64,000 bases of DNA from Accumulibacter sp. (lineage in GTDB: Bacteria; Pseudomonadota; Gammaproteobacteria; Burkholderiales; Rhodocyclaceae): the NCBI RefSeq assembly GCF_023806625.1, contig NZ_JAMTDX010000056.1:58501-122500 (forward strand). Direction: 5' to 3'. The notes under the pieces were generated by a model. It ran no database searches. It saw nothing but the letters and a program-made list of their open reading frames with translations, and was not told where the DNA came from. Below are positions 1 through 64,000 of the stretch, in pieces (the stretch's first letter is position 1; every line of letters starts with the position of its first letter). The position numbers were made by a program, and so were the translations under genes.

Positions 1-921
1 ACCAACCGGCTGCTCATCTTCTATCGCGTGTTCGTCGAGAACGGCGATCTCGCCGCGGCGACCGCCGGCGTCAAGGCGAAGGCTGCGGTATTCCCGCTGT
101 CGCAGGCGGCCAAGCCGCCTGCGACGAGTTTCGTCAACCTCTCGGGGATGAAGTTCAACACCATCAGCGCCAACGACTTCAGTTTCTACGACGAACTGAA
201 TGCCGTGGTGCAGAACGAACCTGCCGACTGGGTGGATCCGGACCTCGTGGGCCTGTACGCCTCGATCGGCATCCGCAAGGGGCAACCGTTCGCGCCGGAC
301 GCGCGGCTGAAGAAGACCTTGACCGACGCGGTCGCGGTGGGCAATGCCTACGCCCGCTCGAATGTCTTCGCGGCGCGCGATCCGCACACCAGGATCTTCA
401 AGGACCGCCAATGGTTGACGGCTTTCGTGGGAGGCAGCTACCAGTTCCTGTCGGGCGCCGAGCGGCTTCTGGACGCGGAAGCGATGTTCTTCTACTACGC
501 CACGGGCATCACGCCGGCGATGAGCGAAGCCAAGCCGGGCACCGGGTCTGCCTATGCGCTCACCTTCCGCGATGCGAAGGGCAACTACCTCGACGGTGGA
601 TACACCTACAAGGTGACCTTGCCCGGGCCGATTCCCGCGAAGAACTTCTGGGCCTTCACGGTCTACGACAACCAGACGCGCTCGCTGCTGCCCACCGACG
701 AGAAAACGGCCGGCCTGGACAGCAACCTGCCCGGGCTGAAGAAGAATGCCGACGGCGGCGCGACCGTCTGGTTCGGACCCAAGGCGCCGGCCGGAAGCGA
801 GTCGAACTGGGTGCAGACGATGCCGGGCAAGGGCTACAACGTGATCCTGCGGCTCTACGGTCCGCTGGAGCCGTGGTTCAACCAGACCTGGCAACCCGGC
901 GATCTTGAATTGCAAATGTGA
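1..921 (+). CDS. DUF1254/DUF1214 domain protein, 5' end outside window
   Basis: The reading frame is open from base 1, so the true start lies upstream; about 306 residues of the C-terminal part are visible. The text resembles the DUF1254-DUF1214 family: an aromatic-rich segment near the middle (AMFFYYATG) and the DUF1214-like C-terminal stretch with NFWAFTVYDNQTRSLL and GYNVILRLYGPLEPWF. Family members are usually secreted or periplasmic proteins of unknown biochemical role. No signal peptide can be judged because the N-terminus is missing. It ends with TGA at 919-921, about 80 bases before a degenerate transposase fragment, so this gene sits at the edge of a rearranged spot. Confidence 0.8.
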   Translation, partial: TNRLLIFYRVFVENGDLAAATAGVKAKAAVFPLSQAAKPPATSFVNLSGMKFNTISANDFSFYDELNAVVQNEPADWVDPDLVGLYASIGIRKGQPFAPDARLKKTLTDAVAVGNAYARSNVFAARDPHTRIFKDRQWLTAFVGGSYQFLSGAERLLDAEAMFFYYATGITPAMSEAKPGTGSAYALTFRDAKGNYLDGGYTYKVTLPGPIPAKNFWAFTVYDNQTRSLLPTDEKTAGLDSNLPGLKKNADGGATVWFGPKAPAGSESNWVQTMPGKGYNVILRLYGPLEPWFNQTWQPGDLELQM

Positions 922-1000
922 TGTCGCGACGCGATTGACTCGCTGACCCGGCGAGCCTGAGCGGCCTGACGAACAAGGATAGATCGTGCGAAGCCACGAT

Positions 1001-1316
1001 CTATCCGGTCGGTTGTTCGAGCTCGGTCGGGAAAGCACTTGGCCAGTCTGCCAACGGCAACTCGTTCAGCTGAGCTTCCCTCGGTTTTTCGTCTTGCGGC
1101 TTCAGGGACCAGCCCACGACCTCGCGGTCGAACCAGTCGAGGACGATCGCCAGGTAGGGCCCACCTTCGTCTGTCCACAGATCCGTGATGTCCGAGGTTC
1201 ACGCCCGGTTCGGTGCCGACGGCATGAAGTTGCGATCCAGCAGATTCTCCGCCACCGGCAGGCCGTGTTGCGAGTTGCTTGAACTCCCCCGTGTATGCCT
1301 GCTTCGCCATCTTCAT
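1001..1316 (-). pseudogene. IS3-family transposase relic (orfA start joined to orfB fragment)
   Basis: Reading the minus strand, a start with MKMAKQAYTGEFKQLA looks like the beginning of an IS3-type OrfA. After a frame change the text becomes orfB-like: AENLLDRNFMPSAPNRA, then a stop where Trp would be expected, then TSDITDLWTDEGGPYLAIV and LDWFDREVVGWSLKPQ, which matches the DDE core around an acidic residue of IS3 integrases. The reading ends in TAG at 1001-1003. Most of orfA and the rest of orfB are missing, so this is a decayed fragment and cannot encode an active transposase. I could not define terminal inverted repeats. Confidence 0.75.
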
Positions 1317-1452
1317 CTTTCTGCCTTCCAAAAGTAACGTCCTCTTGCGTCACCCTTGGAAGACGAAATTCCGGGGGAACCTCAATCCCCCCAGGTGCCC
1401 CTCGCTGGCAACGGACGTCGGCGGAACGTCTGCGGACTGTGGTAGACGCAAG

Positions 1453-1484
1453 AAAGGCCAGGATGTCTGAATTCACTGGCCTTT
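1453..1484 (-). terminator. Hairpin downstream of tRNA-Leu, probable terminator
   Basis: The arms aaaggccag (1453-1461) and ctggccttt (1476-1484) form a perfect 9-bp stem with a 14-base loop. It lies about 35 bases past the 3' end of the tRNA-Leu gene on the same transcribed strand. The U-tract is short, so termination efficiency is uncertain. Confidence 0.5.
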
Positions 1485-1517
1485 ATGGACTTCCACGGAC
1501 TGCTTTGGACTGTTTGT

Positions 1518-1602
1518 TGGTGCCCAGGAAGGGAATCGAACCCCCACACCTTTCGGCGGCAGGACCTAAACCTGCTGCGTCTACCAATTTCGCCACCTGG
1601 GC
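1518..1602 (-). tRNA. tRNA-Leu (anticodon UAG)
   Basis: On the minus strand the sequence folds as a class II tRNA with a long variable arm. The acceptor arms are GCCCAGG and CCTGGGC, followed by A73 and an encoded CCA. The anticodon stem GCAGG/CCTGC encloses the loop TTTAGGT, giving anticodon TAG, which reads CUA and other CUN leucine codons. The D-arm and the T-arm (GGTTCGATTCC) are both recognisable. The gene is single here, with a hairpin downstream and a promoter-like pair of boxes about 70 bases upstream. Confidence 0.95.
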
Positions 1603-2122
1603 ATTGCCGAACGGCGCACGTGCGGCGCCCGAACCGACGGGCAGATGAGCGGTCGTTCGCCGGTCGCGGCGTCCGTCATTCTAACCGTGACGCCCACAGG
1701 CTGTCAGCTCCGGTGCGCACGCGCGCACCCGCGCCGGCGCGCCCGGAATGGCCCCAGTCAGCAGAAGCCGGCAGGTGCGCAGTCCAGGCGCAGTTGCCGC
1801 GCGACGGCAGCCTCGCGGTCGCCTTGGCCGTCGCGTGAACACCAGGGCAGCTCGGCATTGACTGCGCCGGAGTATCCGCGCCGCGCGGCGGAGCGAGTCG
1901 ACCCCTGAGCGGGCCAGGTCCGGCCGCCCGGGCCCCACCGGGGCAGGGCTGGCGCTCTTCTGCGCAGGCGGGGAGGAAGCCGGCGCCGGCATCGAGGGTC
2001 GCTGCCTCGTTCCGGGTTCAAGCACCCTATACTGTCGGCCTCGCGCGCCGCGCCGCGGATTGGTTCGCCGACTGCCGGCGGCCCGCGCCCGCGCCCGCCG
2101 GCCAGCCGCTCCGCCGACCCTG
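1603..2122. other. Non-coding stretch between tRNA-Leu and hpnC
   Basis: I recognise no gene in these 520 GC-rich bases; the open frames on both strands look compositional. It holds a promoter candidate for the tRNA (1678-1707, minus strand) and, near the other end, a TATACT hexamer at 2028-2033 that could be the -10 box for the hpn operon, although its -35 region is weak. Confidence 0.5.
1678..1707 (-). promoter_or_regulatory. Candidate sigma-70 promoter for tRNA-Leu
   Basis: On the minus strand CTGACA (1707-1702) is followed after 18 bases by TAGAAT (1683-1678), close to the -35/-10 consensus. It points at tRNA-Leu with a leader of roughly 70 bases. Confidence 0.5.
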
Positions 2123-2947
2123 ATGCCCGTCGACCATTACGAGAACTTCCCCGTCGCCTCGCTGCTCGTGCCGCGCCGCCTGCGCCGGCCGATCGAGGCG
2201 ATCTACCGCTTCGCGCGCGCTGCCGACGACATCGCCGACGAGGGCGAGGCGAGCGACGCCGAGCGGCTCGCCGCGCTGACCAGCTTCGCCGGAGAACTCG
2301 CGCGCATCGGCCGGGGACTCGAGCCGGAGCGCGCGGAGTTCGCCGAACTGGCCGCGGTCATCCGGCAATGGCAGCTGCCGGTTGGCCTCTTCGAGGAGCT
2401 GCTCGACGCCTTTGCCCAGGACGTCGTCCGCAAGCGCTACGCGGACTGGGCCGAACTGCTCGACTACTGCCGCCGATCGGCGAACCCGGTCGGCCGGCTC
2501 GTCCTGCATCTCTTCGACCGGGTCAGCGAAGCGAACCAGCGCCGCTCGGACTGCATCTGCTCCGCGCTGCAACTGATCAATTTCTGGCAGGACATCGCCA
2601 TCGACTGGAGCAAGGGGCGCGTCTATCTGCCACAGAGCGACCTCGCCCGTTTCGCTGTCGGCGAGGAGCTGATCGCCGCCGGGACCTGCACCCCGGAATG
2701 GACGGCGTTGCTCGACTACGAGATCGAGCGCACGCGGCAACTGATCGACGAGGGCGCGGCACTGGTCGATGAACTGCCCGGACGGCTCGGCTGGGAGATC
2801 CGCCTGACCGTCCAGGGCGGCCTGCGCATCCTCGAGCGGATCGGCCGGGTACGCGGCGACGTTTTCCGGCAGCGGCCGGTTCTCGGCGCCGGCGACTGGC
2901 TGCGCGTCGGCTGGCGCGCGCTGCGCATGGGAGTCGTGGGAGAATGA
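2123..2947 (+). CDS. hpnC: HpnC, hydroxysqualene synthase
   Basis: A 274-residue trans-isoprenyl diphosphate synthase. In the HpnCDE route HpnD first makes presqualene diphosphate from two farnesyl diphosphates, HpnC converts it to hydroxysqualene, and HpnE reduces that to squalene. The first Asp-rich motif is ADDIADE (residues 34-40) and the second is NFWQDIAIDW (about 154-163), followed by KGRVYLP. The QDIAIDW form is what HpnC carries in place of the RDVGED of HpnD. I chose the ATG at 2123 because family homology begins with MPVDHYENFP; an upstream ATG at 2060 would add 21 Arg/Ala/Pro-rich residues. It is first in a tight three-gene operon. Confidence 0.93.
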   Translation: MPVDHYENFPVASLLVPRRLRRPIEAIYRFARAADDIADEGEASDAERLAALTSFAGELARIGRGLEPERAEFAELAAVIRQWQLPVGLFEELLDAFAQDVVRKRYADWAELLDYCRRSANPVGRLVLHLFDRVSEANQRRSDCICSALQLINFWQDIAIDWSKGRVYLPQSDLARFAVGEELIAAGTCTPEWTALLDYEIERTRQLIDEGAALVDELPGRLGWEIRLTVQGGLRILERIGRVRGDVFRQRPVLGAGDWLRVGWRALRMGVVGE

Positions 2948-2977
2948 CGCCCCGTTGACGATTCCGCGAGCGCGCCG

Positions 2978-3811
2978 ATGAGCCCCGACGAGTATTGCCA
3001 GCAGAAAGCCGCGCGCAGTGGCTCGAGCTTCTATTACAGCTTTCTGTTCCTGCCACCCGAGCGGCGTCGGGCGATCACCGCGCTTTACGCGTTCTGCCGC
3101 GAGGTCGACGACACCGTCGACGAATGGCAGGATCCGGGTGTGGCGGCCACCAGGCTCGCCTGGTGGCGGCACGAACTCGCGGCGATGAGTGCCGGCCAGG
3201 CGCAGCATCCGGTGACCCAGGCGCTGCACCAGGCGAGCGCCAGCTTCAACCTGCCCGAGGAACAGCTGCGCGAGATCATCGACGGCATGGAGATGGACCT
3301 GCAGCAGACGCGCTATCTCGATTTCCGGGCGCTGTCGCTGTACTGCTACCGGGTGGCCAGCGTCGTCGGCTTGCTCGCCGCGGAGATTTTCGGCTACCAG
3401 GACCGCCGGACGCAGAAGTACGCGCACGACCTGGGAATCGCCTGCCAGCTGACGAACATCATCCGCGACGTCGGCGAGGACGCGCGCCGCGGGCGGATCT
3501 ATCTGCCGATCGACGAGCTGCAGCGTTTCGGTGTTCCCGCTTCCGATATCCTCGAAGCGCGTCATTCGGACGCTTTCCGCCGGCTGATCGAGTTCCAGAT
3601 CGACCGCGCCGAGTCGTACTACGCGCAGGCGCTGGCCACGCTGCCGGCCGCCGACCGCAAGGCACAGCGCCCAGGGCTGGTGATGGCGGCGATCTACCGG
3701 ACGCTGCTCGACGAAATCCGGCGCGACGGCTGCCAGGTGCTGACCCAGCGCACCTCGCTGCCACCATTGCGCAAGCTGTGGATCGCCTGGCGAACCTGGG
3801 TTCGCGGATGA
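2978..3811 (+). CDS. hpnD: HpnD, presqualene diphosphate synthase
   Basis: A 277-residue squalene/phytoene synthase-type enzyme catalysing head-to-head condensation of two farnesyl diphosphates to presqualene diphosphate. Both metal-binding motifs are intact: REVDDTVDE (residues 41-49) and LTNIIRDVGEDARRGRIYLP. The N-terminal SGSSFYYSFLFLP is typical of the family. It starts 30 bases after hpnC and its stop overlaps the start of hpnE in ATGA, indicating coupled translation. The C-terminus (LRKLWIAWRTW) is short and basic. No hopene cyclase is visible, so the product could serve hopanoids made by genes elsewhere. Confidence 0.94.
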   Translation: MSPDEYCQQKAARSGSSFYYSFLFLPPERRRAITALYAFCREVDDTVDEWQDPGVAATRLAWWRHELAAMSAGQAQHPVTQALHQASASFNLPEEQLREIIDGMEMDLQQTRYLDFRALSLYCYRVASVVGLLAAEIFGYQDRRTQKYAHDLGIACQLTNIIRDVGEDARRGRIYLPIDELQRFGVPASDILEARHSDAFRRLIEFQIDRAESYYAQALATLPAADRKAQRPGLVMAAIYRTLLDEIRRDGCQVLTQRTSLPPLRKLWIAWRTWVRG

Positions 3812-5109
3812 ACGTGGCGATCGTCGGCGGCGGCTGGGCAGGTCTCGCCGCCGCCGTCGAACTCGCCGCAGCCGGGGTCGGTGTCACCGTCTTCGAGAGC
3901 GCCAGACAGATCGGCGGGCGCGCGCGCAGCGTGCGCGTCGGCGGGGAGATTCTCGACAATGGCCAGCACATCCTGAGCGGCGCGTACCGCGAGACGCTGC
4001 GCCTGATCGCCGTGGTCGGGGTCGAGGTCGAGCGCGTCGTCAGGCGGCTGCCGCTCGAACTGCGCTTCGCCAGCGGCGGGCGGACTTCGTTCCAGCTCCG
4101 CCTGCCACGCCTTCGCCCACCGCTCGATCTCGCCGCCGGCCTGTGCCTGGCGCGCGGCGCAACACTCTCCGGGAAGTTCGCGGCGATCCGCCTGATGCGC
4201 TTCCTCGCAGGCCGTGACTACCGCCTCGACGAAGACCTGCCGCTCGGCGAACTGCTCGATCGGCTCGGCCAGCACGGCGCGCTCCGCGACTGCCTCTGGG
4301 AACCGCTCTGCCTGGCGGCGCTGAACACGGCGCCCGGTCAGGCGTCGGCGCAGGTTTTCGCGCGCGTCGTCGCCGACACGCTCGGCGGTGGCGCCGGGGC
4401 GACCGACCTGCTGCTGCCGGCGGCCGACCTCGACCGGCTCTTTCCGGAAGCCGCCGGCCGATTCATCGGCGCGCATCGCGGCGAGATCCGCCTCGGCCAC
4501 CGCGTCGAGGCGATCGATCCCGGACCTTCGGTGCACGGCGAGCGTTTCAGCGGCGTCGTCATCGCCGTCGGCGCGCAGCACGCGCCGGCGCTGCTCGCCC
4601 GGCACGCCGCGACGCAGCGTCTCGCATCGCTGCTCGCCGGCTATCGCTTCGAGCCGATCGCCACCGTCTACTGCGGCTACCCGCCGGGGTTGCGCCTGCC
4701 GCTGCCGATGCTCGGCCTCGATCCGCGAACACCCGGGCGGATCGGTCAGTGGGCTTTCGACCGCGGCGCGCTCTGCGGCACGCCTGGGGTGATCGCCTTC
4801 GTGCTCAGCGCGCACGGTGCCTGGGAAGAACTCGACAACGACCGCCTGGCGAGGACGCTGCACCGCGAACTCGCCGACGCGCTCGGCGCGCCGCTGCCCG
4901 CGCCGCTCTGGCAGCGGGTGATCCGCGAGCAGCGGGCGACGTTCGCCTGCCGGCCCGGCCTGCCCCGCCCATCGCCGGACACCGGCCTGCCGGGCGTCTG
5001 GCTGGCCGGCGACTACGTCTGCGCCGAGTACCCGGCGACGCTCGAAGCGGCCGTGCGCAGTGGCGTCGCCGCGGCGCGAGCGGTCCTGGCCGATCGGCCG
5101 GCGCGCTGA
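3808..5109 (+). CDS. hpnE: HpnE, hydroxysqualene dehydroxylase
   Basis: A 433-residue FAD-dependent amine-oxidase/phytoene-desaturase-fold protein that reduces hydroxysqualene to squalene. The N-terminus shows the dinucleotide-binding GGGWAG (residues 7-12) after the first beta strand, then FESARQIGGRARS, the second FAD contact. Near the C-terminus GVWLAGDYV and YPATLEAAVRSG form the conserved FAD-binding end of this fold. The ATG at 3808 overlaps the hpnD stop by four bases; the frame stays open further upstream but the Rossmann motif fixes this start. hpnC, hpnD and hpnE together make a complete farnesyl-PP to squalene module. Confidence 0.93.
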   Translation: MNVAIVGGGWAGLAAAVELAAAGVGVTVFESARQIGGRARSVRVGGEILDNGQHILSGAYRETLRLIAVVGVEVERVVRRLPLELRFASGGRTSFQLRLPRLRPPLDLAAGLCLARGATLSGKFAAIRLMRFLAGRDYRLDEDLPLGELLDRLGQHGALRDCLWEPLCLAALNTAPGQASAQVFARVVADTLGGGAGATDLLLPAADLDRLFPEAAGRFIGAHRGEIRLGHRVEAIDPGPSVHGERFSGVVIAVGAQHAPALLARHAATQRLASLLAGYRFEPIATVYCGYPPGLRLPLPMLGLDPRTPGRIGQWAFDRGALCGTPGVIAFVLSAHGAWEELDNDRLARTLHRELADALGAPLPAPLWQRVIREQRATFACRPGLPRPSPDTGLPGVWLAGDYVCAEYPATLEAAVRSGVAAARAVLADRPAR

Positions 5110-5161
5110 CCGACTGCCGGAGGGTCGTCGTCACCCGACCGCGGCCGATCCCGACCGGAGC

Positions 5162-5848
5162 TCAGCGGATCTCCTCGAGTTCGCCGGCGTGCATCCGCAA
5201 CCGCCTGGCGCAGCGTGCGGCGATCTCCTCGTCGTGGGTGACGAGGATCAGCGTCGTCCCGCGCTCGGCGTTGATCGCGAACATCAGTTCGATCACCTGG
5301 TGTCCGGTGACAGCGTCGAGGTTGCCGGTCGGTTCGTCGGCGAGGATCAGCCGCGGTCCCGGGGCGAAGGCACGGGCCAGCGCGACGCGCTGCTGCTCGC
5401 CGCCCGACAGGTGCCTCGGGTAATTGCGCAGGCGATGAGCGAGGCCGACGCGTTCGAGCCAGTACTCGGCCTCGCGGCGTGCATTGGCGGTGCCGGCCAG
5501 CTCGAGCGGCAGCATCACGTTCTCGAGCGCATTCAGCGACGGGAGCAGCTGGAAGGTCTGGAAGACGAAGCCGAGCAACCGGCCGCGGAGCACCGCGCGC
5601 GCGTCCTCGTCGAGGCGGCCGATGTCCTCGCCGGCGAGGCGCACCGAGCCGCTCGTCGGCAGGTCGAGGCCGGCGAGCAGACCGAGCAGCGTCGACTTCC
5701 CCGATCCCGACGCACCGACGATCGCCACCGTCTCGCCGGCCGCGACGGCGAACGAAATGTCGTGCACAATGGTCAACGGTTCGCCGCCGTTGTCGACCCG
5801 TTTGGCGAGGCCGTTCACCTCAACGACCATCGATGTCTGTCGCTCCAT
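5162..5848 (-). CDS. ybbA: YbbA/LolD-like ABC transporter ATP-binding protein
   Basis: A 228-residue ABC ATPase of the LolD/MacB/YbbA branch. Motifs run in order: Walker A GASGSGKST, Q-loop FQTFQLLPSL, signature LSGGEQQRVALARA, Walker B LILADEPTGNLD, H-loop LVTHDEE. It is divergent from and abuts tesA, the arrangement of ybbA and tesA in enteric bacteria, which supports the YbbA assignment. The ATG at 5848 gives the usual 228-residue length, and GGAAAGCGGAGC just before it could serve as ribosome site; an ATG at 5830 is an alternative. The expected large permease partner (YbbP) is absent: the 3' end faces hpnE. Confidence 0.85.
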   Translation of the reverse strand: MERQTSMVVEVNGLAKRVDNGGEPLTIVHDISFAVAAGETVAIVGASGSGKSTLLGLLAGLDLPTSGSVRLAGEDIGRLDEDARAVLRGRLLGFVFQTFQLLPSLNALENVMLPLELAGTANARREAEYWLERVGLAHRLRNYPRHLSGGEQQRVALARAFAPGPRLILADEPTGNLDAVTGHQVIELMFAINAERGTTLILVTHDEEIAARCARRLRMHAGELEEIR

Positions 5849-6464
5849 GCTCCGCTTTCCGCTTCTCCGCAGCCTTCTCCTCGCCGCCGTGCTGCTGTGC
5901 CCGGCTGCCGCCCACGCGGCGCAGACCATCCTCGTGCTCGGCGACTCCCTGTCGGCCGGCTACGGCATCCGCCAGGACGCCGCCTGGCCCGCCCTGCTCG
6001 CCGGTCGGCTGACGGAAAAGAAGCTGGATTATAGCGTCGTCAATGCGAGCATCTCGGGAGAGACCACCAGCGGCGGACGAACGCGGATCGACGCACTGCT
6101 CGCCCGGCACTCGCCGAAGGTGGTGGTCGTCGCCCTCGGCGCCAACGACGGGCTGCGCGGCCTGCCGCTCGGGCAACTCCGCGACAACCTCTCGGCCATC
6201 GTCGCCAGCGCCCAGCGGCACCAGGCGCGCGTGCTCCTCGTCGGGCAGCGCATACCGCCGAATTACGGCCCCTACGCGGCCGACTTCCACCGGGTCTATG
6301 GCGAGGTCGCCCGCGCGCGCAGGACGGCGCTGGTCGATTTCCTGCTCGACGGGGTGGCCAGCGAGTCCGCCCTGTTCCAGGCGGACAACCTGCACCCGAC
6401 CGCCGCCGCGCAGCCGATGCTTCTCGACAACGTCTGGCGTGGTCTGGCGCCGTTGCTAAAATAG
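5847..6464 (+). CDS. tesA: TesA-type SGNH arylesterase / lysophospholipase
   Basis: A 205-residue SGNH hydrolase with a signal peptide of about 23 residues (LLLAAVLLCPAAAHA then AQT), so probably periplasmic. Block I is GDSLSAGYG with the nucleophilic Ser, block III GANDGLRG carries the oxyanion Asn, and block V DNLHPT supplies the Asp-His of the triad. TesA-type enzymes hydrolyse acyl esters, lysophospholipids and acyl-CoA thioesters. The start codon overlaps the divergent ybbA start by two bases, so the two genes must share or overlap regulatory DNA. Confidence 0.92.
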   Translation: MLRFPLLRSLLLAAVLLCPAAAHAAQTILVLGDSLSAGYGIRQDAAWPALLAGRLTEKKLDYSVVNASISGETTSGGRTRIDALLARHSPKVVVVALGANDGLRGLPLGQLRDNLSAIVASAQRHQARVLLVGQRIPPNYGPYAADFHRVYGEVARARRTALVDFLLDGVASESALFQADNLHPTAAAQPMLLDNVWRGLAPLLK

Positions 6465-6616
6465 CAGCGAAGACGCGGCTGTTCGCTGCGCGCCGCACCC
6501 GGCGGCGAGAGTTTTCCGGCACCTTCAGGCAGACGGTCGAGGAGTAGGCGAGTGAGCGAGGCAGCGGGTCAGGCGGGCGGGCGGTTCGGCGCGTACGGTC
6601 GCGCGGGTGGCCGGCA

Positions 6617-7669
6617 ATGAAGCCCGAGGTCGTCAGCGTCGGGCAACTCGGCGACTTATCGGGCTTCGACGAGATCATCGACGTGCGCTCGCCGGCCGAG
6701 TTCGCCGAGGACCACATTCCCGGGTCGACCAACTGCCCGGTGCTCGACGATCGGCAGCGCGCCGAGGTCGGCACGCTGTACAAGCAGGTCTCGCCGTTCG
6801 CGGCGCGCAAGCTCGGCGCCGCCTACGTCTCGGCGAACATCGCCGGCCATCTGCTCGAGCGCTTCCAGAGCCGGCCGAAGGACTGGCAGCCGCTGGTCGT
6901 CTGCTGGCGCGGCGGCCAGCGCAGCGCTGCGCTGACCTACGTCCTGCGGCGCATCGGCTGGGAAGCGCAGCAACTCGACGGCGGCTATCGGACGTATCGG
7001 AGGCTGGTCGTCGAGGAACTCGACCGTCTGCCGCGGGCGCTTCGCTTCAGGGTCGTCTGCGGCGCGACGGGCAGCGGCAAGAGCCGCACGCTGCAGGCGA
7101 TCGGCGGCCTCGGCGAGCAGATCCTCGACCTCGAGGAGCTTGCCTGCCACAAGGGATCGGTGCTCGGCGTCCTGCCCGACTGCCCGCAACCCTCGCAGAA
7201 GATGTTCGAGTCGCGCCTGCTCGTGCAGCTCGGCGCTCTCGATCCGGCACGACCGGTCTACGTCGAAGCCGAAAGCCGCAAGGTCGGCATCCTGCACCTG
7301 CCCGGGTCGCTGATCGAGCGGATGCGCGCCGGCGAGTGCGTGCACATCGAGGCGAGCTTCGCCGCGCGAGTCGACTTCCTGCTCCGCGATTACGACTACT
7401 TCACCGCCTCCCCCGAGTGGCTCGACCAGCGCCTGCAGACGCTGCGCAGGCTGCAGAGCAGCGAGACGATCGCCCGCTGGCGCGAGCAGGTGCGCGACGG
7501 AAGGTGGCGCGAACTGGTCGGCGAACTCCTCGAACGCCACTACGACCCGCTGTACAGCCGCTCGCAGAGCCACAACTACGCCGGCTTCGAAGACCCGGTG
7601 CGCTTCGCGACCGACGACCTGACACCCGCCGGAATCGATCGGCTCGCCCGGCGGATCTGCGGCCGATAG
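6617..7669 (+). CDS. mnmH: MnmH (SelU), tRNA 2-selenouridine synthase
   Basis: A 350-residue two-domain enzyme. The N-terminal rhodanese domain begins with DEIIDVRSPAEFAEDHIPGS and holds the active cysteine in VVCWRGGQRSAAL (about residues 95-107). The second domain is P-loop ATPase-like with GATGSGKS (about 150-157). MnmH converts 5-substituted 2-thiouridine at the wobble position to 2-selenouridine, through geranylated thiouridine, using selenophosphate. No selD lies nearby. The upstream 150 bases contain no recognisable gene and the ribosome-binding site before ATG 6617 is weak. Confidence 0.94.
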   Translation: MKPEVVSVGQLGDLSGFDEIIDVRSPAEFAEDHIPGSTNCPVLDDRQRAEVGTLYKQVSPFAARKLGAAYVSANIAGHLLERFQSRPKDWQPLVVCWRGGQRSAALTYVLRRIGWEAQQLDGGYRTYRRLVVEELDRLPRALRFRVVCGATGSGKSRTLQAIGGLGEQILDLEELACHKGSVLGVLPDCPQPSQKMFESRLLVQLGALDPARPVYVEAESRKVGILHLPGSLIERMRAGECVHIEASFAARVDFLLRDYDYFTASPEWLDQRLQTLRRLQSSETIARWREQVRDGRWRELVGELLERHYDPLYSRSQSHNYAGFEDPVRFATDDLTPAGIDRLARRICGR

Positions 7670-7841
7670 TCAGAGCCGCGCGCCGATCGCGCCGCGCACG
7701 GCACCCAGCCGCTGGACCATCGCCGGGCGCGGCGCGAGGCGCTCGACCCACGGCGACGGCGCAGAAGCGGCGAAGCAATCGATCATCGGACGGCGACGCT
7801 GGCTTATCATGGCGCAGCGTGGTTCACCAGGGAGTCGAAAA

Positions 7842-8276
7842 ATGGCAGCAGAGATGGCAGAAGACGGGCAGCACGCTCCGGTCGTGGTCAGCGAGACCGG
7901 GCAACCTTACCAGCAGAGCGTGCGCATCGGCAGGCACAGCCTGATCGCCGACGAGCCGCCGAGCATGGGCGGCGGCGACGCCGGGCCGGCCCCATTCGAT
8001 CTGCTCCTCGCCAGCCTCGGCGCCTGCACTTCGATCACCCTGCGCATGTACGCGCAGCGCAAGAAACTGTCGCTGACCGGAATCCGCGTCGAGCTGAGCC
8101 ACCAGCGGACCGTCGTCGAGGGCGGCGCGAGGACCGAGCACATCTCGCGCCGCATCTGGCTCGAGGGCGAACTGAGCGCCGAACAGCGCGGCAGCCTGCT
8201 GGCGATCGCCAACAAGTGTCCGATGTACCGCACGCTGCAATCCGAGATCCGGATCGACAGCCAGCTCGCGAACTAG
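7842..8276 (+). CDS. OsmC family protein
   Basis: A 144-residue OsmC/Ohr-fold protein. The two family cysteines are visible in LASLGACTSITLRMYAQRK and in ANKCPMYRTL, the positions used for thiol-based peroxide reduction in this superfamily. The sequence is closer to the general OsmC/YhfA branch than to Ohr. ATG 7842 is preferred because AGGGAG stands eight bases before it; an upstream ATG at 7809 would add 11 unrelated residues. It is followed by 200 bases without a gene, then by the large CoA ligase/acetyltransferase. Confidence 0.88.
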   Translation: MAAEMAEDGQHAPVVVSETGQPYQQSVRIGRHSLIADEPPSMGGGDAGPAPFDLLLASLGACTSITLRMYAQRKKLSLTGIRVELSHQRTVVEGGARTEHISRRIWLEGELSAEQRGSLLAIANKCPMYRTLQSEIRIDSQLAN

Positions 8277-8486
8277 CCTCGCGGCGACGGCCCTCGACCG
8301 CGCCGAGGCTTCCTGCCCCAGGGCCGGCGCGACCTCGGCAGGCTGGCGCGGCAAGCCGTGCGAAAAGTCGCGACTCCGGACATTTGGGTGCCGGCGACTA
8401 GAGACTTTGCCGCCCGTCTGTGATAGATTGATGCACTGCAACATGGAGCCCGCGCAGCGCCTCCGAACCCCCCGGTGAACCTCATC

Positions 8487-11177
8487 ATGCTCGAACATCA
8501 CTACCTGACCACGCTCTTCGAACCGAAGTCGGTCGCCGTCATCGGAGCCTCCGACCGCGAGAATTCGGTCGGCAACGTTCTCTTCCGGAACCTTCTCGAG
8601 TCGGGATACAAGGGGCGCCTCTACCCGATCAACTCCGCGCACGAGACGATCCAGGGCGTGCAGGCTTACAAGTCGATCGAAGAGATCAGCGCCCGCGTCG
8701 AGATGGCGGTGATCGTCACGCGCCCGCAAACGGTGCCCAAGATCATCGAGCAGTGCGGCCGCAGCGGGGTCAGGAACGTGATCGTGATCACCTCGGGCTT
8801 CGCCGAGGCCGGCCACTCGGGGGCCGCTCTCGAGCGCAAGATGATGGAGATCGCGCGCAGTTACGGCGTTCGCGTGCTCGGGCCGAACTGCCTCGGCATC
8901 ATCCGTTCGAACCTCGGCCTCAACGCGACCTTTGCGCGGGTTCGCGCCAACGTCGGGCACCTCGCGCTGGTCTCGCAGTCGGGAGCGATCTGTTCGGCAG
9001 TCCTCGACTGGGCGACGAGCAACCGGATCGGCTTTTCGAGCGTGATCTCGCTCGGCGGGACGGCCGACGTCGATTTCGGCGAGATCCTCGACTACCTGAT
9101 CTACGACAACCTCACCCACTACATCCTGCTCTACGTCGAAGGCATCCGGGACTCACGGCGCTTCATGAGCGCGCTGCGTTCGGCGGCGCGGATCAAGCCG
9201 ATCGTCCTGCTCAAGGCCGGCCGTCACGCCGGCGGGCTCGCCGCCGTGGAAACGCATTCGGGGATGGCCGCCGGGTCGGACGTCGTTTTCGAAGCAGCGA
9301 TCCGCCGCGCCGGCGTGGTCCGGGTCAAGAACATCGGGCAGCTGTTCTACGCGGCCAAGGCCCTCGCCTCGAAGTTCCGGCCGCAGGGCAAGCGCCTGGC
9401 GATCATCACCAACGGCGGCGGACCCGGGGCGATGGCCGCGGACCGTGCCGGCGACCTCGAAATCCCGCTGGCCGATCTGTCGATGGCCACGATCCAGGCA
9501 CTCAACGCCGCCTTGCCGCCAACCTGGTCGCAGCGCAACCCGGTGGACATCGAAGGCGACGCGACGCCGAAGCGCTACCACGACGCGATCCTGGCGGTCG
9601 CCCAGGACGACACGGTCGACGGCATTCTGGTGATGCTCTCGCCGCAGGCGATGACCCAGCCGATCGAGGTGGCCAAGGCGGTGATCGAGGTCGACCTGCT
9701 GACCGACAAGCCGATCCTCACCTGCTGGATGGGCGAAGAACAGGTCCATGACGCGCGGGGCATGCTCGAGGAGGCCGGCATCCCGTCGTTCCGCATGCCT
9801 GAAACGGCGGTCGAGCTCTACTACCACATCTCGACCTACTACTGGAACCAGAAGCTGCTGCTGCAGACCCCTGCGCCGTCGTCGAAACACTCGCGACCGG
9901 AAACCGAAGGCGCCCGGATGCTGATCGACGCAGTGCTCCACGAGCGCCGCAAGCTGCTCTCGGAGATGGAGTCGAAGGCGATCCTGCGCGCCTTCCGGAT
10001 CCCCGTCGCCCAGACGATGGTCGCGCACACGCCGACCGAGGCGCTGCTGCTCGCCGAGCAGATCGGCTTTCCGATCGCCATGAAGATCGACTCGCCGGAC
10101 ATCGTCCACAAGAGCGAGGTCGGCGGCGTCCGGCTGAACATCAGCAACGCCCCGGCAGCGCGCAACGCCTACCACGACATCATCGAGACGGTGAAGAAGC
10201 GCCATCCGGCGGTGCGCATCAACGGCCTGTCGATCGAGCCCTATCTCGCCCGGCCGAACGGCCGCGAGCTGATGCTCGGCGTCTCGCGCGATCCGATCTT
10301 CGGCCCGATCATCACTTTCGGTGCCGGTGGAACCGAGGTCGAGGTGTTCAGTGACCGGGCCGTGGCGCTGCCACCGCTGAACCGCTTCCTGGCGCGTGAC
10401 CTGATCCGCTCGACACGCGCGTTCAAGCTGCTCGGCGAGTTCCGCAACATGCCGCCGGTGAATATGGAGGCGCTCGAGGACGTGCTGCTGCACGTCTCGC
10501 AGATGATCTGCGAACTGCCCTCGCTGCAGGAACTCGACCTCAACCCGCTGATCGTCGACGAGACCGGGGCGATTGCCGCCGATGCGCGGATCGTCATCGA
10601 CTACGCCGCGTCGTCGGGCGATCGTTACTCGCACATGGCCATCCACCCGTACCCGGTGCACCTGATCCAGGACTGGGAACTTCCGGATGGCCGGACGGTG
10701 ACGATCCGCCCGATCCGCCCCGAAGACGCGGAACGCGAGCAGCAGTTCGTCGTCGGCCTGTCCGACGAGAGCAAGTACTACCGCTTCATGGACACGATCC
10801 GCGAGCTGACCCAGACGATGCTCGTCCGCTTCACCCAGATCGACTACGACCGGGAGATGGCGCTGGTCGCGACGATCCTCGACCCCGACGGCAAGGACGT
10901 GCAGATCGGCGTCTCACGCTACGTCACCAACCCCGACGGCGAATCGGTCGAGTTCGCGCTGGCCGTCGCCGACGAGTGGCAGAGGCACGGTGTCGGCCGC
11001 AAGCTGATGAGCGCGCTGATCGACTGCGCGCGCACCAAGGGCTACCGGGCGATCGTCGGCGACGTCCTGTCGATGAACACCAAGATGTTCAACCTGATGA
11101 CCAAGCTCGGCTTCACGATCCACCCGCACCCCGACGATCCGGCGGTCAAGCGGGTGATCAAGCCGCTGAACGCCTAG
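8487..11177 (+). CDS. NDP-forming acyl-CoA synthetase / GNAT fusion (Pat-like protein acetyltransferase)
   Basis: A protein of about 896 residues. It begins with a CoA-binding Rossmann domain (EPKSVAVIGASDR) and a succinyl-CoA-ligase-like domain, continues with an ATP-grasp domain (FPIAMKIDSPDIVHKSEVGGV), and ends with a GNAT acetyltransferase domain from about residue 735 (FALAVADEWQRHGVGRKLM is the acetyl-CoA loop). This order is that of Pat/PatZ, which acetylates lysines, for example of acetyl-CoA synthetase. A His is present in ETHSGMAAG near the place of the ligase phospho-His; I cannot tell whether it is catalytic. A GTG at 8475 is an alternative start; the ATG fits the family N-terminus (HHYLTTLFEPKSVAVIGAS). 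Confidence 0.88.
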   Translation: MLEHHYLTTLFEPKSVAVIGASDRENSVGNVLFRNLLESGYKGRLYPINSAHETIQGVQAYKSIEEISARVEMAVIVTRPQTVPKIIEQCGRSGVRNVIVITSGFAEAGHSGAALERKMMEIARSYGVRVLGPNCLGIIRSNLGLNATFARVRANVGHLALVSQSGAICSAVLDWATSNRIGFSSVISLGGTADVDFGEILDYLIYDNLTHYILLYVEGIRDSRRFMSALRSAARIKPIVLLKAGRHAGGLAAVETHSGMAAGSDVVFEAAIRRAGVVRVKNIGQLFYAAKALASKFRPQGKRLAIITNGGGPGAMAADRAGDLEIPLADLSMATIQALNAALPPTWSQRNPVDIEGDATPKRYHDAILAVAQDDTVDGILVMLSPQAMTQPIEVAKAVIEVDLLTDKPILTCWMGEEQVHDARGMLEEAGIPSFRMPETAVELYYHISTYYWNQKLLLQTPAPSSKHSRPETEGARMLIDAVLHERRKLLSEMESKAILRAFRIPVAQTMVAHTPTEALLLAEQIGFPIAMKIDSPDIVHKSEVGGVRLNISNAPAARNAYHDIIETVKKRHPAVRINGLSIEPYLARPNGRELMLGVSRDPIFGPIITFGAGGTEVEVFSDRAVALPPLNRFLARDLIRSTRAFKLLGEFRNMPPVNMEALEDVLLHVSQMICELPSLQELDLNPLIVDETGAIAADARIVIDYAASSGDRYSHMAIHPYPVHLIQDWELPDGRTVTIRPIRPEDAEREQQFVVGLSDESKYYRFMDTIRELTQTMLVRFTQIDYDREMALVATILDPDGKDVQIGVSRYVTNPDGESVEFALAVADEWQRHGVGRKLMSALIDCARTKGYRAIVGDVLSMNTKMFNLMTKLGFTIHPHPDDPAVKRVIKPLNA

Positions 11178-11222
11178 CCCGCGCGCGGATCGACGCTGCG
11201 CCGCCGGCCAGCCGGCCGGCGG

Positions 11223-11420
11223 CTAGCGCTGCTCGAAATTGACGTCGTACGGGTACGGGAGCTGCGCTTCGCCGGCTTCCCGACGGGCCTTCAGTTCGCC
11301 CGGATCGAGCTTCCTGTCCCACCAGATCGCCCGCCCCCGGCGCTGGTCCTCGACCCACTCGGGGTGCTGCGCGAGCATCTCGCGCATGAACTTGGTGTGC
11401 TCGGATTCGTACAAGGCCAT
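11223..11420 (-). CDS. DUF3460 family protein
   Basis: A 65-residue protein starting MALYESEHTKFMREML, the hallmark of DUF3460, a small family I know mainly from betaproteobacteria and without assigned function. It is soluble, charged and Trp-rich (RAIWWDRKLDPGELK). ATG 11420 is chosen over an ATG five codons upstream because homology begins there and GGAG precedes it. A TATAAT box 52 bases upstream on the same strand suggests its own promoter, so it need not belong to the accessory operon ending at 11766. Confidence 0.85.
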   Translation of the reverse strand: MALYESEHTKFMREMLAQHPEWVEDQRRGRAIWWDRKLDPGELKARREAGEAQLPYPYDVNFEQR

Positions 11421-11765
11421 CTCGCCTGCTCCCATGAGAACGTCTACACTGCCGGAAAATCCCAGGCGGTGATTATACGCCGGCGGTCGGACGGGATCCC
11501 CGGCGGCGACGGATGGCAGGCGTCTTCGCGCGGCAACGGCGCCGGCGCCCCGTGCTGCGCCTCGATGTACCGAGGGTCGTGGTCGCCTGCGAGGCTCCGC
11601 AGACCGCCAGAGCCTGCCCGAATGTGGACGTCCGCTGGTCCCGACGCATGCTGCGCGGTTCGCCCGCGGCGAGTGGCTTCGATGCGCCGCAGACGCTGCC
11701 AGGCCGTCAGGTCGATCCTCCGCACCCCCGCCGGTCGCTCGCCAGCCCGGCGTCGCGCCCAGCGA
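11421..11765. other. Intergenic stretch with a TATAAT box
   Basis: These 345 bases carry no gene I recognise. On the minus strand TATAAT (11477-11472) lies 52 bases before the DUF3460 start and is a plausible -10 box, with no good -35. The rest is GC-rich and separates the end of the DGR-linked operon from housekeeping genes. Confidence 0.45.
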
Positions 11766-13358
11766 TCAGAGATCGACCAGCCGCGCGCGCCGGCTCGAGA
11801 GGCCGTCCTGCTCGCCAGCCGCCTCGTCGCTCTCGGTGGCCGCAGCCATCCGGCAGTTGGTCGCCGCCCACTGGCGCAGCGTCTCCATCTGGCGCGCCCG
11901 CGAACGCGACAGCGGGATGATTTCCCGCGCCGCGTTCAGCAGATGCTCGGTCTTCAGCGTCCTGTCCTTCTCGTCGTACGCCTCGAAAAGCGCATTGATC
12001 ACCACCTCTTCGAGTTCGGCGCCGCTGAAGCCCTCGGTTGCGCGCGCCACCGCGGCGATGTCGTAGTCGGTCGGCGACCGCTGCCGGCGGGCCAGGTGGA
12101 TCATCAGGATCTCGGCGCGATTGCGGGTCGTCGGCAGGTCGACGAAGAAGATCTCGTCGAGCCGACCCTTGCGCAGCAGCTCCGGCGGCAACTGCGAAAT
12201 GTCGTTCGCCGTCGCCACGACGAACACCGGCTGTGTCTTCTCCTCCATCCAGGTCAGCAGCGTCCCGAAGACGCGCGTCGCGACGCCGCTGTCGCCGCTG
12301 CCGCCGATTCCTGCCAGCCCCTTCTCGAGTTCGTCGATCCACAGGACGCAGGGCGCGACTCCCTCGGCGACCGACAACGCCTTGCGCATGCGCTCCTCGG
12401 ATTCGCCGACCAGCCCGGCAAACACGCGTCCGAGGTCGAACTTGAGCAAGGGTTTCTGCCACTCGGCGGCCACCGCCTTCGCGCACAGGCTCTTGCCGCA
12501 GCCGGGAACTCCGACGAGCATCACGCCGCGCGGATTGGGCAGCCCGAAATCGCGCGCCCTCTGCGAAAAACCCTCGTTGCGCTGGCGCAGCCAGGTCTTC
12601 AGCTGTCCCAGACCGCCGATGCCGCTGAAGTTGTCCACCGCCGCCGTGTATTCGAGGATCCCGGACTTGCGGATGATCTGCTCCTTCTCGTCGAGGATCG
12701 AGCGGACATCGCGCCCGGACAGTCCCTGCCTGCTGACGATCGCCTTGGCCAGCGCGTTCTCCGCCTCCGAACGCGTCAGGCCCTGGCAGGCCTTGACGAT
12801 CGCGTCGATCGCGTCCTCGTCGAGGTCGACGGTCACCGTCGGATTGCTCTTCACCTGCTCGACGAGCCGATCGAGCACCTGCCGGTATTCGTTCTCGGCG
12901 GGCAGGGGCAGATCGACGACCGTGACGTCCTTCTGCAGTTCGGGCGGGATCTGCAGCACCGGCGACAGCCAGAGCAGCGTCCGCGGCGACCCCTTCAGTT
13001 CGGGAACCAGGTCGCGCAACTGGCGGATCAGCAGCGCCGCGTTCGGCGCGCTGTCGCGCAGGTAGGGGTGGAAATCCTTGAACAGGAACAGCGCCCCCTC
13101 CGGGTACGCGGCGACGAAAGCCAGCGCCTGTTCCGGCCGGCGCGTATCGTCCTTGCCCGCCGGACGACCGCCGAGGTCGACGAAGCCGCGCGACACCGAC
13201 CAGACGAACAGCTTCCGCGGGCGCTTCGACATCTCCTTCCCGCGGAGCAGTTCGTCGATCAGTTCGAGCGCGCGGTCCTCCTCGCTGGAAATGATCGTCA
13301 CGATCGGGTAACCGGCACGAACATAGGTGCCGAGATCCCTGACGAAAGACTTGCTCAT
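11766..13358 (-). CDS. Ycf46-like AAA ATPase, copy 1
   Basis: A 530-residue AAA+ ATPase. Residues 1 to about 240 are a divergent N-terminal half ([34 protein letters not shown]) that looks like a degenerate nucleotide-binding fold. The AAA module follows: Walker [13 protein letters not shown] near residue 285, Walker [13 protein letters not shown], sensor 1 [20 protein letters not shown], and a C-terminal lid with [19 protein letters not shown]. This is the layout of Ycf46-type proteins of cyanobacteria and plastids. It is preceded at 38 bases by a DUF2997 gene and belongs with two paralogues at 15136 and 17832. Its role is probably remodelling of protein complexes; the substrate is unknown. 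Confidence 0.88.
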
Positions 13359-13395
13359 CGGCTACTCCCCGGCGCGGCACGCGCCGCTCGACAGT

Positions 13396-13608
13396 CTACA
13401 GGCCGCGTTCTTCCAGCTGCTCGCGGGTCTCGACCGCGAGCGTGTCGACGCTGTGGTAATCGGCGGTCAGTTGGCGCTCGGCGACCGTCCCGAGCGCGTT
13501 CTCGACCGCGCGCGTGAAGGCCAGGCAGTTATCGCCCTCGCCGCCCTCGACGCTGATGCGCGTCTGGCCGTCGCGGCCGATACGGATCTTCATTTTCTTG
13601 ATGGTCAT
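13396..13608 (-). CDS. DUF2997 family protein
   Basis: A 70-residue protein beginning MTIKKMKIRIGRDGQTRISV and continuing EGGEGDNCLAFTRAVENALG, the pattern of DUF2997. ATG 13608 is chosen because GGAG stands just upstream; the longer open frame to 13773 runs into repeat sequence. In cyanobacteria and some other bacteria DUF2997 genes neighbour DUF1257 (Ycf35-like) and Ycf46-like ATPase genes. The same trio occurs here, split by a variable-protein gene. Function unknown; the conserved Cys in DNCLAFT is worth noting. Confidence 0.85.
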   Translation of the reverse strand: MTIKKMKIRIGRDGQTRISVEGGEGDNCLAFTRAVENALGTVAERQLTADYHSVDTLAVETREQLEERGL

Positions 13609-13639
13609 CGGAATCTCCTGGATCAGTCGAATGGATGAG

Positions 13640-13814
13640 GGGGAGCGGCGCCATGCGCAAGTTCCCGCGTGCGCGTACGGCCTCGCTCGCCTCGCCTGCC
13701 GGCGGGCGGCGCGCCGACGCGCACGCGGCTCCCATCCCGCTCGCTGGCCCCACCCAACCGCACTCCAACCCACGCGCCGCTCTCCCCTGCCGGGGCGGAG
13801 CGGACGCGAATGCT
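13640..13814. repeat. 3' flank repeat, copy A
   Basis: About 170 bases downstream of variable protein 1 match 25640-25805, downstream of variable protein 3, with only scattered differences (for example the shared stretch around gcgcaagttcccgcgtgcgc). Both copies lead into a GC-rich hairpin and then a variable repeat. This shows that gene end and flank were duplicated or converted together. Confidence 0.85.
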
Positions 13815-13839
13815 CCCCTCTCCCCTTGCGGGAGAGGGG
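13815..13839. repeat. REP-like hairpin downstream of VR1
   Basis: cccctctccc (13815-13824) and gggagagggg (13830-13839) form a perfect 10-bp stem with a 5-base loop, GCAAG on the coding strand. It lies 41 bases beyond the 3' end of VR1. Similar hairpins stand at 20609, 24952, 25808 and 25845. Confidence 0.75.
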
Positions 13840-13867
13840 AAGGGGGAGAGGGGGCGGAAGGCAAGGG

Positions 13868-14653
13868 TCACGAAGCCATCCTCACGAGACGCAAACCCTG
13901 GTTGTCGTTGCGGTCGCCGGGGTCGAGCCTGCGGTTCGCCGCCCGGAAGCCGCCCGGGCCGCCGCCCCCCCAGCCGCCGCCGCGGAGCACCCGGACCGAG
14001 CCCCCCGCCGGCCCACCCGGGTCCTTCCGCGGTGACCCGCCGTAGTATTTCTCGTCGTACCAGTCCGCACACCATTCCGACACGTTCCCGCTCTGGTTGT
14101 ACGTACCGTAGCCCGACACCCCGCGCGGGTAACCCTGCACGGCGCTCGTCGTCTCGCTGCCCCTGTTCTTGTCGTTCCGGCATCGGCTCTCGTCCCATTC
14201 GTTCCCCCACGGATACGCCAGGCCCAGCGGGCCCCGGCACGCCTTCTCCCATTGCGCCTCGCTCGCCAGACCACACCCCGCCCAATTCGCGTAGGCGACC
14301 GCGTCGTCCCAACTGACGCAGACCACCGGGTGATCCGCCCTCTCCGCCGGGAAACGCCCGGCTTTCCACTCCGGTTCTCCGTAGTCAGCGTGCTCCGGCG
14401 GCCGGTGCCCCGTCGCCTGCACGAACTTCAGATACTGCGCGTTCGTCACCGCATACACCCCGATCCAGTAACCCGACAGCTCGACCCAGTGCCGCGGACG
14501 TTCGTTATCGAATCCCTCGCCTGCCGCCGAGCCCATCTCGAATTCGCCGCCCGGGACATACACCAGCACACTGCCGTCCCGGGCGTTCACGACGATCCGG
14601 TTGCGCACCGGCTCGAGCAGCAGCCTTTCCCAACGCTCCGGCATTCGGCCCAT
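13868..14653 (-). CDS. DGR variable protein 1, FGE-sulfatase/C-type-lectin fold
   Basis: A 261-residue protein of the formylglycine-generating-enzyme-like fold (C-type lectin type), the usual DGR target. Constant parts: NARDGSVLVYVPGGEFEMGS, the Trp/Gly core YWIGVYAVTNAQYLKF, CVSWDDAVAYANWAGC, and YPRGVSGYGTYNQSGNVSEW. The last 45 residues are the variable repeat, with RVLRGGGWGGGGPGGFRAAN and ending GLRLVRMAS. It lacks the catalytic Cys pair of true FGEs, so it is a ligand-binding rather than a modifying protein. AGGAGG five bases before ATG 14653 fixes the start. It sits between DUF1257 (18 bases upstream) and DUF2997. Confidence 0.9.
   Translation of the reverse strand: MGRMPERWERLLLEPVRNRIVVNARDGSVLVYVPGGEFEMGSAAGEGFDNERPRHWVELSGYWIGVYAVTNAQYLKFVQATGHRPPEHADYGEPEWKAGRFPAERADHPVVCVSWDDAVAYANWAGCGLASEAQWEKACRGPLGLAYPWGNEWDESRCRNDKNRGSETTSAVQGYPRGVSGYGTYNQSGNVSEWCADWYDEKYYGGSPRKDPGGPAGGSVRVLRGGGWGGGGPGGFRAANRRLDPGDRNDNQGLRLVRMAS
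13881..14004 (-). repeat. Variable repeat VR1 (DGR)
   Basis: This 124-base segment aligns with the TR at 26891-27017 with 16 substitutions, all at template adenines (T on the plus strand), plus deletion of one AAC codon. The last codons before the shared 18-base end (DRNDNQGLRLV in protein) keep most template adenines, so the most recent transfer left that end nearly unmutated or it is protected. Confidence 0.93.
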
Positions 14654-14670
14654 ATCGCCCTCCTCGCTCG

Positions 14671-15066
14671 TCAGAACCGCTCGCAGACCACCAGCTCGAT
14701 CTCGCCATTGTCGAGGACCCGCTCCTCCTCGATGATCAGCCCCTCCTGCAACACCTTGCGCTTCACCGCGAGGTGGGCGTAGGTCTGGTTGAGCTGCTGG
14801 GTGAAACTCTGCTCGCGGAGCGGCGTGTTGCCCTGCACGCCCCACCAGTCAGCGCAGACCGCGTAGCTCTCGTCGGCCTGGCGCTGGAAGCCGATGTCGT
14901 AGCGGCTGCCGGTGTCGACCACCACCTGGCCGTATTCGGTGTTGCCGGCGAAGCCACGAATCGGCACGCGCTCGCCGGACTGGAAGCGGTGATGCAACTG
15001 CCGCAGCGTGTCTTCGAGCAGCACGCGGTCGCGGATCACGGTCTGGACACGGGTGAAGTGCGACAT
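14671..15066 (-). CDS. DUF1257 (Ycf35-like) protein
   Basis: A 131-residue protein beginning MSHFTRVQTVIRDRVLLEDT, a start typical of DUF1257/Ycf35, with DIGFQRQADESYAVCADWWG in the middle and a C-terminus rich in Glu and Val. Ycf35 and Ycf46 are conserved in cyanobacteria and plastids with unknown function, and DUF1257, DUF2997 and Ycf46-like genes tend to occur together. Here it lies 70 bases after the kinase-AAA fusion and 18 bases before variable protein 1, so all are probably one transcript. GGGAGAACCAG upstream of ATG 15066 is a good ribosome site. Confidence 0.86.
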   Translation of the reverse strand: MSHFTRVQTVIRDRVLLEDTLRQLHHRFQSGERVPIRGFAGNTEYGQVVVDTGSRYDIGFQRQADESYAVCADWWGVQGNTPLREQSFTQQLNQTYAHLAVKRKVLQEGLIIEEERVLDNGEIELVVCERF

Positions 15067-15135
15067 GGTCTGGTTCTCCCTGGTTGTCGGTTGTTCGGCA
15101 TGGCATTCGGCAAGCGACTGCTCGCCTGCCGCATC

Positions 15136-17466
15136 CTATTCCGCCTGTGCCGCGCGCGCGTTGTCCCTCGCCCATTCGTTCAGATAGGCGATGTCGGCCT
15201 TGCGCGACTGCGACAAGGGCGGGCTCTCGCCGAGCGCGGCCTTCAGGTCGGCGTCGGTCAGCTCGCGGCAGTCTTCGGAAAAGGCGCGATAGAGGCCGGC
15301 GACGACCGCCGCCTCGATCTCGGCGCCGGAGTAACCGGCGCTCGCTCCTGCCAGCGCGGCGAGGTCGAAGCGCGCCGGGTCGCGGCCACGCTTCTTCAGG
15401 TGCAGGCCGAAGATGCCGGCGCGCTCGCGCTCGCCCGGCAGGCCGACGAAGAACACCTCGTCGAAGCGGCCCTTGCGCGTAAACTCGGGCGGCAGCCGCT
15501 GGATGTCGTTGGCCGTCGCGGTGACGAAGACCGGCGCCTGGCGGTCCTCGAGCCAGGTCAGGAAGGTGCCGAACAGCCGCCGTGCGACGCCACTGTCGCG
15601 CGCCTGGCCGAGACCGCCGAACGCCTTCTCGAGTTCGTCGATCCACAGCACGCAGGGGCTCACCGCCTCGGCGGTATGCAGCGCGCGGCGCAGCCGGCCT
15701 TCGGATTCGCCGACCAGCGAGCCATAGACCTTGCCCAGGTCGAGGCGCAGCAGCGGCACTTCCCAGTCGGCGGCGAGGGCCTTGGCGGACAGGCTCTTGC
15801 CGCAACCCGGCACGCCGACGAGGACGACACCGCGCGGCGGACGCAAGCCGAAGCGCCGGGCGCCCATTTCGAAGGCCTGACGGCGGCGGACGAACCAGCG
15901 CTTGAGGACCACGAGGCCGCCGACATCGGTCAGGCTCACGCCCGGGCGGCAGAATTCGAGCACCCCTTCCTTGCGCACCGTCTGCTCCTTCTCGGCGAGT
16001 ACGTCGCGCGCGCATTCGCCGTCGAAGACCCCGCGGCGCAACAGGCCGCGGCGCAGGACGCGTTCGGCCTCGCGCTCGCTCAGGCCGAGCAGCGAGCGCG
16101 CCAGCGTCTCCTTGAGCGGCGGGGCAGCCAGCGCCGCACCGGCCTCGAGCGCGACCTCGTCGACGATGCACTCCAGCTCCGCCGCTGCCGGCGGCGGGTA
16201 GAAGAGCATCGTCGTGTCGGCGATCAGCTCCTCGGGAACGCTCGCCGACGAGCCGACGAAGATCAGGCTCTTGCGCGAGCGCTTGACCGTCCACACCGCG
16301 TCGCGGATCAGGCGCACCGACACCGGCGTGAAGTGCCGGTGGATGTCGAGAAAGACGTAGATCGCCTCGGCCGGACCGCGGAAGACGTGCTCGAGCGCGA
16401 GCAGCGGGTCGCCGACCGTCTGCGTGGCGACGACGTGACCCTCGCGGTCGCGCAGCCCCTTCGTCGCGCTCCAGACGAAGAGGCCGATGTCCTTCTTCAC
16501 CGCCATCGCCTCGCGCACCCGCCGCAGCGAAGCGAGCACCCGATCCTCCTCGAAGGTCTGCAGCCAGATCAGCGGAAAATGCGCGCGCAGATGCACCTCG
16601 ATCAACCCCTCGACGTGATTCACCGTCGCTGCGTGGTGCTGCACGGCCTGCAGGTCGACGACGAATTCGGCGGCGCTCTGGTAGCGCTTGTCGGGGTCCT
16701 TCTCGAGCACTTTGGCCATCACCCGTGCCAGTCTTGGGTCGAAGGGCTCGGTGTCGAGTGGCGACAGGTCCGGCGGGTCGTAGAGGATCTGGCGCAGCAG
16801 GCTGCCCTCGTCGCGCGCCGGGAACGGCAGCGCGTTGGTCAGCAGCTGGTAGAGGGTGACGCCGAGACCCCAGAGGTCGGCGTTGAAGCCGGTCACCCCC
16901 TCGAACTGTTCGGGCGCCATGTAGGCCACCGAGCCGACGCGCGTCGCCGCCCGATACTGCGAATGCGCCATCAGCCGGGCGATGCCGAAGTCGAGGATCT
17001 TCACCGACCCGTCCGGCCGCCGGATCAGGTTCGCCGGCTTGATGTCGCGGTGGATCGCCAGCCCCTGATGCGCGTAGTCGAGCGCTTCGCCGACCTGGCG
17101 GACGATGTCCAGGGCCTCCTCCAGAGGCAGCGGCCCGCGCTCGGCGAGCAGGGCGTTGAGCGGCTGCCCGTCAACACGCTCGATGACCGCGAAGACCACC
17201 CCCTCGGCCTCGCCCAGACCGTATTCCTGGACGATCCCGGGGTGGCTGAGCGTGCGCACGACGCGCAGTTCGTTGGCCAGCAGCCCACGCGCCTCTTCGT
17301 CCTGCGCGTGCGGCACGCAGACGGCCACCGCTTCCGGCCAGCCGTTCGTCGCCGTGGCCAGATTGCGCGCCGCATAGACGGTCTTGAATCCGCCGCGGCC
17401 GAGCGCCCGCTCGATCAGGAAGTCGCCCAGCCGCTCGCCCGGGCGCAGGGTCCCGTCCGCTCTCAT
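15136..17466 (-). CDS. WNK-like Ser/Thr kinase fused to Ycf46-like AAA ATPase (copy 2)
   Basis: A 776-residue two-module protein. Residues 1 to about 275 are a Hanks-type kinase: glycine loop GRGGFKTVY (23-31), alpha-C Glu66, catalytic HRDIKPANL (Asp141), DFG (159-161) and APE-like MAPEQFEG. The beta-3 lysine is absent: VAVC puts Cys50 there, while Lys28 sits in the glycine loop. This is the WNK arrangement. Residues from about 300 on repeat the neighbouring ATPases: degenerate N-half (IWLQTFEEDRVLASLRR), Walker [13 protein letters not shown] (about 550), Walker [13 protein letters not shown], sensor TATANDIQRLPPEFTRKGR. ATG 17466 lies just before homology; an ATG at 17520 is possible. It probably links a signal to ATPase activity. 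Confidence 0.88.
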   Translation of the reverse strand: MRADGTLRPGERLGDFLIERALGRGGFKTVYAARNLATATNGWPEAVAVCVPHAQDEEARGLLANELRVVRTLSHPGIVQEYGLGEAEGVVFAVIERVDGQPLNALLAERGPLPLEEALDIVRQVGEALDYAHQGLAIHRDIKPANLIRRPDGSVKILDFGIARLMAHSQYRAATRVGSVAYMAPEQFEGVTGFNADLWGLGVTLYQLLTNALPFPARDEGSLLRQILYDPPDLSPLDTEPFDPRLARVMAKVLEKDPDKRYQSAAEFVVDLQAVQHHAATVNHVEGLIEVHLRAHFPLIWLQTFEEDRVLASLRRVREAMAVKKDIGLFVWSATKGLRDREGHVVATQTVGDPLLALEHVFRGPAEAIYVFLDIHRHFTPVSVRLIRDAVWTVKRSRKSLIFVGSSASVPEELIADTTMLFYPPPAAAELECIVDEVALEAGAALAAPPLKETLARSLLGLSEREAERVLRRGLLRRGVFDGECARDVLAEKEQTVRKEGVLEFCRPGVSLTDVGGLVVLKRWFVRRRQAFEMGARRFGLRPPRGVVLVGVPGCGKSLSAKALAADWEVPLLRLDLGKVYGSLVGESEGRLRRALHTAEAVSPCVLWIDELEKAFGGLGQARDSGVARRLFGTFLTWLEDRQAPVFVTATANDIQRLPPEFTRKGRFDEVFFVGLPGERERAGIFGLHLKKRGRDPARFDLAALAGASAGYSGAEIEAAVVAGLYRAFSEDCRELTDADLKAALGESPPLSQSRKADIAYLNEWARDNARAAQAE

Positions 17467-17578
17467 CGCCCGGCCACCGGCAGCGTGGCCGCAGTGCTGC
17501 GCGGCGCCAGGCCTGCCCATCGGCGCGGACGGCAGATCGCGCCTGCGCGGTCGCTGCTCCTCCGACTGCTGTCGCGCA

Positions 17579-17809
17579 TCACCGTACCTCCTGCAGCTTC
17601 TTGAGCTTGTCGCGGTCCCGCGAGGATTCGGTCAGCTTGCGCTGCTCATCGAGCCAGGCGTCGATGTCGACCCGGCGGAAGCGCCATGCCGAACCGATCT
17701 TGATCCCCGGAATGATCCCCTTCTGGGCGTAGCCGTAGAGCGTCCGCTCGCTGATCTTGAGCCAGGCGGACAGTTCCTGCAAGGTGAGAATGTCTTCTTC
17801 GCTGATCAT
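17579..17809 (-). CDS. Small helix-turn-helix (excisionase/MerR-type) DNA-binding protein
   Basis: A 76-residue protein with one winged HTH of the excisionase/AlpA type: EEDILTLQELSAWLKISERT, LYGYAQKGIIPG, then KIGSAWRFRRVDIDAWLDEQ, the usual recognition wing. Such proteins often act as regulators or recombination directionality factors. No integrase is seen nearby, so a regulator of the accessory operon is more likely; the palindrome at 28890-28903 is one possible target, but nothing links them directly. It lies between two AAA genes, 22 bases after the first. The start at 17809 is set by the family N-terminus. Confidence 0.85.
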   Translation of the reverse strand: MISEEDILTLQELSAWLKISERTLYGYAQKGIIPGIKIGSAWRFRRVDIDAWLDEQRKLTESSRDRDKLKKLQEVR

Positions 17810-17831
17810 CGTTTGACTTGCCCGGGGCGAT

Positions 17832-19406
17832 CTACGCGAGGTCGAGGAGGCGCTCGCCACGCACCTGGTCGACCCGCACCTCATCCGCCGCGGTGCGCTT
17901 CGAGGCGTTGCGCGCCTCGCCATTGACCACCAGCTGGCGCAGCTTCTCGATCCGCTCGCGGTGCGATCGGGCCAGCGGGACCATCGCGCCGGCGGCGCCG
18001 ACCAGATCGTCGGTCTCTATTTCGCGCCGACCGTCCATGAAGGCGGGAAACATCGCGTCGTTCACCACCGCCTCCAGTTCGGCGCCGACGAAGCCCTCCG
18101 TCGCCCGCGCCACTTCCGACAGGACGAAGCGGTGACGGATCATCGTCAGGCCCTTGCGGCCAAGATGCACCTCGAGAATCTGCTCGCGCTCGCTGGCCGT
18201 CGGCAGGTCGAGGAAGAACACTTCGTCGAAGCGGCCCTTGCGCAGGAACTCCGGCGGCAGATGCTCGGTGTTGTTGGCGGTGGCGAAGACGAACACCGGC
18301 GCGCGCTTCTCCTGCATCCAGGTGAGGAAGGTGCCGAGGACGCGGCTCGAAGTCCCCGAGTCCCCCGCCGATCCGGCGAAGGCCTTCTCGATCTCGTCGA
18401 CCCAGAGCACACAGGGAGCGATCACCTCGGCGATCTGCATCGCCTCGCGGATGTTCCTTTCCGACGCGCCGAGGAGGCCACCGAAGACGGCGCCCATGTC
18501 CAGCCGCAGCAGCGGCAGCTTCCACATGCCGGCGGCGACCTTGGCGCAGAGACTCTTGCCGGTTCCTGGTATGCCGATCAGCGCGACGCCGCGCGGCGCC
18601 TGCAGCCCGTAGTCGCGTGCCGCCTCGGAAAACGCCAGCTGGCGCTGCCCCAGCCACCCCTTCAGCACTTCCAGCCCGCCGACACGGTCGGCGCTCTCGA
18701 CCAGCGGATGGAATTCGAGGGCTCCGCTCTCGCGGATGATCGCGCGCTTCTCGGCGCTCACCAGGTCGATCGCCCCGACGTCGATCTGGCCGCCGCGGCT
18801 GGTCACCACTGCTTTCTGGAAGGCGCGGCGCGCCTGGATGCTGGTCAGCCCGAGCGCCGCCTCGACGAGCTTGGCGCGCAGCTCGGGTTTCACCAGCCGC
18901 AGCGCGCCCGTACTGCCGACGCAGCGCTCGAGCAACGCGTCGATCTCGCGCGCGTCGGGCTTGGCCAGTTCGAGCACCGGCACGTCGTGCTTCAGCTCCA
19001 CCGGCAGGCAGTGTTCCGGCGTGGTGATCACGATATTCTTGCGCGGGCTGGCTTCCGGCAGCCGCGCCACCAGATTGCGCAGACCGCGCAGCGCCCCGCG
19101 CTTGGCCTCCCAGACCTGGTGAAAGTCCTTGAGGACAAAGGTTGCGCTGCCGGGATAGTCGCGGATCATGCGCAGGATGGTATCGGGTGTCGCCTCGCGC
19201 TTGTCGTCGAAATTCACCCGCGCCGGTTTCAGACAGGTGAACTGGTCGGCGATATCCCAGGCATACAGCCCTTCGTCGGCCGGCCAGCCAGGCCCGCGCG
19301 CCAGTTCGCTCAATTCCTGCAGCACCCGCGCCTCCTCGCTGCTGACCACGTTGACCACCGCGATGCGGGCGTCGAAATGCAGCTTCAGTTCCTGTTGCAG
19401 CGACAT
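17832..19406 (-). CDS. Ycf46-like AAA ATPase, copy 3
   Basis: A 524-residue paralogue of the ATPases at 11766 and 15136. The N-half shows [20 protein letters not shown] and [19 protein letters not shown], corresponding to the degenerate half in the others. The AAA module has Walker [13 protein letters not shown] (about residue 278), Walker [13 protein letters not shown], sensor [18 protein letters not shown] and the lid [21 protein letters not shown]-terminal helix ([13 protein letters not shown]) resembles the end of copy 1. AGGAGAAGAGC precedes ATG 19406. It is followed at 22 bases by the HTH gene. The three copies have diverged well beyond recent duplication. Confidence 0.88.
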
Positions 19407-19459
19407 GCTCTTCTCCTGAAAATCACGCTACCCACCTCCAGCCTTCCCCCGTTCCTGAG

Positions 19460-20077
19460 TCACCCCCCATCCCGTCGTTCCCCGACAAGTGGGGAAGGGG
19501 CAGTCTGTCCTGCGCCAATCTCCCGGCCCGCCGGAAACCCGGTCACCGCCACCACACCGTCGCTGCCGACGCGGAACTCCACGCGGCGCACCCCCGGATC
19601 CACACCGCGATAGCGCTCACTCAGGAACACCAGTTCCTGGTTGCTGCTCGCCAGCAGTGCATGGCTCTGCGCACGCTCGCGCTGGTACGGGCCGGCGACC
19701 AGCAGGTCGCTGGCGGCGAGCAGCCGCCGGACGCCGCGATCGCGGCGGCGGCGCAGCATTGCGGCCGCGAAACCGGTGAAGACCAGCACGCCCTTGCCCG
19801 CAGCCCGAACGGCTTCCGCCACCTCGGCCAGCGCCTCCGCCTGCGCGAAAGGCTCGCCGCCCGAGAAACTGACGCCTTCTGTTTGCGGCTCCGCGAGCAT
19901 CCAGCCGGCGATCGCCGAAGGCGCTGCCTCGCGTCCGCCGACAAAGGGCACGAAATCGGGATTGAAACAGCCGGCGCAACGCAGTGGGCAACCCTGCACC
20001 CAGAGCACCGAGCGCAGCCCGGGCCCGTTGGCGCGCGAGCGCGGCAGGAAGGCAGCGATGCAAAGCGAGCGCTTCAT
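19460..20077 (-). CDS. Small radical-SAM protein (activase-like, CX3CX2C)
   Basis: A 205-residue single-domain radical-SAM protein. Cys30, Cys34 and Cys37 in VQGCPLRCAGCFNPDF form the cluster motif and VSFSGGEPFAQ the SAM-binding GGE motif. The short length and N-terminus (LPRSRANGPGLRSVLWVQGC) resemble NrdG-type glycyl-radical activases, but no ribonucleotide reductase or other glycyl-radical enzyme is nearby. The last 20 residues (GAGQTAPSPLVGERRDGG region) are encoded by a hairpin-containing repeat (19478-19496) and are probably not part of the ancestral protein. It belongs to the minus-strand run, 53 bases before AAA copy 3. Substrate unknown; modification of a neighbouring protein is conceivable. 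Confidence 0.85.
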   Translation of the reverse strand: MKRSLCIAAFLPRSRANGPGLRSVLWVQGCPLRCAGCFNPDFVPFVGGREAAPSAIAGWMLAEPQTEGVSFSGGEPFAQAEALAEVAEAVRAAGKGVLVFTGFAAAMLRRRRDRGVRRLLAASDLLVAGPYQRERAQSHALLASSNQELVFLSERYRGVDPGVRRVEFRVGSDGVVAVTGFPAGREIGAGQTAPSPLVGERRDGG

Positions 20078-20136
20078 GACCCGTTCGGCGAATCGCCGAA
20101 GTTGACGCGCCGGCCGGCAGGTTCCAAGATCACTGC

Positions 20137-20382
20137 ATGCCCACCGTTGTCGACGACCTGCGCGGATATCGCCTGTTCTTCTTCAGCATCGATCGCGGCG
20201 AACCGATGCACATTCACGTTGCGAAGGGGCGCGGCTACGCCAAGTATTGGCTGCAACCGTTGACGCTGGCGCGTTCGCGCAACTTCCGTGGTCATGAACT
20301 CAACGAGATCGCCAGGCTCGTTGAAACGCAGCGCGATCAGATCGAGAGGAAATGGCATGAACACTTTGGCCGCGATGATTGA
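20137..20382 (+). CDS. DUF4160 family protein
   Basis: An 81-residue protein: MPTVVDDLRGYRLFFFSIDR, then GEPMHIHVAKGRGYAKYWL and ELNEIARLVETQRDQIERKW. The HIHV core and C-terminal helix are those of DUF4160. DUF4160 genes are commonly followed by DUF2442, as here with overlapping frames, a layout that recalls toxin-antitoxin pairs, although I know of no proven activity. It is one of only two genes on the plus strand inside the 17-kb minus-strand locus, so the pair looks like a separate insertion. Confidence 0.85.
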   Translation: MPTVVDDLRGYRLFFFSIDRGEPMHIHVAKGRGYAKYWLQPLTLARSRNFRGHELNEIARLVETQRDQIERKWHEHFGRDD

Positions 20383-20596
20383 ACCGCTGGCGGTAGATGT
20401 GACTTTCACCGCAGCCGGCCTGCATGTCGTTCTGGCCGACGGCCGCGAGGTTTCCGCTCCGCTGCAGTGGTTTCCGCGGCTGCTGCAGGCGACTGCCGAG
20501 CAACGGGCGCACTGGGAACTGATCGGTGATGGCATCGGCATCCATTGGCCGGAGCTTGACGAAGACATCGAGGTGGAGAGTTTGCTGGGCACGTGA
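20357..20596 (+). CDS. DUF2442 family protein
   Basis: A 79-residue protein with the DUF2442 pattern: a first strand pair LAVDVTFTAAGLHVVLADGR, then EVSAPLQWFPRLLQAT and a C-terminal GIGIHWPELDEDIEVESLL. The ATG at 20357 lies inside the end of DUF4160 (26-base overlap), so translation is coupled; a second ATG at 20384 would lie just past the DUF4160 stop. GAGAGGAAATGGC upstream serves as ribosome site. The C-terminal Trp-Pro-Glu-Leu-Asp-Glu-Asp-Ile is the best-conserved piece of the family. Function unknown; possibly the antitoxin-like partner of DUF4160. Confidence 0.86.
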   Translation: MNTLAAMIEPLAVDVTFTAAGLHVVLADGREVSAPLQWFPRLLQATAEQRAHWELIGDGIGIHWPELDEDIEVESLLGT

Positions 20597-20608
20597 CTGG
20601 CGGCCGCC

Positions 20609-20632
20609 CCCTCCCCCCTCCGTGGGGGAGGG
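20609..20632. repeat. REP-like hairpin beside the variable-protein relic
   Basis: ccctccccc and gggggaggg form a 9-bp stem with a 6-base loop. It lies 31 bases past the residual variable-repeat end at 20664, mirroring the hairpins downstream of VR1 and VR3. Confidence 0.7.
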
Positions 20633-20650
20633 TTGGGGTGGGGGCAAGGT

Positions 20651-20808
20651 TCACGAAGCCATCCTCATGAGATGAAAACCCTGGGCGTCGAGGCGGCTCT
20701 CCAGGACCGAGCCGTCCCGAACATTCACCACCAGCGGCGACGGGCAGCCTGCATCGAGCCCCGCCTGCGTCCCGTACACGACCTTGCCTGCAGCGTCCCC
20801 GGCCATCT
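20651..20808 (-). pseudogene. Relic of a fourth DGR variable protein
   Basis: The minus strand reads PSPLVVNVRDGSVL, matching the N-terminal HPLVVNARDGSVL of the three variable proteins, and five residues later AQGFHLMRMAS then stop, matching their C-terminal NQGLRLVRMAS. The central 200 residues are gone. The only upstream ATG (20808) is out of frame by a two-base change in a G run (20759-20764), so the reading is broken twice. The last 33 bases (20664-20696) still resemble the variable-repeat end, with changes at template adenines plus others, consistent with decay after deletion. A homopolymer sequencing error could account for the frameshift but not for the deletion. Confidence 0.82.
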
Positions 20809-20830
20809 CACATTCCCTCCCCTTGCTCGC

Positions 20831-22456
20831 TCACAGCTTGACGAACGGCAGATCGCGCACCGGCAGATCGAGCCGCTCGCCGTTGCCCAGTTGCACGAAA
20901 GAGCGGTTGCCGGCGTGCAGGTCCTTCAGCGACAGCGTCAGCCGCTTGTTGGCGTCGACCCCGAAGCCGGCGACGAAACGCCTCTCGCCGATGGTGCATG
21001 CCGGCTCGGCGTGGATGAACTCGGTGTCGCCAGGGTTGAGTTCGCGCAGCGAGGTGTCCTCGCGCCGCTGCACGTTCACCGCCTTGAGGCTGCCGCCTTC
21101 CATCACGTAGATCGTCTCCGGCCGCAGCATCGCCGAGCGTTCGACGACCACCAGGCCGAGGCGGGTGGCGCCTTCGCAGGCGGCATTGACGTACTTCACC
21201 GAGACCGGTTTTTCGGTCGGGTAGCGGGTGCCCCTGGGCACCACCGGCACCAGCACGTAATCCTTGCTGTCGCGATCCCAGGCGCGCAGGCAGTAGTCGT
21301 GCACCAGCGCCAGGTTGATGTCTTCGCCGGCGTAGCGGCAGGCGCCGCGGGCGATCGCCTCGAAGGGATCTTCGCAATGCACCGGGCAATTGGGAAAGAT
21401 GTCGCCGACGCGCGCCGCGACGCCGAGCAGCAGGCTCGAACCGCCGGCCATGAACACCGCGCGGACCTCCGACTTGCGCGTGCCGTACCGGCCCTGCGCC
21501 TGTTCGAGCGCGCGCTCGACGGTGCTCGCCACCAGCCGGTAGAGACTCAGGCCGCCGAACTCGGGCCGGGCGGCCTCGAGCGTGCGGCGCAGCCCTCCGG
21601 CAGTGTAGCTGTGGCTGATCAGGCGCCCGCTCAGGTCGTTGAACTGCTCGACCTCGCAGCGCTCGCTGCCGCCCGACAGATCCACCTTGGCGTCTTCGAC
21701 GGCGCGCAGCAACGCCGTGCCGACGTCGGCGACGTCCTGGTCGGAGAGCTGCTGCGCCTGCTGCAGCTCGCGCAGCAGCCACTGGTCGACCAGCGAGCCG
21801 CCGATCTCCTCGCCGGCACGGCCGAGCACGTCGCAGGGACGAGTGTCGCCGGCGGAGAGATCGCGCGTCCTGACTACCGAGACGTCGAGCGTGCCGCCGC
21901 CGAAGTCGAAGACGACATAGACCTGCCCCTCGCGCACGTGCGTGTCGTAGCCGAGGATGCACGCGGTGGCCTCGTCGAGCATCCGCAGCGTGCCGCGGAA
22001 GCTCTGCAGCACGGCGCCCTGCAGCCAGTCGGTATATTTGTCGAAGGACTCGACCGGCAGCGTCACCACCAGATCCTCGCCGGCCTGCGCGCCGGCCGCG
22101 AGCAGCACCTCGCCGATCAGATCCTCGGCCGCCTGGCGCGGGGTGATCAGGTCGCCGTTGATCCGCCGCGCGCGGTTGTTGTCGCGCAGCAGGTCGAGCT
22201 TGACCCAGCGGAAAGTGCCGCGGTGGCTGGCCAGCCCGGCGTTCTCGACCTGCGCGCCGGTACGCAGCGTGTTGCCTTCGCCGTAATGGACCAGCGAGGG
22301 GATGACCGCCGATTCGCGCTCGCTCGCCGCCCCCGGCAGACGATAGCGATAAATCCTGCTCATTCCCTGCGGGCGCAGCGTCTCGACGCTCCGGGTGGCG
22401 GAGTTCCAGCGCGCGAGCACGGTGTTGCAGGTGCCGAAGTCGATGGCCAGCGTCAT
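20831..22456 (-). CDS. Hsp70-family (DnaK-like) protein
   Basis: A 541-residue actin-fold ATPase. Phosphate loop 1 is LAIDFGTCNTVLARW at the N-terminus, phosphate loop 2 is YVVFDFGGGTLDVSVV, and the adenosine motif is VFMAGGSSLLLGV. EVEQFNDL and the catalytic-core order follow DnaK, but the substrate-binding part (from about residue 400) is short, the helical lid appears missing, and there is no EEVD-like tail. No DnaJ gene is adjacent. Its start overlaps the end of the GrpE-like gene (ATGA), so the two are translated together. This looks like a dedicated chaperone/ATPase pair for the DGR locus rather than housekeeping DnaK. Confidence 0.88.
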   Translation of the reverse strand: MTLAIDFGTCNTVLARWNSATRSVETLRPQGMSRIYRYRLPGAASERESAVIPSLVHYGEGNTLRTGAQVENAGLASHRGTFRWVKLDLLRDNNRARRINGDLITPRQAAEDLIGEVLLAAGAQAGEDLVVTLPVESFDKYTDWLQGAVLQSFRGTLRMLDEATACILGYDTHVREGQVYVVFDFGGGTLDVSVVRTRDLSAGDTRPCDVLGRAGEEIGGSLVDQWLLRELQQAQQLSDQDVADVGTALLRAVEDAKVDLSGGSERCEVEQFNDLSGRLISHSYTAGGLRRTLEAARPEFGGLSLYRLVASTVERALEQAQGRYGTRKSEVRAVFMAGGSSLLLGVAARVGDIFPNCPVHCEDPFEAIARGACRYAGEDINLALVHDYCLRAWDRDSKDYVLVPVVPRGTRYPTEKPVSVKYVNAACEGATRLGLVVVERSAMLRPETIYVMEGGSLKAVNVQRREDTSLRELNPGDTEFIHAEPACTIGERRFVAGFGVDANKRLTLSLKDLHAGNRSFVQLGNGERLDLPVRDLPFVKL

Positions 22457-23064
22457 CAGCTTTCCCTTCCTGCCTGTTCGTCGAGACTGCTTTCGGATGC
22501 GGCGCCGGCGCGGCTGACCATCGCCTTGAGGAGGATCCTCTCGCCGAGGCGGTAGCCGACGAAGCGCACGCTGACCGGGTCGCCGTCATCGACGTCGGCA
22601 CCGCTCATCCGCTGGTGGACGCGGGTGTCGAATCGCGTCTGCTCGCCGACTGCGCCGATCCGCGTCAGGCCCGCCTCGCCGAGCACGCGCTCGACCTTGG
22701 CGAAGAGTTTCAGCACGTCGTCGATGCGCAGCGCGCGTCCCCCTTCGGCGAGCGCCTGCATCGTGGCCAGTTGCGAAAGGAGCGGGGCAAGCCGTCGCGC
22801 CAGCGCGTCCAGACCGGCGCCCGCGGCGGCAGCGCGATCCGTCTCGGCCTGCGTGCGCAGGCGCTCGTACTCACCGCGCACGCGCGCGAGTTCGGCGTCG
22901 CGCTCGCGCAGATCCAGTTCGAGACCGGCGGCGCGGTTGCGCGGGTCCGCAGCGGGCCCGGCGGGCAAGGGAGCAGGCGGTGCCGTCCGCCCGCCGTCGC
23001 TTCCCACCAGTACGCGCCACGCCGCACCAACCCGCGACGAGAGGTCGTTGTATTGTGAGGTCAT
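22456..23064 (-). CDS. GrpE-like nucleotide exchange factor
   Basis: A 202-residue protein. Residues 45-75 form a coiled coil (LELDLRERDAELARVRGEYE), residues 80-130 a helical part, and the C-terminal domain is GrpE-like: FDTRVHQRMSG corresponds to FDPxxHxA, and SVRFVGYRLGERILLKAMV to the GYxxxxRVLRPAxV end. GrpE releases ADP from DnaK. Its ATGA overlap with the following Hsp70-like gene supports a cognate pair. GGAGG lies ten bases before ATG 23064. The first 40 residues are Pro/Ala-rich and unlike housekeeping GrpE. Confidence 0.8.
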   Translation of the reverse strand: MTSQYNDLSSRVGAAWRVLVGSDGGRTAPPAPLPAGPAADPRNRAAGLELDLRERDAELARVRGEYERLRTQAETDRAAAAGAGLDALARRLAPLLSQLATMQALAEGGRALRIDDVLKLFAKVERVLGEAGLTRIGAVGEQTRFDTRVHQRMSGADVDDGDPVSVRFVGYRLGERILLKAMVSRAGAASESSLDEQAGRES

Positions 23065-23118
23065 TGCCTAGTCCTCCGTTTCAGGCTGTTGGTTGTAGCG
23101 GGGTTGGGGGGAGGTGGC

Positions 23119-23153
23119 GGAGCGGCTTCAAGGCAAGGGGCATGAAGCGCTCC
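23119..23153. repeat. Imperfect inverted repeat at the end of VR2
   Basis: ggagcggcttca (23119-23130) and tgaagcgctcc (23143-23153) pair over 11 bp with one bulged base and a 12-base loop. It begins directly at the 3' end of VR2, where the other targets have the GC-rich hairpin 40 bases away. Confidence 0.5.
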
Positions 23154-23898
23154 TCACGAGACGCAAACCCAGGAAGCCGTAGCGGACGCCGGGGACGTTC
23201 CAGTAGCGGCGCGCCGCCCGGAAGAAGCCCGGGTCGTCGAGCCCCCAGCCGCCGCCGCGGCCCACCCGGTTCGAGCCTCCCGCCGGCCCACCCGGGTCCT
23301 TCCGCGGCGACTCGCCGTAGTACTTCGCGTCGTACCAGTCCGCACACCATTCCCACACGTTCCCGGTCTGGTTGTACGTCCCGTAGCCCGACACCCCTCG
23401 CGGGTAACCCTGCACCGCACTCGTCGTCTCGTTGCGTCTGTTCCTGTCGTGCCGGCATCGGCTCGAGTCCCACTCGTTCCCCCACGGATACGCCAGGCCC
23501 AGCGGGCCCCGGCACGCCTTCTCCCATTGCGCCTCGCTCGCCAGACCACACCCCGCCCAATTCGCGTAGGCGACCGAGTCGTCCCAGTTGACATCCGTCA
23601 CCGGATGCTCGGCCAGACCGCTCTCGCGGTGGCGCGTGTTGTCCGGCGCCCGATGCCCCGTCGCCTGCACGAACTTCAGATACTGCGCGTTCGTCACCGC
23701 ATACACCCCGATCCAGTACCCCGACAGCTCGACTCGGTGCTTCGGGCAGTAGTTCTCCTGCCCATCGCCCATCTCGAATTCCCCCGCCGGAACGTAAACC
23801 AGCACACTGCCGTCCCGCGCGTTTACCACCAGCGGGTGTTCGACCCGGAAACGGCCGCGCTCGAACTCGCGCCAGAACTTCACCGCAGTCTCAGACAT
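23128..23898 (-). CDS. DGR variable protein 2, FGE-sulfatase/C-type-lectin fold
   Basis: A 256-residue paralogue of the other two targets. The N-terminal segment RFRVEHPLVVNARDGSVLVY matches variable protein 3; residues 45-75 are shorter (GDGQENYCPKHRVELSGYW). The core has NWDDSVAYANWAGCGLASEA and YPRGVSGYGTYNQTGNVWEW. The variable repeat near the end contains RVGRGGGWGLDDPGFFRAA and RRYWNVPGVRYGFLGLRLV, followed by six extra residues (SASCPLP end) not found in the others. Its ATG overlaps the last codons of the reverse transcriptase by eight bases, so target and polymerase are translationally coupled. Probably a receptor-like binding protein; no signal peptide is visible, so it is likely cytoplasmic. 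Confidence 0.92.
   Translation of the reverse strand: MSETAVKFWREFERGRFRVEHPLVVNARDGSVLVYVPAGEFEMGDGQENYCPKHRVELSGYWIGVYAVTNAQYLKFVQATGHRAPDNTRHRESGLAEHPVTDVNWDDSVAYANWAGCGLASEAQWEKACRGPLGLAYPWGNEWDSSRCRHDRNRRNETTSAVQGYPRGVSGYGTYNQTGNVWEWCADWYDAKYYGESPRKDPGGPAGGSNRVGRGGGWGLDDPGFFRAARRYWNVPGVRYGFLGLRLVRSASCPLP
23153..23279 (-). repeat. Variable repeat VR2 (DGR)
   Basis: This 127-base segment has the same length as TR and differs at 20 positions, all template adenines. Both ends are sharply bounded: the 18 bases ctcacgagacgcaaaccc and the 8 bases ending at 23279 are identical to TR, and similarity stops beyond. Confidence 0.95.
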
Positions 23899-24889
23899 CG
23901 ATCACGCTCCTGATCGCTGCGCCATACCCCAGGAAGCGTCTGGGTCCGCTGATTGCCCGCACGCAATCCTGCAACTGCCGGGCGCCGAGTTCACCGCGCA
24001 GGTAGGCGGCTTCGCGCCGGGCCAGCAGGCGGCGCTGCCGGCGCAGGCGCTGGCCCTGCTGGCGCAGCACGCCAGGATGGACGCGCCAGCCGAGGAAGGG
24101 CATGCCTTCGCTCACCGGCGCCACCTGCGTGCGTTCTTCCTTCAGTTGCAGGCCGAGCCGCTCGGCGAGAAAGACGCGCAGGTCGGCGGCGAGCGCAAAG
24201 AGTTGATCCTTGTCGTCCGCCCAGCAGGCGATGTCGTCCATGTAGCGCAGGTAACCGGGGATGCGCCGGGCTTCCTTCAGCCAGTGGTCCATTTCGTCGA
24301 GATAGAAGTTGGCGAACCACTGGCTGGTGAGGTTGCCGATCGGCAGACCCTTGCCGGCCGCCTGGCCGGGAATCGGATGCTCGATCAGCGTTGCCAGCAG
24401 CGACTGCAAGGCCGGCTCCCGGCACAGGCGCCCGAGCTTGCCGAGCAGGATGGCGTGATCGACCGAGTCGTAGTAGCGGCGAATGTCGGTCTTCAGGAAC
24501 CAGCCGTGACGGCGCGCCAGCAGTTGCGCACGGAGCAGCGCGCGGTGGCTGCCCTTGCCGATCCGGCAGGCGTAGTTGTCGTCGATCAGCCGCCGGTCGA
24601 TCAGCGGCGCCAGCACCGCGCAGACCGCATGGTGCACGACCCGGTCGCGGAAATCGGCGCAGCTGATCAGCCGCGGCTTCGGGTCGAGAACGCCGAACTG
24701 CGTGTAGGGCCGCGGCCGGTACTCGCCGCAGCGAATCTCGTTCGACAGTCGCTCGACGTTGGCCGCGCGATCGGCGAGGAAGCGCTGCACCCGGAGGCGC
24801 TCATGCTTACCGCGCGCCGCACGATCCACCGCCGCATCCAGCGTCCCGGGGGCGGCGATGCGCCCGAAGAGTCCCGAGTACGATTTCAT
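23891..24889 (-). CDS. DGR reverse transcriptase
   Basis: A 332-residue retroelement polymerase. The catalytic motif is YMDD (residues 216-219) in GYLRYMDDIACWADDK. Upstream are FLKTDIRRYYDSVDH (first catalytic Asp) and GLPIGNLTSQWFANFYLDEM. The IGxxxSQ sequence replaces the QGxxxSP of group II introns and is characteristic of DGR and related enzymes. No maturase or endonuclease domain follows. It copies the TR RNA with errors at adenines and, with its accessory protein, transfers cDNA to the variable repeats. It overlaps the HRDC gene upstream (ATGA) and variable protein 2 downstream, so three DGR genes are coupled. Confidence is very high because TR and VRs are visible. Confidence 0.97.
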   Translation of the reverse strand: MKSYSGLFGRIAAPGTLDAAVDRAARGKHERLRVQRFLADRAANVERLSNEIRCGEYRPRPYTQFGVLDPKPRLISCADFRDRVVHHAVCAVLAPLIDRRLIDDNYACRIGKGSHRALLRAQLLARRHGWFLKTDIRRYYDSVDHAILLGKLGRLCREPALQSLLATLIEHPIPGQAAGKGLPIGNLTSQWFANFYLDEMDHWLKEARRIPGYLRYMDDIACWADDKDQLFALAADLRVFLAERLGLQLKEERTQVAPVSEGMPFLGWRVHPGVLRQQGQRLRRQRRLLARREAAYLRGELGARQLQDCVRAISGPRRFLGYGAAIRSVIDV

Positions 24890-25455
24890 GAACTCCTCTC
24901 TTCACCAGCAACTCCTGCCCCCTCGTTGAGGGCAGAGCGGGCGCCAACACTCCCTCCCCCGAACGTGGGGGAGGGCTGGGGTGGGGGGGTGGGAGGAGCC
25001 TCCGGCGCCTCAGTGGGCAGCAGCGCCAGGATCGCCGCGCCGTACCGGGTGCAGGTGGCTTCGCCGACGCCTTCGATCTCGCGCAGCGCTGCCAGCGAGC
25101 GCGGCAGGCGCCGGCAGATCTCGGCGAGTTGGACGTTGCGCAGAATGCTGTAGGAGGGGATGCCGACCTTCTTGGCCTCCTCGTTGCGCCACTCGCGCAG
25201 GCTGCGGTAGAGCGGGCGCAGCGCTTCGGCGAGTTGCAGTTCGGGGTTCTCCTCGGAGCGGTTCTGGCTGGCACGTGGCGCGCCGGCGCCGTTGCCGAGC
25301 AGCAGCACCAGCGCCAGGTGCGGTACGGCGCCATGGACGAAGAAGTGCTCGCGCACCTCCAGCACTTCGTGCCCGGCGATCGCCGCGCGCAGTGCCTCCT
25401 CGGGGAACCCCTGCAGGCCGTCGCTGTAGCGCAGGGTCAGGACGCGGACCTGCAT
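24886..25455 (-). CDS. DGR accessory protein with HRDC domain
   Basis: A 189-residue protein. The N-terminus MQVRVLTLRYSDGLQGFPEE to about residue 60 (EVREHFFVHGAVPHLALVL) is the pattern of DGR-associated HRDC proteins, and residues 70-145 are an HRDC domain (LYRSLREWRNEEAKKVGIPS, ILRNVQLAEICRRLP, IEGVGEATCTRYG). HRDC domains bind nucleic acid; in DGRs they replace the Avd accessory subunit beside the reverse transcriptase. The last 40 residues, Pro- and Gly-rich (PPPQPSPTFGGGS), come from a repeat hairpin at 24952-24975 and are probably an acquired tail. The stop overlaps the RT start (ATGA). Confidence 0.9.
   Translation of the reverse strand: MQVRVLTLRYSDGLQGFPEEALRAAIAGHEVLEVREHFFVHGAVPHLALVLLLGNGAGAPRASQNRSEENPELQLAEALRPLYRSLREWRNEEAKKVGIPSYSILRNVQLAEICRRLPRSLAALREIEGVGEATCTRYGAAILALLPTEAPEAPPTPPPQPSPTFGGGSVGARSALNEGAGVAGEERSS
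24952..24975. repeat. REP-like hairpin inside the 3' end of the HRDC gene
   Basis: ccctccccc and gggggaggg, 9-bp stem, 6-base loop. It is translated as part of the C-terminal tail of the HRDC protein, so the repeat has invaded the coding end. Confidence 0.7.
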
Positions 25456-25639
25456 GGCTCATTCCTCAGCAGGGGAGGGAAAACGACGCGGCGGGTCTCG
25501 CTGCGCTCGACCCGGCCCCCACACCCCAGCCCGTCCCGTGCCGGCGCTGCAGCGCGGGCCCGCTGGGGCGGCGCGGAGCAGTGCTCCGCGAAACCCCGCC
25601 TTCGTCCCCCACGTTGGGGGAGGGAGTGGACGGTAGGCA

Positions 25640-25805
25640 GCGCCGCGCGCAAGTTCCCGCGTGCGCGTGCGGCGCCGCTCGCCTCGCCTGCCGGCGGGCG
25701 GCGCGCCGACGCGCACGCGGCTCCGATCCCGCCAACGTGCCGTACCCAACCGCACTCCAACCCACGCGCCGCTCTCCCCTGCCGGGGCGGAGCGGGCGCG
25801 AATAC
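25640..25805. repeat. 3' flank repeat, copy B
   Basis: This is the counterpart of 13640-13814, downstream of variable protein 3. The order repeat, hairpin, variable-repeat end is the same in both places, so the duplication included the whole 3' part of the target gene. Confidence 0.85.
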
Positions 25806-25807
25806 TC

Positions 25808-25867
25808 CCTCCCCCCTGGCGGGGGAGGCTGGGACGGGAAAACTCCCTCCCCCCTTGTGGGGGAGGG
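25808..25867. repeat. Two tandem REP-like hairpins downstream of VR3
   Basis: The first hairpin (25808-25828) has an 8-bp stem cctccccc/gggggagg; the second (25845-25867) has a 9-bp stem ccctccccc/gggggaggg with loop ACAAG on the coding strand. The second lies 40 bases past the end of VR3, the same distance as at VR1. Confidence 0.75.
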
Positions 25868-25894
25868 TCGGGGTGGGGGGGCGGAAGGCAAGGG

Positions 25895-26692
25895 TCACGA
25901 AGCCATCCTCACGAGACGCAAACCCTGGAAGACGACGCGGCGGCCGGGGCCGCCCCAGTAGCGGTACGCCGCCCGGAAGCCGCCCGGGCCGCCGCCCCCC
26001 CAGCCGCCGCCGCGGAACACCCGGCCCGAGCCTCCCGCCGGCCCACCCGGGTCCTTCCGCGGCGACTCGCCGTAGTACTTCGCGTCGTACCAGTCCGCAC
26101 ACCATTCCCACACGTTCCCGGTCTGGTTGTACGTCCCGTAGCCCGACACCCCTCGCGGGTAACCCTGCACCGCACTCGTCGTCTCGTTGCGTCTGTTCCT
26201 GTCGTGCCGGCATCGGCTCGAGTCCCACTCGTTCCCCCACGGATACGCCAGGCCCAGCGGGCCCCGGCACGCCTTCTCCCATTGCGCCTCGCTCGCCAGA
26301 CCACACCCCGCCCAATTCGCGTAGGCGACCGCGTCGTCCCAACTGACGCAGACCACCGGGTGATCCGCCCTCTCCGCCGGGAAACGCCCGGCTTTCCACT
26401 CCGGTTCTCCGTAGTCAGCGTGCTCCGGCGCCCGGTGCCCCGTCGCCTGCACGAACTTCAGATACTGCGCATTCGTCACCGCATACACCCCGATCCAGTA
26501 CCCCGACAGCTCGACTCGGTGCCGCGGACGTTCGTCATCGCTCCCCTCGCCCGCCGCCGACCCCATCTCGAATTCGCCGCCCGGGACATACACCAGCACA
26601 CTGCCGTCCTTGGCATTCACCACCAGCGGGTGCTCGACCCGGAAACGGCCGGGGGAGAGTTGCCGCAGCATTCCGCCTCTGCTCTGTGACAT
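25895..26692 (-). CDS. DGR variable protein 3, FGE-sulfatase/C-type-lectin fold
   Basis: A 265-residue DGR target, nearly identical to variable protein 1 through the central region (HADYGEPEWKAGRFPAERAD) and to variable protein 2 in NRRNETTSAVQGYPRG. The N-terminus is MSQSRGGMLRQLSPGRFRVE; AGGAAGAG upstream of ATG 26692 fixes the start, while the open frame running up to 27037 crosses the template repeat and is not coding. The variable end contains RVFRGGGWGGGGPGGFRAAY and RYWGGPGRRVVFQGLRLVRM. No Cys pair of true FGEs and no signal peptide. It is the target closest to TR and the first target of the run. Confidence 0.92.
   Translation of the reverse strand: MSQSRGGMLRQLSPGRFRVEHPLVVNAKDGSVLVYVPGGEFEMGSAAGEGSDDERPRHRVELSGYWIGVYAVTNAQYLKFVQATGHRAPEHADYGEPEWKAGRFPAERADHPVVCVSWDDAVAYANWAGCGLASEAQWEKACRGPLGLAYPWGNEWDSSRCRHDRNRRNETTSAVQGYPRGVSGYGTYNQTGNVWEWCADWYDAKYYGESPRKDPGGPAGGSGRVFRGGGWGGGGPGGFRAAYRYWGGPGRRVVFQGLRLVRMAS
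25908..26034 (-). repeat. Variable repeat VR3 (DGR)
   Basis: A 127-base segment without indels against TR. It has 25 substitutions, all at template adenines, the highest number of the three targets. The 18-base end next to the stop codon is identical to TR. Confidence 0.95.
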
Positions 26693-26890
26693 GGCCTGCT
26701 CTTCCTTTCTGCCGCGAGGGCCTTGCGGCCCCCGATTGACTCGATGCGCCGGGATCGGGCGCGGCGGCGACGGCGGGCCCGCGTCAAACGGGCTTACTGG
26801 CCGCAACCGGCCCTCCGGTTTCGTTCCCGCACATGCGGGACACGGGGTACGACGGCTGGGACAGCTTCGTGCCCTTGCCTTGAACCTGTG

Positions 26891-27017
26891 CTCACGAGAC
26901 GCAAACCCTGGTTGTCGTTGCGGTTGCCGGGGTCGTTCCTGTTGCGGTTCGCCGCCCGGAAGTTGCCCGGGTCGTCGTTCCTCCAGCTGCCGCCGCGGTT
27001 CACCCGGTTCGAGCCTC
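26891..27017 (-). repeat. DGR template repeat (TR)
   Basis: A non-coding 127-base copy of the variable end. Read on the minus strand it would give NRGGSWRNDDPGNFRAANRN followed by RNDPGNRNDNQGLRLV: nearly every variable position is an adenine-rich codon (AAC, GAC, AGG). It lies between the helical-repeat gene and variable protein 3, on the same strand as the run, so the operon transcript can provide the template RNA. About 200 bases separate it from the downstream target start (26692) and contain no gene. Confidence 0.96.
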
Positions 27018-27066
27018 ATCGCCGTCGCCCCGGACACTGCCTATTGCTCAGGCGGCAAAATCGCCG

Positions 27067-28824
27067 CTAGAAATCCCCTTCCGGTGCGTCTTCGATCTCG
27101 ACTGCGCGCCGGTCGGTGGCTTCGCCGCTCTTCTCGACCGTGATGCCGCTGCTGACGAAGACGCCCTGCAAGGCGCAGAGGATTTCGAGCAGCGCCTGGC
27201 TGCGGACGGCGGCCGCGCCGCGCGCCTTGCCCAGGCGCTCGGTGTTCCTCGCGTAGTCTTCGGGAGTGCCCCCGATCGGCTCGTTGAGCAGCGTGCCATC
27301 GCCGGCACAGGCCGCAACCCAGAGTACGTGATCCTCCGCTTTCTCTGCGTACAGCGCGGTGTCGGCGAGACGGGCGATCAGCCGCTCGGGCCAGTGCTCG
27401 CTGCGCGCCGCGGCGCCGAGACGGGTGGCGTCGACGAGCCCGCGCTCGTGGCCGAGATAGAGTCCGCGCGCCCTGCGGAAGGGATCGGCGGCGTCGAGGT
27501 CGGCACGCAGTTCGGCATCGCCCGGTTTCTCCCGGCGCCACCAGTCGAAGATGTCGACCAGACCCTCGGGCAATTCCGGACCGGCTTCGACCTTGAAATC
27601 GCCAAGCCGGCGATACGCCGTCAGCGCACGCTCGACAGCAGCCCGCTGGCGCGGAGCGCTGGGTCGCGCGTTGCTGGCCGCCCAGCGCTCACAGAGGTCG
27701 AGTGCCTCGGCCAGGCGCAGCGACCGGGCGAGTTCGAAAAGGCCGTCTTCGTCGCCGACGCGCTTGAGGTTGTCGAGGCTGCTCGCGGCGTCGACGCCGC
27801 TGCCGCCGGTCAGGGCGCGGCGGTAGGCTTCCTTGAGGCGTCGATCGGGACTCGCCGCGACCGCTCGCGCCAGGCGCTCGCGGAAGGGTTCTGGCGCCAT
27901 CGCGAACGCCTGGACGACGAGCATGCCGTCTTCGTCGTCGAGCGCGGCGTAGCGCTCGAGCCGGCCGGTGACCAGCGCATGCAGCGCTTCCAGCGCCGGG
28001 CTGCCCGGCTGTCGCCCCTGCTCGGCGATCAGCTTTTCGAGATCGGCAGACTGGGAGCGGACCCAGGCACCGTAGATCGCGTCGTTGGTCGCTTCGTCGG
28101 CAACGGGCAGAGCACGCGCCAGGGCAGCGACTGCCGCTCGCACTTGCGGCGCCGCGTCCACCGTGGCGAAGCCCAGAACGTCTCGCGCGAATCTGCCATC
28201 GACCGCGTGCGACGGCGGCCAGCCCAGTCGGCCGAGCACCGCGGCGACCGGCGCCGTCGGCGAACGGGCCCAGGCGTCCCACAGCGCCCGCACCTTCTCC
28301 GCGTCGCGCTCCGCCGACAGCTGCAGCAACGCCTCCGAGAGATCCCTGGCGTTCGGATGGCCCTTCCCGAGAAACTCGGCAAGCACCAACGCGCCTTCGG
28401 TGTCGGGTGCGATGACCAGCGCCTTGAGCATCGGGGTGAAGCCGCTCACCGCCTGAAGGATTTCCGCTGGGGAGTCGGCGCGGGCGACAGCCAGTACCGC
28501 ACGCGCTGCGCTGGCATCGACCGCGTGCGACGGCGGCCAGCCCAGTCGGCCGAGCACCGCGGCGACCGGCGCCGTCGGCGAACGGGCCCAGGCGTCCCAC
28601 AGCGCCCGCACCTTGTCCGCGTCGCGCTCCGCCGAGAGCTGCAGCAACGCATGGGCAATGTGGTTCTGGTTCGGATGTCCGCCCTTGCCGAGTGCTTCGG
28701 CCAGCGCGACGGCGCCGGCCGGATCAGTCGATCCGGCAAGTTCCCTGAGCGCCGCACGGCGACGGAAGGTGCCGATCAGGAATGTCGTATCGTAAAGCCG
28801 GGCCTTCGCTTCGCTGAGGTTCAC
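27067..28824 (-). CDS. Uncharacterised alpha-helical (HEAT-like) repeat protein, first gene of the DGR run
   Basis: A 585-residue protein that I cannot assign to a named family. It is helical, rich in Ala, Leu, Arg and Glu, without signal peptide or membrane segment. Two tandem units of 106 residues share the core RALWDAWARSPTAPVAAVLG followed by RLGWPPSHAVD, suggesting HEAT/TPR-like solenoid units; weaker repeats follow (RLKEAYRRALTGG). The GTG at 28824 with GGGGGAG seven bases upstream is preferred: an ATG at 28884 would overlap the promoter -35 box. As promoter-proximal gene of the locus it may be a scaffold or sensor. The C-terminal 100 residues (EDHVLWVAACAGDGTLLN) are more conserved-looking. 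Confidence 0.7.
   Translation of the reverse strand: MNLSEAKARLYDTTFLIGTFRRRAALRELAGSTDPAGAVALAEALGKGGHPNQNHIAHALLQLSAERDADKVRALWDAWARSPTAPVAAVLGRLGWPPSHAVDASAARAVLAVARADSPAEILQAVSGFTPMLKALVIAPDTEGALVLAEFLGKGHPNARDLSEALLQLSAERDAEKVRALWDAWARSPTAPVAAVLGRLGWPPSHAVDGRFARDVLGFATVDAAPQVRAAVAALARALPVADEATNDAIYGAWVRSQSADLEKLIAEQGRQPGSPALEALHALVTGRLERYAALDDEDGMLVVQAFAMAPEPFRERLARAVAASPDRRLKEAYRRALTGGSGVDAASSLDNLKRVGDEDGLFELARSLRLAEALDLCERWAASNARPSAPRQRAAVERALTAYRRLGDFKVEAGPELPEGLVDIFDWWRREKPGDAELRADLDAADPFRRARGLYLGHERGLVDATRLGAAARSEHWPERLIARLADTALYAEKAEDHVLWVAACAGDGTLLNEPIGGTPEDYARNTERLGKARGAAAVRSQALLEILCALQGVFVSSGITVEKSGEATDRRAVEIEDAPEGDF
28197..28332. repeat. In-frame internal repeat, copy A (pairs with 28515-28650)
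   Basis: 136 bases match 28515-28650 with two differences; the offset of 318 bases is 106 codons. Sequence on either side is related but far more diverged, which points to local gene conversion or strong constraint within the repeat protein. Confidence 0.9.
28515..28650. repeat. In-frame internal repeat, copy B (pairs with 28197-28332)
   Basis: Second copy of the 136-base unit core inside the helical-repeat gene, N-terminal in the protein. Confidence 0.9.
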
Positions 28825-28855
28825 GAGTGGTCTCCCCCTTCTCCTGGATGGCGCA

Positions 28856-28884
28856 ATATTGTCATGGATGCGTCCATATGTCAA
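28856..28884 (-). promoter_or_regulatory. Promoter of the DGR-linked operon
   Basis: On the minus strand TTGACA (28884-28879), a perfect -35 box, is followed after 17 bases by CAATAT (28861-28856). The expected start of transcription is near 28849, giving a leader of about 25 bases to the GTG at 28824. It is the strongest promoter-like pair seen upstream of the run. Confidence 0.7.
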
Positions 28885-28908
28885 CAGATGTCAAAGCTTT
28901 GACGCATC
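28867..28908. promoter_or_regulatory. Operator-like palindromes at the DGR operon promoter
   Basis: gtcaaagctttgac (28890-28903) is a perfect 14-base palindrome immediately upstream of the -35 box. gatgcgtc (28867-28874) and its complement gacgcatc (28901-28908) flank the -35 box as an inverted repeat. Such symmetry at a promoter suggests binding of a dimeric regulator. Confidence 0.55.
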
Positions 28909-29558
28909 ACGCGCCCGGCTCGCCACCGTTTTCCCGGAGCCGCGGCTCCTGCCGGCGAGACGAACGGTTGGGCGAAGACGAGGCGCATGCGCTACCGATC
29001 GAGCCATCGGGCGCACGAACTGCGGTTGAAGGCGACGAGACCGCATGCGCGCAGGAGAACACGCGGCGATGCGCGTGGTGCGTTCCCTCCGTCTTCCGGA
29101 ACGGCCACCAGGAAGGCGTGCGCTGATCACGCAAAGCGGCCCCCCGCGCACGCCTGAGCCGCCAGCCCAGGCGTGCGGACGCGCAACCGGCCAGCGATCG
29201 GGAACGGCCGCGCCGCACGCTTCAAACCAGCGTTGCGCTGCCTGGCCGGCCTGCCCGGGCTACTCGGAGTACGATTCGACCGGCCAGCGCCGATGGTGCC
29301 CGAGGGCCATCCGGCGATCGGCAACCGCGGCCGGGACGCTGCCCACCCGGAACCCGTCGGCGGGAAGCCAGTCAGCGACCTTGGAAATCGGGCCCACGGC
29401 AAGCCGCACGGTCACGGGTACGCCTGCGGCGGGCAACACCCGGCGGCCCTGCGCAGCGACGCGCTGCGGCTCGGCCGGGCGACCGCTGAACGGCCAACCG
29501 GGCGCGGCGTCCGCCGGCCGCATGGGCAGCCGCTGCACGCCGCTTCGCCACCCGCCGA
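28909..29558. other. Intergenic stretch upstream of the DGR operon
   Basis: In these 650 bases I find no gene: the several overlapping open frames on both strands have no recognisable protein pattern. It separates the DGR operon promoter from the 3' end of the DUF3567 gene. Confidence 0.5.
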
Positions 29559-29798
29559 TCAATGCAGGACGATCGGTCGCGCGGCACCGGCGCAGTACTC
29601 GTCGAGCAGCGCATCGATCGAATCCTCGGTGCGCTCGCCGTCCGGGATCTCGTCGATCACCCGGCGCAGCTCGCGCGCGACGGCGCCCTGGACGAACAGG
29701 CTGCGCCGCCCGGCCTTGTCGAGCAGCTCGAATCCCTGCTGCACGGGATAGGCGACGATCGCGTAGTGGTCGCTGTTGTAGACGACGTTGATGAGCAT
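29559..29798 (-). CDS. DUF3567 family protein
   Basis: A 79-residue protein beginning MLINVVYNSDHYAIVAYPVQ, with GFELLDKAGRRSLFVQGAVA and a C-terminal RPIVLH. This is DUF3567, a small family I know from betaproteobacteria, of unknown function. It starts 15 bases after the end of clpB on the same strand and could be cotranscribed with it; GGAGGCTTGACCG upstream of ATG 29798 gives a good ribosome site. Confidence 0.85.
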   Translation of the reverse strand: MLINVVYNSDHYAIVAYPVQQGFELLDKAGRRSLFVQGAVARELRRVIDEIPDGERTEDSIDALLDEYCAGAARPIVLH

Positions 29799-29812
29799 CG
29801 GTCAAGCCTCCC

Positions 29813-32404
<2,592 letters not shown>

Positions 32405-32440
32405 GCTGCGCTCCTTGCATCAGTGAGTTCGATGCACGAA

Positions 32441-32468
32441 AGATGGGGACAGCGCGCGGCAGTTCAAT
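32441..32468 (-). promoter_or_regulatory. Sigma-32-type heat-shock promoter of clpB
   Basis: On the minus strand ATTGAAC (32468-32462) is followed after 13 bases by CCCCATCT (32448-32441), very near the sigma-32 consensus CTTGAAA / CCCCATnT. It lies 37 bases before the clpB start. Confidence 0.75.
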
Positions 32469-32512
32469 GTTCGCCAGCGCCGACAGGGCAGAGAACCCGG
32501 CCGTTCGGAAGT

Positions 32513-33931
32513 TCAGGCGCTGCCCGGCGAATCGGTCGCTTCGCGAAGCGAGACCGTGAACCGCGTCAGCCTGTCGTCCGACGAGACGCTGATCTCGCCA
32601 CCGTGCGCGCGAACGATCGAGCGCGCGATCGCCAGGCCGAGGCCGGAGCCTTCGCTGGTCCGATGGCGCGCGCCGTCGACACGATAGAATCGGTCGAAGA
32701 GCCGCGGCAGATGCTCCGCCGGGATCGCCGCCCCGGTATTGTCGATCGACACTTCGACCTTGCCGTGTGCGTCGCCGCCGATGTTCACGGCGACCCGCCC
32801 GCCGACCTGCGCGTGCCGGATGGCATTCGAGAGCAGGTTGCCGAGTGCCCGGCGGAGCATCAGCCGGTCTCCGGAAACGGTTCCGCGGCCGGCCAGCGAC
32901 AGGCGCAGCCGTTTCTCTTCGGCGACGATGCCGAAGTAGTCGAGCAGCTCACCGGCCTCGGCGCGCAGATCGACCGGTTCGGGATGGGCGATCGTCCGGT
33001 CGTGATCGGTCCGCGCGAGAAAGAGCATGTCGGAGGTCATTCGCGAGAGGCGCTCGAACTCCTCGGCGTTCGACGCGAGGACCTCGCGGTACTCGTCGGC
33101 CGAACGCGCCCGCGCAAGCGTCACCTGAGTCTGGGTGAGCAGGTTGCAGAGCGGCGTGCGCAGTTCATGGGCGAGATCCGAGGAGAAGTTCGCCAGCCGC
33201 TCGAACGACTGCTCGAGCCGCGACAGCATCTCGTTGAGCTCTCCGGCGAGGTCCGCCAGTTCGCGCGGGATCGCCTCGGCCGGCAGGCGCGAATGCAGAC
33301 GGTTGGCGGTGATTTCGGCGGCCTGCCGGCGGATCGCCTGCAACGGCGACAGGCCGCGGCGCACGGCGAACCAGCCGAGCAGACCCATGGCCATCGTCGC
33401 CGACCCGATGAACGCCCACAGGGTCCGCCGGAACGCGCTCATGAAGTGCTCGTGATGGGCGATGTCGAGTGCGATCGCCACCGTGTACCCGGGCAGCCGA
33501 TCGCCCCCCGGAGCCGCCGTTCCGGCAATCGCGCGCCGCACGGTGCCGTCGTCGGCCACCCATTTCAGCGGTCGCTGGCGTTGGCCTGCGGCCGCGCTCT
33601 GCCAAAGGGCGGCCGGGAAGACCGTCCGGTCGCTTGCGTAGAGCACTCGCCCGTTCCGGTCGGCGATCGACAGCGAAAGCCCGTCGTAGCCGGCGAAGGC
33701 TTCGCCGAGTTGCCGCGCCAGGGCCGCGTCGGGCAGTCGGCCGGTGGCCCGCTCGAGCGCTTCGCGGACGATCAGCATCCGGCCCTCGAGGACCTCGATG
33801 TCCTGCTCGACGAAATGCTCCTCGACCGAGCGGCCGATCAGGATGCCGAGCAGGAACAGGACCAGCGCCGAGGCGAGGGCGAAGAGCAGCGTCAGTCGCC
33901 AGGTCAGCGATCGGCTGCGCGTGCTCGTCAA
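32513..33931 (-). CDS. cusS: CusS-like heavy-metal sensor histidine kinase
   Basis: A 472-residue membrane kinase. Transmembrane segment 1 is near residues 10-32 ([20 protein letters not shown]), a periplasmic sensor domain of about 140 residues follows, and segment 2 is [19 protein letters not shown], then HAMP. The H-box is [16 protein letters not shown], the N-box [10 protein letters not shown], and the G-box [14 protein letters not shown]. The start is TTG 33931, overlapping the stop of the response-regulator gene, as no ATG or GTG lies before the first membrane segment; GAGG stands eight bases upstream. With its partner it probably senses periplasmic copper or silver. Confidence 0.9.
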
Positions 33932-34605
33932 TCGGCGACCTCGAGCACGTAGCCCATGCCGCGCACGGTGCGGATCAGACGGGGCGCGAATCCTTCGTCG
34001 ACCTTGAGGCGCAGGCGCCTGATCGCCACCTCGACGACGTTGGTGTCGCTGTCGAAGTTCATGTCCCAGACCTGCGAAGCGATCAGCGAGCGCGGCAGGA
34101 CCTCGCCCTGATGCCGCAGGAGCAGTTCGAGCAGGGCGAACTCCCTGGCCGTCAGGTCGAGCCGTTTGCCGGCGCGATGCACCCGCCGACGCAACAGGTC
34201 GAGTTCGAGATCGGCCGCGCACAGGACCACCGGTTCCCTGCTCCGCCTGCCACGACGCAGCAGCGTCCGCACACGGGCGAGCAGTTCGGAAAAGGCGAAC
34301 GGCTTGACGAGGTAGTCGTCGGCCCCGAGTTCGAGACCCCTGACGCGATCCTCGACGTGGTCGCGGGCGGTCAGGAACATCACCGGCATTTCCCTGCCGG
34401 CGTGACGGATTCGCTGCAGCAGTTGCCAGCCGTCGATTCCGGGCAGCATGACGTCGACGATGGCCAGGTCGTAGGCTTCGGTCAGCGCGAGGTGCAGCCC
34501 GTCGACACCGTTGCCCGCCAGGTCGACGACGAAACCCGCCTCGACGAGCCCCTGTTTCAGGTAGCTGCCGGTCTTCGCCTCGTCTTCAACGATCAGGATC
34601 TTCAT
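33928..34605 (-). CDS. cusR: CusR-like response regulator (OmpR family)
   Basis: A 225-residue two-domain regulator. The receiver domain has the acidic pair EDE (7-9), phosphoacceptor Asp in [15 protein letters not shown], and the conserved Lys in [16 protein letters not shown]. The C-terminal winged helix ends [12 protein letters not shown]. It is the family of CusR/CopR/IrlR. The gene is divergent from cusF-cusC-cusB-cusA with a palindrome between them, and its stop overlaps the cusS start by three bases. Expected role: activation of the efflux operon by Cu(I)/Ag(I). Confidence 0.92.
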
Positions 34606-34672
34606 CGCTCTTCCCGGCTGTCGTCGACGGGTCCCGGCGACTTCCCGGCCGACCCGGTCGACTGTTCGCGAA

Positions 34673-34690
34673 GATTACAGAAAAGTAATC
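34673..34690. promoter_or_regulatory. Operator-like inverted repeat for CusR/CopR-type regulator
   Basis: gattac (34673-34678) and gtaatc (34685-34690) form an inverted repeat with a 6-base spacer between the divergent cusR and cusF genes. Spacing and AT-rich half sites resemble boxes of heavy-metal response regulators. Confidence 0.6.
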
Positions 34691-34869
34691 GGCGGGTCAG
34701 CTTCCCGTAGGCTTTCGCGCCAGATACTCCCGGCTGCCACGCCCGACGGAAGCCTTGCGGCGAGCAGCCGGCACTGGCCGTCCGCCGTTTCGCTGCGCCG
34801 CGCGCCCGGCTTGCGGGCGACGAGCAGCGCCTTCACCCGGAACCGGCGCTGGCCATCAGGAGAGAACCG

Positions 34870-35205
34870 ATGAACAGGATGATCGTCACCTTGCTGCTGG
34901 GCTGCGTCGCGCTGCTCGCCGCCACACCGCTGCTGGCGACGAGCGATCATTCGGCTCAGCGCGGCAGCGCGGCGACGGGCTCTCTGGTCGACGGCGAGGT
35001 CAGGAAGGTCGACAAGGCCGCCGGCAAGGTGACCATCGCGCACGGCCCGCTGCCGAACCTGAACATGCCGGCGATGACCATGGCCTTCAGGGTGAGCAAC
35101 GCTGCGTGGCTCGAGCAACTGAAGGCCGGCGACCGAATCCGCTTCGCCGCCGAAGACGTCAATGGGGTGCTGACCGTCGTCCGCTGGCAACCTTCCCCCC
35201 GGTGA
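34870..35205 (+). CDS. cusF: CusF-like periplasmic copper/silver-binding protein
   Basis: A 111-residue protein with a signal peptide (residues 1 to about 23, LLLGCVALLAATPLLA) and the small CusF barrel. Metal ligands can be read in IAHGPLPNLNMPAMTMAF: His58, Met69 and Met71 match the E. coli CusF His and two Met ligands, whereas the Trp that stacks on the metal is Met66 here. It delivers Cu(I)/Ag(I) to the CusCBA pump. GGAGAG precedes ATG 34870. Its stop overlaps the start of the outer-membrane gene. Confidence 0.88.
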   Translation: MNRMIVTLLLGCVALLAATPLLATSDHSAQRGSAATGSLVDGEVRKVDKAAGKVTIAHGPLPNLNMPAMTMAFRVSNAAWLEQLKAGDRIRFAAEDVNGVLTVVRWQPSPR

Positions 35206-36521
35206 CCGTCGCGGCAGACCAGATCCGCGGCGCTGGCCAGCTGGCCAGCAGGTGGCTGCTCCGCTGCCTGCCGACGCTCGTCCTGGCCTGCGCGATCGCT
35301 CCCGGAGCACCGGCGCGAGCCCAGGATGCCGCGCTGGGCGCGGAGCTCGAGCCACTGCTCGCCTACGCGCGGACGCGTAATCCCGAGTTCGCTGCGCTGC
35401 AGGCCGAAGCCGACGCGTCGCACGAACGCATCGTTCCGGCCGGAGCGCTGCCCGATCCGAAGTTCGGCGTCGAGTTGCGCGACATCACCCGGTCGGGGGA
35501 GCAGAACCCGACGCTGTCGCCGGGTCGCACCGGCAGCACCCGTTATCTGCTGCTCCAGGAGATCCCCTGGTTCGGCAAGCGCGACCTGCGACGGGAGGTC
35601 GCCGAACTCGAAGCCGAAGGGGCCAGGGAACGCGCGCGGGGCAATTGGGCCGAGGTCGCCGGACGGATCAAGATCAACTTCGCCCAGCTCTACTACCTCT
35701 ACCGCAGCGAGCGCCTGACCCGCCAGATCCTCGACCTGCTGGGCCGCCTCGAACGGATCGCTCTGGCCCGCTATGCGGGCGGGCTCGCTGCGCAGCAGGA
35801 CGTGATCCGCGCGCAGGTCGAGCAGACCAGCCTGCGCAGCGAGCTGATCACCCTCGAAACCGAACGGCACCACGCGCACACCCGCCTCAATACGCTGCTC
35901 GCCCGGCCCGCCGACGCCCCTCTTCAGGAGCCGGCCCGGCTGCGCCCGCTGCCGCCCCCGGCGGCGCTCGACTACGCGGCGCTCGACGAGCGCGCACGCG
36001 CACGGAATCCGCAGCTGTTCGCCGACGAGGCGAAGCTCAGGGCAGCCGAGAAGACGCGCGAGCTGACTTACCGAAACCGCTACCCCGACTTCGCTTTCGG
36101 CGTCGCGCCGGTCCAGTACCAGAACTCGATCAGGGAATGGGAGCTGATCGTCGAGCTGAACATTCCGCTGCAGCAGTCGTCGCGCCGCGCCCAGGAGCGC
36201 GAAGCGGAGTCGCTGCTCGCCGCCGCCCGCGCGCGCAAGCAGGCGAGCACCAGCCAGGTCGGCGCGGAACTCGCCGAAAGCCTGTCGGCGATCGAAGCCG
36301 CGCGGCGCACCGAGAACCTGCTGGCCGGCAGCCTCCTGCCGCAGGCTGAGCTGACCTTCCAGGCAGCGCTGGCCGGCTACGAAACCGGCAAGGTCGACTT
36401 CGCGACGCTGCTCGACGCCCAGCGGCAGATTCGCCTGGCCAGGCAGAATCAGCTCAAGGCCCAGGTCGACGCGCGGATTCGTCTCGCCGAGGTCGAACGC
36501 CTGCTCGGGGGCGACCTGTGA
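35202..36521 (+). CDS. cusC: CusC-like outer-membrane efflux protein
   Basis: A 439-residue TolC-family protein. The start is GTG 35202, overlapping the cusF stop; it gives a signal-like N-terminus (LLRCLPTLVLACAIAPGAPA then RAQDA). The two repeats of the family are visible as LEPLLAYARTRNPEFAALQA and LDYAALDERARARNPQLFAD, each followed by long helices, ending in ETGKVDFATLLDAQRQIRLA. No lipobox Cys is obvious. It supplies the outer-membrane channel of the tripartite pump and its end overlaps the cusB start by four bases. Confidence 0.9.
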   Translation: MTVAADQIRGAGQLASRWLLRCLPTLVLACAIAPGAPARAQDAALGAELEPLLAYARTRNPEFAALQAEADASHERIVPAGALPDPKFGVELRDITRSGEQNPTLSPGRTGSTRYLLLQEIPWFGKRDLRREVAELEAEGARERARGNWAEVAGRIKINFAQLYYLYRSERLTRQILDLLGRLERIALARYAGGLAAQQDVIRAQVEQTSLRSELITLETERHHAHTRLNTLLARPADAPLQEPARLRPLPPPAALDYAALDERARARNPQLFADEAKLRAAEKTRELTYRNRYPDFAFGVAPVQYQNSIREWELIVELNIPLQQSSRRAQEREAESLLAAARARKQASTSQVGAELAESLSAIEAARRTENLLAGSLLPQAELTFQAALAGYETGKVDFATLLDAQRQIRLARQNQLKAQVDARIRLAEVERLLGGDL

Positions 36522-38101
36522 GGACCGGCACGACGCTGGTCATCGGTGCTCTCGCCGTGGCCGTCGCCGCCGGCGGCGGTTACTGGCTGGGCAGCGGCCA
36601 TGCGCCCTCGGGCGAACCAGCGGGAGCACCGGCAGCGGACGGTCCGACGGCGACAAGGCAGGCCAAGGTCCTCTACTACCGCAACCCGATGGGCCTGCCC
36701 GACACCTCGCCGGTGCCGAAGAAGGACCCGATGGGCATGGACTACATCCCGGTGTACGAGGGCGAGGGGAACGGCCAGGCGCTGGTCCCCGGCGAGATCC
36801 GGATCGGCGCCGAGAAGATCCAGAAGCTGGGCGTGCGCAGCGAAGCCGCCGAACTGCGCGTGCTCGACCAGGTGGTCCGCGCCGCCGGCCGGATCGAGCC
36901 CGACGAGCGACGGGTCTACGCGATCGCGCCGAAGTTCGAAGGCTACGTCGAGCGCCTGCACGTCAACGTCACCGGCCAGCCGGTCGGCAAGGGACAGGCG
37001 CTGTTCGACGTCTACAGCCCCGAACTGGTCTCCGCGCAGCGCGAGTACGCGATTGCCGCGCAGGGGGTCGATACGCTGGACGGCGCCGGGCAGGCGGCGC
37101 AGGAAGGGATGAAGGAACTCGCCGAATCGAGCCTCGCGCGCCTGCGCAACTGGGACATCTCCGAGGAGCAGGTCCGGGCGCTGGCCAAGTCGGGAGTTGC
37201 CCGGCGGACGCTGACCCTGCGCTCGCCGGTGAGCGGAATCGTCACCGGCAAGAAGGCTGTGCAGGGAATGCGCTTCATGCCCGGCGAGACGCTCTTCGAG
37301 GTCGCCGACCTCTCGTCGGTCTGGGTGGTCGCCGACGTCTTCGAGCAGGACATCGCTCTGCTGAGCCGCGGCACGAGCGCGAAGGTCCGGATCGACGCCT
37401 ACCCGGACAGGGTTTTCGAGGGGAAGGTCGGCTACGTCTATCCGGCGCTCAGGCCGGAAACGCGTACGGTTCCGGTACGCGTCGAACTGCCCAATCCGGA
37501 CCGGCTGCTGAAGCCGGCGATGTTCGCCGAGGTCGAGCTGTCGGTCGGCGGCAGACGGGCGGTGCTCAGCGTGCCGACTTCGGCGGTGATCGACAGCGGC
37601 AGGCGGCGGATCGTTTTCGTCGACGCCGGAGAGGGCCGCTTCGAGCCGCGCGAAGTCAGGCTCGGACGGCGCGACGACCGGCACGTCGAAGTGCTCGAGG
37701 GGCTTCGTCAAGGCGAGGCGGTGGTCGTCGCCGCCAACTTCCTGATCGACGCCGAGAGCAATCTGCAGGCTGCGTTCTCGGCCTTCGGCCATGGCCGACA
37801 GCCCGGGGACGGCCGCGGCAGGCCGGCAGTCGTCGCGCACCGCGCGTCGGGAACCATCGACGCGATCGACCTCGAGGCGGGAGTGGCGACGATCAGTCAC
37901 GGCCCGGTGGCCAGCCTCGACTGGCCGGCGATGACCATGGACTTCCAGGCGACGACGCCCGCCCTGCTCGCCGGGCTGAAACCCGGCCTCGCGGTGAGCT
38001 TCGAGTTCGTCGAGCGCAAGCCGGGCGAATGGGTGATCACCGGCATCCAGCCCGCGGCTTCCGGCGGAGCTGGGGCCGCCGGACGACACGCGGGTCATTG
38101 A
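36518..38101 (+). CDS. cusB: CusB-like periplasmic adaptor with heavy-metal-binding and CusF-like domains
   Basis: A 527-residue membrane-fusion protein. After an N-terminal anchor (LVIGALAVAVAAGGGYWLGS) comes a heavy-metal-binding domain YYRNPMGLPDTSPVPKKDPM, then the barrel-sandwich hybrid (RLHVNVTGQPVGKGQALFDV), helical hairpin and beta barrel (VSGIVTGKKAVQGMRFMPGE). The last 90 residues are an additional CusF-like domain (ISHGPVASLDWPAMTMDF) that keeps His, Trp and both Met ligands. The start is GTG 36518, overlapping cusC. So the operon encodes two CusF modules, one free without the Trp and one fused with it. Confidence 0.92.
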   Translation: MRTGTTLVIGALAVAVAAGGGYWLGSGHAPSGEPAGAPAADGPTATRQAKVLYYRNPMGLPDTSPVPKKDPMGMDYIPVYEGEGNGQALVPGEIRIGAEKIQKLGVRSEAAELRVLDQVVRAAGRIEPDERRVYAIAPKFEGYVERLHVNVTGQPVGKGQALFDVYSPELVSAQREYAIAAQGVDTLDGAGQAAQEGMKELAESSLARLRNWDISEEQVRALAKSGVARRTLTLRSPVSGIVTGKKAVQGMRFMPGETLFEVADLSSVWVVADVFEQDIALLSRGTSAKVRIDAYPDRVFEGKVGYVYPALRPETRTVPVRVELPNPDRLLKPAMFAEVELSVGGRRAVLSVPTSAVIDSGRRRIVFVDAGEGRFEPREVRLGRRDDRHVEVLEGLRQGEAVVVAANFLIDAESNLQAAFSAFGHGRQPGDGRGRPAVVAHRASGTIDAIDLEAGVATISHGPVASLDWPAMTMDFQATTPALLAGLKPGLAVSFEFVERKPGEWVITGIQPAASGGAGAAGRHAGH

Positions 38102-38111
38102 CGGGTCGCGC

Positions 38112-41100
38112 ATGCTCGCCAGAGTGATCGCCTGGTCGGCGGACAACCGTTTCCTCGTCCTGCTGGCGACGGCCTGTATCGTCGCCGCCGGGGTCGTCGC
38201 GGTGCTGCGCACGCCGCTCGACGCGCTGCCCGATCTGTCCGACGTGCAGGTGATCGTCTATACGGAGTACCCGGGCCAGGCACCGCAGGTCGTCGAGGAC
38301 CAGGTGACCTACCCGCTGACCACGGCGATGCTCTCGGTGCCCGGATCGAAGGTCGTCCGCGGCTTCTCGTTTTTCGGCGTGTCGTTCGTCTACGTGATCT
38401 TCGACGACGGCACGGACATCTACTGGGCACGCTCGCGCGTCCTCGAGTACCTGAGCTTCGCCGCCGGGCGAATGCCGCGCGGGGTGACGCCGCAGTTGGG
38501 TCCGGATGCGACCGGCGTCGGCTGGGTCTATCAGTACGTGCTGCTGGCCAGCGACCGGACGCTCGCCGAACTGCGCACGCTGCAGGACTGGTACCTCCGT
38601 TACCAGCTGACCAAGGCCCACGGCGTCGCCGAGGTCGCTTCGCTCGGCGGCTTCGTCCAGACCTACCAGGTGACCGTCGATCCGGTCAGGCTGCGCGCCT
38701 ACGGCATCCCGCTGGCGACGGTGGCGAAGGCGATTCGCGACTCGAACCGCGATGTCGGTGGCCGGGTCGTCGAAATGGCCGAGACCGAGTACATGGTTCG
38801 TAGCCGAGGCTACCTGCGCGGCGCCGCGGACATCGGCGACCTGGTCGTCAAGGCGATCGGCGGCACGCCGGTACGCGTGCGCGACGTGGCGCGTGTCGAA
38901 CTGGCGCCCGACGAGCGGCGGGGAATCGCCGAACTCGACGGGGAGGGCGAAGTCGTCTCGGGAATCGCCATCGCCCGCTACGGCGAAAACGCGTTGCAGG
39001 TCATCGACCACCTCAAACGGAAGATCGGCGAGGTCTCGGCCGGACTTCCCGAGGGAGTGCGCATCGAGGCCGTCTATGATCGCTCGGAGCTGATCCACCG
39101 GGCGATCGACACGCTGAAGCGAACGCTGATCGAGGAGAGCGCGATCGTCGCACTGGTCTGCGTCGTCTTCCTGCTGCACCTGCGGAGCGCGCTGGTCGCC
39201 ATCGTGATGCTCCCGGTCGGGGTGCTCGTCGCGTTCATCGCCATGCGTCTGATCGGCATCAACTCGAACCTGATGAGCCTCGGCGGCATCGCGATCGCCG
39301 TCGGCGCGATGATCGATGCGGCAATCGTGATCATCGAGAACGCGCACAAGCACCTCGAACGCCTGCCCGCGGACCACAGCCAGGGCCAGCGCAGAGAGGC
39401 AATGGTCGCCGCCGCCCGGGAAGTCGGACCGGCACTCTTCTTCTCGCTGCTGATCATCACCGTTTCGTTCCTGCCGGTATTCACGCTCGAGGCACAGGAG
39501 GGCCGCCTGTTCGCCCCGCTCGCCTACACCAAGACTTTCGCGATGGCGGGCGCGGCGCTGCTCTCGGTGACGCTGGTCCCGGCGCTGATGATCTTCTTCA
39601 TTCGCGGCCGCATCCTGCCCGAGGCGAGGAACCCGGTGAACCGCGCGCTGATCCGAGCCTATCGCCCGGTGATTTCGACCGTCCTGCGGTGGAAGAAGAC
39701 GACGATCGTCGTCGCCCTGGCGGTGCTCGCCGCGACGATCTATCCGGCAAGCCGACTGGGTTCGGAGTTCATGCCGACGCTCAACGAGGGCACGCTGTTC
39801 TACATGCCCACCTCGCTGCCCGGGATGTCGATCACCAAGGCCGCCGAGCTGCTGCAGACGCAAGACCGGATCATCCGGAGTTTCCCCGAAGTCGCCTCGG
39901 TCTATGGCAAGGCGGGTCGCGCGGGCACGGCGACCGATCCGGCGCCGACCGAGATGTTCGAGACGGTGATCAACCTCAGGCCCGAATCCGAGTGGCGACC
40001 GGAGATGACGATCGACCGGCTGATCGCCGCGATGGACCGCGCGCTGCAGTTCCCCGGCGTGGCGAATGCCTGGACGATGCCGATCAAGGCGCGCATCGAC
40101 ATGCTCTCGACGGGCATCCGTACGCCGGTGGGCATCAAGGTCTTCGGCAAGGACCTCGACGAACTCGAACGTCTGGCGCGGGAGATCGAAACCGTGGTCA
40201 GGGCCGTACCGGGAACGACTTCGGCGTTCGCCGAGCGAATCACCGGCGGCTACTACCTGGACATCGAGCCCGACCGGACACGGCTCGCACGCTACGGGCT
40301 GACCGTCGGCGACGTGCAGGAGGTGATCGGCCAGGCGCTCGGCGGCGAACTGGTGACGACCACCGTCGAGGGCCGCGAACGCTTCGCGGTGACCGTCCGC
40401 TACCCGCGCGAACTGCGCGCCGATCCGCAGCAGATTGCCCGCGAGGTGCTGGTCCCGGCGAGCGACGGCGCGATGATTCCGCTCGGTCAGCTCGCGCGCG
40501 TCGAAGTCGCCAGGGGAACGCCGGGGATCCGTACCGAGAACGCCTTGCTCGCGGCGTACATTTTCGTCGATCTCCGCGATCGCGACATCGGCGGTTACGT
40601 CGCCGACGCCAGGGAAGCGGTCGCCCGGCAGGTGAAGTTCCCGCCGGGTTACTACGCGACCTGGAGCGGCCAGTTCGAGCCGATGGAACGGGCGATCGAG
40701 CGCGTGAAAATCGTCGTGCCGCTGACCCTGCTGATCATCTTCGTTCTTCTCACCCTGAACTTCGGGCGACTGACCGAGGCGCTGATCGTCATGCTCTCGG
40801 TGCCCTTCGCGCTCGTCGGTGGCGTCTGGCTGATCTGGCTGCTCGGCTACAACCTGTCGGTGGCGGTCGCCGTCGGCTTCATCGCCCTCGCCGGCGTGGC
40901 GGCCGAAACCGGGGTGGTCATGCTGATCTACCTCGACCACGCCCGGCAGCGGCTCGCGGCCAGCTGTCTGGAAGAGCAGCGGCTGCCGACGCCGGACGAG
41001 ATCCACGCCGCGATCGTCGAGGGCGCAGTCGAGCGCGTTCGCCCGAAGATGATGACCGTCGCGGCGATCATCGCCGGCCTGCTGCCGATCATGTGGGGCA

Positions 41101-41246
41101 CCGGCACCGGCTCGGAAGTCATGCGCCGGATCGCTGCGCCGATGGTCGGCGGGATGATCTCCTCGACGCTGCTCACCCTGGCGGTGATTCCGGCGATCTA
41201 CGCGCTCGTCGGGCAGTGGCGCCTGACCCGCGCCGGCCGGCGATGA
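38112..41246 (+). CDS. cusA: CusA-like RND heavy-metal efflux pump
   Basis: A 1044-residue RND transporter of the HME group, full length. It starts MLARVIAWSADNRFLVLLAT (first membrane helix) and has the large periplasmic loops between helices 1-2 and 7-8. Helix 4 carries GGIAIAVGAMIDAAIVIIEN, the proton-relay region of HME transporters, and MTVAAIIAGLLPIMWGTGTG is near the C-terminus. The periplasmic segment TSLPGMSITKAAELLQ and several Met residues fit Cu(I)/Ag(I) export. It follows cusB after 10 bases. Confidence 0.95.
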   Translation: MLARVIAWSADNRFLVLLATACIVAAGVVAVLRTPLDALPDLSDVQVIVYTEYPGQAPQVVEDQVTYPLTTAMLSVPGSKVVRGFSFFGVSFVYVIFDDGTDIYWARSRVLEYLSFAAGRMPRGVTPQLGPDATGVGWVYQYVLLASDRTLAELRTLQDWYLRYQLTKAHGVAEVASLGGFVQTYQVTVDPVRLRAYGIPLATVAKAIRDSNRDVGGRVVEMAETEYMVRSRGYLRGAADIGDLVVKAIGGTPVRVRDVARVELAPDERRGIAELDGEGEVVSGIAIARYGENALQVIDHLKRKIGEVSAGLPEGVRIEAVYDRSELIHRAIDTLKRTLIEESAIVALVCVVFLLHLRSALVAIVMLPVGVLVAFIAMRLIGINSNLMSLGGIAIAVGAMIDAAIVIIENAHKHLERLPADHSQGQRREAMVAAAREVGPALFFSLLIITVSFLPVFTLEAQEGRLFAPLAYTKTFAMAGAALLSVTLVPALMIFFIRGRILPEARNPVNRALIRAYRPVISTVLRWKKTTIVVALAVLAATIYPASRLGSEFMPTLNEGTLFYMPTSLPGMSITKAAELLQTQDRIIRSFPEVASVYGKAGRAGTATDPAPTEMFETVINLRPESEWRPEMTIDRLIAAMDRALQFPGVANAWTMPIKARIDMLSTGIRTPVGIKVFGKDLDELERLAREIETVVRAVPGTTSAFAERITGGYYLDIEPDRTRLARYGLTVGDVQEVIGQALGGELVTTTVEGRERFAVTVRYPRELRADPQQIAREVLVPASDGAMIPLGQLARVEVARGTPGIRTENALLAAYIFVDLRDRDIGGYVADAREAVARQVKFPPGYYATWSGQFEPMERAIERVKIVVPLTLLIIFVLLTLNFGRLTEALIVMLSVPFALVGGVWLIWLLGYNLSVAVAVGFIALAGVAAETGVVMLIYLDHARQRLAASCLEEQRLPTPDEIHAAIVEGAVERVRPKMMTVAAIIAGLLPIMWGTGTGSEVMRRIAAPMVGGMISSTLLTLAVIPAIYALVGQWRLTRAGRR

Positions 41247-41283
41247 GGCGGCGCCGCGCGGCGATCGGCAACGCGCGAGCGGC

Positions 41284-41739
41284 TCATCGCTCGCCCCAGC
41301 GTCCGGCCGCCGCGTCGTCGGCAGCATGCGCCTCGACCCAGCGCGCGCCCGCGCTGGTCACTTCGCGCTTCCAGAACGGCGCCCGTGTCTTGAGCGTGTC
41401 GATGATGAATTCGCCGGCGGCAAACGCCGCGCCGCGGTGAGCCGAGGCGACGCCGACGAAGACGATCCGCTCGCCGGGCAGCAGGCGCCCGACGCGATGG
41501 ACGACGCGTACCGCGTTCAGCGGCCAGCGCCGACGCGCTTCGCCGGCGATCGCCGCGAGCGCCTTCTCGGTCATCCCCGGATAATGCTCGAGGCTCATTT
41601 CCGAGACCGCAGCGCCTCCACTGAGGTCACGAACGAGTCCGACGAACGAGACCAGCGCGCCTGCGCCCGCGCCACCGGCCTGCAGCTCGGCGAGTTCGGC
41701 GGCAACGTCGAAATCATCTTCCTGGACGCGGACGCTCAT
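41284..41739 (-). CDS. moaE: MoaE, molybdopterin synthase catalytic subunit
   Basis: A 151-residue protein. MSVRVQEDDFDVAAELAELQ opens it, GALVSFVGLVRD and LEHYPGMTEKAL are family motifs, and the catalytic lysine lies in PFWKREV near the C-terminus. With MoaD it transfers two sulfurs to cyclic pyranopterin phosphate. ATG 41739 is chosen because GGAGG stands six bases upstream; the frame upstream of it lies over the end of moaD. It is the last gene of the molybdenum-cofactor set and faces cusA end to end. Confidence 0.94.
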   Translation of the reverse strand: MSVRVQEDDFDVAAELAELQAGGAGAGALVSFVGLVRDLSGGAAVSEMSLEHYPGMTEKALAAIAGEARRRWPLNAVRVVHRVGRLLPGERIVFVGVASAHRGAAFAAGEFIIDTLKTRAPFWKREVTSAGARWVEAHAADDAAAGRWGER

Positions 41740-41740
41740 C

Positions 41741-41992
41741 TCAACCTCCGCTGACCGGCGGGAAGAAGGCGACTTCGTCACCGCCGGTGACCGGCGAGTC
41801 GGGCTTCGCCATTTCCTGATTGACCGCGCAGCGCAGGTTCCCGAGCGTGGCGAGTTGCTCCCACGGGCCGCCGCGCGCGGCGAGGAAAGCGATCAAGCCG
41901 GTGACGTCCCCGACCCCCGGCGGCAGTTCGATCTGCTCGCTGGCCCGACCGAGCGCTTCGCGCAGGCTCGCGAAATAGAGGATCTTCGGCAT
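41741..41992 (-). CDS. moaD: MoaD, molybdopterin synthase sulfur carrier
   Basis: An 83-residue beta-grasp protein: MPKILYFASLREALGRASEQ at the start and FFPPVSGG at the end. The terminal Gly-Gly is the site activated and thiocarboxylated by MoeB-type enzymes. It is immediately followed by moaE and preceded at 13 bases by moeA, all on the minus strand. ATG 41992 gives the normal length; longer frames upstream run through moeA sequence. Confidence 0.94.
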   Translation of the reverse strand: MPKILYFASLREALGRASEQIELPPGVGDVTGLIAFLAARGGPWEQLATLGNLRCAVNQEMAKPDSPVTGGDEVAFFPPVSGG

Positions 41993-42005
41993 CGTGTCGG
42001 TCCTC

Positions 42006-43211
42006 TCAGGAGAGCAGTTCGGCGAAGGGCAGGAAGTCGACGACGTCGCCGCGATGGACGACGCGCCGCGGCGGGTTGTCGACCAGCCCATCGCCCCAGA
42101 CGGCCGAAGTCAGCACGCCCGATCCCTGGTTCGGGAAGAGGTCGAGACCGCCTTCCGGGTTGCGACGGACGCGCAGGAACTCGCGCCGCGCATCGGGCTG
42201 CAGCCAGTCGAAGTCGGCGCGCAGCGCATACGCGGGCGGCGTGATCCACTGCGCGCCCTGCATCTTCAGCACGACCGGGCGGACGAAGACCAGGAAGCCG
42301 ACCAGACTCGACACCGGGTTTCCCGGCAGACCGATCAACGGCACTTGCCGGCGGTCGCCGCCGATCCAGCCAGAGATCAGCGGCTTGCCCGGCTTGACGG
42401 CGATCTTCCAGATGTCAACCCGCCCTTCGCTCTCCAGAGCCGCCTTGACGTGATCTTCCTCGCCAACCGAGACGCCGCCCGAACAGAGCAGCAGATCGCT
42501 TTCCGCGGCCGCCGCGCAGAAGACCCGGCGCAGTTCGCTGAGGTCGTCGGGAACCTGGCCGAAATCGCTGACCACGCAGCCGAGCCGATCGAGCAACGAG
42601 CAGAGCAGAAAGCGATTGCTGTTGTAGATGGCGCCCGGGCGCAGGGCATCGCCGGGCATGGTCAGTTCGTCTCCGGTGAACGCGACCGCGACGCGCAGGC
42701 GGCGATAGACCGGCAGTCGAGCGATACCGACCGACGCGGCGAGCGCGACGTCTTGCGGGCGCAGGCGCTGGCCGACGGCGAGAATCGCCGAGCCGGCCAT
42801 GATGTCGCTTCCGGCGCGGCGGATGTGCTCACCCGGCGATGGCCGGTGATCGATGCGCACCGCGTCGGGCGCGTGCTCGCAGAGTTCCTGGATGACCACC
42901 GCGTCCGCACCCGACGGGATCGGCGCGCCGGTGAAAATTCTCGCCGCGGTTCGCGGGCGCAGCGTAGTTCCGACCGTGCCTGCCGGGATGCGCTGCGACA
43001 CCGGCAGCCAGGTTCCCGGCTCGGGCACGTCGGCGGTGGCCACCGCATAGCCGTCCATCGCCGAGTTGTCGAGCGGCGGCGAGTCTTCCGCAGCCACCTG
43101 TGTCTGGGCCAATACACGCCCCGCCGCATCGGCAATCGCTACGAGCTCGATCTGAGTGGCCGGCGGCGCACTGGCCAGCAAGCGGGCCAGTGCCTCGTCA
43201 ACAGAGAGCAT
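42006..43211 (-). CDS. moeA: MoeA, molybdopterin molybdenumtransferase
   Basis: A 401-residue enzyme inserting molybdate into adenylylated molybdopterin. Recognisable parts: SPPLDNSAMDGYAV (active-site segment), RIFTGAPIPSGADAVVIQE, LLLCSGGVSVGEEDHVK, and PLIGLPGNPVSSLVGFLVFV. The N-terminus MLSVDEALARLLASAP fixes ATG 43211, which lies 14 bases inside the end of mobB. The domain order (I-IV) is complete. Confidence 0.95.
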   Translation of the reverse strand: MLSVDEALARLLASAPPATQIELVAIADAAGRVLAQTQVAAEDSPPLDNSAMDGYAVATADVPEPGTWLPVSQRIPAGTVGTTLRPRTAARIFTGAPIPSGADAVVIQELCEHAPDAVRIDHRPSPGEHIRRAGSDIMAGSAILAVGQRLRPQDVALAASVGIARLPVYRRLRVAVAFTGDELTMPGDALRPGAIYNSNRFLLCSLLDRLGCVVSDFGQVPDDLSELRRVFCAAAAESDLLLCSGGVSVGEEDHVKAALESEGRVDIWKIAVKPGKPLISGWIGGDRRQVPLIGLPGNPVSSLVGFLVFVRPVVLKMQGAQWITPPAYALRADFDWLQPDARREFLRVRRNPEGGLDLFPNQGSGVLTSAVWGDGLVDNPPRRVVHRGDVVDFLPFAELLS

Positions 43212-43743
43212 CGCTTGCTCCTTCCTCCCCGGCGCTCTGCCAGAAACCCCAAGGATCGACGATGAACCGGGCGATCGCCGGGACGTCGTCGAGATCGAGC
43301 CAGGCGATCCTCGCGGGCAATTCCGCGACTGGCGGCGCGTCCGAGGCCACGGCAGCGACGTGCGCGTCGTCCGGCCAGAGCAGCGGTCTGCCGAGCAGCG
43401 GTCGATGAACCTCGATCCGCGGGATCGCCTCCTGCTCGAAGCCCTCGACGAGGATGAGGCCGCACGGCGAAAAACGGCTCGCGCATTCGGCGAGCGTCGG
43501 CTCGCGCTCCCCGCACAGTTCGTGCAGTAGCGCCCAGCGCGCGCCAGCGGCAAGCAGGACCTCGGCCGCACCGGCCTGGCGATGGCGATACGAGTCCTTG
43601 CCCGGGCGATCGACATCGACGTCGTGATGCGCGTGCTTGAGCACGGAGACGCGCAACCCCTGCCCGTTGAGCAGCGCAATCGGCTTCTCGATCAGCGTCG
43701 TCTTGCCCGACCCTGAATGGCCAGCGATCCCGATGAGCTTCAT
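43198..43743 (-). CDS. mobB: MobB, molybdopterin-guanine dinucleotide biosynthesis adaptor
   Basis: A 181-residue P-loop GTPase-like protein. Walker A GHSGSGKTTLIEKPI (residues 8-22) follows the start MKLIGIA; HAHHDVDVDRPGKDSYRHRQ and GLILVEGFEQEAIPRIEVHR are typical of MobB. It assists MobA in guanylylation of molybdopterin. MobA itself is not seen. The start overlaps the stop of the upstream 442-residue gene (ATGA) and the stop overlaps moeA, so the genes form a chain of coupled translation. Confidence 0.93.
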   Translation of the reverse strand: MKLIGIAGHSGSGKTTLIEKPIALLNGQGLRVSVLKHAHHDVDVDRPGKDSYRHRQAGAAEVLLAAGARWALLHELCGEREPTLAECASRFSPCGLILVEGFEQEAIPRIEVHRPLLGRPLLWPDDAHVAAVASDAPPVAELPARIAWLDLDDVPAIARFIVDPWGFWQSAGEEGASDALC

Positions 43744-45068
43744 CGAGCTTCTCCGCACGGCACGCCCGATGGCACCGCGACGACCCCCGCGAAGCCGCCG
43801 CCAGGGGTCCGGAAGTTGGTCGTCTGACCACGGTAGAGACGTGCGGCGACGAGTTGCACGACGCCCCGGTAAACGTAGTTGCGCAGGTCGAGCTTGAGAT
43901 CCTGCTCGACTCCGTCGACGACCAGCCGTCGCTCGGATGGGGCAACGACCGCCTGGGCGACGTAACCACCCCGGGAAATCGCCGCAAACGCTCTCCGGGT
44001 CAGCTTGTCGCCACGGTACGCCGCCTTGCTGCCGAAACCGGCGAACGGTTTGAAGAACCACTGGCGCCGGGTCGCCCAATACTCTTCGGCGTTCTCGGGT
44101 CCGACCTCGCAAGTGCGGGGGATGCCCTCGGCGAGCAGCGCACGATCGGCCTCGTCGACGCCGATCTGCGCGAGCCAGCGCACATCGCCGAGCAGGCAGA
44201 GGTTGCGTTTGTCCGCGTAGAGCGCGTGCGTCCGCGGGTTGGGAGTCAGGACGACCGCTCCGGCGAGCCAGGCCGCCAGCAGAGCGGCGTTCGGCCCGTC
44301 GGCGAGGGCGAAATCGGTGAGCCGGTTGTAGACCAGGTCGACGACGCCGCTGCGATGCCACAAGCGTCGCCCGTCGAAGCTCAGGTCGGCCGGGTCGGCG
44401 ATCACCGCGGCGATGCCGTGCGCCTCGAAGAGCTCGCGGAAGAGCGCGAACTCGGGCGCCAGATACTGCTCGTCGGGCCGCTCGTCGACGATCGCCACGC
44501 GGCCGGGCAGCCGCGAACCGGCTCCGCGCTCGAGCCGCCACTCGCTGCCGAACATGTCGACGAATCCTTGCTCGACCGGCCCGCGAGCGAAGCCCTTTCC
44601 GGTCCCCGCGCCGCAGGCCCGCCGGACATCGAGCAGCCGGGCGTTGAGCATCGCCCCACCGGCGTTCGAGTTGATCTCGATCAGTCGCGGCCCCTGCGGG
44701 CCGAGATGGAAATCGTAGCCGACGAAGACCCCGGCCGCCGCGCAGGGATGGCGGCCAGCCGCCGGCGCCCGGGCGAACGCCGTCTGGCGATACGCCGGAC
44801 GCGCGACGACGCGCTCGACCACGTCGATGATCTGCACCATCCGCTGCAGATCCGCCTCGCTGACGAAAACCGTCGTCTCGGCGAAAAGATGCGGCCGGCT
44901 GGAAAACAGCTCGACGAGCGAGGCCGAACCGGTGTCCCCGGCGAGCGCCTGCGAGAGCGCGCGACGACTGGGCGAGTTGCTGCGGCAGTCGCGATTGAGC
45001 GCGTCTGCGGCCACCGGGCCATCTTCGCGATGCGCTCTGCCGATCGGCCGGGCGAAGGTTGCGTCCAT
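43740..45068 (-). CDS. Uncharacterised ATP-grasp-like protein linked to molybdopterin genes
   Basis: A 442-residue protein that I do not recognise by name. FVGYDFHLGPQGPRLIEINS, VLTPNPRTHALYADKRNLCL and WFFKPFAGFGSKAAYRGDKL resemble the binding-site texture of ATP-grasp ligases (Glu-Ile-Asn metal site, Lys in FFKPF). There is no signal peptide or membrane helix. It overlaps mobB by four bases and its ATG at 45068 overlaps the dinG stop, so it is cotranscribed with both. A function linked to molybdenum cofactor is only suggested by this position; a peptide or amino-acid ligase activity is the alternative. Confidence 0.65.
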   Translation of the reverse strand: MDATFARPIGRAHREDGPVAADALNRDCRSNSPSRRALSQALAGDTGSASLVELFSSRPHLFAETTVFVSEADLQRMVQIIDVVERVVARPAYRQTAFARAPAAGRHPCAAAGVFVGYDFHLGPQGPRLIEINSNAGGAMLNARLLDVRRACGAGTGKGFARGPVEQGFVDMFGSEWRLERGAGSRLPGRVAIVDERPDEQYLAPEFALFRELFEAHGIAAVIADPADLSFDGRRLWHRSGVVDLVYNRLTDFALADGPNAALLAAWLAGAVVLTPNPRTHALYADKRNLCLLGDVRWLAQIGVDEADRALLAEGIPRTCEVGPENAEEYWATRRQWFFKPFAGFGSKAAYRGDKLTRRAFAAISRGGYVAQAVVAPSERRLVVDGVEQDLKLDLRNYVYRGVVQLVAARLYRGQTTNFRTPGGGFAGVVAVPSGVPCGEAR

Positions 45069-47038
45069 CAGCGCCGGTCCGCGGCAGGCCCGGCGAAGAA
45101 GGCGAGCACCTCGGCGAGGTCGCGGGTCCGCTTCATCGGCGGCAGGCTGCGCCAGATGCACTTGCCGTAGGCCTTGCCGGTGAGCCGCGGGTCGCAGATC
45201 ATCAGCACCCCGCGGTCGGTCTCGTCGCGGATCAGCCGGCCGGCCCCCTGCTTGACGCTGATCACCGCGCGCGGCAACTGGTAGTCGAGGAAGGCGTTGT
45301 GCCCCTCGCTCTTCAGTTTCTCGATGCGCGCGGCGAGCACCGGGTCGTCGGGCGGAGCGAAAGGCAGCTTGTCGATGACCACCAGCGAGAGCGCTTCGCC
45401 ACGCACATCGACCCCTTCCCAGAAGCTCTGACTGCCGATCAGGATCGCGTTGCCCAACCTGCGGAAGCGGTCGAGCAGGTCATTCTTGCTCGATTCGCCC
45501 TGGATGAGCAGCGGCAGATCGAGTCCCTCACGCTGCAGGCGCGCGCTGAGCAACTCATGTGTCCGGCGCATCGCGCGCAGCGCCGTGCACAGGAAGAAGG
45601 CGCGGCCGCCGCTCGCCCGGAGAACCGGGAACGCCGCCTCCACGACCGCCTCCGGGTAGCCGGCGCTGTTCGGATCGGGCAGGCCCGGTGGCGCGTAGAG
45701 CAGGGCTTGGCGAGGGTAGTCGAATGGGCTCTCCCAGCGCGCCGCGCTCGCCTCGACGAGACCCATCTCGGCGCAGTAGTGGGCGAAGTCGTCCTGCACC
45801 GCAAGCGTTGCCGAAGTGAAGATCCACGCTCGCGGGTGGCCATCGATCTGCCGCCGCATGATGTCGGCGATCACCAGAGGCGTCACGTTGAGCTGCAACG
45901 CGTGCGTGTAGGTCTCGGCCCAGCGAACGAAGTCGGCCTGCGCGCCGCTTTCCCAAGCCTGCAGGCGGGCCAGCAGGTTACCGGCGCGCTGCCAGCAGTT
46001 GTCGAGTTCCTCGCTGCGCTGGGCCTGGGTGGCCAGCACGCCGGTCAACGCGTCGACTTCGCCGATCAGCGCGCCCAGCGCGGCGCCAAAGCCCGCCCGC
46101 GCAGCGAGCTGGGCGAGCGCGTAGCGGCCGGGCTCGACCGGCAGCGCGAGGCGCAGCTGGCGAGCCGCCTTGTCGACCGATGCGCAGCGCGCTGGCAGAT
46201 CGAGGCAGTCGCGAGCGGCTGCCCGGGCCGCGAGCTGCGTGTCGCGCAACAGTTCGGCGACCTGCGCGGTCGAGACGCTCTCGCCGAAGAAGGCGCTGGC
46301 GATTTCGGGCAACTGATGCGCCTCGTCGAAGATCACCGTGTTGCAGGCTGGCAGCAGTTCGCTGACCCCCTCGTCGCGAAGCATCACGTCGGCGAAGAAG
46401 AGGTGGTGGTTGACGACGACCAGGTCGGCGACCAACGCCTCGCGCCGAGCGGCGAGAACGAAACAGTCCTTGTGCCTCGGGCAATCCTGACCGAGACAGT
46501 TGTCCCGGGTCGAGGTCACCGCCGTCCAGACGGTCGCCGTCTCGGGCACGTCGCTGCACTCGGCCTTGTCACCGCTGTGCGTCTGCCGGGCAAAGCGCGC
46601 GATCCTTCGCGCATGGGCGGCGTCTTCGCGCGAGAGAAAACGCCCGTCGGCCAGAGCGCGGTCGAGGTGGTGGTGACAGAGGTAATTCGACCGCCCCTTG
46701 AGCAGGGCGACGCGCAAAGGTACTCCGAGGGCCTTGCACACCGCCGGGATGTCGCGCGTGTAGAGCTGATCCTGGAGAGTGCGCGTGCCGGTCGAAACGA
46801 TCACCTTTCCCCCGGAGAGCAGCGCCGGAACGAGGTATGCGTAGGTCTTGCCGGTGCCGGTTCCCGCCTCGGCGACGAGTACCCGATTCCCGGCGATCGC
46901 CGCGGCGATGCTCTCGGCGAACTCGACCTGCTGCCTCCGCTGGCGATACCCCGGCACACTGGCCGCCAGCGGGCCTGTCGCGGAGAAGACTTCGGATAGC
47001 GGGACGGTCATCGGCGGTCCATCGGCATCAGCGCGCAT
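45068..47038 (-). CDS. dinG: DinG/YoaA-type ATP-dependent helicase
   Basis: A 656-residue superfamily 2 iron-sulfur helicase of the XPD/DinG type. Motif I is AEAGTGTGKTYAYLVPALL, motif II IFDEAHQLPE, motif VI QGAGRLIRDETDRG. Four cysteines suited to a 4Fe-4S cluster occur between I and II: one in NYLCHHHL and three in NCLGQDCPRHKDC. It unwinds 5'-3' and acts on R-loops and stalled forks. An ATG at 47011 (MTVPLSEVF) is an alternative start. It heads the chain dinG, ATP-grasp-like gene, mobB, moeA, moaD, moaE on the minus strand. Confidence 0.92.
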   Translation of the reverse strand: MRADADGPPMTVPLSEVFSATGPLAASVPGYRQRRQQVEFAESIAAAIAGNRVLVAEAGTGTGKTYAYLVPALLSGGKVIVSTGTRTLQDQLYTRDIPAVCKALGVPLRVALLKGRSNYLCHHHLDRALADGRFLSREDAAHARRIARFARQTHSGDKAECSDVPETATVWTAVTSTRDNCLGQDCPRHKDCFVLAARREALVADLVVVNHHLFFADVMLRDEGVSELLPACNTVIFDEAHQLPEIASAFFGESVSTAQVAELLRDTQLAARAAARDCLDLPARCASVDKAARQLRLALPVEPGRYALAQLAARAGFGAALGALIGEVDALTGVLATQAQRSEELDNCWQRAGNLLARLQAWESGAQADFVRWAETYTHALQLNVTPLVIADIMRRQIDGHPRAWIFTSATLAVQDDFAHYCAEMGLVEASAARWESPFDYPRQALLYAPPGLPDPNSAGYPEAVVEAAFPVLRASGGRAFFLCTALRAMRRTHELLSARLQREGLDLPLLIQGESSKNDLLDRFRRLGNAILIGSQSFWEGVDVRGEALSLVVIDKLPFAPPDDPVLAARIEKLKSEGHNAFLDYQLPRAVISVKQGAGRLIRDETDRGVLMICDPRLTGKAYGKCIWRSLPPMKRTRDLAEVLAFFAGPAADRR

Positions 47039-47401
47039 GCTACCAGATGCGGCTGATCAAGCGATGCATGCCGTCGGGTCGGTGGCCGGCCCGGGGGAGG
47101 CACGCTGCGTCGGCTGCCGGCGACCGGGGCTACGGGAACCACTGCGGACGCACCCTGCAGGAGCCAGCCGATGATCGCCGTCATCGAGCCAGTGCGCGTC
47201 GGGCCGATCGACATGCCAGAAGTTTCGAGGCTGATCCGCTACCGTCGGGGGAGTTCCGGGTGACCGCTTCGACGAGATCCGTCGGGCAAGACTGCGAGGC
47301 GTCTGGCGGCAGCCGTAGAAGCGAAGCGGGGGACCCGTGCGCGAACGTCGCTGCGCGCGACGTGGCTCGGCTGCGACTGGTAGGCTCGACGCCGCGCCGC
47401 T
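47039..47401. other. Intergenic stretch upstream of the helicase gene
   Basis: About 360 bases without a recognisable gene; short open frames on both strands lack family patterns. It presumably contains the promoter for the helicase-molybdopterin gene chain, but I see no convincing box pair. Confidence 0.45.
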
Positions 47402-48424
47402 TCAGCAGACCAGCCGCTGCGCCTCGCTGAGCAGCGTCCTGCGCCGGATCAGCCCGCTGCGCGGGAAGCTGCAGGCGAGCAGGCTGACTACCGGAGCGCT
47501 CTTGACGACGACCAGCGGCAGCGCGATATCGACCGCCGGCTCGTCTGATCCTTCTGGCACGACGACGTTCATCTGGCTGAGCCGCAAGCGCAGAGTGCTG
47601 ATGTGGATGTAGTCGGGGCCGTGCGTGAGCACCTGCTGGACGCGATCGATCGCGTTGTCCAGGACCTCTTCGGGCGTCGGACACACGGTCAGGGCTTCTT
47701 CGTTCTCCGCGAGGCGGGCCTCGACGTCCTCGACCTGCTGTCCCGCTCGCCCGCCGTGACCGAGCATCGTCTCGAGCCCGGCCCGCTGGCCCTTGAGGAT
47801 CGTCAGCCGCGACTGGAGCATCGAGCGCTGGACTGCCAGGTCCTTGCAGCGCATGTCCGACGAGGCGATCTGCCTGAGCGCTTCGGTAGCCAGGAACTTG
47901 AACGCCCGCCGCCGGATCTCGATCCGCGCGTCGCGCTCAGACGCGCTCGGCAGGACGGCCTTCTTGTCGACAAACGAGATGCAGGTGCGCATCACGTCGT
48001 GCTGGACGACGTCGCCACGCGCGACGACGCCGAAGGATGTCTCCTCGCGGCGCAGGAAGCGCAGCGTGGCCCAGACCTGGTCGACCTCCGGCGCCTTCTC
48101 GAAAAAGTCCTGCACTGCGCGACTGCGGCTGAATACCGCGGGAATGTCGTGGGCGCTGGCGAAGACGGCGCGCAGCACCGGGTTTTCCGCCCAACCCCGC
48201 TCGGTCGCTTCGATCGTCGGGGGAATCTGCGACTCGATCTCCCGGCAGTAGAGCACGGCCTGCTCGACCGCCGGAGCGAGTTTGCGCCGGTAACCGGCGA
48301 CAAGCTTGAGACGCGGATTGACGATGCCCACCACCTGTTCGATGCGCTGCGCGATCACTGCCGGGTCGACCGTCGTTCCGGTCGCATCGTCGTTGCCGCT
48401 GAAGAGCCAGTCGAGAATACCCAT
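47402..48424 (-). CDS. Conserved-looking hypothetical protein with coiled coil
   Basis: A 340-residue soluble protein I do not recognise. It starts MGILDWLFSGNDDATGTTVD, with GGGAGGGCGA directly before ATG 48424, a very strong ribosome site. Features: charged helical text, a segment RRRAFKFLATEALRQIASSD, a predicted coiled coil near residues 200-255 (RSMLQSRLTILKGQRAGLET and QQVEDVEARLAENEEAL), and a C-terminal beta-like stretch (DIALPLVVVKSAPVVSLLAC). No membrane segment. It stands alone on the minus strand after the sirtuin gene. Function unknown. Confidence 0.75.
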   Translation of the reverse strand: MGILDWLFSGNDDATGTTVDPAVIAQRIEQVVGIVNPRLKLVAGYRRKLAPAVEQAVLYCREIESQIPPTIEATERGWAENPVLRAVFASAHDIPAVFSRSRAVQDFFEKAPEVDQVWATLRFLRREETSFGVVARGDVVQHDVMRTCISFVDKKAVLPSASERDARIEIRRRAFKFLATEALRQIASSDMRCKDLAVQRSMLQSRLTILKGQRAGLETMLGHGGRAGQQVEDVEARLAENEEALTVCPTPEEVLDNAIDRVQQVLTHGPDYIHISTLRLRLSQMNVVVPEGSDEPAVDIALPLVVVKSAPVVSLLACSFPRSGLIRRRTLLSEAQRLVC

Positions 48425-48577
48425 TCGCCCTCCCATCGATGTGTTCCGCCCCGATCCGGGGTACGGGAGAAATCAGACGCCGACACCAGCAGGCGAAGGA
48501 TGCACGCGCGCCGGGCCGCCGTCAATTGGCATGCCGACGCAGCGCCAGTACTCCGGGAGAGCGTTCGGGCCGGCGCT

Positions 48578-49351
48578 TCAGGCTCGTAAAGCGGCGACGC
48601 GCGAGCGGATCGCGCCCATCGCCTCGGCTGCGCCGATCGGCAGATGGTAGGTGACGTGAGGCGTCAGGCGTGTGACCAGCGGGTTGATCTCGACGCTCGG
48701 GATTCCGGCCTCCGCCGCCCAGACCACCGGTGCGGCGATATACGGAAAGACCCCCGAGGTGCCGATCGTGAATACCATGTCCATTCCCTGCTCGAGCTCG
48801 GCCACCAGGCGACCGATCGCCGACTCCGGCAGGGCTTCGCCGAAAAGCACGACGAGCGGACGCAGAACTCCGCCGCAGGCCGGGCAGACCGGCGGCAATG
48901 GTCTTCCCGACAGGTCCTCGACGCTCTCGGCAAAGTCGCAGCTGGTGCACACGAGGTCGTGCAGGTTGCCGTGGATCTCGATCAGCCGCTTGCTGCCAGC
49001 CTTGCGGTGCAGTCCGTCGACGTTCTGGGTGAACACCAGGACGTGGTCGAGCGTCGCTTCGAGTTCGGCGATCGCCAGGTGAGCGGCGTTCGGCAGCGCG
49101 CCGCGGCAGTTGCGCTCGATCTGGGCGAGGTACTTCCAGGTGATGTCCGGACGGACGGAGAACATCGCCCCCGAGAGCACCGTCTCGATCGGCAAGCCCT
49201 CCTCGGTCACCTCACCGTCGTAGAGCCCGCCTACGCCGCGATAGGTCGGCAGGCCGGAATCGGCCGAGATGCCCGCGCCGGTGATGAACAGCACGCGACG
49301 AGCGCTGGCGAGACGGGCGGAGATTTCGTCGAGTACGCTGGCCAGGATCAT
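48578..49351 (-). CDS. Sir2-family NAD-dependent protein deacylase
   Basis: A 257-residue sirtuin. NAD-binding GAGISADSGLPTYRG (about 25-39), FTQNVDGLHRKAGS, catalytic His in EIHGNLHDLVC, zinc cysteines in CTSCDF and CPACGG, and VFTIGTSGVFPYIA are all present. It removes acyl groups from lysines with NAD+. The Pat-like acetyltransferase at 8487 could be its functional counterpart in the cell, though they are 37 kb apart. The ATG at 49351 matches the family start. Downstream lies the 340-residue unknown gene after about 150 bases. Confidence 0.93.
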   Translation of the reverse strand: MILASVLDEISARLASARRVLFITGAGISADSGLPTYRGVGGLYDGEVTEEGLPIETVLSGAMFSVRPDITWKYLAQIERNCRGALPNAAHLAIAELEATLDHVLVFTQNVDGLHRKAGSKRLIEIHGNLHDLVCTSCDFAESVEDLSGRPLPPVCPACGGVLRPLVVLFGEALPESAIGRLVAELEQGMDMVFTIGTSGVFPYIAAPVVWAAEAGIPSVEINPLVTRLTPHVTYHLPIGAAEAMGAIRSRVAALRA

Positions 49352-49536
49352 CGGTCGAGGAGGTTTCGAGGGACGGTGTACTTTCCGCCATCCGCACGGA
49401 GTGTGGCCATCATACTCCGGAGAGGCCCCGGGAAACCAGCGGATCGTCGGCCGGGCAGAGCCCCGGCCGGCGCCCTCGCTCAGCGCACGGCGAGCTGCTC
49501 GGCGATGACTCCCGGTCGACCGCCACCGAGGGCACG

Positions 49537-49582
49537 CCAGAAGCGAGGAAGCCAGGCAATCGCCTGGCTTCCTCGCTTCTGG
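49537..49582 (-). terminator. Long perfect hairpin downstream of rplQ
   Basis: The arms 49537-49557 and 49562-49582 are exact complements (21 bp) with loop aatc. It begins 12 bases after the rplQ stop, at the end of the alpha operon. There is no clear T-run afterwards on the minus strand, so it may act as a 3' stabiliser as well as a terminator. Confidence 0.75.
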
Positions 49583-49593
49583 TCGCGGCGCGA

Positions 49594-49974
49594 TCAGCTG
49601 GCCGCCGCTTCGGCCTCTGGTCGATCGAGCAGTTCGACGAAGGCCATCGGTGCATTGTCACCCTCGCGGAAGCCGCACTTCAGGATGCGCACGTAGCCCC
49701 CGTTGCGCGTCGCGTAACGCGGCCCGAGCTCGTCAAAGACCTTGACGACCATGTCCCGGTCGCGCAGGCGGCTGAAAGCGAGGCGCCGGTTGGCGACCGT
49801 CGGGGTCTTGCCGAGGGTGATGATCGGCTCGACCACCCGCCTGAGCTCCTTGGCCTTCGGCAGCGTGGTCCTGATCATCTCCTCGCGCAGCAGCGAGACG
49901 GTGATGTTGCGCAGCATCGCCAACCGGTGCGAGCTCGTACGGTTCAGTTTGCGAAGACCCAAACGGTGACGCAT
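49594..49974 (-). CDS. rplQ: Ribosomal protein L17
   Basis: A 126-residue L17: [20 protein letters not shown] is the universal start, and [20 protein letters not shown] lies near the end. It binds 23S rRNA in the large subunit. It is the last gene of the alpha operon (rpsM-rpsK-rpsD-rpoA-rplQ), 30 bases after rpoA, followed by the long hairpin. Confidence 0.98.
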
Positions 49975-50004
49975 TTCAGTTCCTTCCTGTTCTTGTCCGG
50001 GGAT

Positions 50005-50979
50005 TCACTTCTCGAGCCCGGCCGGCGGCCAGTTCTCGAGCTTCATGCCCAGCGTCAGGCCACGCGCGGCCAGCACTTCCTTGATTTCGTTGAGCGACTT
50101 CCGACCCAGGTTGGGCGTCTTGAGCAGTTCATTCTCGGTCCGCTGGATCAGGTCGCCGATGTAATAGATGTTCTCGGCTTTGAGGCAGTTGGCCGAGCGG
50201 ACCGTCAGTTCGAGGTCGTCGACCGGACGGAGCAGCAGCGGATCCACCTGGACGGCCTTCTGGTACTCGATCGGCATCGAAGTGCCGGCGAGGTCGGCGA
50301 ACACCGACAGCTGCTCCATGAGGATCCGCGCCGCCGAGCGAATCGCCTCCTCGGGCTCGATCGCACCGTTGGTCTCGATATCCATGATCAGCTTGTCGAG
50401 GTCGGTGCGCTGCTCGACGCGCGCGGCCTCGACGGCGTAGCTGACTCGCCGGACTGGACTGAACGAGGCGTCGAGCACGAGCTTGCCGATGTTCTTGCTG
50501 GTGTCGCTCAGATCGCGGAGATTGCCGGCGACGTAGCCGCGCGCGCGCTCGACTTTCATCTCCATGGCCAGCTTTCCGCCAGCGGAGAGGTGAGCGATGA
50601 CGTGCTCGGGGTTGATGATCTCGACGTCGTGGGTGACCTCGATATCGCGTGCCAGGACGACGCCCTTGCCTTCCTTGCGCAGATGCAGCGTGACCTCATC
50701 GCGATTGTGCAGCTTGAACACCACGGCCTTGAGGTTGAGCAGGATATCGACGACGTCCTCCTGAACGCCATCGATCGTCGAGTACTCGTGGAGGACGCCG
50801 TCGATGCTGACCTCGGTCGGTGCGTAGCCAGGCATCGAGGAAAGCAGGATCCGCCGCAGCGCGTTCCCCAGAGTGTGCCCGAAACCGCGCTCGAACGGCT
50901 CCATGACCACCCGTGCATGCACTGGCGACACGCTCTGCACATCGATGATGCGTGGTTTAAGTAGTCCACTGCTTTGCAT
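50005..50979 (-). CDS. rpoA: RNA polymerase alpha subunit
   Basis: A 324-residue alpha subunit. The N-terminal dimerisation domain has [20 protein letters not shown] and [20 protein letters not shown]; the C-terminal domain has [20 protein letters not shown] with the Arg used for UP-element contact, and [20 protein letters not shown]. Length is normal for betaproteobacteria. It lies between rpsD and rplQ. Confidence 0.98.
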
Positions 50980-51019
50980 TTACAGTCCTCTTGCCCGAGC
51001 CGGCGACACCCCGCCGGGA

Positions 51020-51649
51020 TTACTTCGAGTACAGTTCGATGACCAGGCTTTCGTTGATCGTCGGCGGCAGTTCGCTGCGTTCCGGGTGAGCCTTGTAGAC
51101 CCCCTTGGCCTCCTTGGCGTCGACGTCGACCCATTGTGGGAAGCCCCGGGACTCGGCGGCGGCGAGTGCTGCCTTGATTCGCAGCTGCCCTCTGGCCTTC
51201 TCGCAGACTTCGATGACGTCACCCGGCCGCACCTGATAGGAGGGAATGTTCACCCGCCGGCCGTTGACCAGCACGCCATTGTGCCGGACGACCTGGCGCG
51301 ATTCGGCACGCGAGCCGGCAAAGCCCATCCGGTAGCAGACGCTGTCGAGCCGGGATTCGAGAAGTTGCAGCAGAACTTCACCGGTCACCCCGCGGCGCCG
51401 GTCGGCTTCCTTGTAGACCTTGCGGAACTGCCCCTCGAGGACGCCATAGACGCGGCGGATTTTTTGCTTCTCGCGCAGATGAACGCCGTAATCGGAGAGG
51501 CGCTGGCCAGACTTCTGCCCGTGTTGACCAGGCGCATACGAACGACGCTCGATGGCGCACTTGTCCGTGAAGCACTTCTCCCCCTTGAGGAACAGCTTCT
51601 CTCCCTCGCGGCGGCACTGCCGGCATTTCGGATCGAGATTGCGAGCCAC
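51020..51649 (-). CDS. rpsD: Ribosomal protein S4
   Basis: A 209-residue S4. The start is GTG 51649 with GGAGGGACAGAC directly upstream; homology begins [20 protein letters not shown]. Four N-terminal cysteines (CRQC and CFTDKC) make the zinc-binding form. The S4 domain is [20 protein letters not shown]. In many bacteria S4 represses its own operon. Confidence 0.98.
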
Positions 51650-51660
51650 GTCTGTCCCTC

Positions 51661-52056
51661 CTAGATCCGGCGCCGCTTCGGCGGGCGGCAACCATTGTGC
51701 GGAATTGGCGTCACGTCGGTGATCGCGGTGATCTTCATGCCCAGCGCATTGAGCGCGCGCACCGAAGACTCGCGGCCAGGGCCCGGCCCCTTGATGCGCA
51801 CCTCGAGGTTCTTTACGCCGCACTCGACGGCGACACGGCCGGCCGCCTCGGCGGCGACCTGCGCGGCGAACGGCGTGCTCTTGCGTGAGCCCTTGAAACC
51901 GGCGCCACCCGAAGTCGCCCAGGACAGCGCGTTGCCCTGCCGATCGGTAATGGTGATGATCGTGTTGTTGAACGACGCGTGGATGTGCGCGACACCCTCG
52001 GCGACGTTTTTCCTGATCTTGACTTTCTTGCGAACTCTAGTGGCAGTCTTGGCCAT
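51661..52056 (-). CDS. rpsK: Ribosomal protein S11
   Basis: A 131-residue S11 with [20 protein letters not shown] and the C-terminal [18 protein letters not shown]. It forms the platform of the 30S subunit near the E site. Spacing: 21 bases after rpsM and 11 before rpsD. Confidence 0.98.
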
Positions 52057-52077
52057 CCTCAGATCCCTGGTTACTCG

Positions 52078-52440
52078 TTATTTCTTGCCGGCGATCGGCT
52101 TGCGCGGGCCCTTGCGCGTGCGCGCGTTGGTTCGCGTGCGCTGCCCGCGAACCGGGAGGCCCTTGCGATGGCGCAGCCCGCGATAGCAGCCGAGGTCCAT
52201 CAGCCGCTTGATGCTCATCGTGACTTCGCGGCGCAGGTCGCCTTCGACGGTGTACTTGCCGATCTCGTCGCGCAGGCGATCCAGTTCGGCCTCGGTCAGG
52301 TCCTTCATCTTCGTCGAACGCCGAACGCCGGCCGAATCGCAGATCTTCTGCGCGCGCGGACGCCCGATACCGTAGATCGCAGTCAGGGCAATCTCGGCAT
52401 GCTGGTGATTAGGGAGGTTTACGCCTGCTATGCGGGCCAT
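52078..52440 (-). CDS. rpsM: Ribosomal protein S13
   Basis: A 120-residue S13: [40 protein letters not shown] and the basic tail [20 protein letters not shown]. It sits at the head of the 30S subunit and contacts tRNA and the 50S bridge. It is the first gene of the alpha operon, following rpmJ after 70 bases. Confidence 0.98.
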
Positions 52441-52510
52441 CGATTCACCCCGAAAAGTTGAGACTTGCTGTTATATGTCGAACCGCCGGCTGGCTGACCG
52501 CACGCGGCAG

Positions 52511-52624
52511 TCAACCCTGACGCTGCTTGTGGCGCTGATCCGGACAGATCACGCGGACGATGCCATGACGCCGGATGATCTTGCACTTCCGGCAGATGCG
52601 CTTCACCGATGCCTGTACTTTCAT
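52511..52624 (-). CDS. rpmJ: Ribosomal protein L36
   Basis: A 37-residue protein, [20 protein letters not shown] then [17 protein letters not shown]. Cys11, Cys14, Cys27 and a His make the zinc-binding form. It lies between infA and rpsM, its usual place. GCAGGAC upstream of ATG 52624 is the ribosome site. Confidence 0.95.
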
Positions 52625-52838
52625 GTCCTGCTCCTGGTCCCTGTGGCGTCAGAACTGGTGAATCAATCAGCTGCCCGGCGCATTTGCAGCCTTGCCCACC
52701 CGCTCACTCCTCGCCTGCCCTAGTTCTGATATGTCTGGTCGTTCGCTCGCCTGGGTCGTACTTCCCGGCCGGCTCGCGGCGATTTCTCTACAACCTCCCG
52801 GGCCACGGCCGGCGGCCTCGGCTGAGCCCGGAGGTTTC

Positions 52839-53057
52839 CTACTTGGCGCGAAAGACGATCCGCGCTCGGCTCAGATCGTAAGGCGTCAGCTGTACCGTCA
52901 CCCTGTCGCCCGGCAGGATGCGGATGTAATGCATGCGCATCTTCCCGGAGATGAATCCGAGTACGACGTGCCCGTTCTCCAGCTTCACCCGGAAGGTGGC
53001 ATTCGGGAGGTTCTCGATGACCTCCCCCTGCATTTCGATCAGATCTTCCTTTGCCAT
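52839..53057 (-). CDS. infA: Translation initiation factor IF-1
   Basis: A 72-residue OB-fold protein: [40 protein letters not shown] and [17 protein letters not shown]-1 occupies the A site during initiation. It starts one base after the secY stop. The 214 bases that follow, before rpmJ, carry no gene. Confidence 0.97.
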
Positions 53058-53058
53058 C

Positions 53059-54384
53059 CTACTTGACCGGCATTCCGGTCCCCTTGAAATTGGCCTTTTT
53101 CAGCAGGCTCTCGTACTGGTGTGACATCGCGTAGGCCTGGACCTGGGTCATGAAGTCCATGGTCACGACGACGATGATCAGCAGCGACGTGCCGCCGAAG
53201 TAGAAGGGCACATTCCACTTGAGGATCAGGAATTCAGGCAGCAGACAGACCACCGTGATGTACGCGGCGCCGACCAGCGTCAGCCGCATCAGGATCTTGT
53301 CGATGTAACGCGCCGTCTGCTCTCCAGGCCTGATGCCCGGCACGAAGGCGCCGCTGCGCTTGAGGTTGTCAGCCGTTTCCTTCGAGTTGAAGACCAGCGC
53401 CGTGTAGAAGAAACAGAAGAAGATGATCGCCGCAGCGTAGAGCATCACGTAGATCGGCTGGCCCGGCGACAGCGCCGCGGCAATGTCCTTGAGCCAGCGG
53501 ACCGATTCGCCAGATCCGAACCAGCCGGCGATCGTCGCCGGGAAGAGGATGATCGACGACGCGAAGATCGGCGGGATGACTCCCGACATGTTCAGCTTGA
53601 GCGGCAGATGCGAACTCTGCCCACCGTAGATCTTGTTGCCGACCTGGCGCTTGGCGTAGTTGACGAGAATCTTGCGCTGTCCGCGTTCGACGAAAACGAC
53701 GAAGGCGGTGACGAGGACGACGAGGACGCTGATCACCAGCGCGGTCAACGGGTGCATCGCCCCCGTGCGTACCAGCTCGAGCAGTCCACCGATGGCATTC
53801 GGCAGCCCAGCGGCGATGCCGGCGAAGATGATGATCGAAATGCCATTGCCCAGGCCCCGCTCGGTCACCTGCTCGCCGAGCCACATCAGGAACATCGTCC
53901 CGGTGACCAGCGTGGTCACCGTGACCAGCCGGAAAAGAATTCCGGGTTCGAGTACCAGCCCGGGTTGCGACTCGACGGCGATGGCGATCCCGATGCCCTG
54001 GAAGAAGGCGAGGAAGACGGTGCCGTAACGGGTGTACTGGGTGATCTTGCGCCGGCCCGCTTCGCCTTCCTTCTTCAGCGCCTCGAGCTGCGGACTCGCG
54101 TGGGTCATCAGCTGCATGATGATCGACGCCGAGATGTAGGGCATGATGCCGAGGGCGAAGATCGTGAAGCGCGACAGCGCGCCACCCGAGAACATGTTGA
54201 ACATGCCCAGGATTCCGCCCTGCTGCTTGTTGAACAGTTGGCTGAGCACCTGTGCGTCGATCCCGGGAACGGGGATGTGCGAACCGATCCGGTAGACCAC
54301 CAGCGCACCGAGCAGGAACCACAGGCGACGCTTCAGGTCACCGAATTTCCCGCCCTTGCCAAGAGTCGTTGCGCTCGCTACCAA
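53059..54384 (-). CDS. secY: SecY, protein translocase channel subunit
   Basis: A 441-residue polytopic membrane protein with ten hydrophobic segments. Start: [20 protein letters not shown]; helix 1 and the plug region with [28 protein letters not shown]; cytoplasmic loop [20 protein letters not shown] used for SecA and ribosome binding. It forms the SecYEG channel. Gene position between rplO and infA is the standard spc-operon order. Confidence 0.98.
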
Positions 54385-54409
54385 GAAAGTATCCCCCAGC
54401 CGAACGTGT

Positions 54410-54844
54410 TCAGTCCGCGACGGTCCCGCCGGCCGCCTCGATCGCCGCGCGTGCCCCGGCGGTGGCGCGGACGCCGTTGAGGACGACCTTGCGCGAAATT
54501 TCGCCGGAAAGGACGACCTTCGCCGATAGCGCCTGCTGCGGAACGACCCCCGCCTGTTTGAGCACAGAGAGGTCGACTTCCTCGACCGGCAGCGCAGCCA
54601 GTTCCTCCAGGCGAACCTCGACGTTGCGCTCGTTGGTCAGCGACTTGAAGCCACGCTTCGGCAAGCGCCGCTGCAGTGGCATCTGCCCGCCCTCGAAGCC
54701 GACCTTCTGGAAGCCACCGGCGCGCGACTTCTGTCCCTTGTGGCCGCGACCACAGGTCTTGCCGAAGCCCGATCCGATACCGCGCCCGACGCGCTTGCGG
54801 TCGCAGCGTGCGCCCTTTGCCGGCGCCACGGTGTTGAGTTTCAT
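54410..54844 (-). CDS. rplO: Ribosomal protein L15
   Basis: A 144-residue L15 with the Gly-rich N-terminal extension ([20 protein letters not shown]) and [20 protein letters not shown] 54844 gives [11 protein letters not shown], the family start; an ATG four codons upstream would overlap rpmD. It binds 23S rRNA late in assembly. Confidence 0.97.
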
Positions 54845-54845
54845 C

Positions 54846-55028
54846 TCAGCCCTCACACTTGAGCAGGTACGAGACCTTGTTGATCATCCCCCGCACCGCC
54901 GGCGTGTCTTCGAGGACTGCGCTGCTCTGCAGACGACGCAGGCCAAGCCCGCGGACGGTCGCGCGATGCGACTGCTTCGTACCGATCAGGCTTCTGACCA
55001 GGGTCACCTTGACTGTCTTCTGGGCCAT
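54846..55028 (-). CDS. rpmD: Ribosomal protein L30
   Basis: A 60-residue L30: [20 protein letters not shown] and [20 protein letters not shown]. It is three bases after rpsE and one base before rplO, the usual spc order. Confidence 0.97.
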
Positions 55029-55031
55029 CTC

Positions 55032-55556
55032 TTACCCCATGATCTCTTCGACGGTCTTGCCGCGCTTGGCGGCGACCTCGGCCGGCGTGTTCATCGAGCG
55101 CAGGCCGTTGATCGTCGCACGGACGATGTTGTAGGGGTTCGTCGAACCGTGCGCCTTGGCCACGACGTTGCTCATCCCCATGACATCGAACACCGCGCGC
55201 ATCGCGCCACCGGCGATGATCCCGGTGCCTTCGGGCGCCGGTTGCATCATCACTCGCGACGCACCGTGACGGCCGATCACCGTGTGCTGGAGCGTTCCGC
55301 CGCGCAGGCTGACCTTGATCAGGTTGCGCCGCGCTTCTTCCATCGCCTTCTGCACGGCAACCGGCACCTCGCGGGACTTGCCCTTGCCCATGCCGATCCG
55401 CCCGTCGCCGTCACCGACGACGGTCAGCGCAGCGAAGCCAAGGATCCGACCGCCCTTGACGACCTTCGTGACGCGATTGATCGAGATCATCTTTTCGCGC
55501 ATCCCGTCGTCGGGCTTGTCGGCCTGCTGCGGTTTTCTGCTTTGCGGTTTAGCCAT
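55032..55556 (-). CDS. rpsE: Ribosomal protein S5
   Basis: A 174-residue S5: the S5 double-stranded RNA-binding domain begins [20 protein letters not shown], then [20 protein letters not shown], and the C-terminal domain has [20 protein letters not shown]. It takes part in decoding accuracy and mRNA unwinding at the entry tunnel. Confidence 0.98.
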
Positions 55557-55584
55557 TGCTCACTCCCACTCCGATTCCCTGCGC

Positions 55585-55941
55585 TCAGAACTTGAGACCG
55601 GCCTCGCGCGCGGCCTCGGCGAGCGCTTTGACGCGCCCGTGGTATTGAAAGCCCGAACGATCGAACGCCACCTGCTCGATCCCTGCCTTCTTCGCCCGCT
55701 CGGCGATCAGCTGTCCGACGGCCCTGGCTGCGTCGACATTCCCGCCACTCGGCAGCGCCTTGCGCATGTCCGGTTCGAGCGACGAAGCCGCGGCGAGGAC
55801 CTTCGAGCCACACGGCGAGATCACCTGCGCGTAAATGTGACAATTGCTGCGATGCACAGAGAGCCTGATGCACTTCATTTCGGCGATCTTCGCCCGAGTC
55901 TTGCGGGCCCTGCGCACACGCGCTTCCTTCTTGACGTTCAT
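55585..55941 (-). CDS. rplR: Ribosomal protein L18
   Basis: A 118-residue L18: basic N-terminus [40 protein letters not shown] and C-terminal [20 protein letters not shown]. It binds 5S rRNA in the central protuberance. Confidence 0.98.
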
Positions 55942-55951
55942 CTCGGCTCCC

Positions 55952-56488
55952 TTACTTCTTCTTCTTGGTTTCCTTGATCACGATCACTTCGTCAGCGTAA
56001 CGCACCCCTTTCCCCTTGTAAGGCTCGGGAGCACGATACGCGCGGACCTCGGCTGCGACCTGACCGACGAGTTGGCGATCGACGCCCTTGATCAGCACCT
56101 CGGTCTGGCTCGGGGTCTCGGCCTTGATCCCCGCTGGCAGCCTGTACGCGACCTGGTGTGAGAAACCCAGGCTGAGGTTCAGCATGCCGCCCTGCGCCTG
56201 GGCGCGATAGCCAACGCCGACGAGCGTCAGGCGACGTTCGAAGCCCTTGCTCACTCCGGTGACCATGTTCGCAACCACGGCGCGCATCGTTCCGGAAAGC
56301 GCGTTCGACAACGCGTGCCCGGCGACCGGGCGGCAGCGCAAGGCGCCGTCAGCCTGTTCGACGGTCACCGCCGGGCTGCCGGGTATTTCGAGTGCGCCGA
56401 GCGGCCCGCGGACCGAGATGCGCTCCGGCGAGACCTCTACGGTAACCCCCTGGGGGACGGCAATCGGGTTCTTAGCTACTCGGGACAT
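55952..56488 (-). CDS. rplF: Ribosomal protein L6
   Basis: A 178-residue L6: [40 protein letters not shown] and the C-terminal [20 protein letters not shown]. It lies near the factor-binding site of the 50S subunit. Normal length. Confidence 0.98.
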
Positions 56489-56497
56489 GCTTACCCC

Positions 56498-56893
56498 TTA
56501 CGCGACGATACACAGCACTTCGCCACCGACGTGGCTGGCCCGAGCCTTGCGGTCGGTCATCACGCCTCTCGGCGTGGACACGATCGCCACGCCGAGCCCG
56601 TTCATCACCTGCGGGATCTCGCCGGCGCCACGGTAGACGCGCAGGCCGGGCCGCGAAACGCGATCGATGCGCTCGATCACCGGCCGACCCGCGTAGTATT
56701 TCAAGCCAATTTCGAGCTGCGGCTTGCCCCCCTGAACGCTGACCGAGAAATCCTCGACGTAGCCTTCGTCCCTGAGCACTTGGGCGATGGCCACCTTGAC
56801 CTTCGACGACGGCATGACGACCGACGCCTTGCTGGCCATCTGGGCATTGCGGATGCGCGTCAGCATGTCGCTGATCGGGTCGCTCATACTCAT
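56498..56893 (-). CDS. rpsH: Ribosomal protein S8
   Basis: A 131-residue S8: [20 protein letters not shown] and the C-terminal [32 protein letters not shown] precedes the ATG at 56893; a second ATG two codons in is possible. S8 binds 16S rRNA helix 21 and, in enteric bacteria, represses the spc operon. Confidence 0.98.
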
Positions 56894-56908
56894 CTCGTTC
56901 CCTCCTGG

Positions 56909-57214
56909 CTACCAGCTGGCCTTGATCATTCCGGGGACCTCGCCGTGCATCACGAAGTCGCGCAGCTTTCCTCGACCGAGACCGAACTTGCGGAAGACAC
57001 CACGGGGACGGCCAGTGAGCGCGCAGCGGTTGCGCAGCCTCACCGGGCTGGAGTTGCGCGGCAGCGCCTGGATCTTGAGTCGTGCTTCGTAGCGGTCTTC
57101 GATCGACCGACTCTGGTCATCGATGACCGCGATCAGCTCGGCACGCTTCCGGGCATACTTCTGAACAGTTTTTCGCCGCTTTTCACCGCGGTTGATCACA
57201 GCGAGTTTCGCCAT
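56909..57214 (-). CDS. rpsN: Ribosomal protein S14
   Basis: A 101-residue S14 of the long, zinc-free type: [20 protein letters not shown], then [20 protein letters not shown] and [20 protein letters not shown]. The CxxC pairs of the short zinc form are absent. Confidence 0.98.
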
Positions 57215-57220
57215 TTCGTC

Positions 57221-57760
57221 TCAGTTCCTGAAAGGGAATTTGAACGCGCGCAGCAGGGCACGAGCTTCTTCGTCCGTCTTTGCCGTCGTCGTGACGCTGA
57301 TGTTCATGCCGCGCAGGGCGTCGATCTTGTCGTACTCGATTTCCGGGAAGATGATCTGCTCCCTGAGCCCGAGGCTGTAATTGCCGCGACCGTCGAAGCC
57401 CTTGCCCGAAATTCCGCGGAAATCGCGTACCCGCGGCAGGGCAACGGTGACCAGCCGATCGATGAACTCGAACATCCGCGGACCACGCAGCGTCACCTTG
57501 CAGCCGATCGCGTAGCCGGTACGGATCTTGAAACCGGCGATCGACTTGCGCGCCTTGGTGATCACCGGCTTCTGTCCCGAGATCCGGCCGAGGTCGCTGA
57601 CCGCGTTGTCGAGAATCTTCTTGTCGGCGACGGCTTCGCCGACGCCCATGTTCAGGGTGACCTTGGTGATCCTCGGCACTTCCATCCTCGACTTGTAGCC
57701 GAATTGCCTGGTCAGATCGGGAACAACCGTCGTCTTGTAGTAGTCAAGCAAACGCGCCAT
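57221..57760 (-). CDS. rplE: Ribosomal protein L5
   Basis: A 179-residue L5: [40 protein letters not shown] and [20 protein letters not shown]. It binds 5S rRNA and the P-site tRNA elbow. Confidence 0.98.
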
Positions 57761-57769
57761 GGCTGCTCC

Positions 57770-58087
57770 TTAGCCCCCCAACACTTCGCCGTTCGACTTG
57801 AAGAAGCGGACCTTCGTGCCGTCATCGAGCGTCCTGAAGCCGACGCGGTCGGCCTTTTTCGTCACCGGGTTGTAGAGTGCGACATTCGATACGTGCAGCG
57901 GCATCTCCTTCTCGATGATGCCACCCACCTGTCCCTTGACCGGATTCGGCTTGACGTGCTTCTTGACGCGATTGACGCCTTCGACGACCACGTGCTCGTC
58001 GTCCGCGCGACGCAGGATGGTCCCGCGCTTGCCCTTGTCCTTCCCGGCAATGACGACGACGTCGTCGCCCTTACGAATCTTTTCCAT
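57770..58087 (-). CDS. rplX: Ribosomal protein L24
   Basis: A 105-residue L24 with the KOW motif in [20 protein letters not shown], followed by [23 protein letters not shown] 58087 is the family start; the frame is open further upstream over rplN but that is not coding. L24 initiates assembly of the 50S subunit. Confidence 0.97.
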
Positions 58088-58095
58088 GACCTTCC

Positions 58096-58464
58096 TTAGA
58101 GCACCTCGGGCGCCAGAGAGACGATCTTCATGAAGCGGTCGCCGCGCAGTTCCCGGGTGACCGGTCCGAAAATCCGAGTACCCAACGGCTCGAGCTTGTT
58201 GCTCAGCAGCACTGCGGCGTTGTGGTCGAAACGGACCAGCGAACCGTCGCCACGCCGCACACCCTTCGCCGTCCGCACGACGACCGCGTTGTAAACGTCG
58301 CCCTTCTTGACGCGTCCGCGCGGCGCGGCGTCCTTCACGCTGACCTTGATGATGTCGCCGATGCCGGCGTAGCGCCGTTTGGATCCACCCAACACCTTGA
58401 TGCACATCAGCGAACGGGCGCCGGTGTTGTCGGCGACGTCGAGAAGCGTCTGGACCTGAATCAT
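58096..58464 (-). CDS. rplN: Ribosomal protein L14
   Basis: A 122-residue L14: [36 protein letters not shown] and [20 protein letters not shown]. It opens the spc operon; a promoter candidate lies 100 bases upstream. Confidence 0.98.
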
Positions 58465-58563
58465 CTGTCACTCCAACTTGGCCCGCACCGGCGGTCAGTC
58501 TTGGAACCCGCGAGGGGGAGAACCGCCCGGACTGCCGGGCAGCCGCGCGTGGGAAAACGTGCG

Positions 58564-58591
58564 ATTATAAACGAAGCCGCACGAAAGACAA
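58564..58591 (-). promoter_or_regulatory. Promoter candidate of the spc operon
   Basis: On the minus strand TTGTCT (58591-58586), then 16 bases, then TATAAT (58569-58564), in the 131-base gap between rpsQ and rplN. A short hairpin gcccgg/ccgggc follows at about 58527-58542, before the rplN ribosome site. This would separate the S10 and spc operons, as in enteric bacteria. Confidence 0.65.
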
Positions 58592-58595
58592 GAGG

Positions 58596-58865
58596 CTAAA
58601 TGGCGACCGCCTTCTCCACAAGCTTGCTGACGACCCAGGACTTGGTCTTGGACATCGGTCGGGCCTCCTGGATTTCGACGACGTCGCCGAGTTTCGCCTG
58701 GTTGCCCTCGTTGTGCGCGTGATACTTGCTCGAGCGGACGATGATCTTGTCGTACATCGGGTGCCTGACCCGCCGCTCGACGAGCACGGTGACCGTCTTG
58801 TCCATCCGGTCGCTGACCACGCGCCCGATCAGGGTGCGCTTGTTGGCGATGATCTCGTCGCTCAT
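58596..58865 (-). CDS. rpsQ: Ribosomal protein S17
   Basis: An 89-residue OB-fold S17: [40 protein letters not shown] and [18 protein letters not shown]. The start overlaps the rpmC stop by four bases. It is the last gene of the S10 operon. Confidence 0.98.
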
Positions 58866-59056
58866 TTCTCGACTGCCTTTTCACGGAGAAGCGTACGTAC
58901 GCGCGCGATCTGGCGGCGCACCTTGCCCATCTGACTGGTGTTGGTCAACTGCTGGGTGGCCAGTTGCATGCGCAACCCGAAATGCGCCTTCAACAGATCG
59001 AGCAACTCCTGGTTGAGCTCGTCAACGCTCTTTGCTCTCAGCTCACTGACTTTCAT
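58862..59056 (-). CDS. rpmC: Ribosomal protein L29
   Basis: A 64-residue helical L29: [40 protein letters not shown] and [12 protein letters not shown]. It sits by the polypeptide exit tunnel. Two bases separate it from rplP. Confidence 0.98.
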
Positions 59057-59058
59057 GT

Positions 59059-59472
59059 CTATCCCACCATCCGGGTAACGAACACGGTCGGAATCGGCAA
59101 CTTGGCAGCGGCCAGCGCGAAAGCCTCCCGCGCCAGACCTTCGTGGACGCCGTCCATCTCGTAGAGCACCTTGCCCGGCTTGATCTCGGCGACGTAGTAC
59201 TCGGGGCTGCCCTTGCCGCTCCCCATGCGCACCTCGGCCGGCTTCTTCGAGATCGGCTTGTCGGGGAAGATACGGATCCAGATCCGGCCGCCACGCTTGA
59301 TGTGCCGCGTCATTGCGCGCCTGGCCGCCTCGATCTGGCGAGCCGTCAGCCGGCCCCGACCGATTGCCTTCAGCCCGTAGTCACCGAAGCTGACCTTTGC
59401 ACCGCAGGTCGCAAGGCCGGTGTTACGGCCCTTTTGCTCCTTGCGGTATTTTCTTCTAGCTGGCTGCAGCAT
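59059..59472 (-). CDS. rplP: Ribosomal protein L16
   Basis: A 137-residue L16: [40 protein letters not shown] and [20 protein letters not shown]. It lies near the A-site tRNA. Its start is 17 bases inside the 3' end of rpsC. Confidence 0.98.
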
Positions 59473-60310
59473 CTGTCGTTCCTGCCTTTCTGACTCGTTT
59501 CACGCCCCCCCTGACCTCGCCGGCAGCGCCCTCGGGCTTGGCGCTCTCCTCGGCGCCCTCAGCTCGTGGCTTCGCGGAGCGCGCGGGCCGTTCGCCGGGA
59601 TCGCCCGGACGCGGGCCCCGCCTCGGCCTGCGCAACTGCTCCTCGGCGACCGTCTCCGTCGATGCCGTCGGCTGCTCGTGGCGATTGAGGATCTCGCCCT
59701 TGAACACCCACACCTTGACGCCGATCAACCCGTAAGTGGTCAGCGCCTCGGAGGTCGCGTAGTCGATGTCGGCGCGCAGGGTGTGCAGCGGGACCCGTCC
59801 TTCCCGGTACCATTCGCGGCGCGCGATCTCGGCTCCGTTCAGCCGGCCCGAACTCATGATCTTGATGCCCTGTGCGCCGAGCCGCATCGCGTTCTGCATC
59901 GCCCGCTTCATCGCGCGCCGGAACATGATCCGCTTCTCGAGCTGCTGGGTGATCGAATCGGCGATCAGTTGCGCATCGAGTTCCGGCTTCCTGATCTCCT
60001 CGATGCTCACGTGCACCGGGACGCCCATGATCTTCTGCAGCGCCGCGCGAAGGTTCTCGATCTCCTCTCCCTTCTTGCCGATCACCACCCCCGGCCTGGC
60101 CGAAAACACGGTGACCCGGGCGTTCTTGGCCGGACGCTCGATCAGAATCCGTCCCACCGACGCGTGCTTGAGCTTTTTTCTCAGGTACTCGCGGACGCGA
60201 ACGTCCTCGTTGAGCATGCCGGCGAATTCCCGGTTGCCGGCGTACCACCTCGAAGACCAGTCACGCGTCACCGCCAGGCGAAAGCCAGCCGGATGAATCT
60301 TCTGTCCCAT
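59456..60310 (-). CDS. rpsC: Ribosomal protein S3 with long C-terminal tail
   Basis: A 284-residue S3. The KH domain holds [20 protein letters not shown] and the C-terminal domain [20 protein letters not shown]. The last 65 residues are a low-complexity tail rich in Arg, Pro, Glu and Ala ([20 protein letters not shown]), about 50 residues longer than in E. coli; similar tails are known in betaproteobacteria. It overlaps rplP by 17 bases. Confidence 0.97.
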
Positions 60311-60319
60311 TGTCGTTCC

Positions 60320-60649
60320 TCAGTTGCCGACGGTCACGAAGACGTGGCAGGTCGGCTTGACGATCCGGTTTCCGCGCCCTTTCGCGCGTGCGGTGAAACG
60401 CCTGAGCACCGTGCCCTTCTCCACGCAGATGCTCCTGACCTTGAGCTCGTCGATGTCTGCGGCATCGTTGTGTTCGGCGTTGGCGATCGCCGACTCGAGC
60501 ACCTTCTTGATGATCGACGCACCTTTCTTCGGGCTGAACGTCAGGATGTTCAGCGCCTTGTCGACCGGCAGACCGCGAATCTGATCGGCCACCAAGCGGC
60601 CCTTCTGGCTCGAAAGCCGGACGCCGCGCAAAACCGCACGAGTTTCCAT
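60320..60649 (-). CDS. rplV: Ribosomal protein L22
   Basis: A 109-residue L22: [40 protein letters not shown] and the loop [20 protein letters not shown] that lines the exit tunnel, where macrolide-resistance changes occur in other bacteria. Confidence 0.98.
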
Positions 60650-60659
60650 TTCGACTCCC

Positions 60660-60935
60660 CTACTTCCTGGCCTTCTTGCCAGAGGTGTGCCCCTTGAAGG
60701 TACGGGTCAGCGAGAACTCGCCAAGTTTGTGCCCTACCATGTTCTCGGTGACGTAAACGGGAATGTGCTGCTTGCCGTTATGCACCGCGATCGTCAGTCC
60801 AACGAAATCGGGGAGCACCGTCGACCGGCGTGACCAAGTCTTGATCGGGCGTTTGTCACCGGTCGCACGGACCACGCTGACCTTCTTGATCAGATGGGCA
60901 TCCGCGAAGGGCCCCTTCTTGATGGAACGTCCCAT
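60660..60935 (-). CDS. rpsS: Ribosomal protein S19
   Basis: A 91-residue S19: [40 protein letters not shown] and [20 protein letters not shown]. It forms the 30S head with S13. Confidence 0.98.
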
Positions 60936-60948
60936 GCTTTCCTATTCC

Positions 60949-61776
60949 TTAGCGTTTTTGACGGCGCTGCACGATCATCGAACTCGTGCGCTTGTTGCGA
61001 CGCGTGCGATAGCCCTTGGTCTGCGTGCCCCACGGGCTGACCGGATGCATGCCCGATGCGGTCTTGCCTTCTCCACCTCCGTGGGGATGGTCGATCGGGT
61101 TCATCGCCACGCCCCTGACCGTCGGACGGATTCCGCGCCAGCGATTGCCGCCAGCCTTGCCAATCGAGCGCAGGCTGTGCTCCTCGTTACCGACTTCACC
61201 GATCGTCGCTCGACACTCGACATGAACTCGCCGGATCTCGCCCGAGCGCAGCCGCAACTGGGCATGGACGCCTTCCCTGGCCAGCAGTTGAACCGACGTA
61301 CCAGCCGAGCGCGCGAGTTGCGCGCCTTTTCCGGGAACCATTTCGACGCAGTGCAGCGTCGTACCCACCGGGATATTCCTGATCGGCAGAGCGTTGCCGA
61401 CCTTGATCGGAGCCTCGGAGCCGCTCGACACCTGCTGCCCGACGGTCAGCCCTTTCGGTGCAATGATGTAGCGGCGTTCGCCGTCCGCGTAGCAGAGCAG
61501 GGCGATGTTCGCCGTACGGTTCGGATCGTACTCGAGCCGCTCGACCTTGGCCGGGACGCCGTCCTTGTTGCGCTTGAAGTCGACCAGCCGGTAGTGCTGC
61601 TTGTGCCCGCCGCCCTTGTGCCGGGTCGTCACGTGGCCTTCGTTGTTGCGACCCGCACGTTTCGATTGCGGCTCGACGAGGCTGGCCAGCGGCCGCCCCT
61701 TGTGGAGATTGGGATTGACGACGCGGACGACTGCGCGGCGACCTGGCGAGGTCGGCTTGACCTTGACGAGAGCCAT
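60949..61776 (-). CDS. rplB: Ribosomal protein L2
   Basis: A 275-residue L2: [30 protein letters not shown]-like [18 protein letters not shown], and the peptidyl-transferase-proximal [20 protein letters not shown] with the conserved His. It starts at the last base of the rplW stop (TGATG). Confidence 0.98.
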
Positions 61777-62078
61777 CAGGCTGCCCCCCCATCGACGAAG
61801 TTGATCTCCTGGCCGGGCTTGAGGCAGACATAAGCCTTCTTCCAGTTGTTTCGCCGCCCCGTCAACCGACCGAAGCGCTTCTTCTTGCCCTTCACGTTGG
61901 CCACCTTGACCGACTCGACCGACACCTTGAAGAGCATTTCGACGGCGCCCTTGATCTCGGGCTTGGTCGCATCGGGCAGCACACGGAAGACCACCTGCTC
62001 GTGCCTGTCGGCAACGAAGGTCGCTTTCTCCGAGATTTGCGGGGCCAGCAGGATCTGCATCAGACGTTGCGGGTTCAT
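61776..62078 (-). CDS. rplW: Ribosomal protein L23
   Basis: A 100-residue L23: [40 protein letters not shown] and [18 protein letters not shown]. It is the docking site at the tunnel exit for trigger factor and SRP. Start overlaps rplD stop (ATGA). Confidence 0.98.
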
Positions 62079-62695
62079 GCCAGGACCTCCTCCAACTTGG
62101 CCACTGCGGCGCGGGTCATCAGCACGCGGTCGAAACGCAGCAGCGACACGGGGTCCGCCTGGTGCACCTCGACGACCAGGACATGCGGAAGATTGCGGGA
62201 CGCCAGCAGGACGTTCTCGTCCAGCTCGTCGGTGATCACCAGCACCGAGTCGTAACCCATGTTCCTGATCTTGGCGGCAAACAGTCTGGTCTTCGGCGCG
62301 TCGATCGACAGATTGTCGACCACCGCGAGGCGGTCTTCACGGGCGAGTTGCGAGAGGATAGAAGCGAGACCGGCCCGGTACATCTTCCTGTTGAGCTTCT
62401 GCCCGAAGTTCTCGGTCGGCGAGTTCGGAAAAACCCGACCGCCGCCTCGCCAGATGGGCGACGAAGACATGCCCGCGCGCGCGCGGCCAGTTCCCTTCTG
62501 CCGCCAGGGCTTTTTCGTGGTGTGGCGGACGTCGTGGCGATCCTTCTGGGCGCGATCAGCGCTGCGCGCGTTCGCCTGATAGGCGACGAGAACCTGATGG
62601 ATCAGCGCCTCGTTGTATTCGCGTCCGAAGAGGACGTCGGAGGCTTCGATGCGGCTCGATTCCTGGCCGTTTTCATTGATCAGCTTGAGTTCCAT
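62075..62695 (-). CDS. rplD: Ribosomal protein L4
   Basis: A 206-residue L4: [20 protein letters not shown], the tunnel loop [20 protein letters not shown] and [21 protein letters not shown]4 is an autogenous regulator of the S10 operon in enteric bacteria; here a hairpin followed by T residues lies just upstream of rplC. Confidence 0.98.
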
Positions 62696-63340
62696 TTACG
62701 CCCCCGCCTTGACCGCCGGACGCACGATCACGTCGCCGCCCTTGGACCCGGGGACTGCGCCCTTGACCAGGAGCAGTTGGCGGTCGACATCGACGCGGAC
62801 GATCTCGAGGTTCTGCTGGGTACGCCTGACCGCGCCCATGTGCCCGGACATCTTCTTGCCCGGAAACACCCGACCCGGATCCTGAGCCATGCCGGTCGAG
62901 CCCGGAGCCTTGTGCGAGACCGAGTTGCCGTGCGCGGCTCCCTGCGAGCTGAAGTTGTGCCGCTTGATCGAACCCGCGAAGCCCTTGCCGATCGTCTGGC
63001 CAGTGACGTCCACCTTCTGGCCGACATTGAACATCGTGACGCTCAGGCGTTCACCGGGCTGCACGGCGCTCAACTCTTCGCTGGACAGGGGGAATTCCCT
63101 GAGCACCCGACCGGGCTCGACCGCCGCCTTGGCGAGGTGACCAGCCAGGGGCTTGTTCACACGCGAAGGCCGCCGGCGACCGAAGGCCACCTGGACTGCC
63201 GAGTATCCGTCCTTTGCGGTTGTCTTTATCTGGGCGACCCGATTGTCCGACACGTCGAGCACCGTTACCGGGACGCTGAGACCGTCGTCAGTAAAGATGC
63301 GGGTCATGCCGACCTTGCGCCCGACAAGGCCTAGAGTCAT
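62696..63340 (-). CDS. rplC: Ribosomal protein L3
   Basis: A 214-residue L3: [40 protein letters not shown] and [20 protein letters not shown]. It contacts the peptidyl-transferase centre. One base separates its stop from the rplD start. Confidence 0.98.
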
Positions 63341-63384
63341 GCTTATTCTCCTCTGTCCGGCTGCGATTGGCCGGCGAGCGCTGC

Positions 63385-63417
63385 AAAAAACGGGCAGCGT
63401 ACGACCCCGGCTGCCCG
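63385..63417 (-). terminator. Terminator or attenuator between rpsJ and rplC
   Basis: On the minus strand CGGGCAGC (63417-63410) and GCTGCCCG (63398-63391) form an 8-bp stem with an 11-base loop, directly followed by TTTTTT (63390-63385). This is a textbook intrinsic terminator inside the S10 operon, so some readthrough or control must exist. Confidence 0.75.
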
Positions 63418-63430
63418 ACGAAAGGCGGCG

Positions 63431-63460
63431 ATTATAGCCGCACCCGGAGTGTTACTGCAA
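63431..63460 (-). promoter_or_regulatory. Promoter candidate upstream of rplC
   Basis: TATAAT on the minus strand (63436-63431), with TTGCAG (63460-63455) 18 bases upstream inside the end of rpsJ. Transcription would begin about ten bases before the hairpin. Confidence 0.5.
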
Positions 63461-63763
63461 CTTTATTTCCACGTCGACGCCCGCGGGCAGATCGAGTTTC
63501 ATCAGCGCATCGACCGTCTTGTCGGTCGGATCGATGATGTCCATCAGGCGCAGGTGCGTGCGAATCTCGAACTGGTCGCGCGAGATCTTGTCCACGTGCG
63601 GAGAACGCAGGATGTCGAAGCGCTGGATCCGGGTCGGCAAGGGGACCGGGCCACGGACCACCGCGCCAGTGCGTTTCGCGGTATCGACGATCTGCTGCGC
63701 CGACTGATCGATCAGGCGATAGTCGAAGGCTTTCAGGCGGATTCGGATTTTCTGGTTTTGCAT
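63452..63763 (-). CDS. rpsJ: Ribosomal protein S10
   Basis: A 103-residue S10: [40 protein letters not shown] and [21 protein letters not shown]10 also serves in NusB-NusG antitermination in other bacteria. It lies 53 bases after tuf. Confidence 0.98.
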
Positions 63764-63816
63764 GTCTCATTCCAAAGAGCGATCGGCAGAGCGCTGCTCC
63801 ACCGGGTTATCCGGAA

Positions 63817-64000
63817 CTACTCGATGATTTTCGCGACGACGCCGGCGCCGACGGTTCGCCCACCCTCGCGGATCGCGAAGCGCAGGCCTTCTTCCATGGC
63901 AATCGGCGAAATCAGCTTCACCGTTATCTGCACGTTGTCGCCCGGCATGATCATCTCGACCCCTTCCGGCAGCGCGATCGCCCCGGTCACGTCCGTCGTC
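63817..64000 (-). CDS. tuf: Elongation factor Tu, C-terminal part (5' end outside window)
   Basis: The final 60 codons of EF-Tu are present: [20 protein letters not shown] and [20 protein letters not shown], ending VVAKIIE and TAG at 63819-63817. tuf before rpsJ is the standard str-S10 order. The GTP-binding domain lies beyond the window. Confidence 0.95.

Follow-up and report, generated by a model that had tools for sequence, protein, structure and literature searches.

Genes and repeats at the locus

The window—the whole 64-kb stretch of DNA that was analysed—carries a reverse transcriptase (RT) gene, an HRDC-domain gene, one template repeat (TR) and three target genes ending in variable repeats (VR1 to VR3), the targets sitting within a Hsp70-GrpE-radical SAM-AAA+-kinase/AAA+-DUF1257-DUF2997 cluster:

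11766..13358 (-) AAA+ ATPase, 530 aa (PF00004)
13396..13611 (-) DUF2997 protein (PF11211)
13868..14653 (-) target 1, FGE-sulfatase/C-type lectin, 261 aa (PF03781, E 1e-55), between the DUF1257 and DUF2997 genes
13881..14003 (-) VR1, 3' end of target 1, with 16 A-substitutions and a 3-nt in-frame deletion
14671..15066 (-) DUF1257 protein (PF06868)
15136..17520 (-) Ser/Thr protein kinase fused to AAA+ ATPase, 794 aa (PF00069 and PF00004)
17579..17923 (-) HTH_17 protein, start uncertain (PF12728)
17832..19406 (-) AAA+ ATPase, 524 aa (PF00004)
19460..20077 (-) radical SAM/4Fe-4S protein, NrdG-like but under the NrdG cut-off (PF13353)
20651..20806 (-) fourth-target remnant, 51 codons, an FGE start fused to an FGE end with the middle lost, without Pfam match
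20831..22456 (-) divergent Hsp70, 541 aa (PF00012)
22456..23064 (-) GrpE-like protein (PF01025)
23128..23898 (-) target 2, FGE/C-lectin, 256 aa (PF03781, E 1e-51), overlapping the RT gene by 8 nt
23153..23278 (-) VR2, 3' end of target 2, with 20 A-substitutions
23891..24889 (-) DGR reverse transcriptase, 332 aa (PF00078; LPIGNLTSQ and YMDD motifs; solved relative 8ub7; tree)
24886..25455 (-) HRDC-domain accessory protein, 189 aa (PF00570, E 3e-19)
25895..26692 (-) target 3, FGE/C-lectin, 265 aa
25908..26033 (-) VR3, 3' end of target 3, with 25 A-substitutions
26891..27016 (-) TR, 126 nt (127 with one more shared base), with 30 A
27067..28824 (-) gene X, 585 aa (GTG start assumed), upstream of the TR, with no Pfam family over cut-off

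The original prediction confined the element to 23153..27017, which does enclose the TR, VR2, VR3 and the RT and HRDC genes, but VR1 (13881-14003) lies outside, 9.9 kb from the RT. The RT with YMDD and IGNLTSQ motifs and the HRDC gene that it named are both present, and these two genes overlap by 4 nt. The best solved relative of the RT is 8ub7 (E 4e-49), a 328-aa chain labelled only "Reverse transcriptase," which we take to be the BPP-1 DGR RT; the next solved relatives are group II-type and other RTs at E 1e-17 or weaker. In an RT tree without L063, which duplicates L051, and without L064, whose motif is odd and branch long, but with L123, L101, L104 and L038 added, 29 rows including BPP-1 Brt and the window RT split from five group II-like rows (100/100). 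The nearest RT in the tree is that of plasmid pPAES01, a pairing that is not strong (90/87), and the branch of the window RT is long.

The element had also been called complete, which is true of the TR, VRs, RT, HRDC and targets but needs qualifying for Avd and the IMH. When the 64-kb window was searched by tblastn, BPP-1 Avd gave no match at E 1, and the one match of pPAES01 Avd (E 0.004) was rejected as antisense to Hsp70. No convincing Avd was thus found with these two queries, although a divergent one may be encoded. Since the BPP-1 DGR requires Avd, this counts against the DGR explanation. Single-strand folds contain stems downstream of each VR, but at varying distances, and they look like the C/G-rich palindromes that visual inspection shows in other intergenic stretches here; an IMH/cruciform is therefore only putative.

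Substitutions at template adenines

Program alignment of the TR with each VR, using the best gap placement for VR1, assigned all substitutions (61/61) to an A of the template, in agreement with the 16, 20 and 25 changes, with no other base affected, that had been counted by eye. With an A share of 30/126 in the TR, the probability of this outcome is (30/126)^61, or ~1e-38. Changes in one or more VRs affect 28 of the 30 TR adenines, and the substituted base is most often G (33 of the 61 substitutions). When the 127-nt TR was run along both strands without gaps, exactly two segments besides the TR matched, 23153-23279 (20 substitutions) and 25908-26034 (25), both with zero non-A mismatches—TR, VR2 and VR3 reach 127 nt with one extra common base—and VR1 was recovered by BLASTN with a gap, at 13881-14002. 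As a control, the three target genes were compared 5' of the VR: the three pairs show 59, 78 and 94 differences, and 28, 49 and 58 of these, respectively, do not include an A. The 41 whole codons of the TR hold 28 A, none of them at the third position, and no codon can be converted to a stop by a change of A.

The A-only differences, the DGR-type RT, the HRDC gene and the position of the VRs, which close the 3' ends of three intact FGE/C-lectin ORFs, support the DGR reading, and the locus is very probably a cellular DGR whose single template serves three target genes. Homology to BPP-1 suggests that the RT, assisted by the HRDC protein, would copy TR RNA and misread adenines as it does so; the mutated cDNA would then replace the VR at the 3' end of each FGE/C-type-lectin gene, with a potential outcome of up to ~2e16 protein variants per target.

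For VR1 the predicted count was right, but the 3-nt in-frame deletion, which is of CAA, AAC or ACA depending on which of three tied placements is chosen, had gone unmentioned. In this repeat, 13/13 adenines are changed in the 5' half and 3/14 in the 3' half (p 3e-5, with the split point picked after inspecting the data), which is as mid-VR joining of the cDNA would leave it. The half-mutated VR1 is therefore a natural case for studying where the cDNA 5' end joins. Because 11/14 adenines in the 3' half are unchanged and the deletion is retained, homing into target 1 may be infrequent or inefficient.

Target proteins and the chaperone cluster

A C-lectin fold of the FGE type is seen in a structure model made for target 3 only, which supersedes a weaker first model (pLDDT 64.6). 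The targets do not match catalytic formylglycine-generating enzymes, since the two C-terminal active-site cysteines are missing: target 1 is without Cys past residue 195 and target 3 past residue 198, and in the C-terminal segment of target 2 the only Cys is residue 253, past the VR. In the bacterial FGE chains 6muj and 2q17, both active-site Cys lie in the aligned segment. Our FGE survey found 53 stretches, three of them the targets of the window, and alignment A2 took in 42 of the other 50. Having an FGE-type C-lectin fold but not the catalytic cysteines of FGE, the targets are best interpreted as binding proteins.

To our knowledge, few targets of cellular DGRs have been assigned a partner. 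Here there are explicit candidates, because FGE genes accompany genes of the same Hsp70/GrpE/DUF1257/DUF2997 set in four genomes spanning three families, whether or not an HRDC or RT gene is close by, and these candidates make it possible to ask directly whether chaperone-based recognition is tuned by a DGR. The chaperone cluster of a distant bacterium from another family (G259) carries the lectin gene but not the DGR cassette: X, FGE and GrpE stand together without HRDC, RT or TR, and the relative of gene X preceding the FGE matches at 59% over 442 residues. In both G259 and another of these genomes, G143, the chaperone module is split over contigs, and no TR-like DNA was found in either by a search that lacked a positive control there. 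Among the loci retrieved, there was no TR partner for the operon FGE of G143, nor did this gene match by BLASTN the neighbourhood of a DGR-type RT elsewhere in that genome (L101; SQ motif, long branch). As G143 has this RT, only G259 serves as a DGR-free case; of its two RT places, which score similarly, the only one placed in the tree (L104) is group II-like and without the SQ motif. In genome G529, an FGE gene occupies the position of the fourth-target remnant, after Hsp70. In the window, a DUF4160/DUF2442 gene pair adjoins this remnant.

Gene neighbourhood alone, in these four genomes, suggests less firmly that the targets serve the Hsp70-GrpE/AAA+/kinase module as variable recognition subunits, and such recognition would perhaps act in anti-invader defence. 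PADLOC matches to the RT, kinase and AAA+ domains are generic and were not taken as defence evidence. A bolder and somewhat unlikely proposal is that of a previously undescribed variable-recognition machine, in which a divergent Hsp70-GrpE/AAA+/kinase-AAA+ chaperone module, elsewhere found with DGR-free FGE lectins (G259), would have been captured by a DGR, one template rewriting three interchangeable recognition proteins partly via mid-VR cDNA joining and inter-target recombination.

Alternative explanations and related systems

Could the targets be FGE paralogues that ordinary mutation and selection drove apart, the TR being an extra truncated copy? At the protein level, target 3 shares 81-85% identity with targets 1 and 2, and the asparagine-rich C terminus of the G143 FGE (judged by eye), which has no known TR, means that the abundance of adenines may in part be ancestral. 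However, this explanation is scarcely credible, already refuted by a substitution spectrum of 61/61 at A (p ~1e-38); moreover, sites outside the VR are without A bias and a DGR-type RT adjoins. A DGR that used to work but has since fallen silent, leaving its RT, HRDC and target genes in place with no further homing and with VRs fixed as alleles, fits the retained 3-nt deletion in VR1, which full new homing would erase, the lack of a convincing Avd, and the decay of a fourth target next to whose remnant the DUF4160/DUF2442 pair has settled. We nonetheless consider silence quite unlikely: RT, HRDC and the three target ORFs are intact, and non-A differences number 0/61 over the three VRs while the flanks differ freely, which argues against long silence because time would have added such changes.

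A different source for the likenesses between VRs and between targets, gene conversion rather than independent homing, has about an even chance of being correct; recombination would then be a second source of diversity, compatible with a DGR. From the alignment of the genes, target 3 is a mosaic, drawing on both target 1 and target 2: it is identical to target 2 in 195/195 columns just upstream of the VR vs 347/425 further 5', where target 1 is closer (405/446). Furthermore, VR1 and VR3 have in common eight successive A-to-G changes at positions 28-53. Yet conversion does not replace the DGR, as every VR state is still A-derived, and the eight shared G are a post hoc observation for which, G being the commonest replacement, chance or glycine selection is possible.

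Compared with known systems, the cassette is ordinary, a genuine DGR of known type. The DGR of Bordetella phage BPP-1 (Mtd/Avd/Brt) has one target, a phage tail protein, whereas here there are three cellular targets; it has Bbp7, presumably Avd, in place of HRDC, and its TR lies between bbp7 and the RT, not beyond target 3. The Treponema denticola DGR (TvpA), from a spirochaete with an HRDC accessory and remote targets, diversifies mostly lipoproteins rather than short proteins in a chaperone cluster. Prosthecochloris aestuarii pPAES01 (NC_011061.1) is alike in that two FGE genes flank HRDC and RT (42% and 47-52% identical to those of the window, respectively), but this conjugative plasmid has avd and a TR-like repeat directly after the RT, and its 12 listed features include no chaperone genes. 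Multi-target FGE DGRs are already in print: those of bacteria including Candidatus Accumulibacter, in the portions of the reports available, share with the window several paralogous targets per TR, and target duplication and several DGRs per genome are described, an Hsp70/GrpE/AAA+ cluster hosting the targets not being among the features given there (PMC3521204; PMC10907252). Less expected are this chaperone-cluster setting, the half-mutated VR1, the mosaic target 3 and the fourth-target remnant.

The MoxR-vWA ternary conflict systems, as far as the accessible text describes them, likewise have DGR-diversified FGS/FGE domains beside NTPase chaperone genes, but there the FGS domains are mostly fused to vWA and accompanied by MoxR and VMAP, whereas the window has stand-alone FGE with Hsp70/GrpE and Cdc48/FtsH-like AAA+ proteins as chaperones (PMC7159879). 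The cluster does not fit the description of such a MoxR-vWA (VMAP) system, which would call for a MoxR-type AAA+ plus a vWA protein: no vWA or MoxR family scored over cut-off for any of its scanned proteins (11766-28824). Outside the cluster, ClpB has a bpMoxR score of 26.8, just under the cut-off of 27.

Another locus in the genome (C62, L036) was considered as further targets of this TR and rejected, being a second DGR with its own TR. In its 132-nt stretch there are 21 and 26 differences, of which 17 and 20 fall at an A of its TR and the remaining 4 and 6 at both ends (positions 1-4 and 122-128).

Template, variable repeats and target genes

The diversity-generating retroelement (DGR) in the window is real, and the original prediction had its substitution counts exactly right. 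On re-alignment, the variable repeats VR1, VR2 and VR3 differ from the template repeat (TR) by 16, 20 and 25 substitutions, and template A is the site of 61/61 of these, with A occupying 30/126 TR positions (p about 1e-38). When both strands of the window were scanned without gaps for the 127-nt TR, only VR2 and VR3 were recovered apart from the TR itself, each with zero non-adenine mismatches. VR1 was added by BLASTN at 13881-14002; its count holds at the best placement of a 3-nt in-frame gap, a missing codon that had been overlooked. The predicted interval 23153..27017 contains VR2, VR3 and TR, but VR1 lies outside it, 9888 nt from the reverse transcriptase (RT) gene. As a control, upstream of VR the three target genes, which encode FGE/C-lectin proteins, differ pairwise at 59, 78 and 94 sites, of which 28, 49 and 58, respectively, involve no A. 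Judged from sequence, activity of the element is a candidate property. The genes are arranged as follows.

27067..28824, minus: gene X, at the upstream end of the minus-strand order; 585 aa, with no Pfam match reaching the family cut-off
26891-27016, minus: TR, 50 nt after gene X, then 198 nt to target 3
minus: target 3 (VR3 25908-26033), between TR and HRDC; 439 nt to HRDC
minus: HRDC gene, then RT (overlap 4 nt)
minus: RT gene, then target 2 (overlap 8 nt)
minus: target 2 (VR2 23153-23278), then GrpE after 63 nt
minus: GrpE gene, then Hsp70 (overlap 1 nt)
minus: remnant target, between the Hsp70 and radical SAM genes
20137-20596, plus: DUF4160/DUF2442 pair, between remnant target and radical SAM; the only plus-strand genes of the cluster
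minus, rest of the order: radical SAM, AAA+, HTH, kinase-AAA+, DUF1257, target 1 (VR1), DUF2997, AAA+

The 41 whole TR codons contain 28 adenines, all at codon positions 1 or 2, and no stop codon is reachable from them by adenine change; 18/41 codons are variable, giving 2e16 possible proteins. Gene X has an internal repeat of 168 nt (28165-28332 and 28483-28650, 92% alike). C-rich/G-rich palindromes lie between genes at 25847-25867, 20608-20632 and nearby; two places in the window fit a strict pattern, and by eye there are others of this sort near 24950-25000 and 25600-25870.

History of the targets

Outside its VR, target 3 is a mosaic of targets 1 and 2. Its 5' part is nearer target 1 (405/446) than target 2 (347/425). 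The stretch of 195 columns that precedes the VR is identical to target 2 (195/195; target 1, 177/195), and the maximum chi-square was reached in 0/10000 permutations. VR1 and VR3 are both changed at 15 sites, with the same base at 10 of them, including eight successive A-to-G changes. After Hsp70, a mini-ORF of 51 codons (20651-20806) fuses the beginning of an FGE gene to the end of one; at the matching place another genome, G529, carries an FGE gene that is truncated where its contig stops.

VR1 is changed at 13/13 adenines in its 5' half and 3/14 in its 3' half (Fisher 3e-5, for a split chosen post hoc), while VR2 (8/13 and 12/16) and VR3 (12/13 and 13/16) are both even. In BPP-1, joining of the cDNA 5' end needs only short homology and was observed at cryptic sites within a truncated VR (PMC3240598). 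A fresh, little-mutated cDNA joined mid-VR would leave a new 3' part and an old 5' part, which is just the half-mutated pattern of VR1.

Reverse transcriptase and related elements

Among solved chains, the window RT best matches 8ub7 (E 4e-49; the next are 1e-17 or weaker), which is labelled only "Reverse transcriptase" in the structure listing and which we take to be the BPP-1 DGR RT; identity to BPP-1 Brt is 37%. The RT tree sets 29 rows, BPP-1 and the window RT among them, apart from five group II-like rows with 100/100 support. Neither of the two large clades formed by its own genus contains the window RT, which pairs, on a long branch, with the RT of plasmid pPAES01 (90/87, not strong). 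Because this plasmid has the order FGE-HRDC-avd-RT-FGE and a TR-like repeat directly after RT, the window DGR looks, from gene order, like a rearranged relative of it, but without recognisable avd. HRDC is already published as a DGR accessory in Treponema denticola (PMC4891356). The DGR type itself is already known, the window DGR being a further example: PMC3521204 and PMC10907252 describe DGRs with multiple VRs and FGE targets, duplicated targets and an Accumulibacter host.

The chaperone cluster and FGE genes elsewhere

Close orthologues of the divergent Hsp70 occur, own genome counted, in 3/369 class-sampled (E 1e-40 or better) and 2/398 phylum-sampled genomes (E 1e-60 or better); in 27 genomes of the same genus the top match (E 2.7e-14) is at the level of ordinary Hsp70s. 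Genome G259 has X (7164-8630), FGE (8751-9551) and GrpE (9582-10127) as consecutive genes; that 19-kb stretch gave no match to HRDC or RT, and Hsp70, radical SAM, AAA+, DUF1257 and DUF2997 are on a separate contig. The RTs found in G259 lie at two places of equal score, the one placed in the tree being group II-like without the SQ motif. Genome G143 has FGE between DUF1257 and DUF2997, and Hsp70 on a separate contig. G529 (74% complete) carries FGE, HRDC, GrpE, Hsp70 and FGE on a contig of 5886 nt that gave no RT match, and a DGR-type RT with HRDC on another. Across the window and these genomes, FGE genes thus accompany Hsp70-cluster genes at three positions and in three families, whether or not DGR parts lie near them. 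The presence of a DGR here versus none at the G259 locus may equally reflect its gain in this genome or its loss from G259.

PMC7159879 and PMC8195603 already describe FGS/FGE domains encoded next to NTPase chaperones and DGRs. The parts of the open-licence PMC literature searched yielded no description of a DGR in an Hsp70/GrpE/DUF1257 cluster; PMC7159879 places Hsp70-GrpE with GTPase systems instead. A working link between target proteins and chaperones is thus far a candidate suggested by gene neighbourhood, and the window DGR is well suited to finding out the ligands and the working partners of FGE-type DGR targets.

The Hsp70-to-radical SAM ORF distance is 15 nt in G259, where the window has the DUF4160/DUF2442 pair between. 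At a G529 locus (L122), an FGE gene occurs in tandem near a contig end (1-981 and 1129-2109, 1128 nt apart); the copies are 100% alike where compared, perhaps an assembly artefact, and by eye the gene seems richer in GC at its 3' end than in its body.

The window's own genome holds a second DGR (L036, G000:C62:101000-115721) with its own TR (7720-7851), HRDC (6182-6652), RT (6664-7686) and two FGE targets (VRs 5787-5918 and 8839-8970), one of them in an ORF of at most 976 aa. The RT of this element (L065), unlike the window RT, belongs to a genus-wide clade. At L037, about 6690-6830 (G000:C9:15710-15802), a fragment of an FGE C-terminus, rich in asparagine and with a frame that does not run through to its own end, is perhaps an orphan TR or a decayed target. 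In three other genomes of the genus (L118, L119 and L120), FGE genes that lie close to DGR RTs or to TR-like DNA carry long N-terminal fusions, which by eye resemble WD40 or ATPase/LRR proteins, in contrast to the short window targets.
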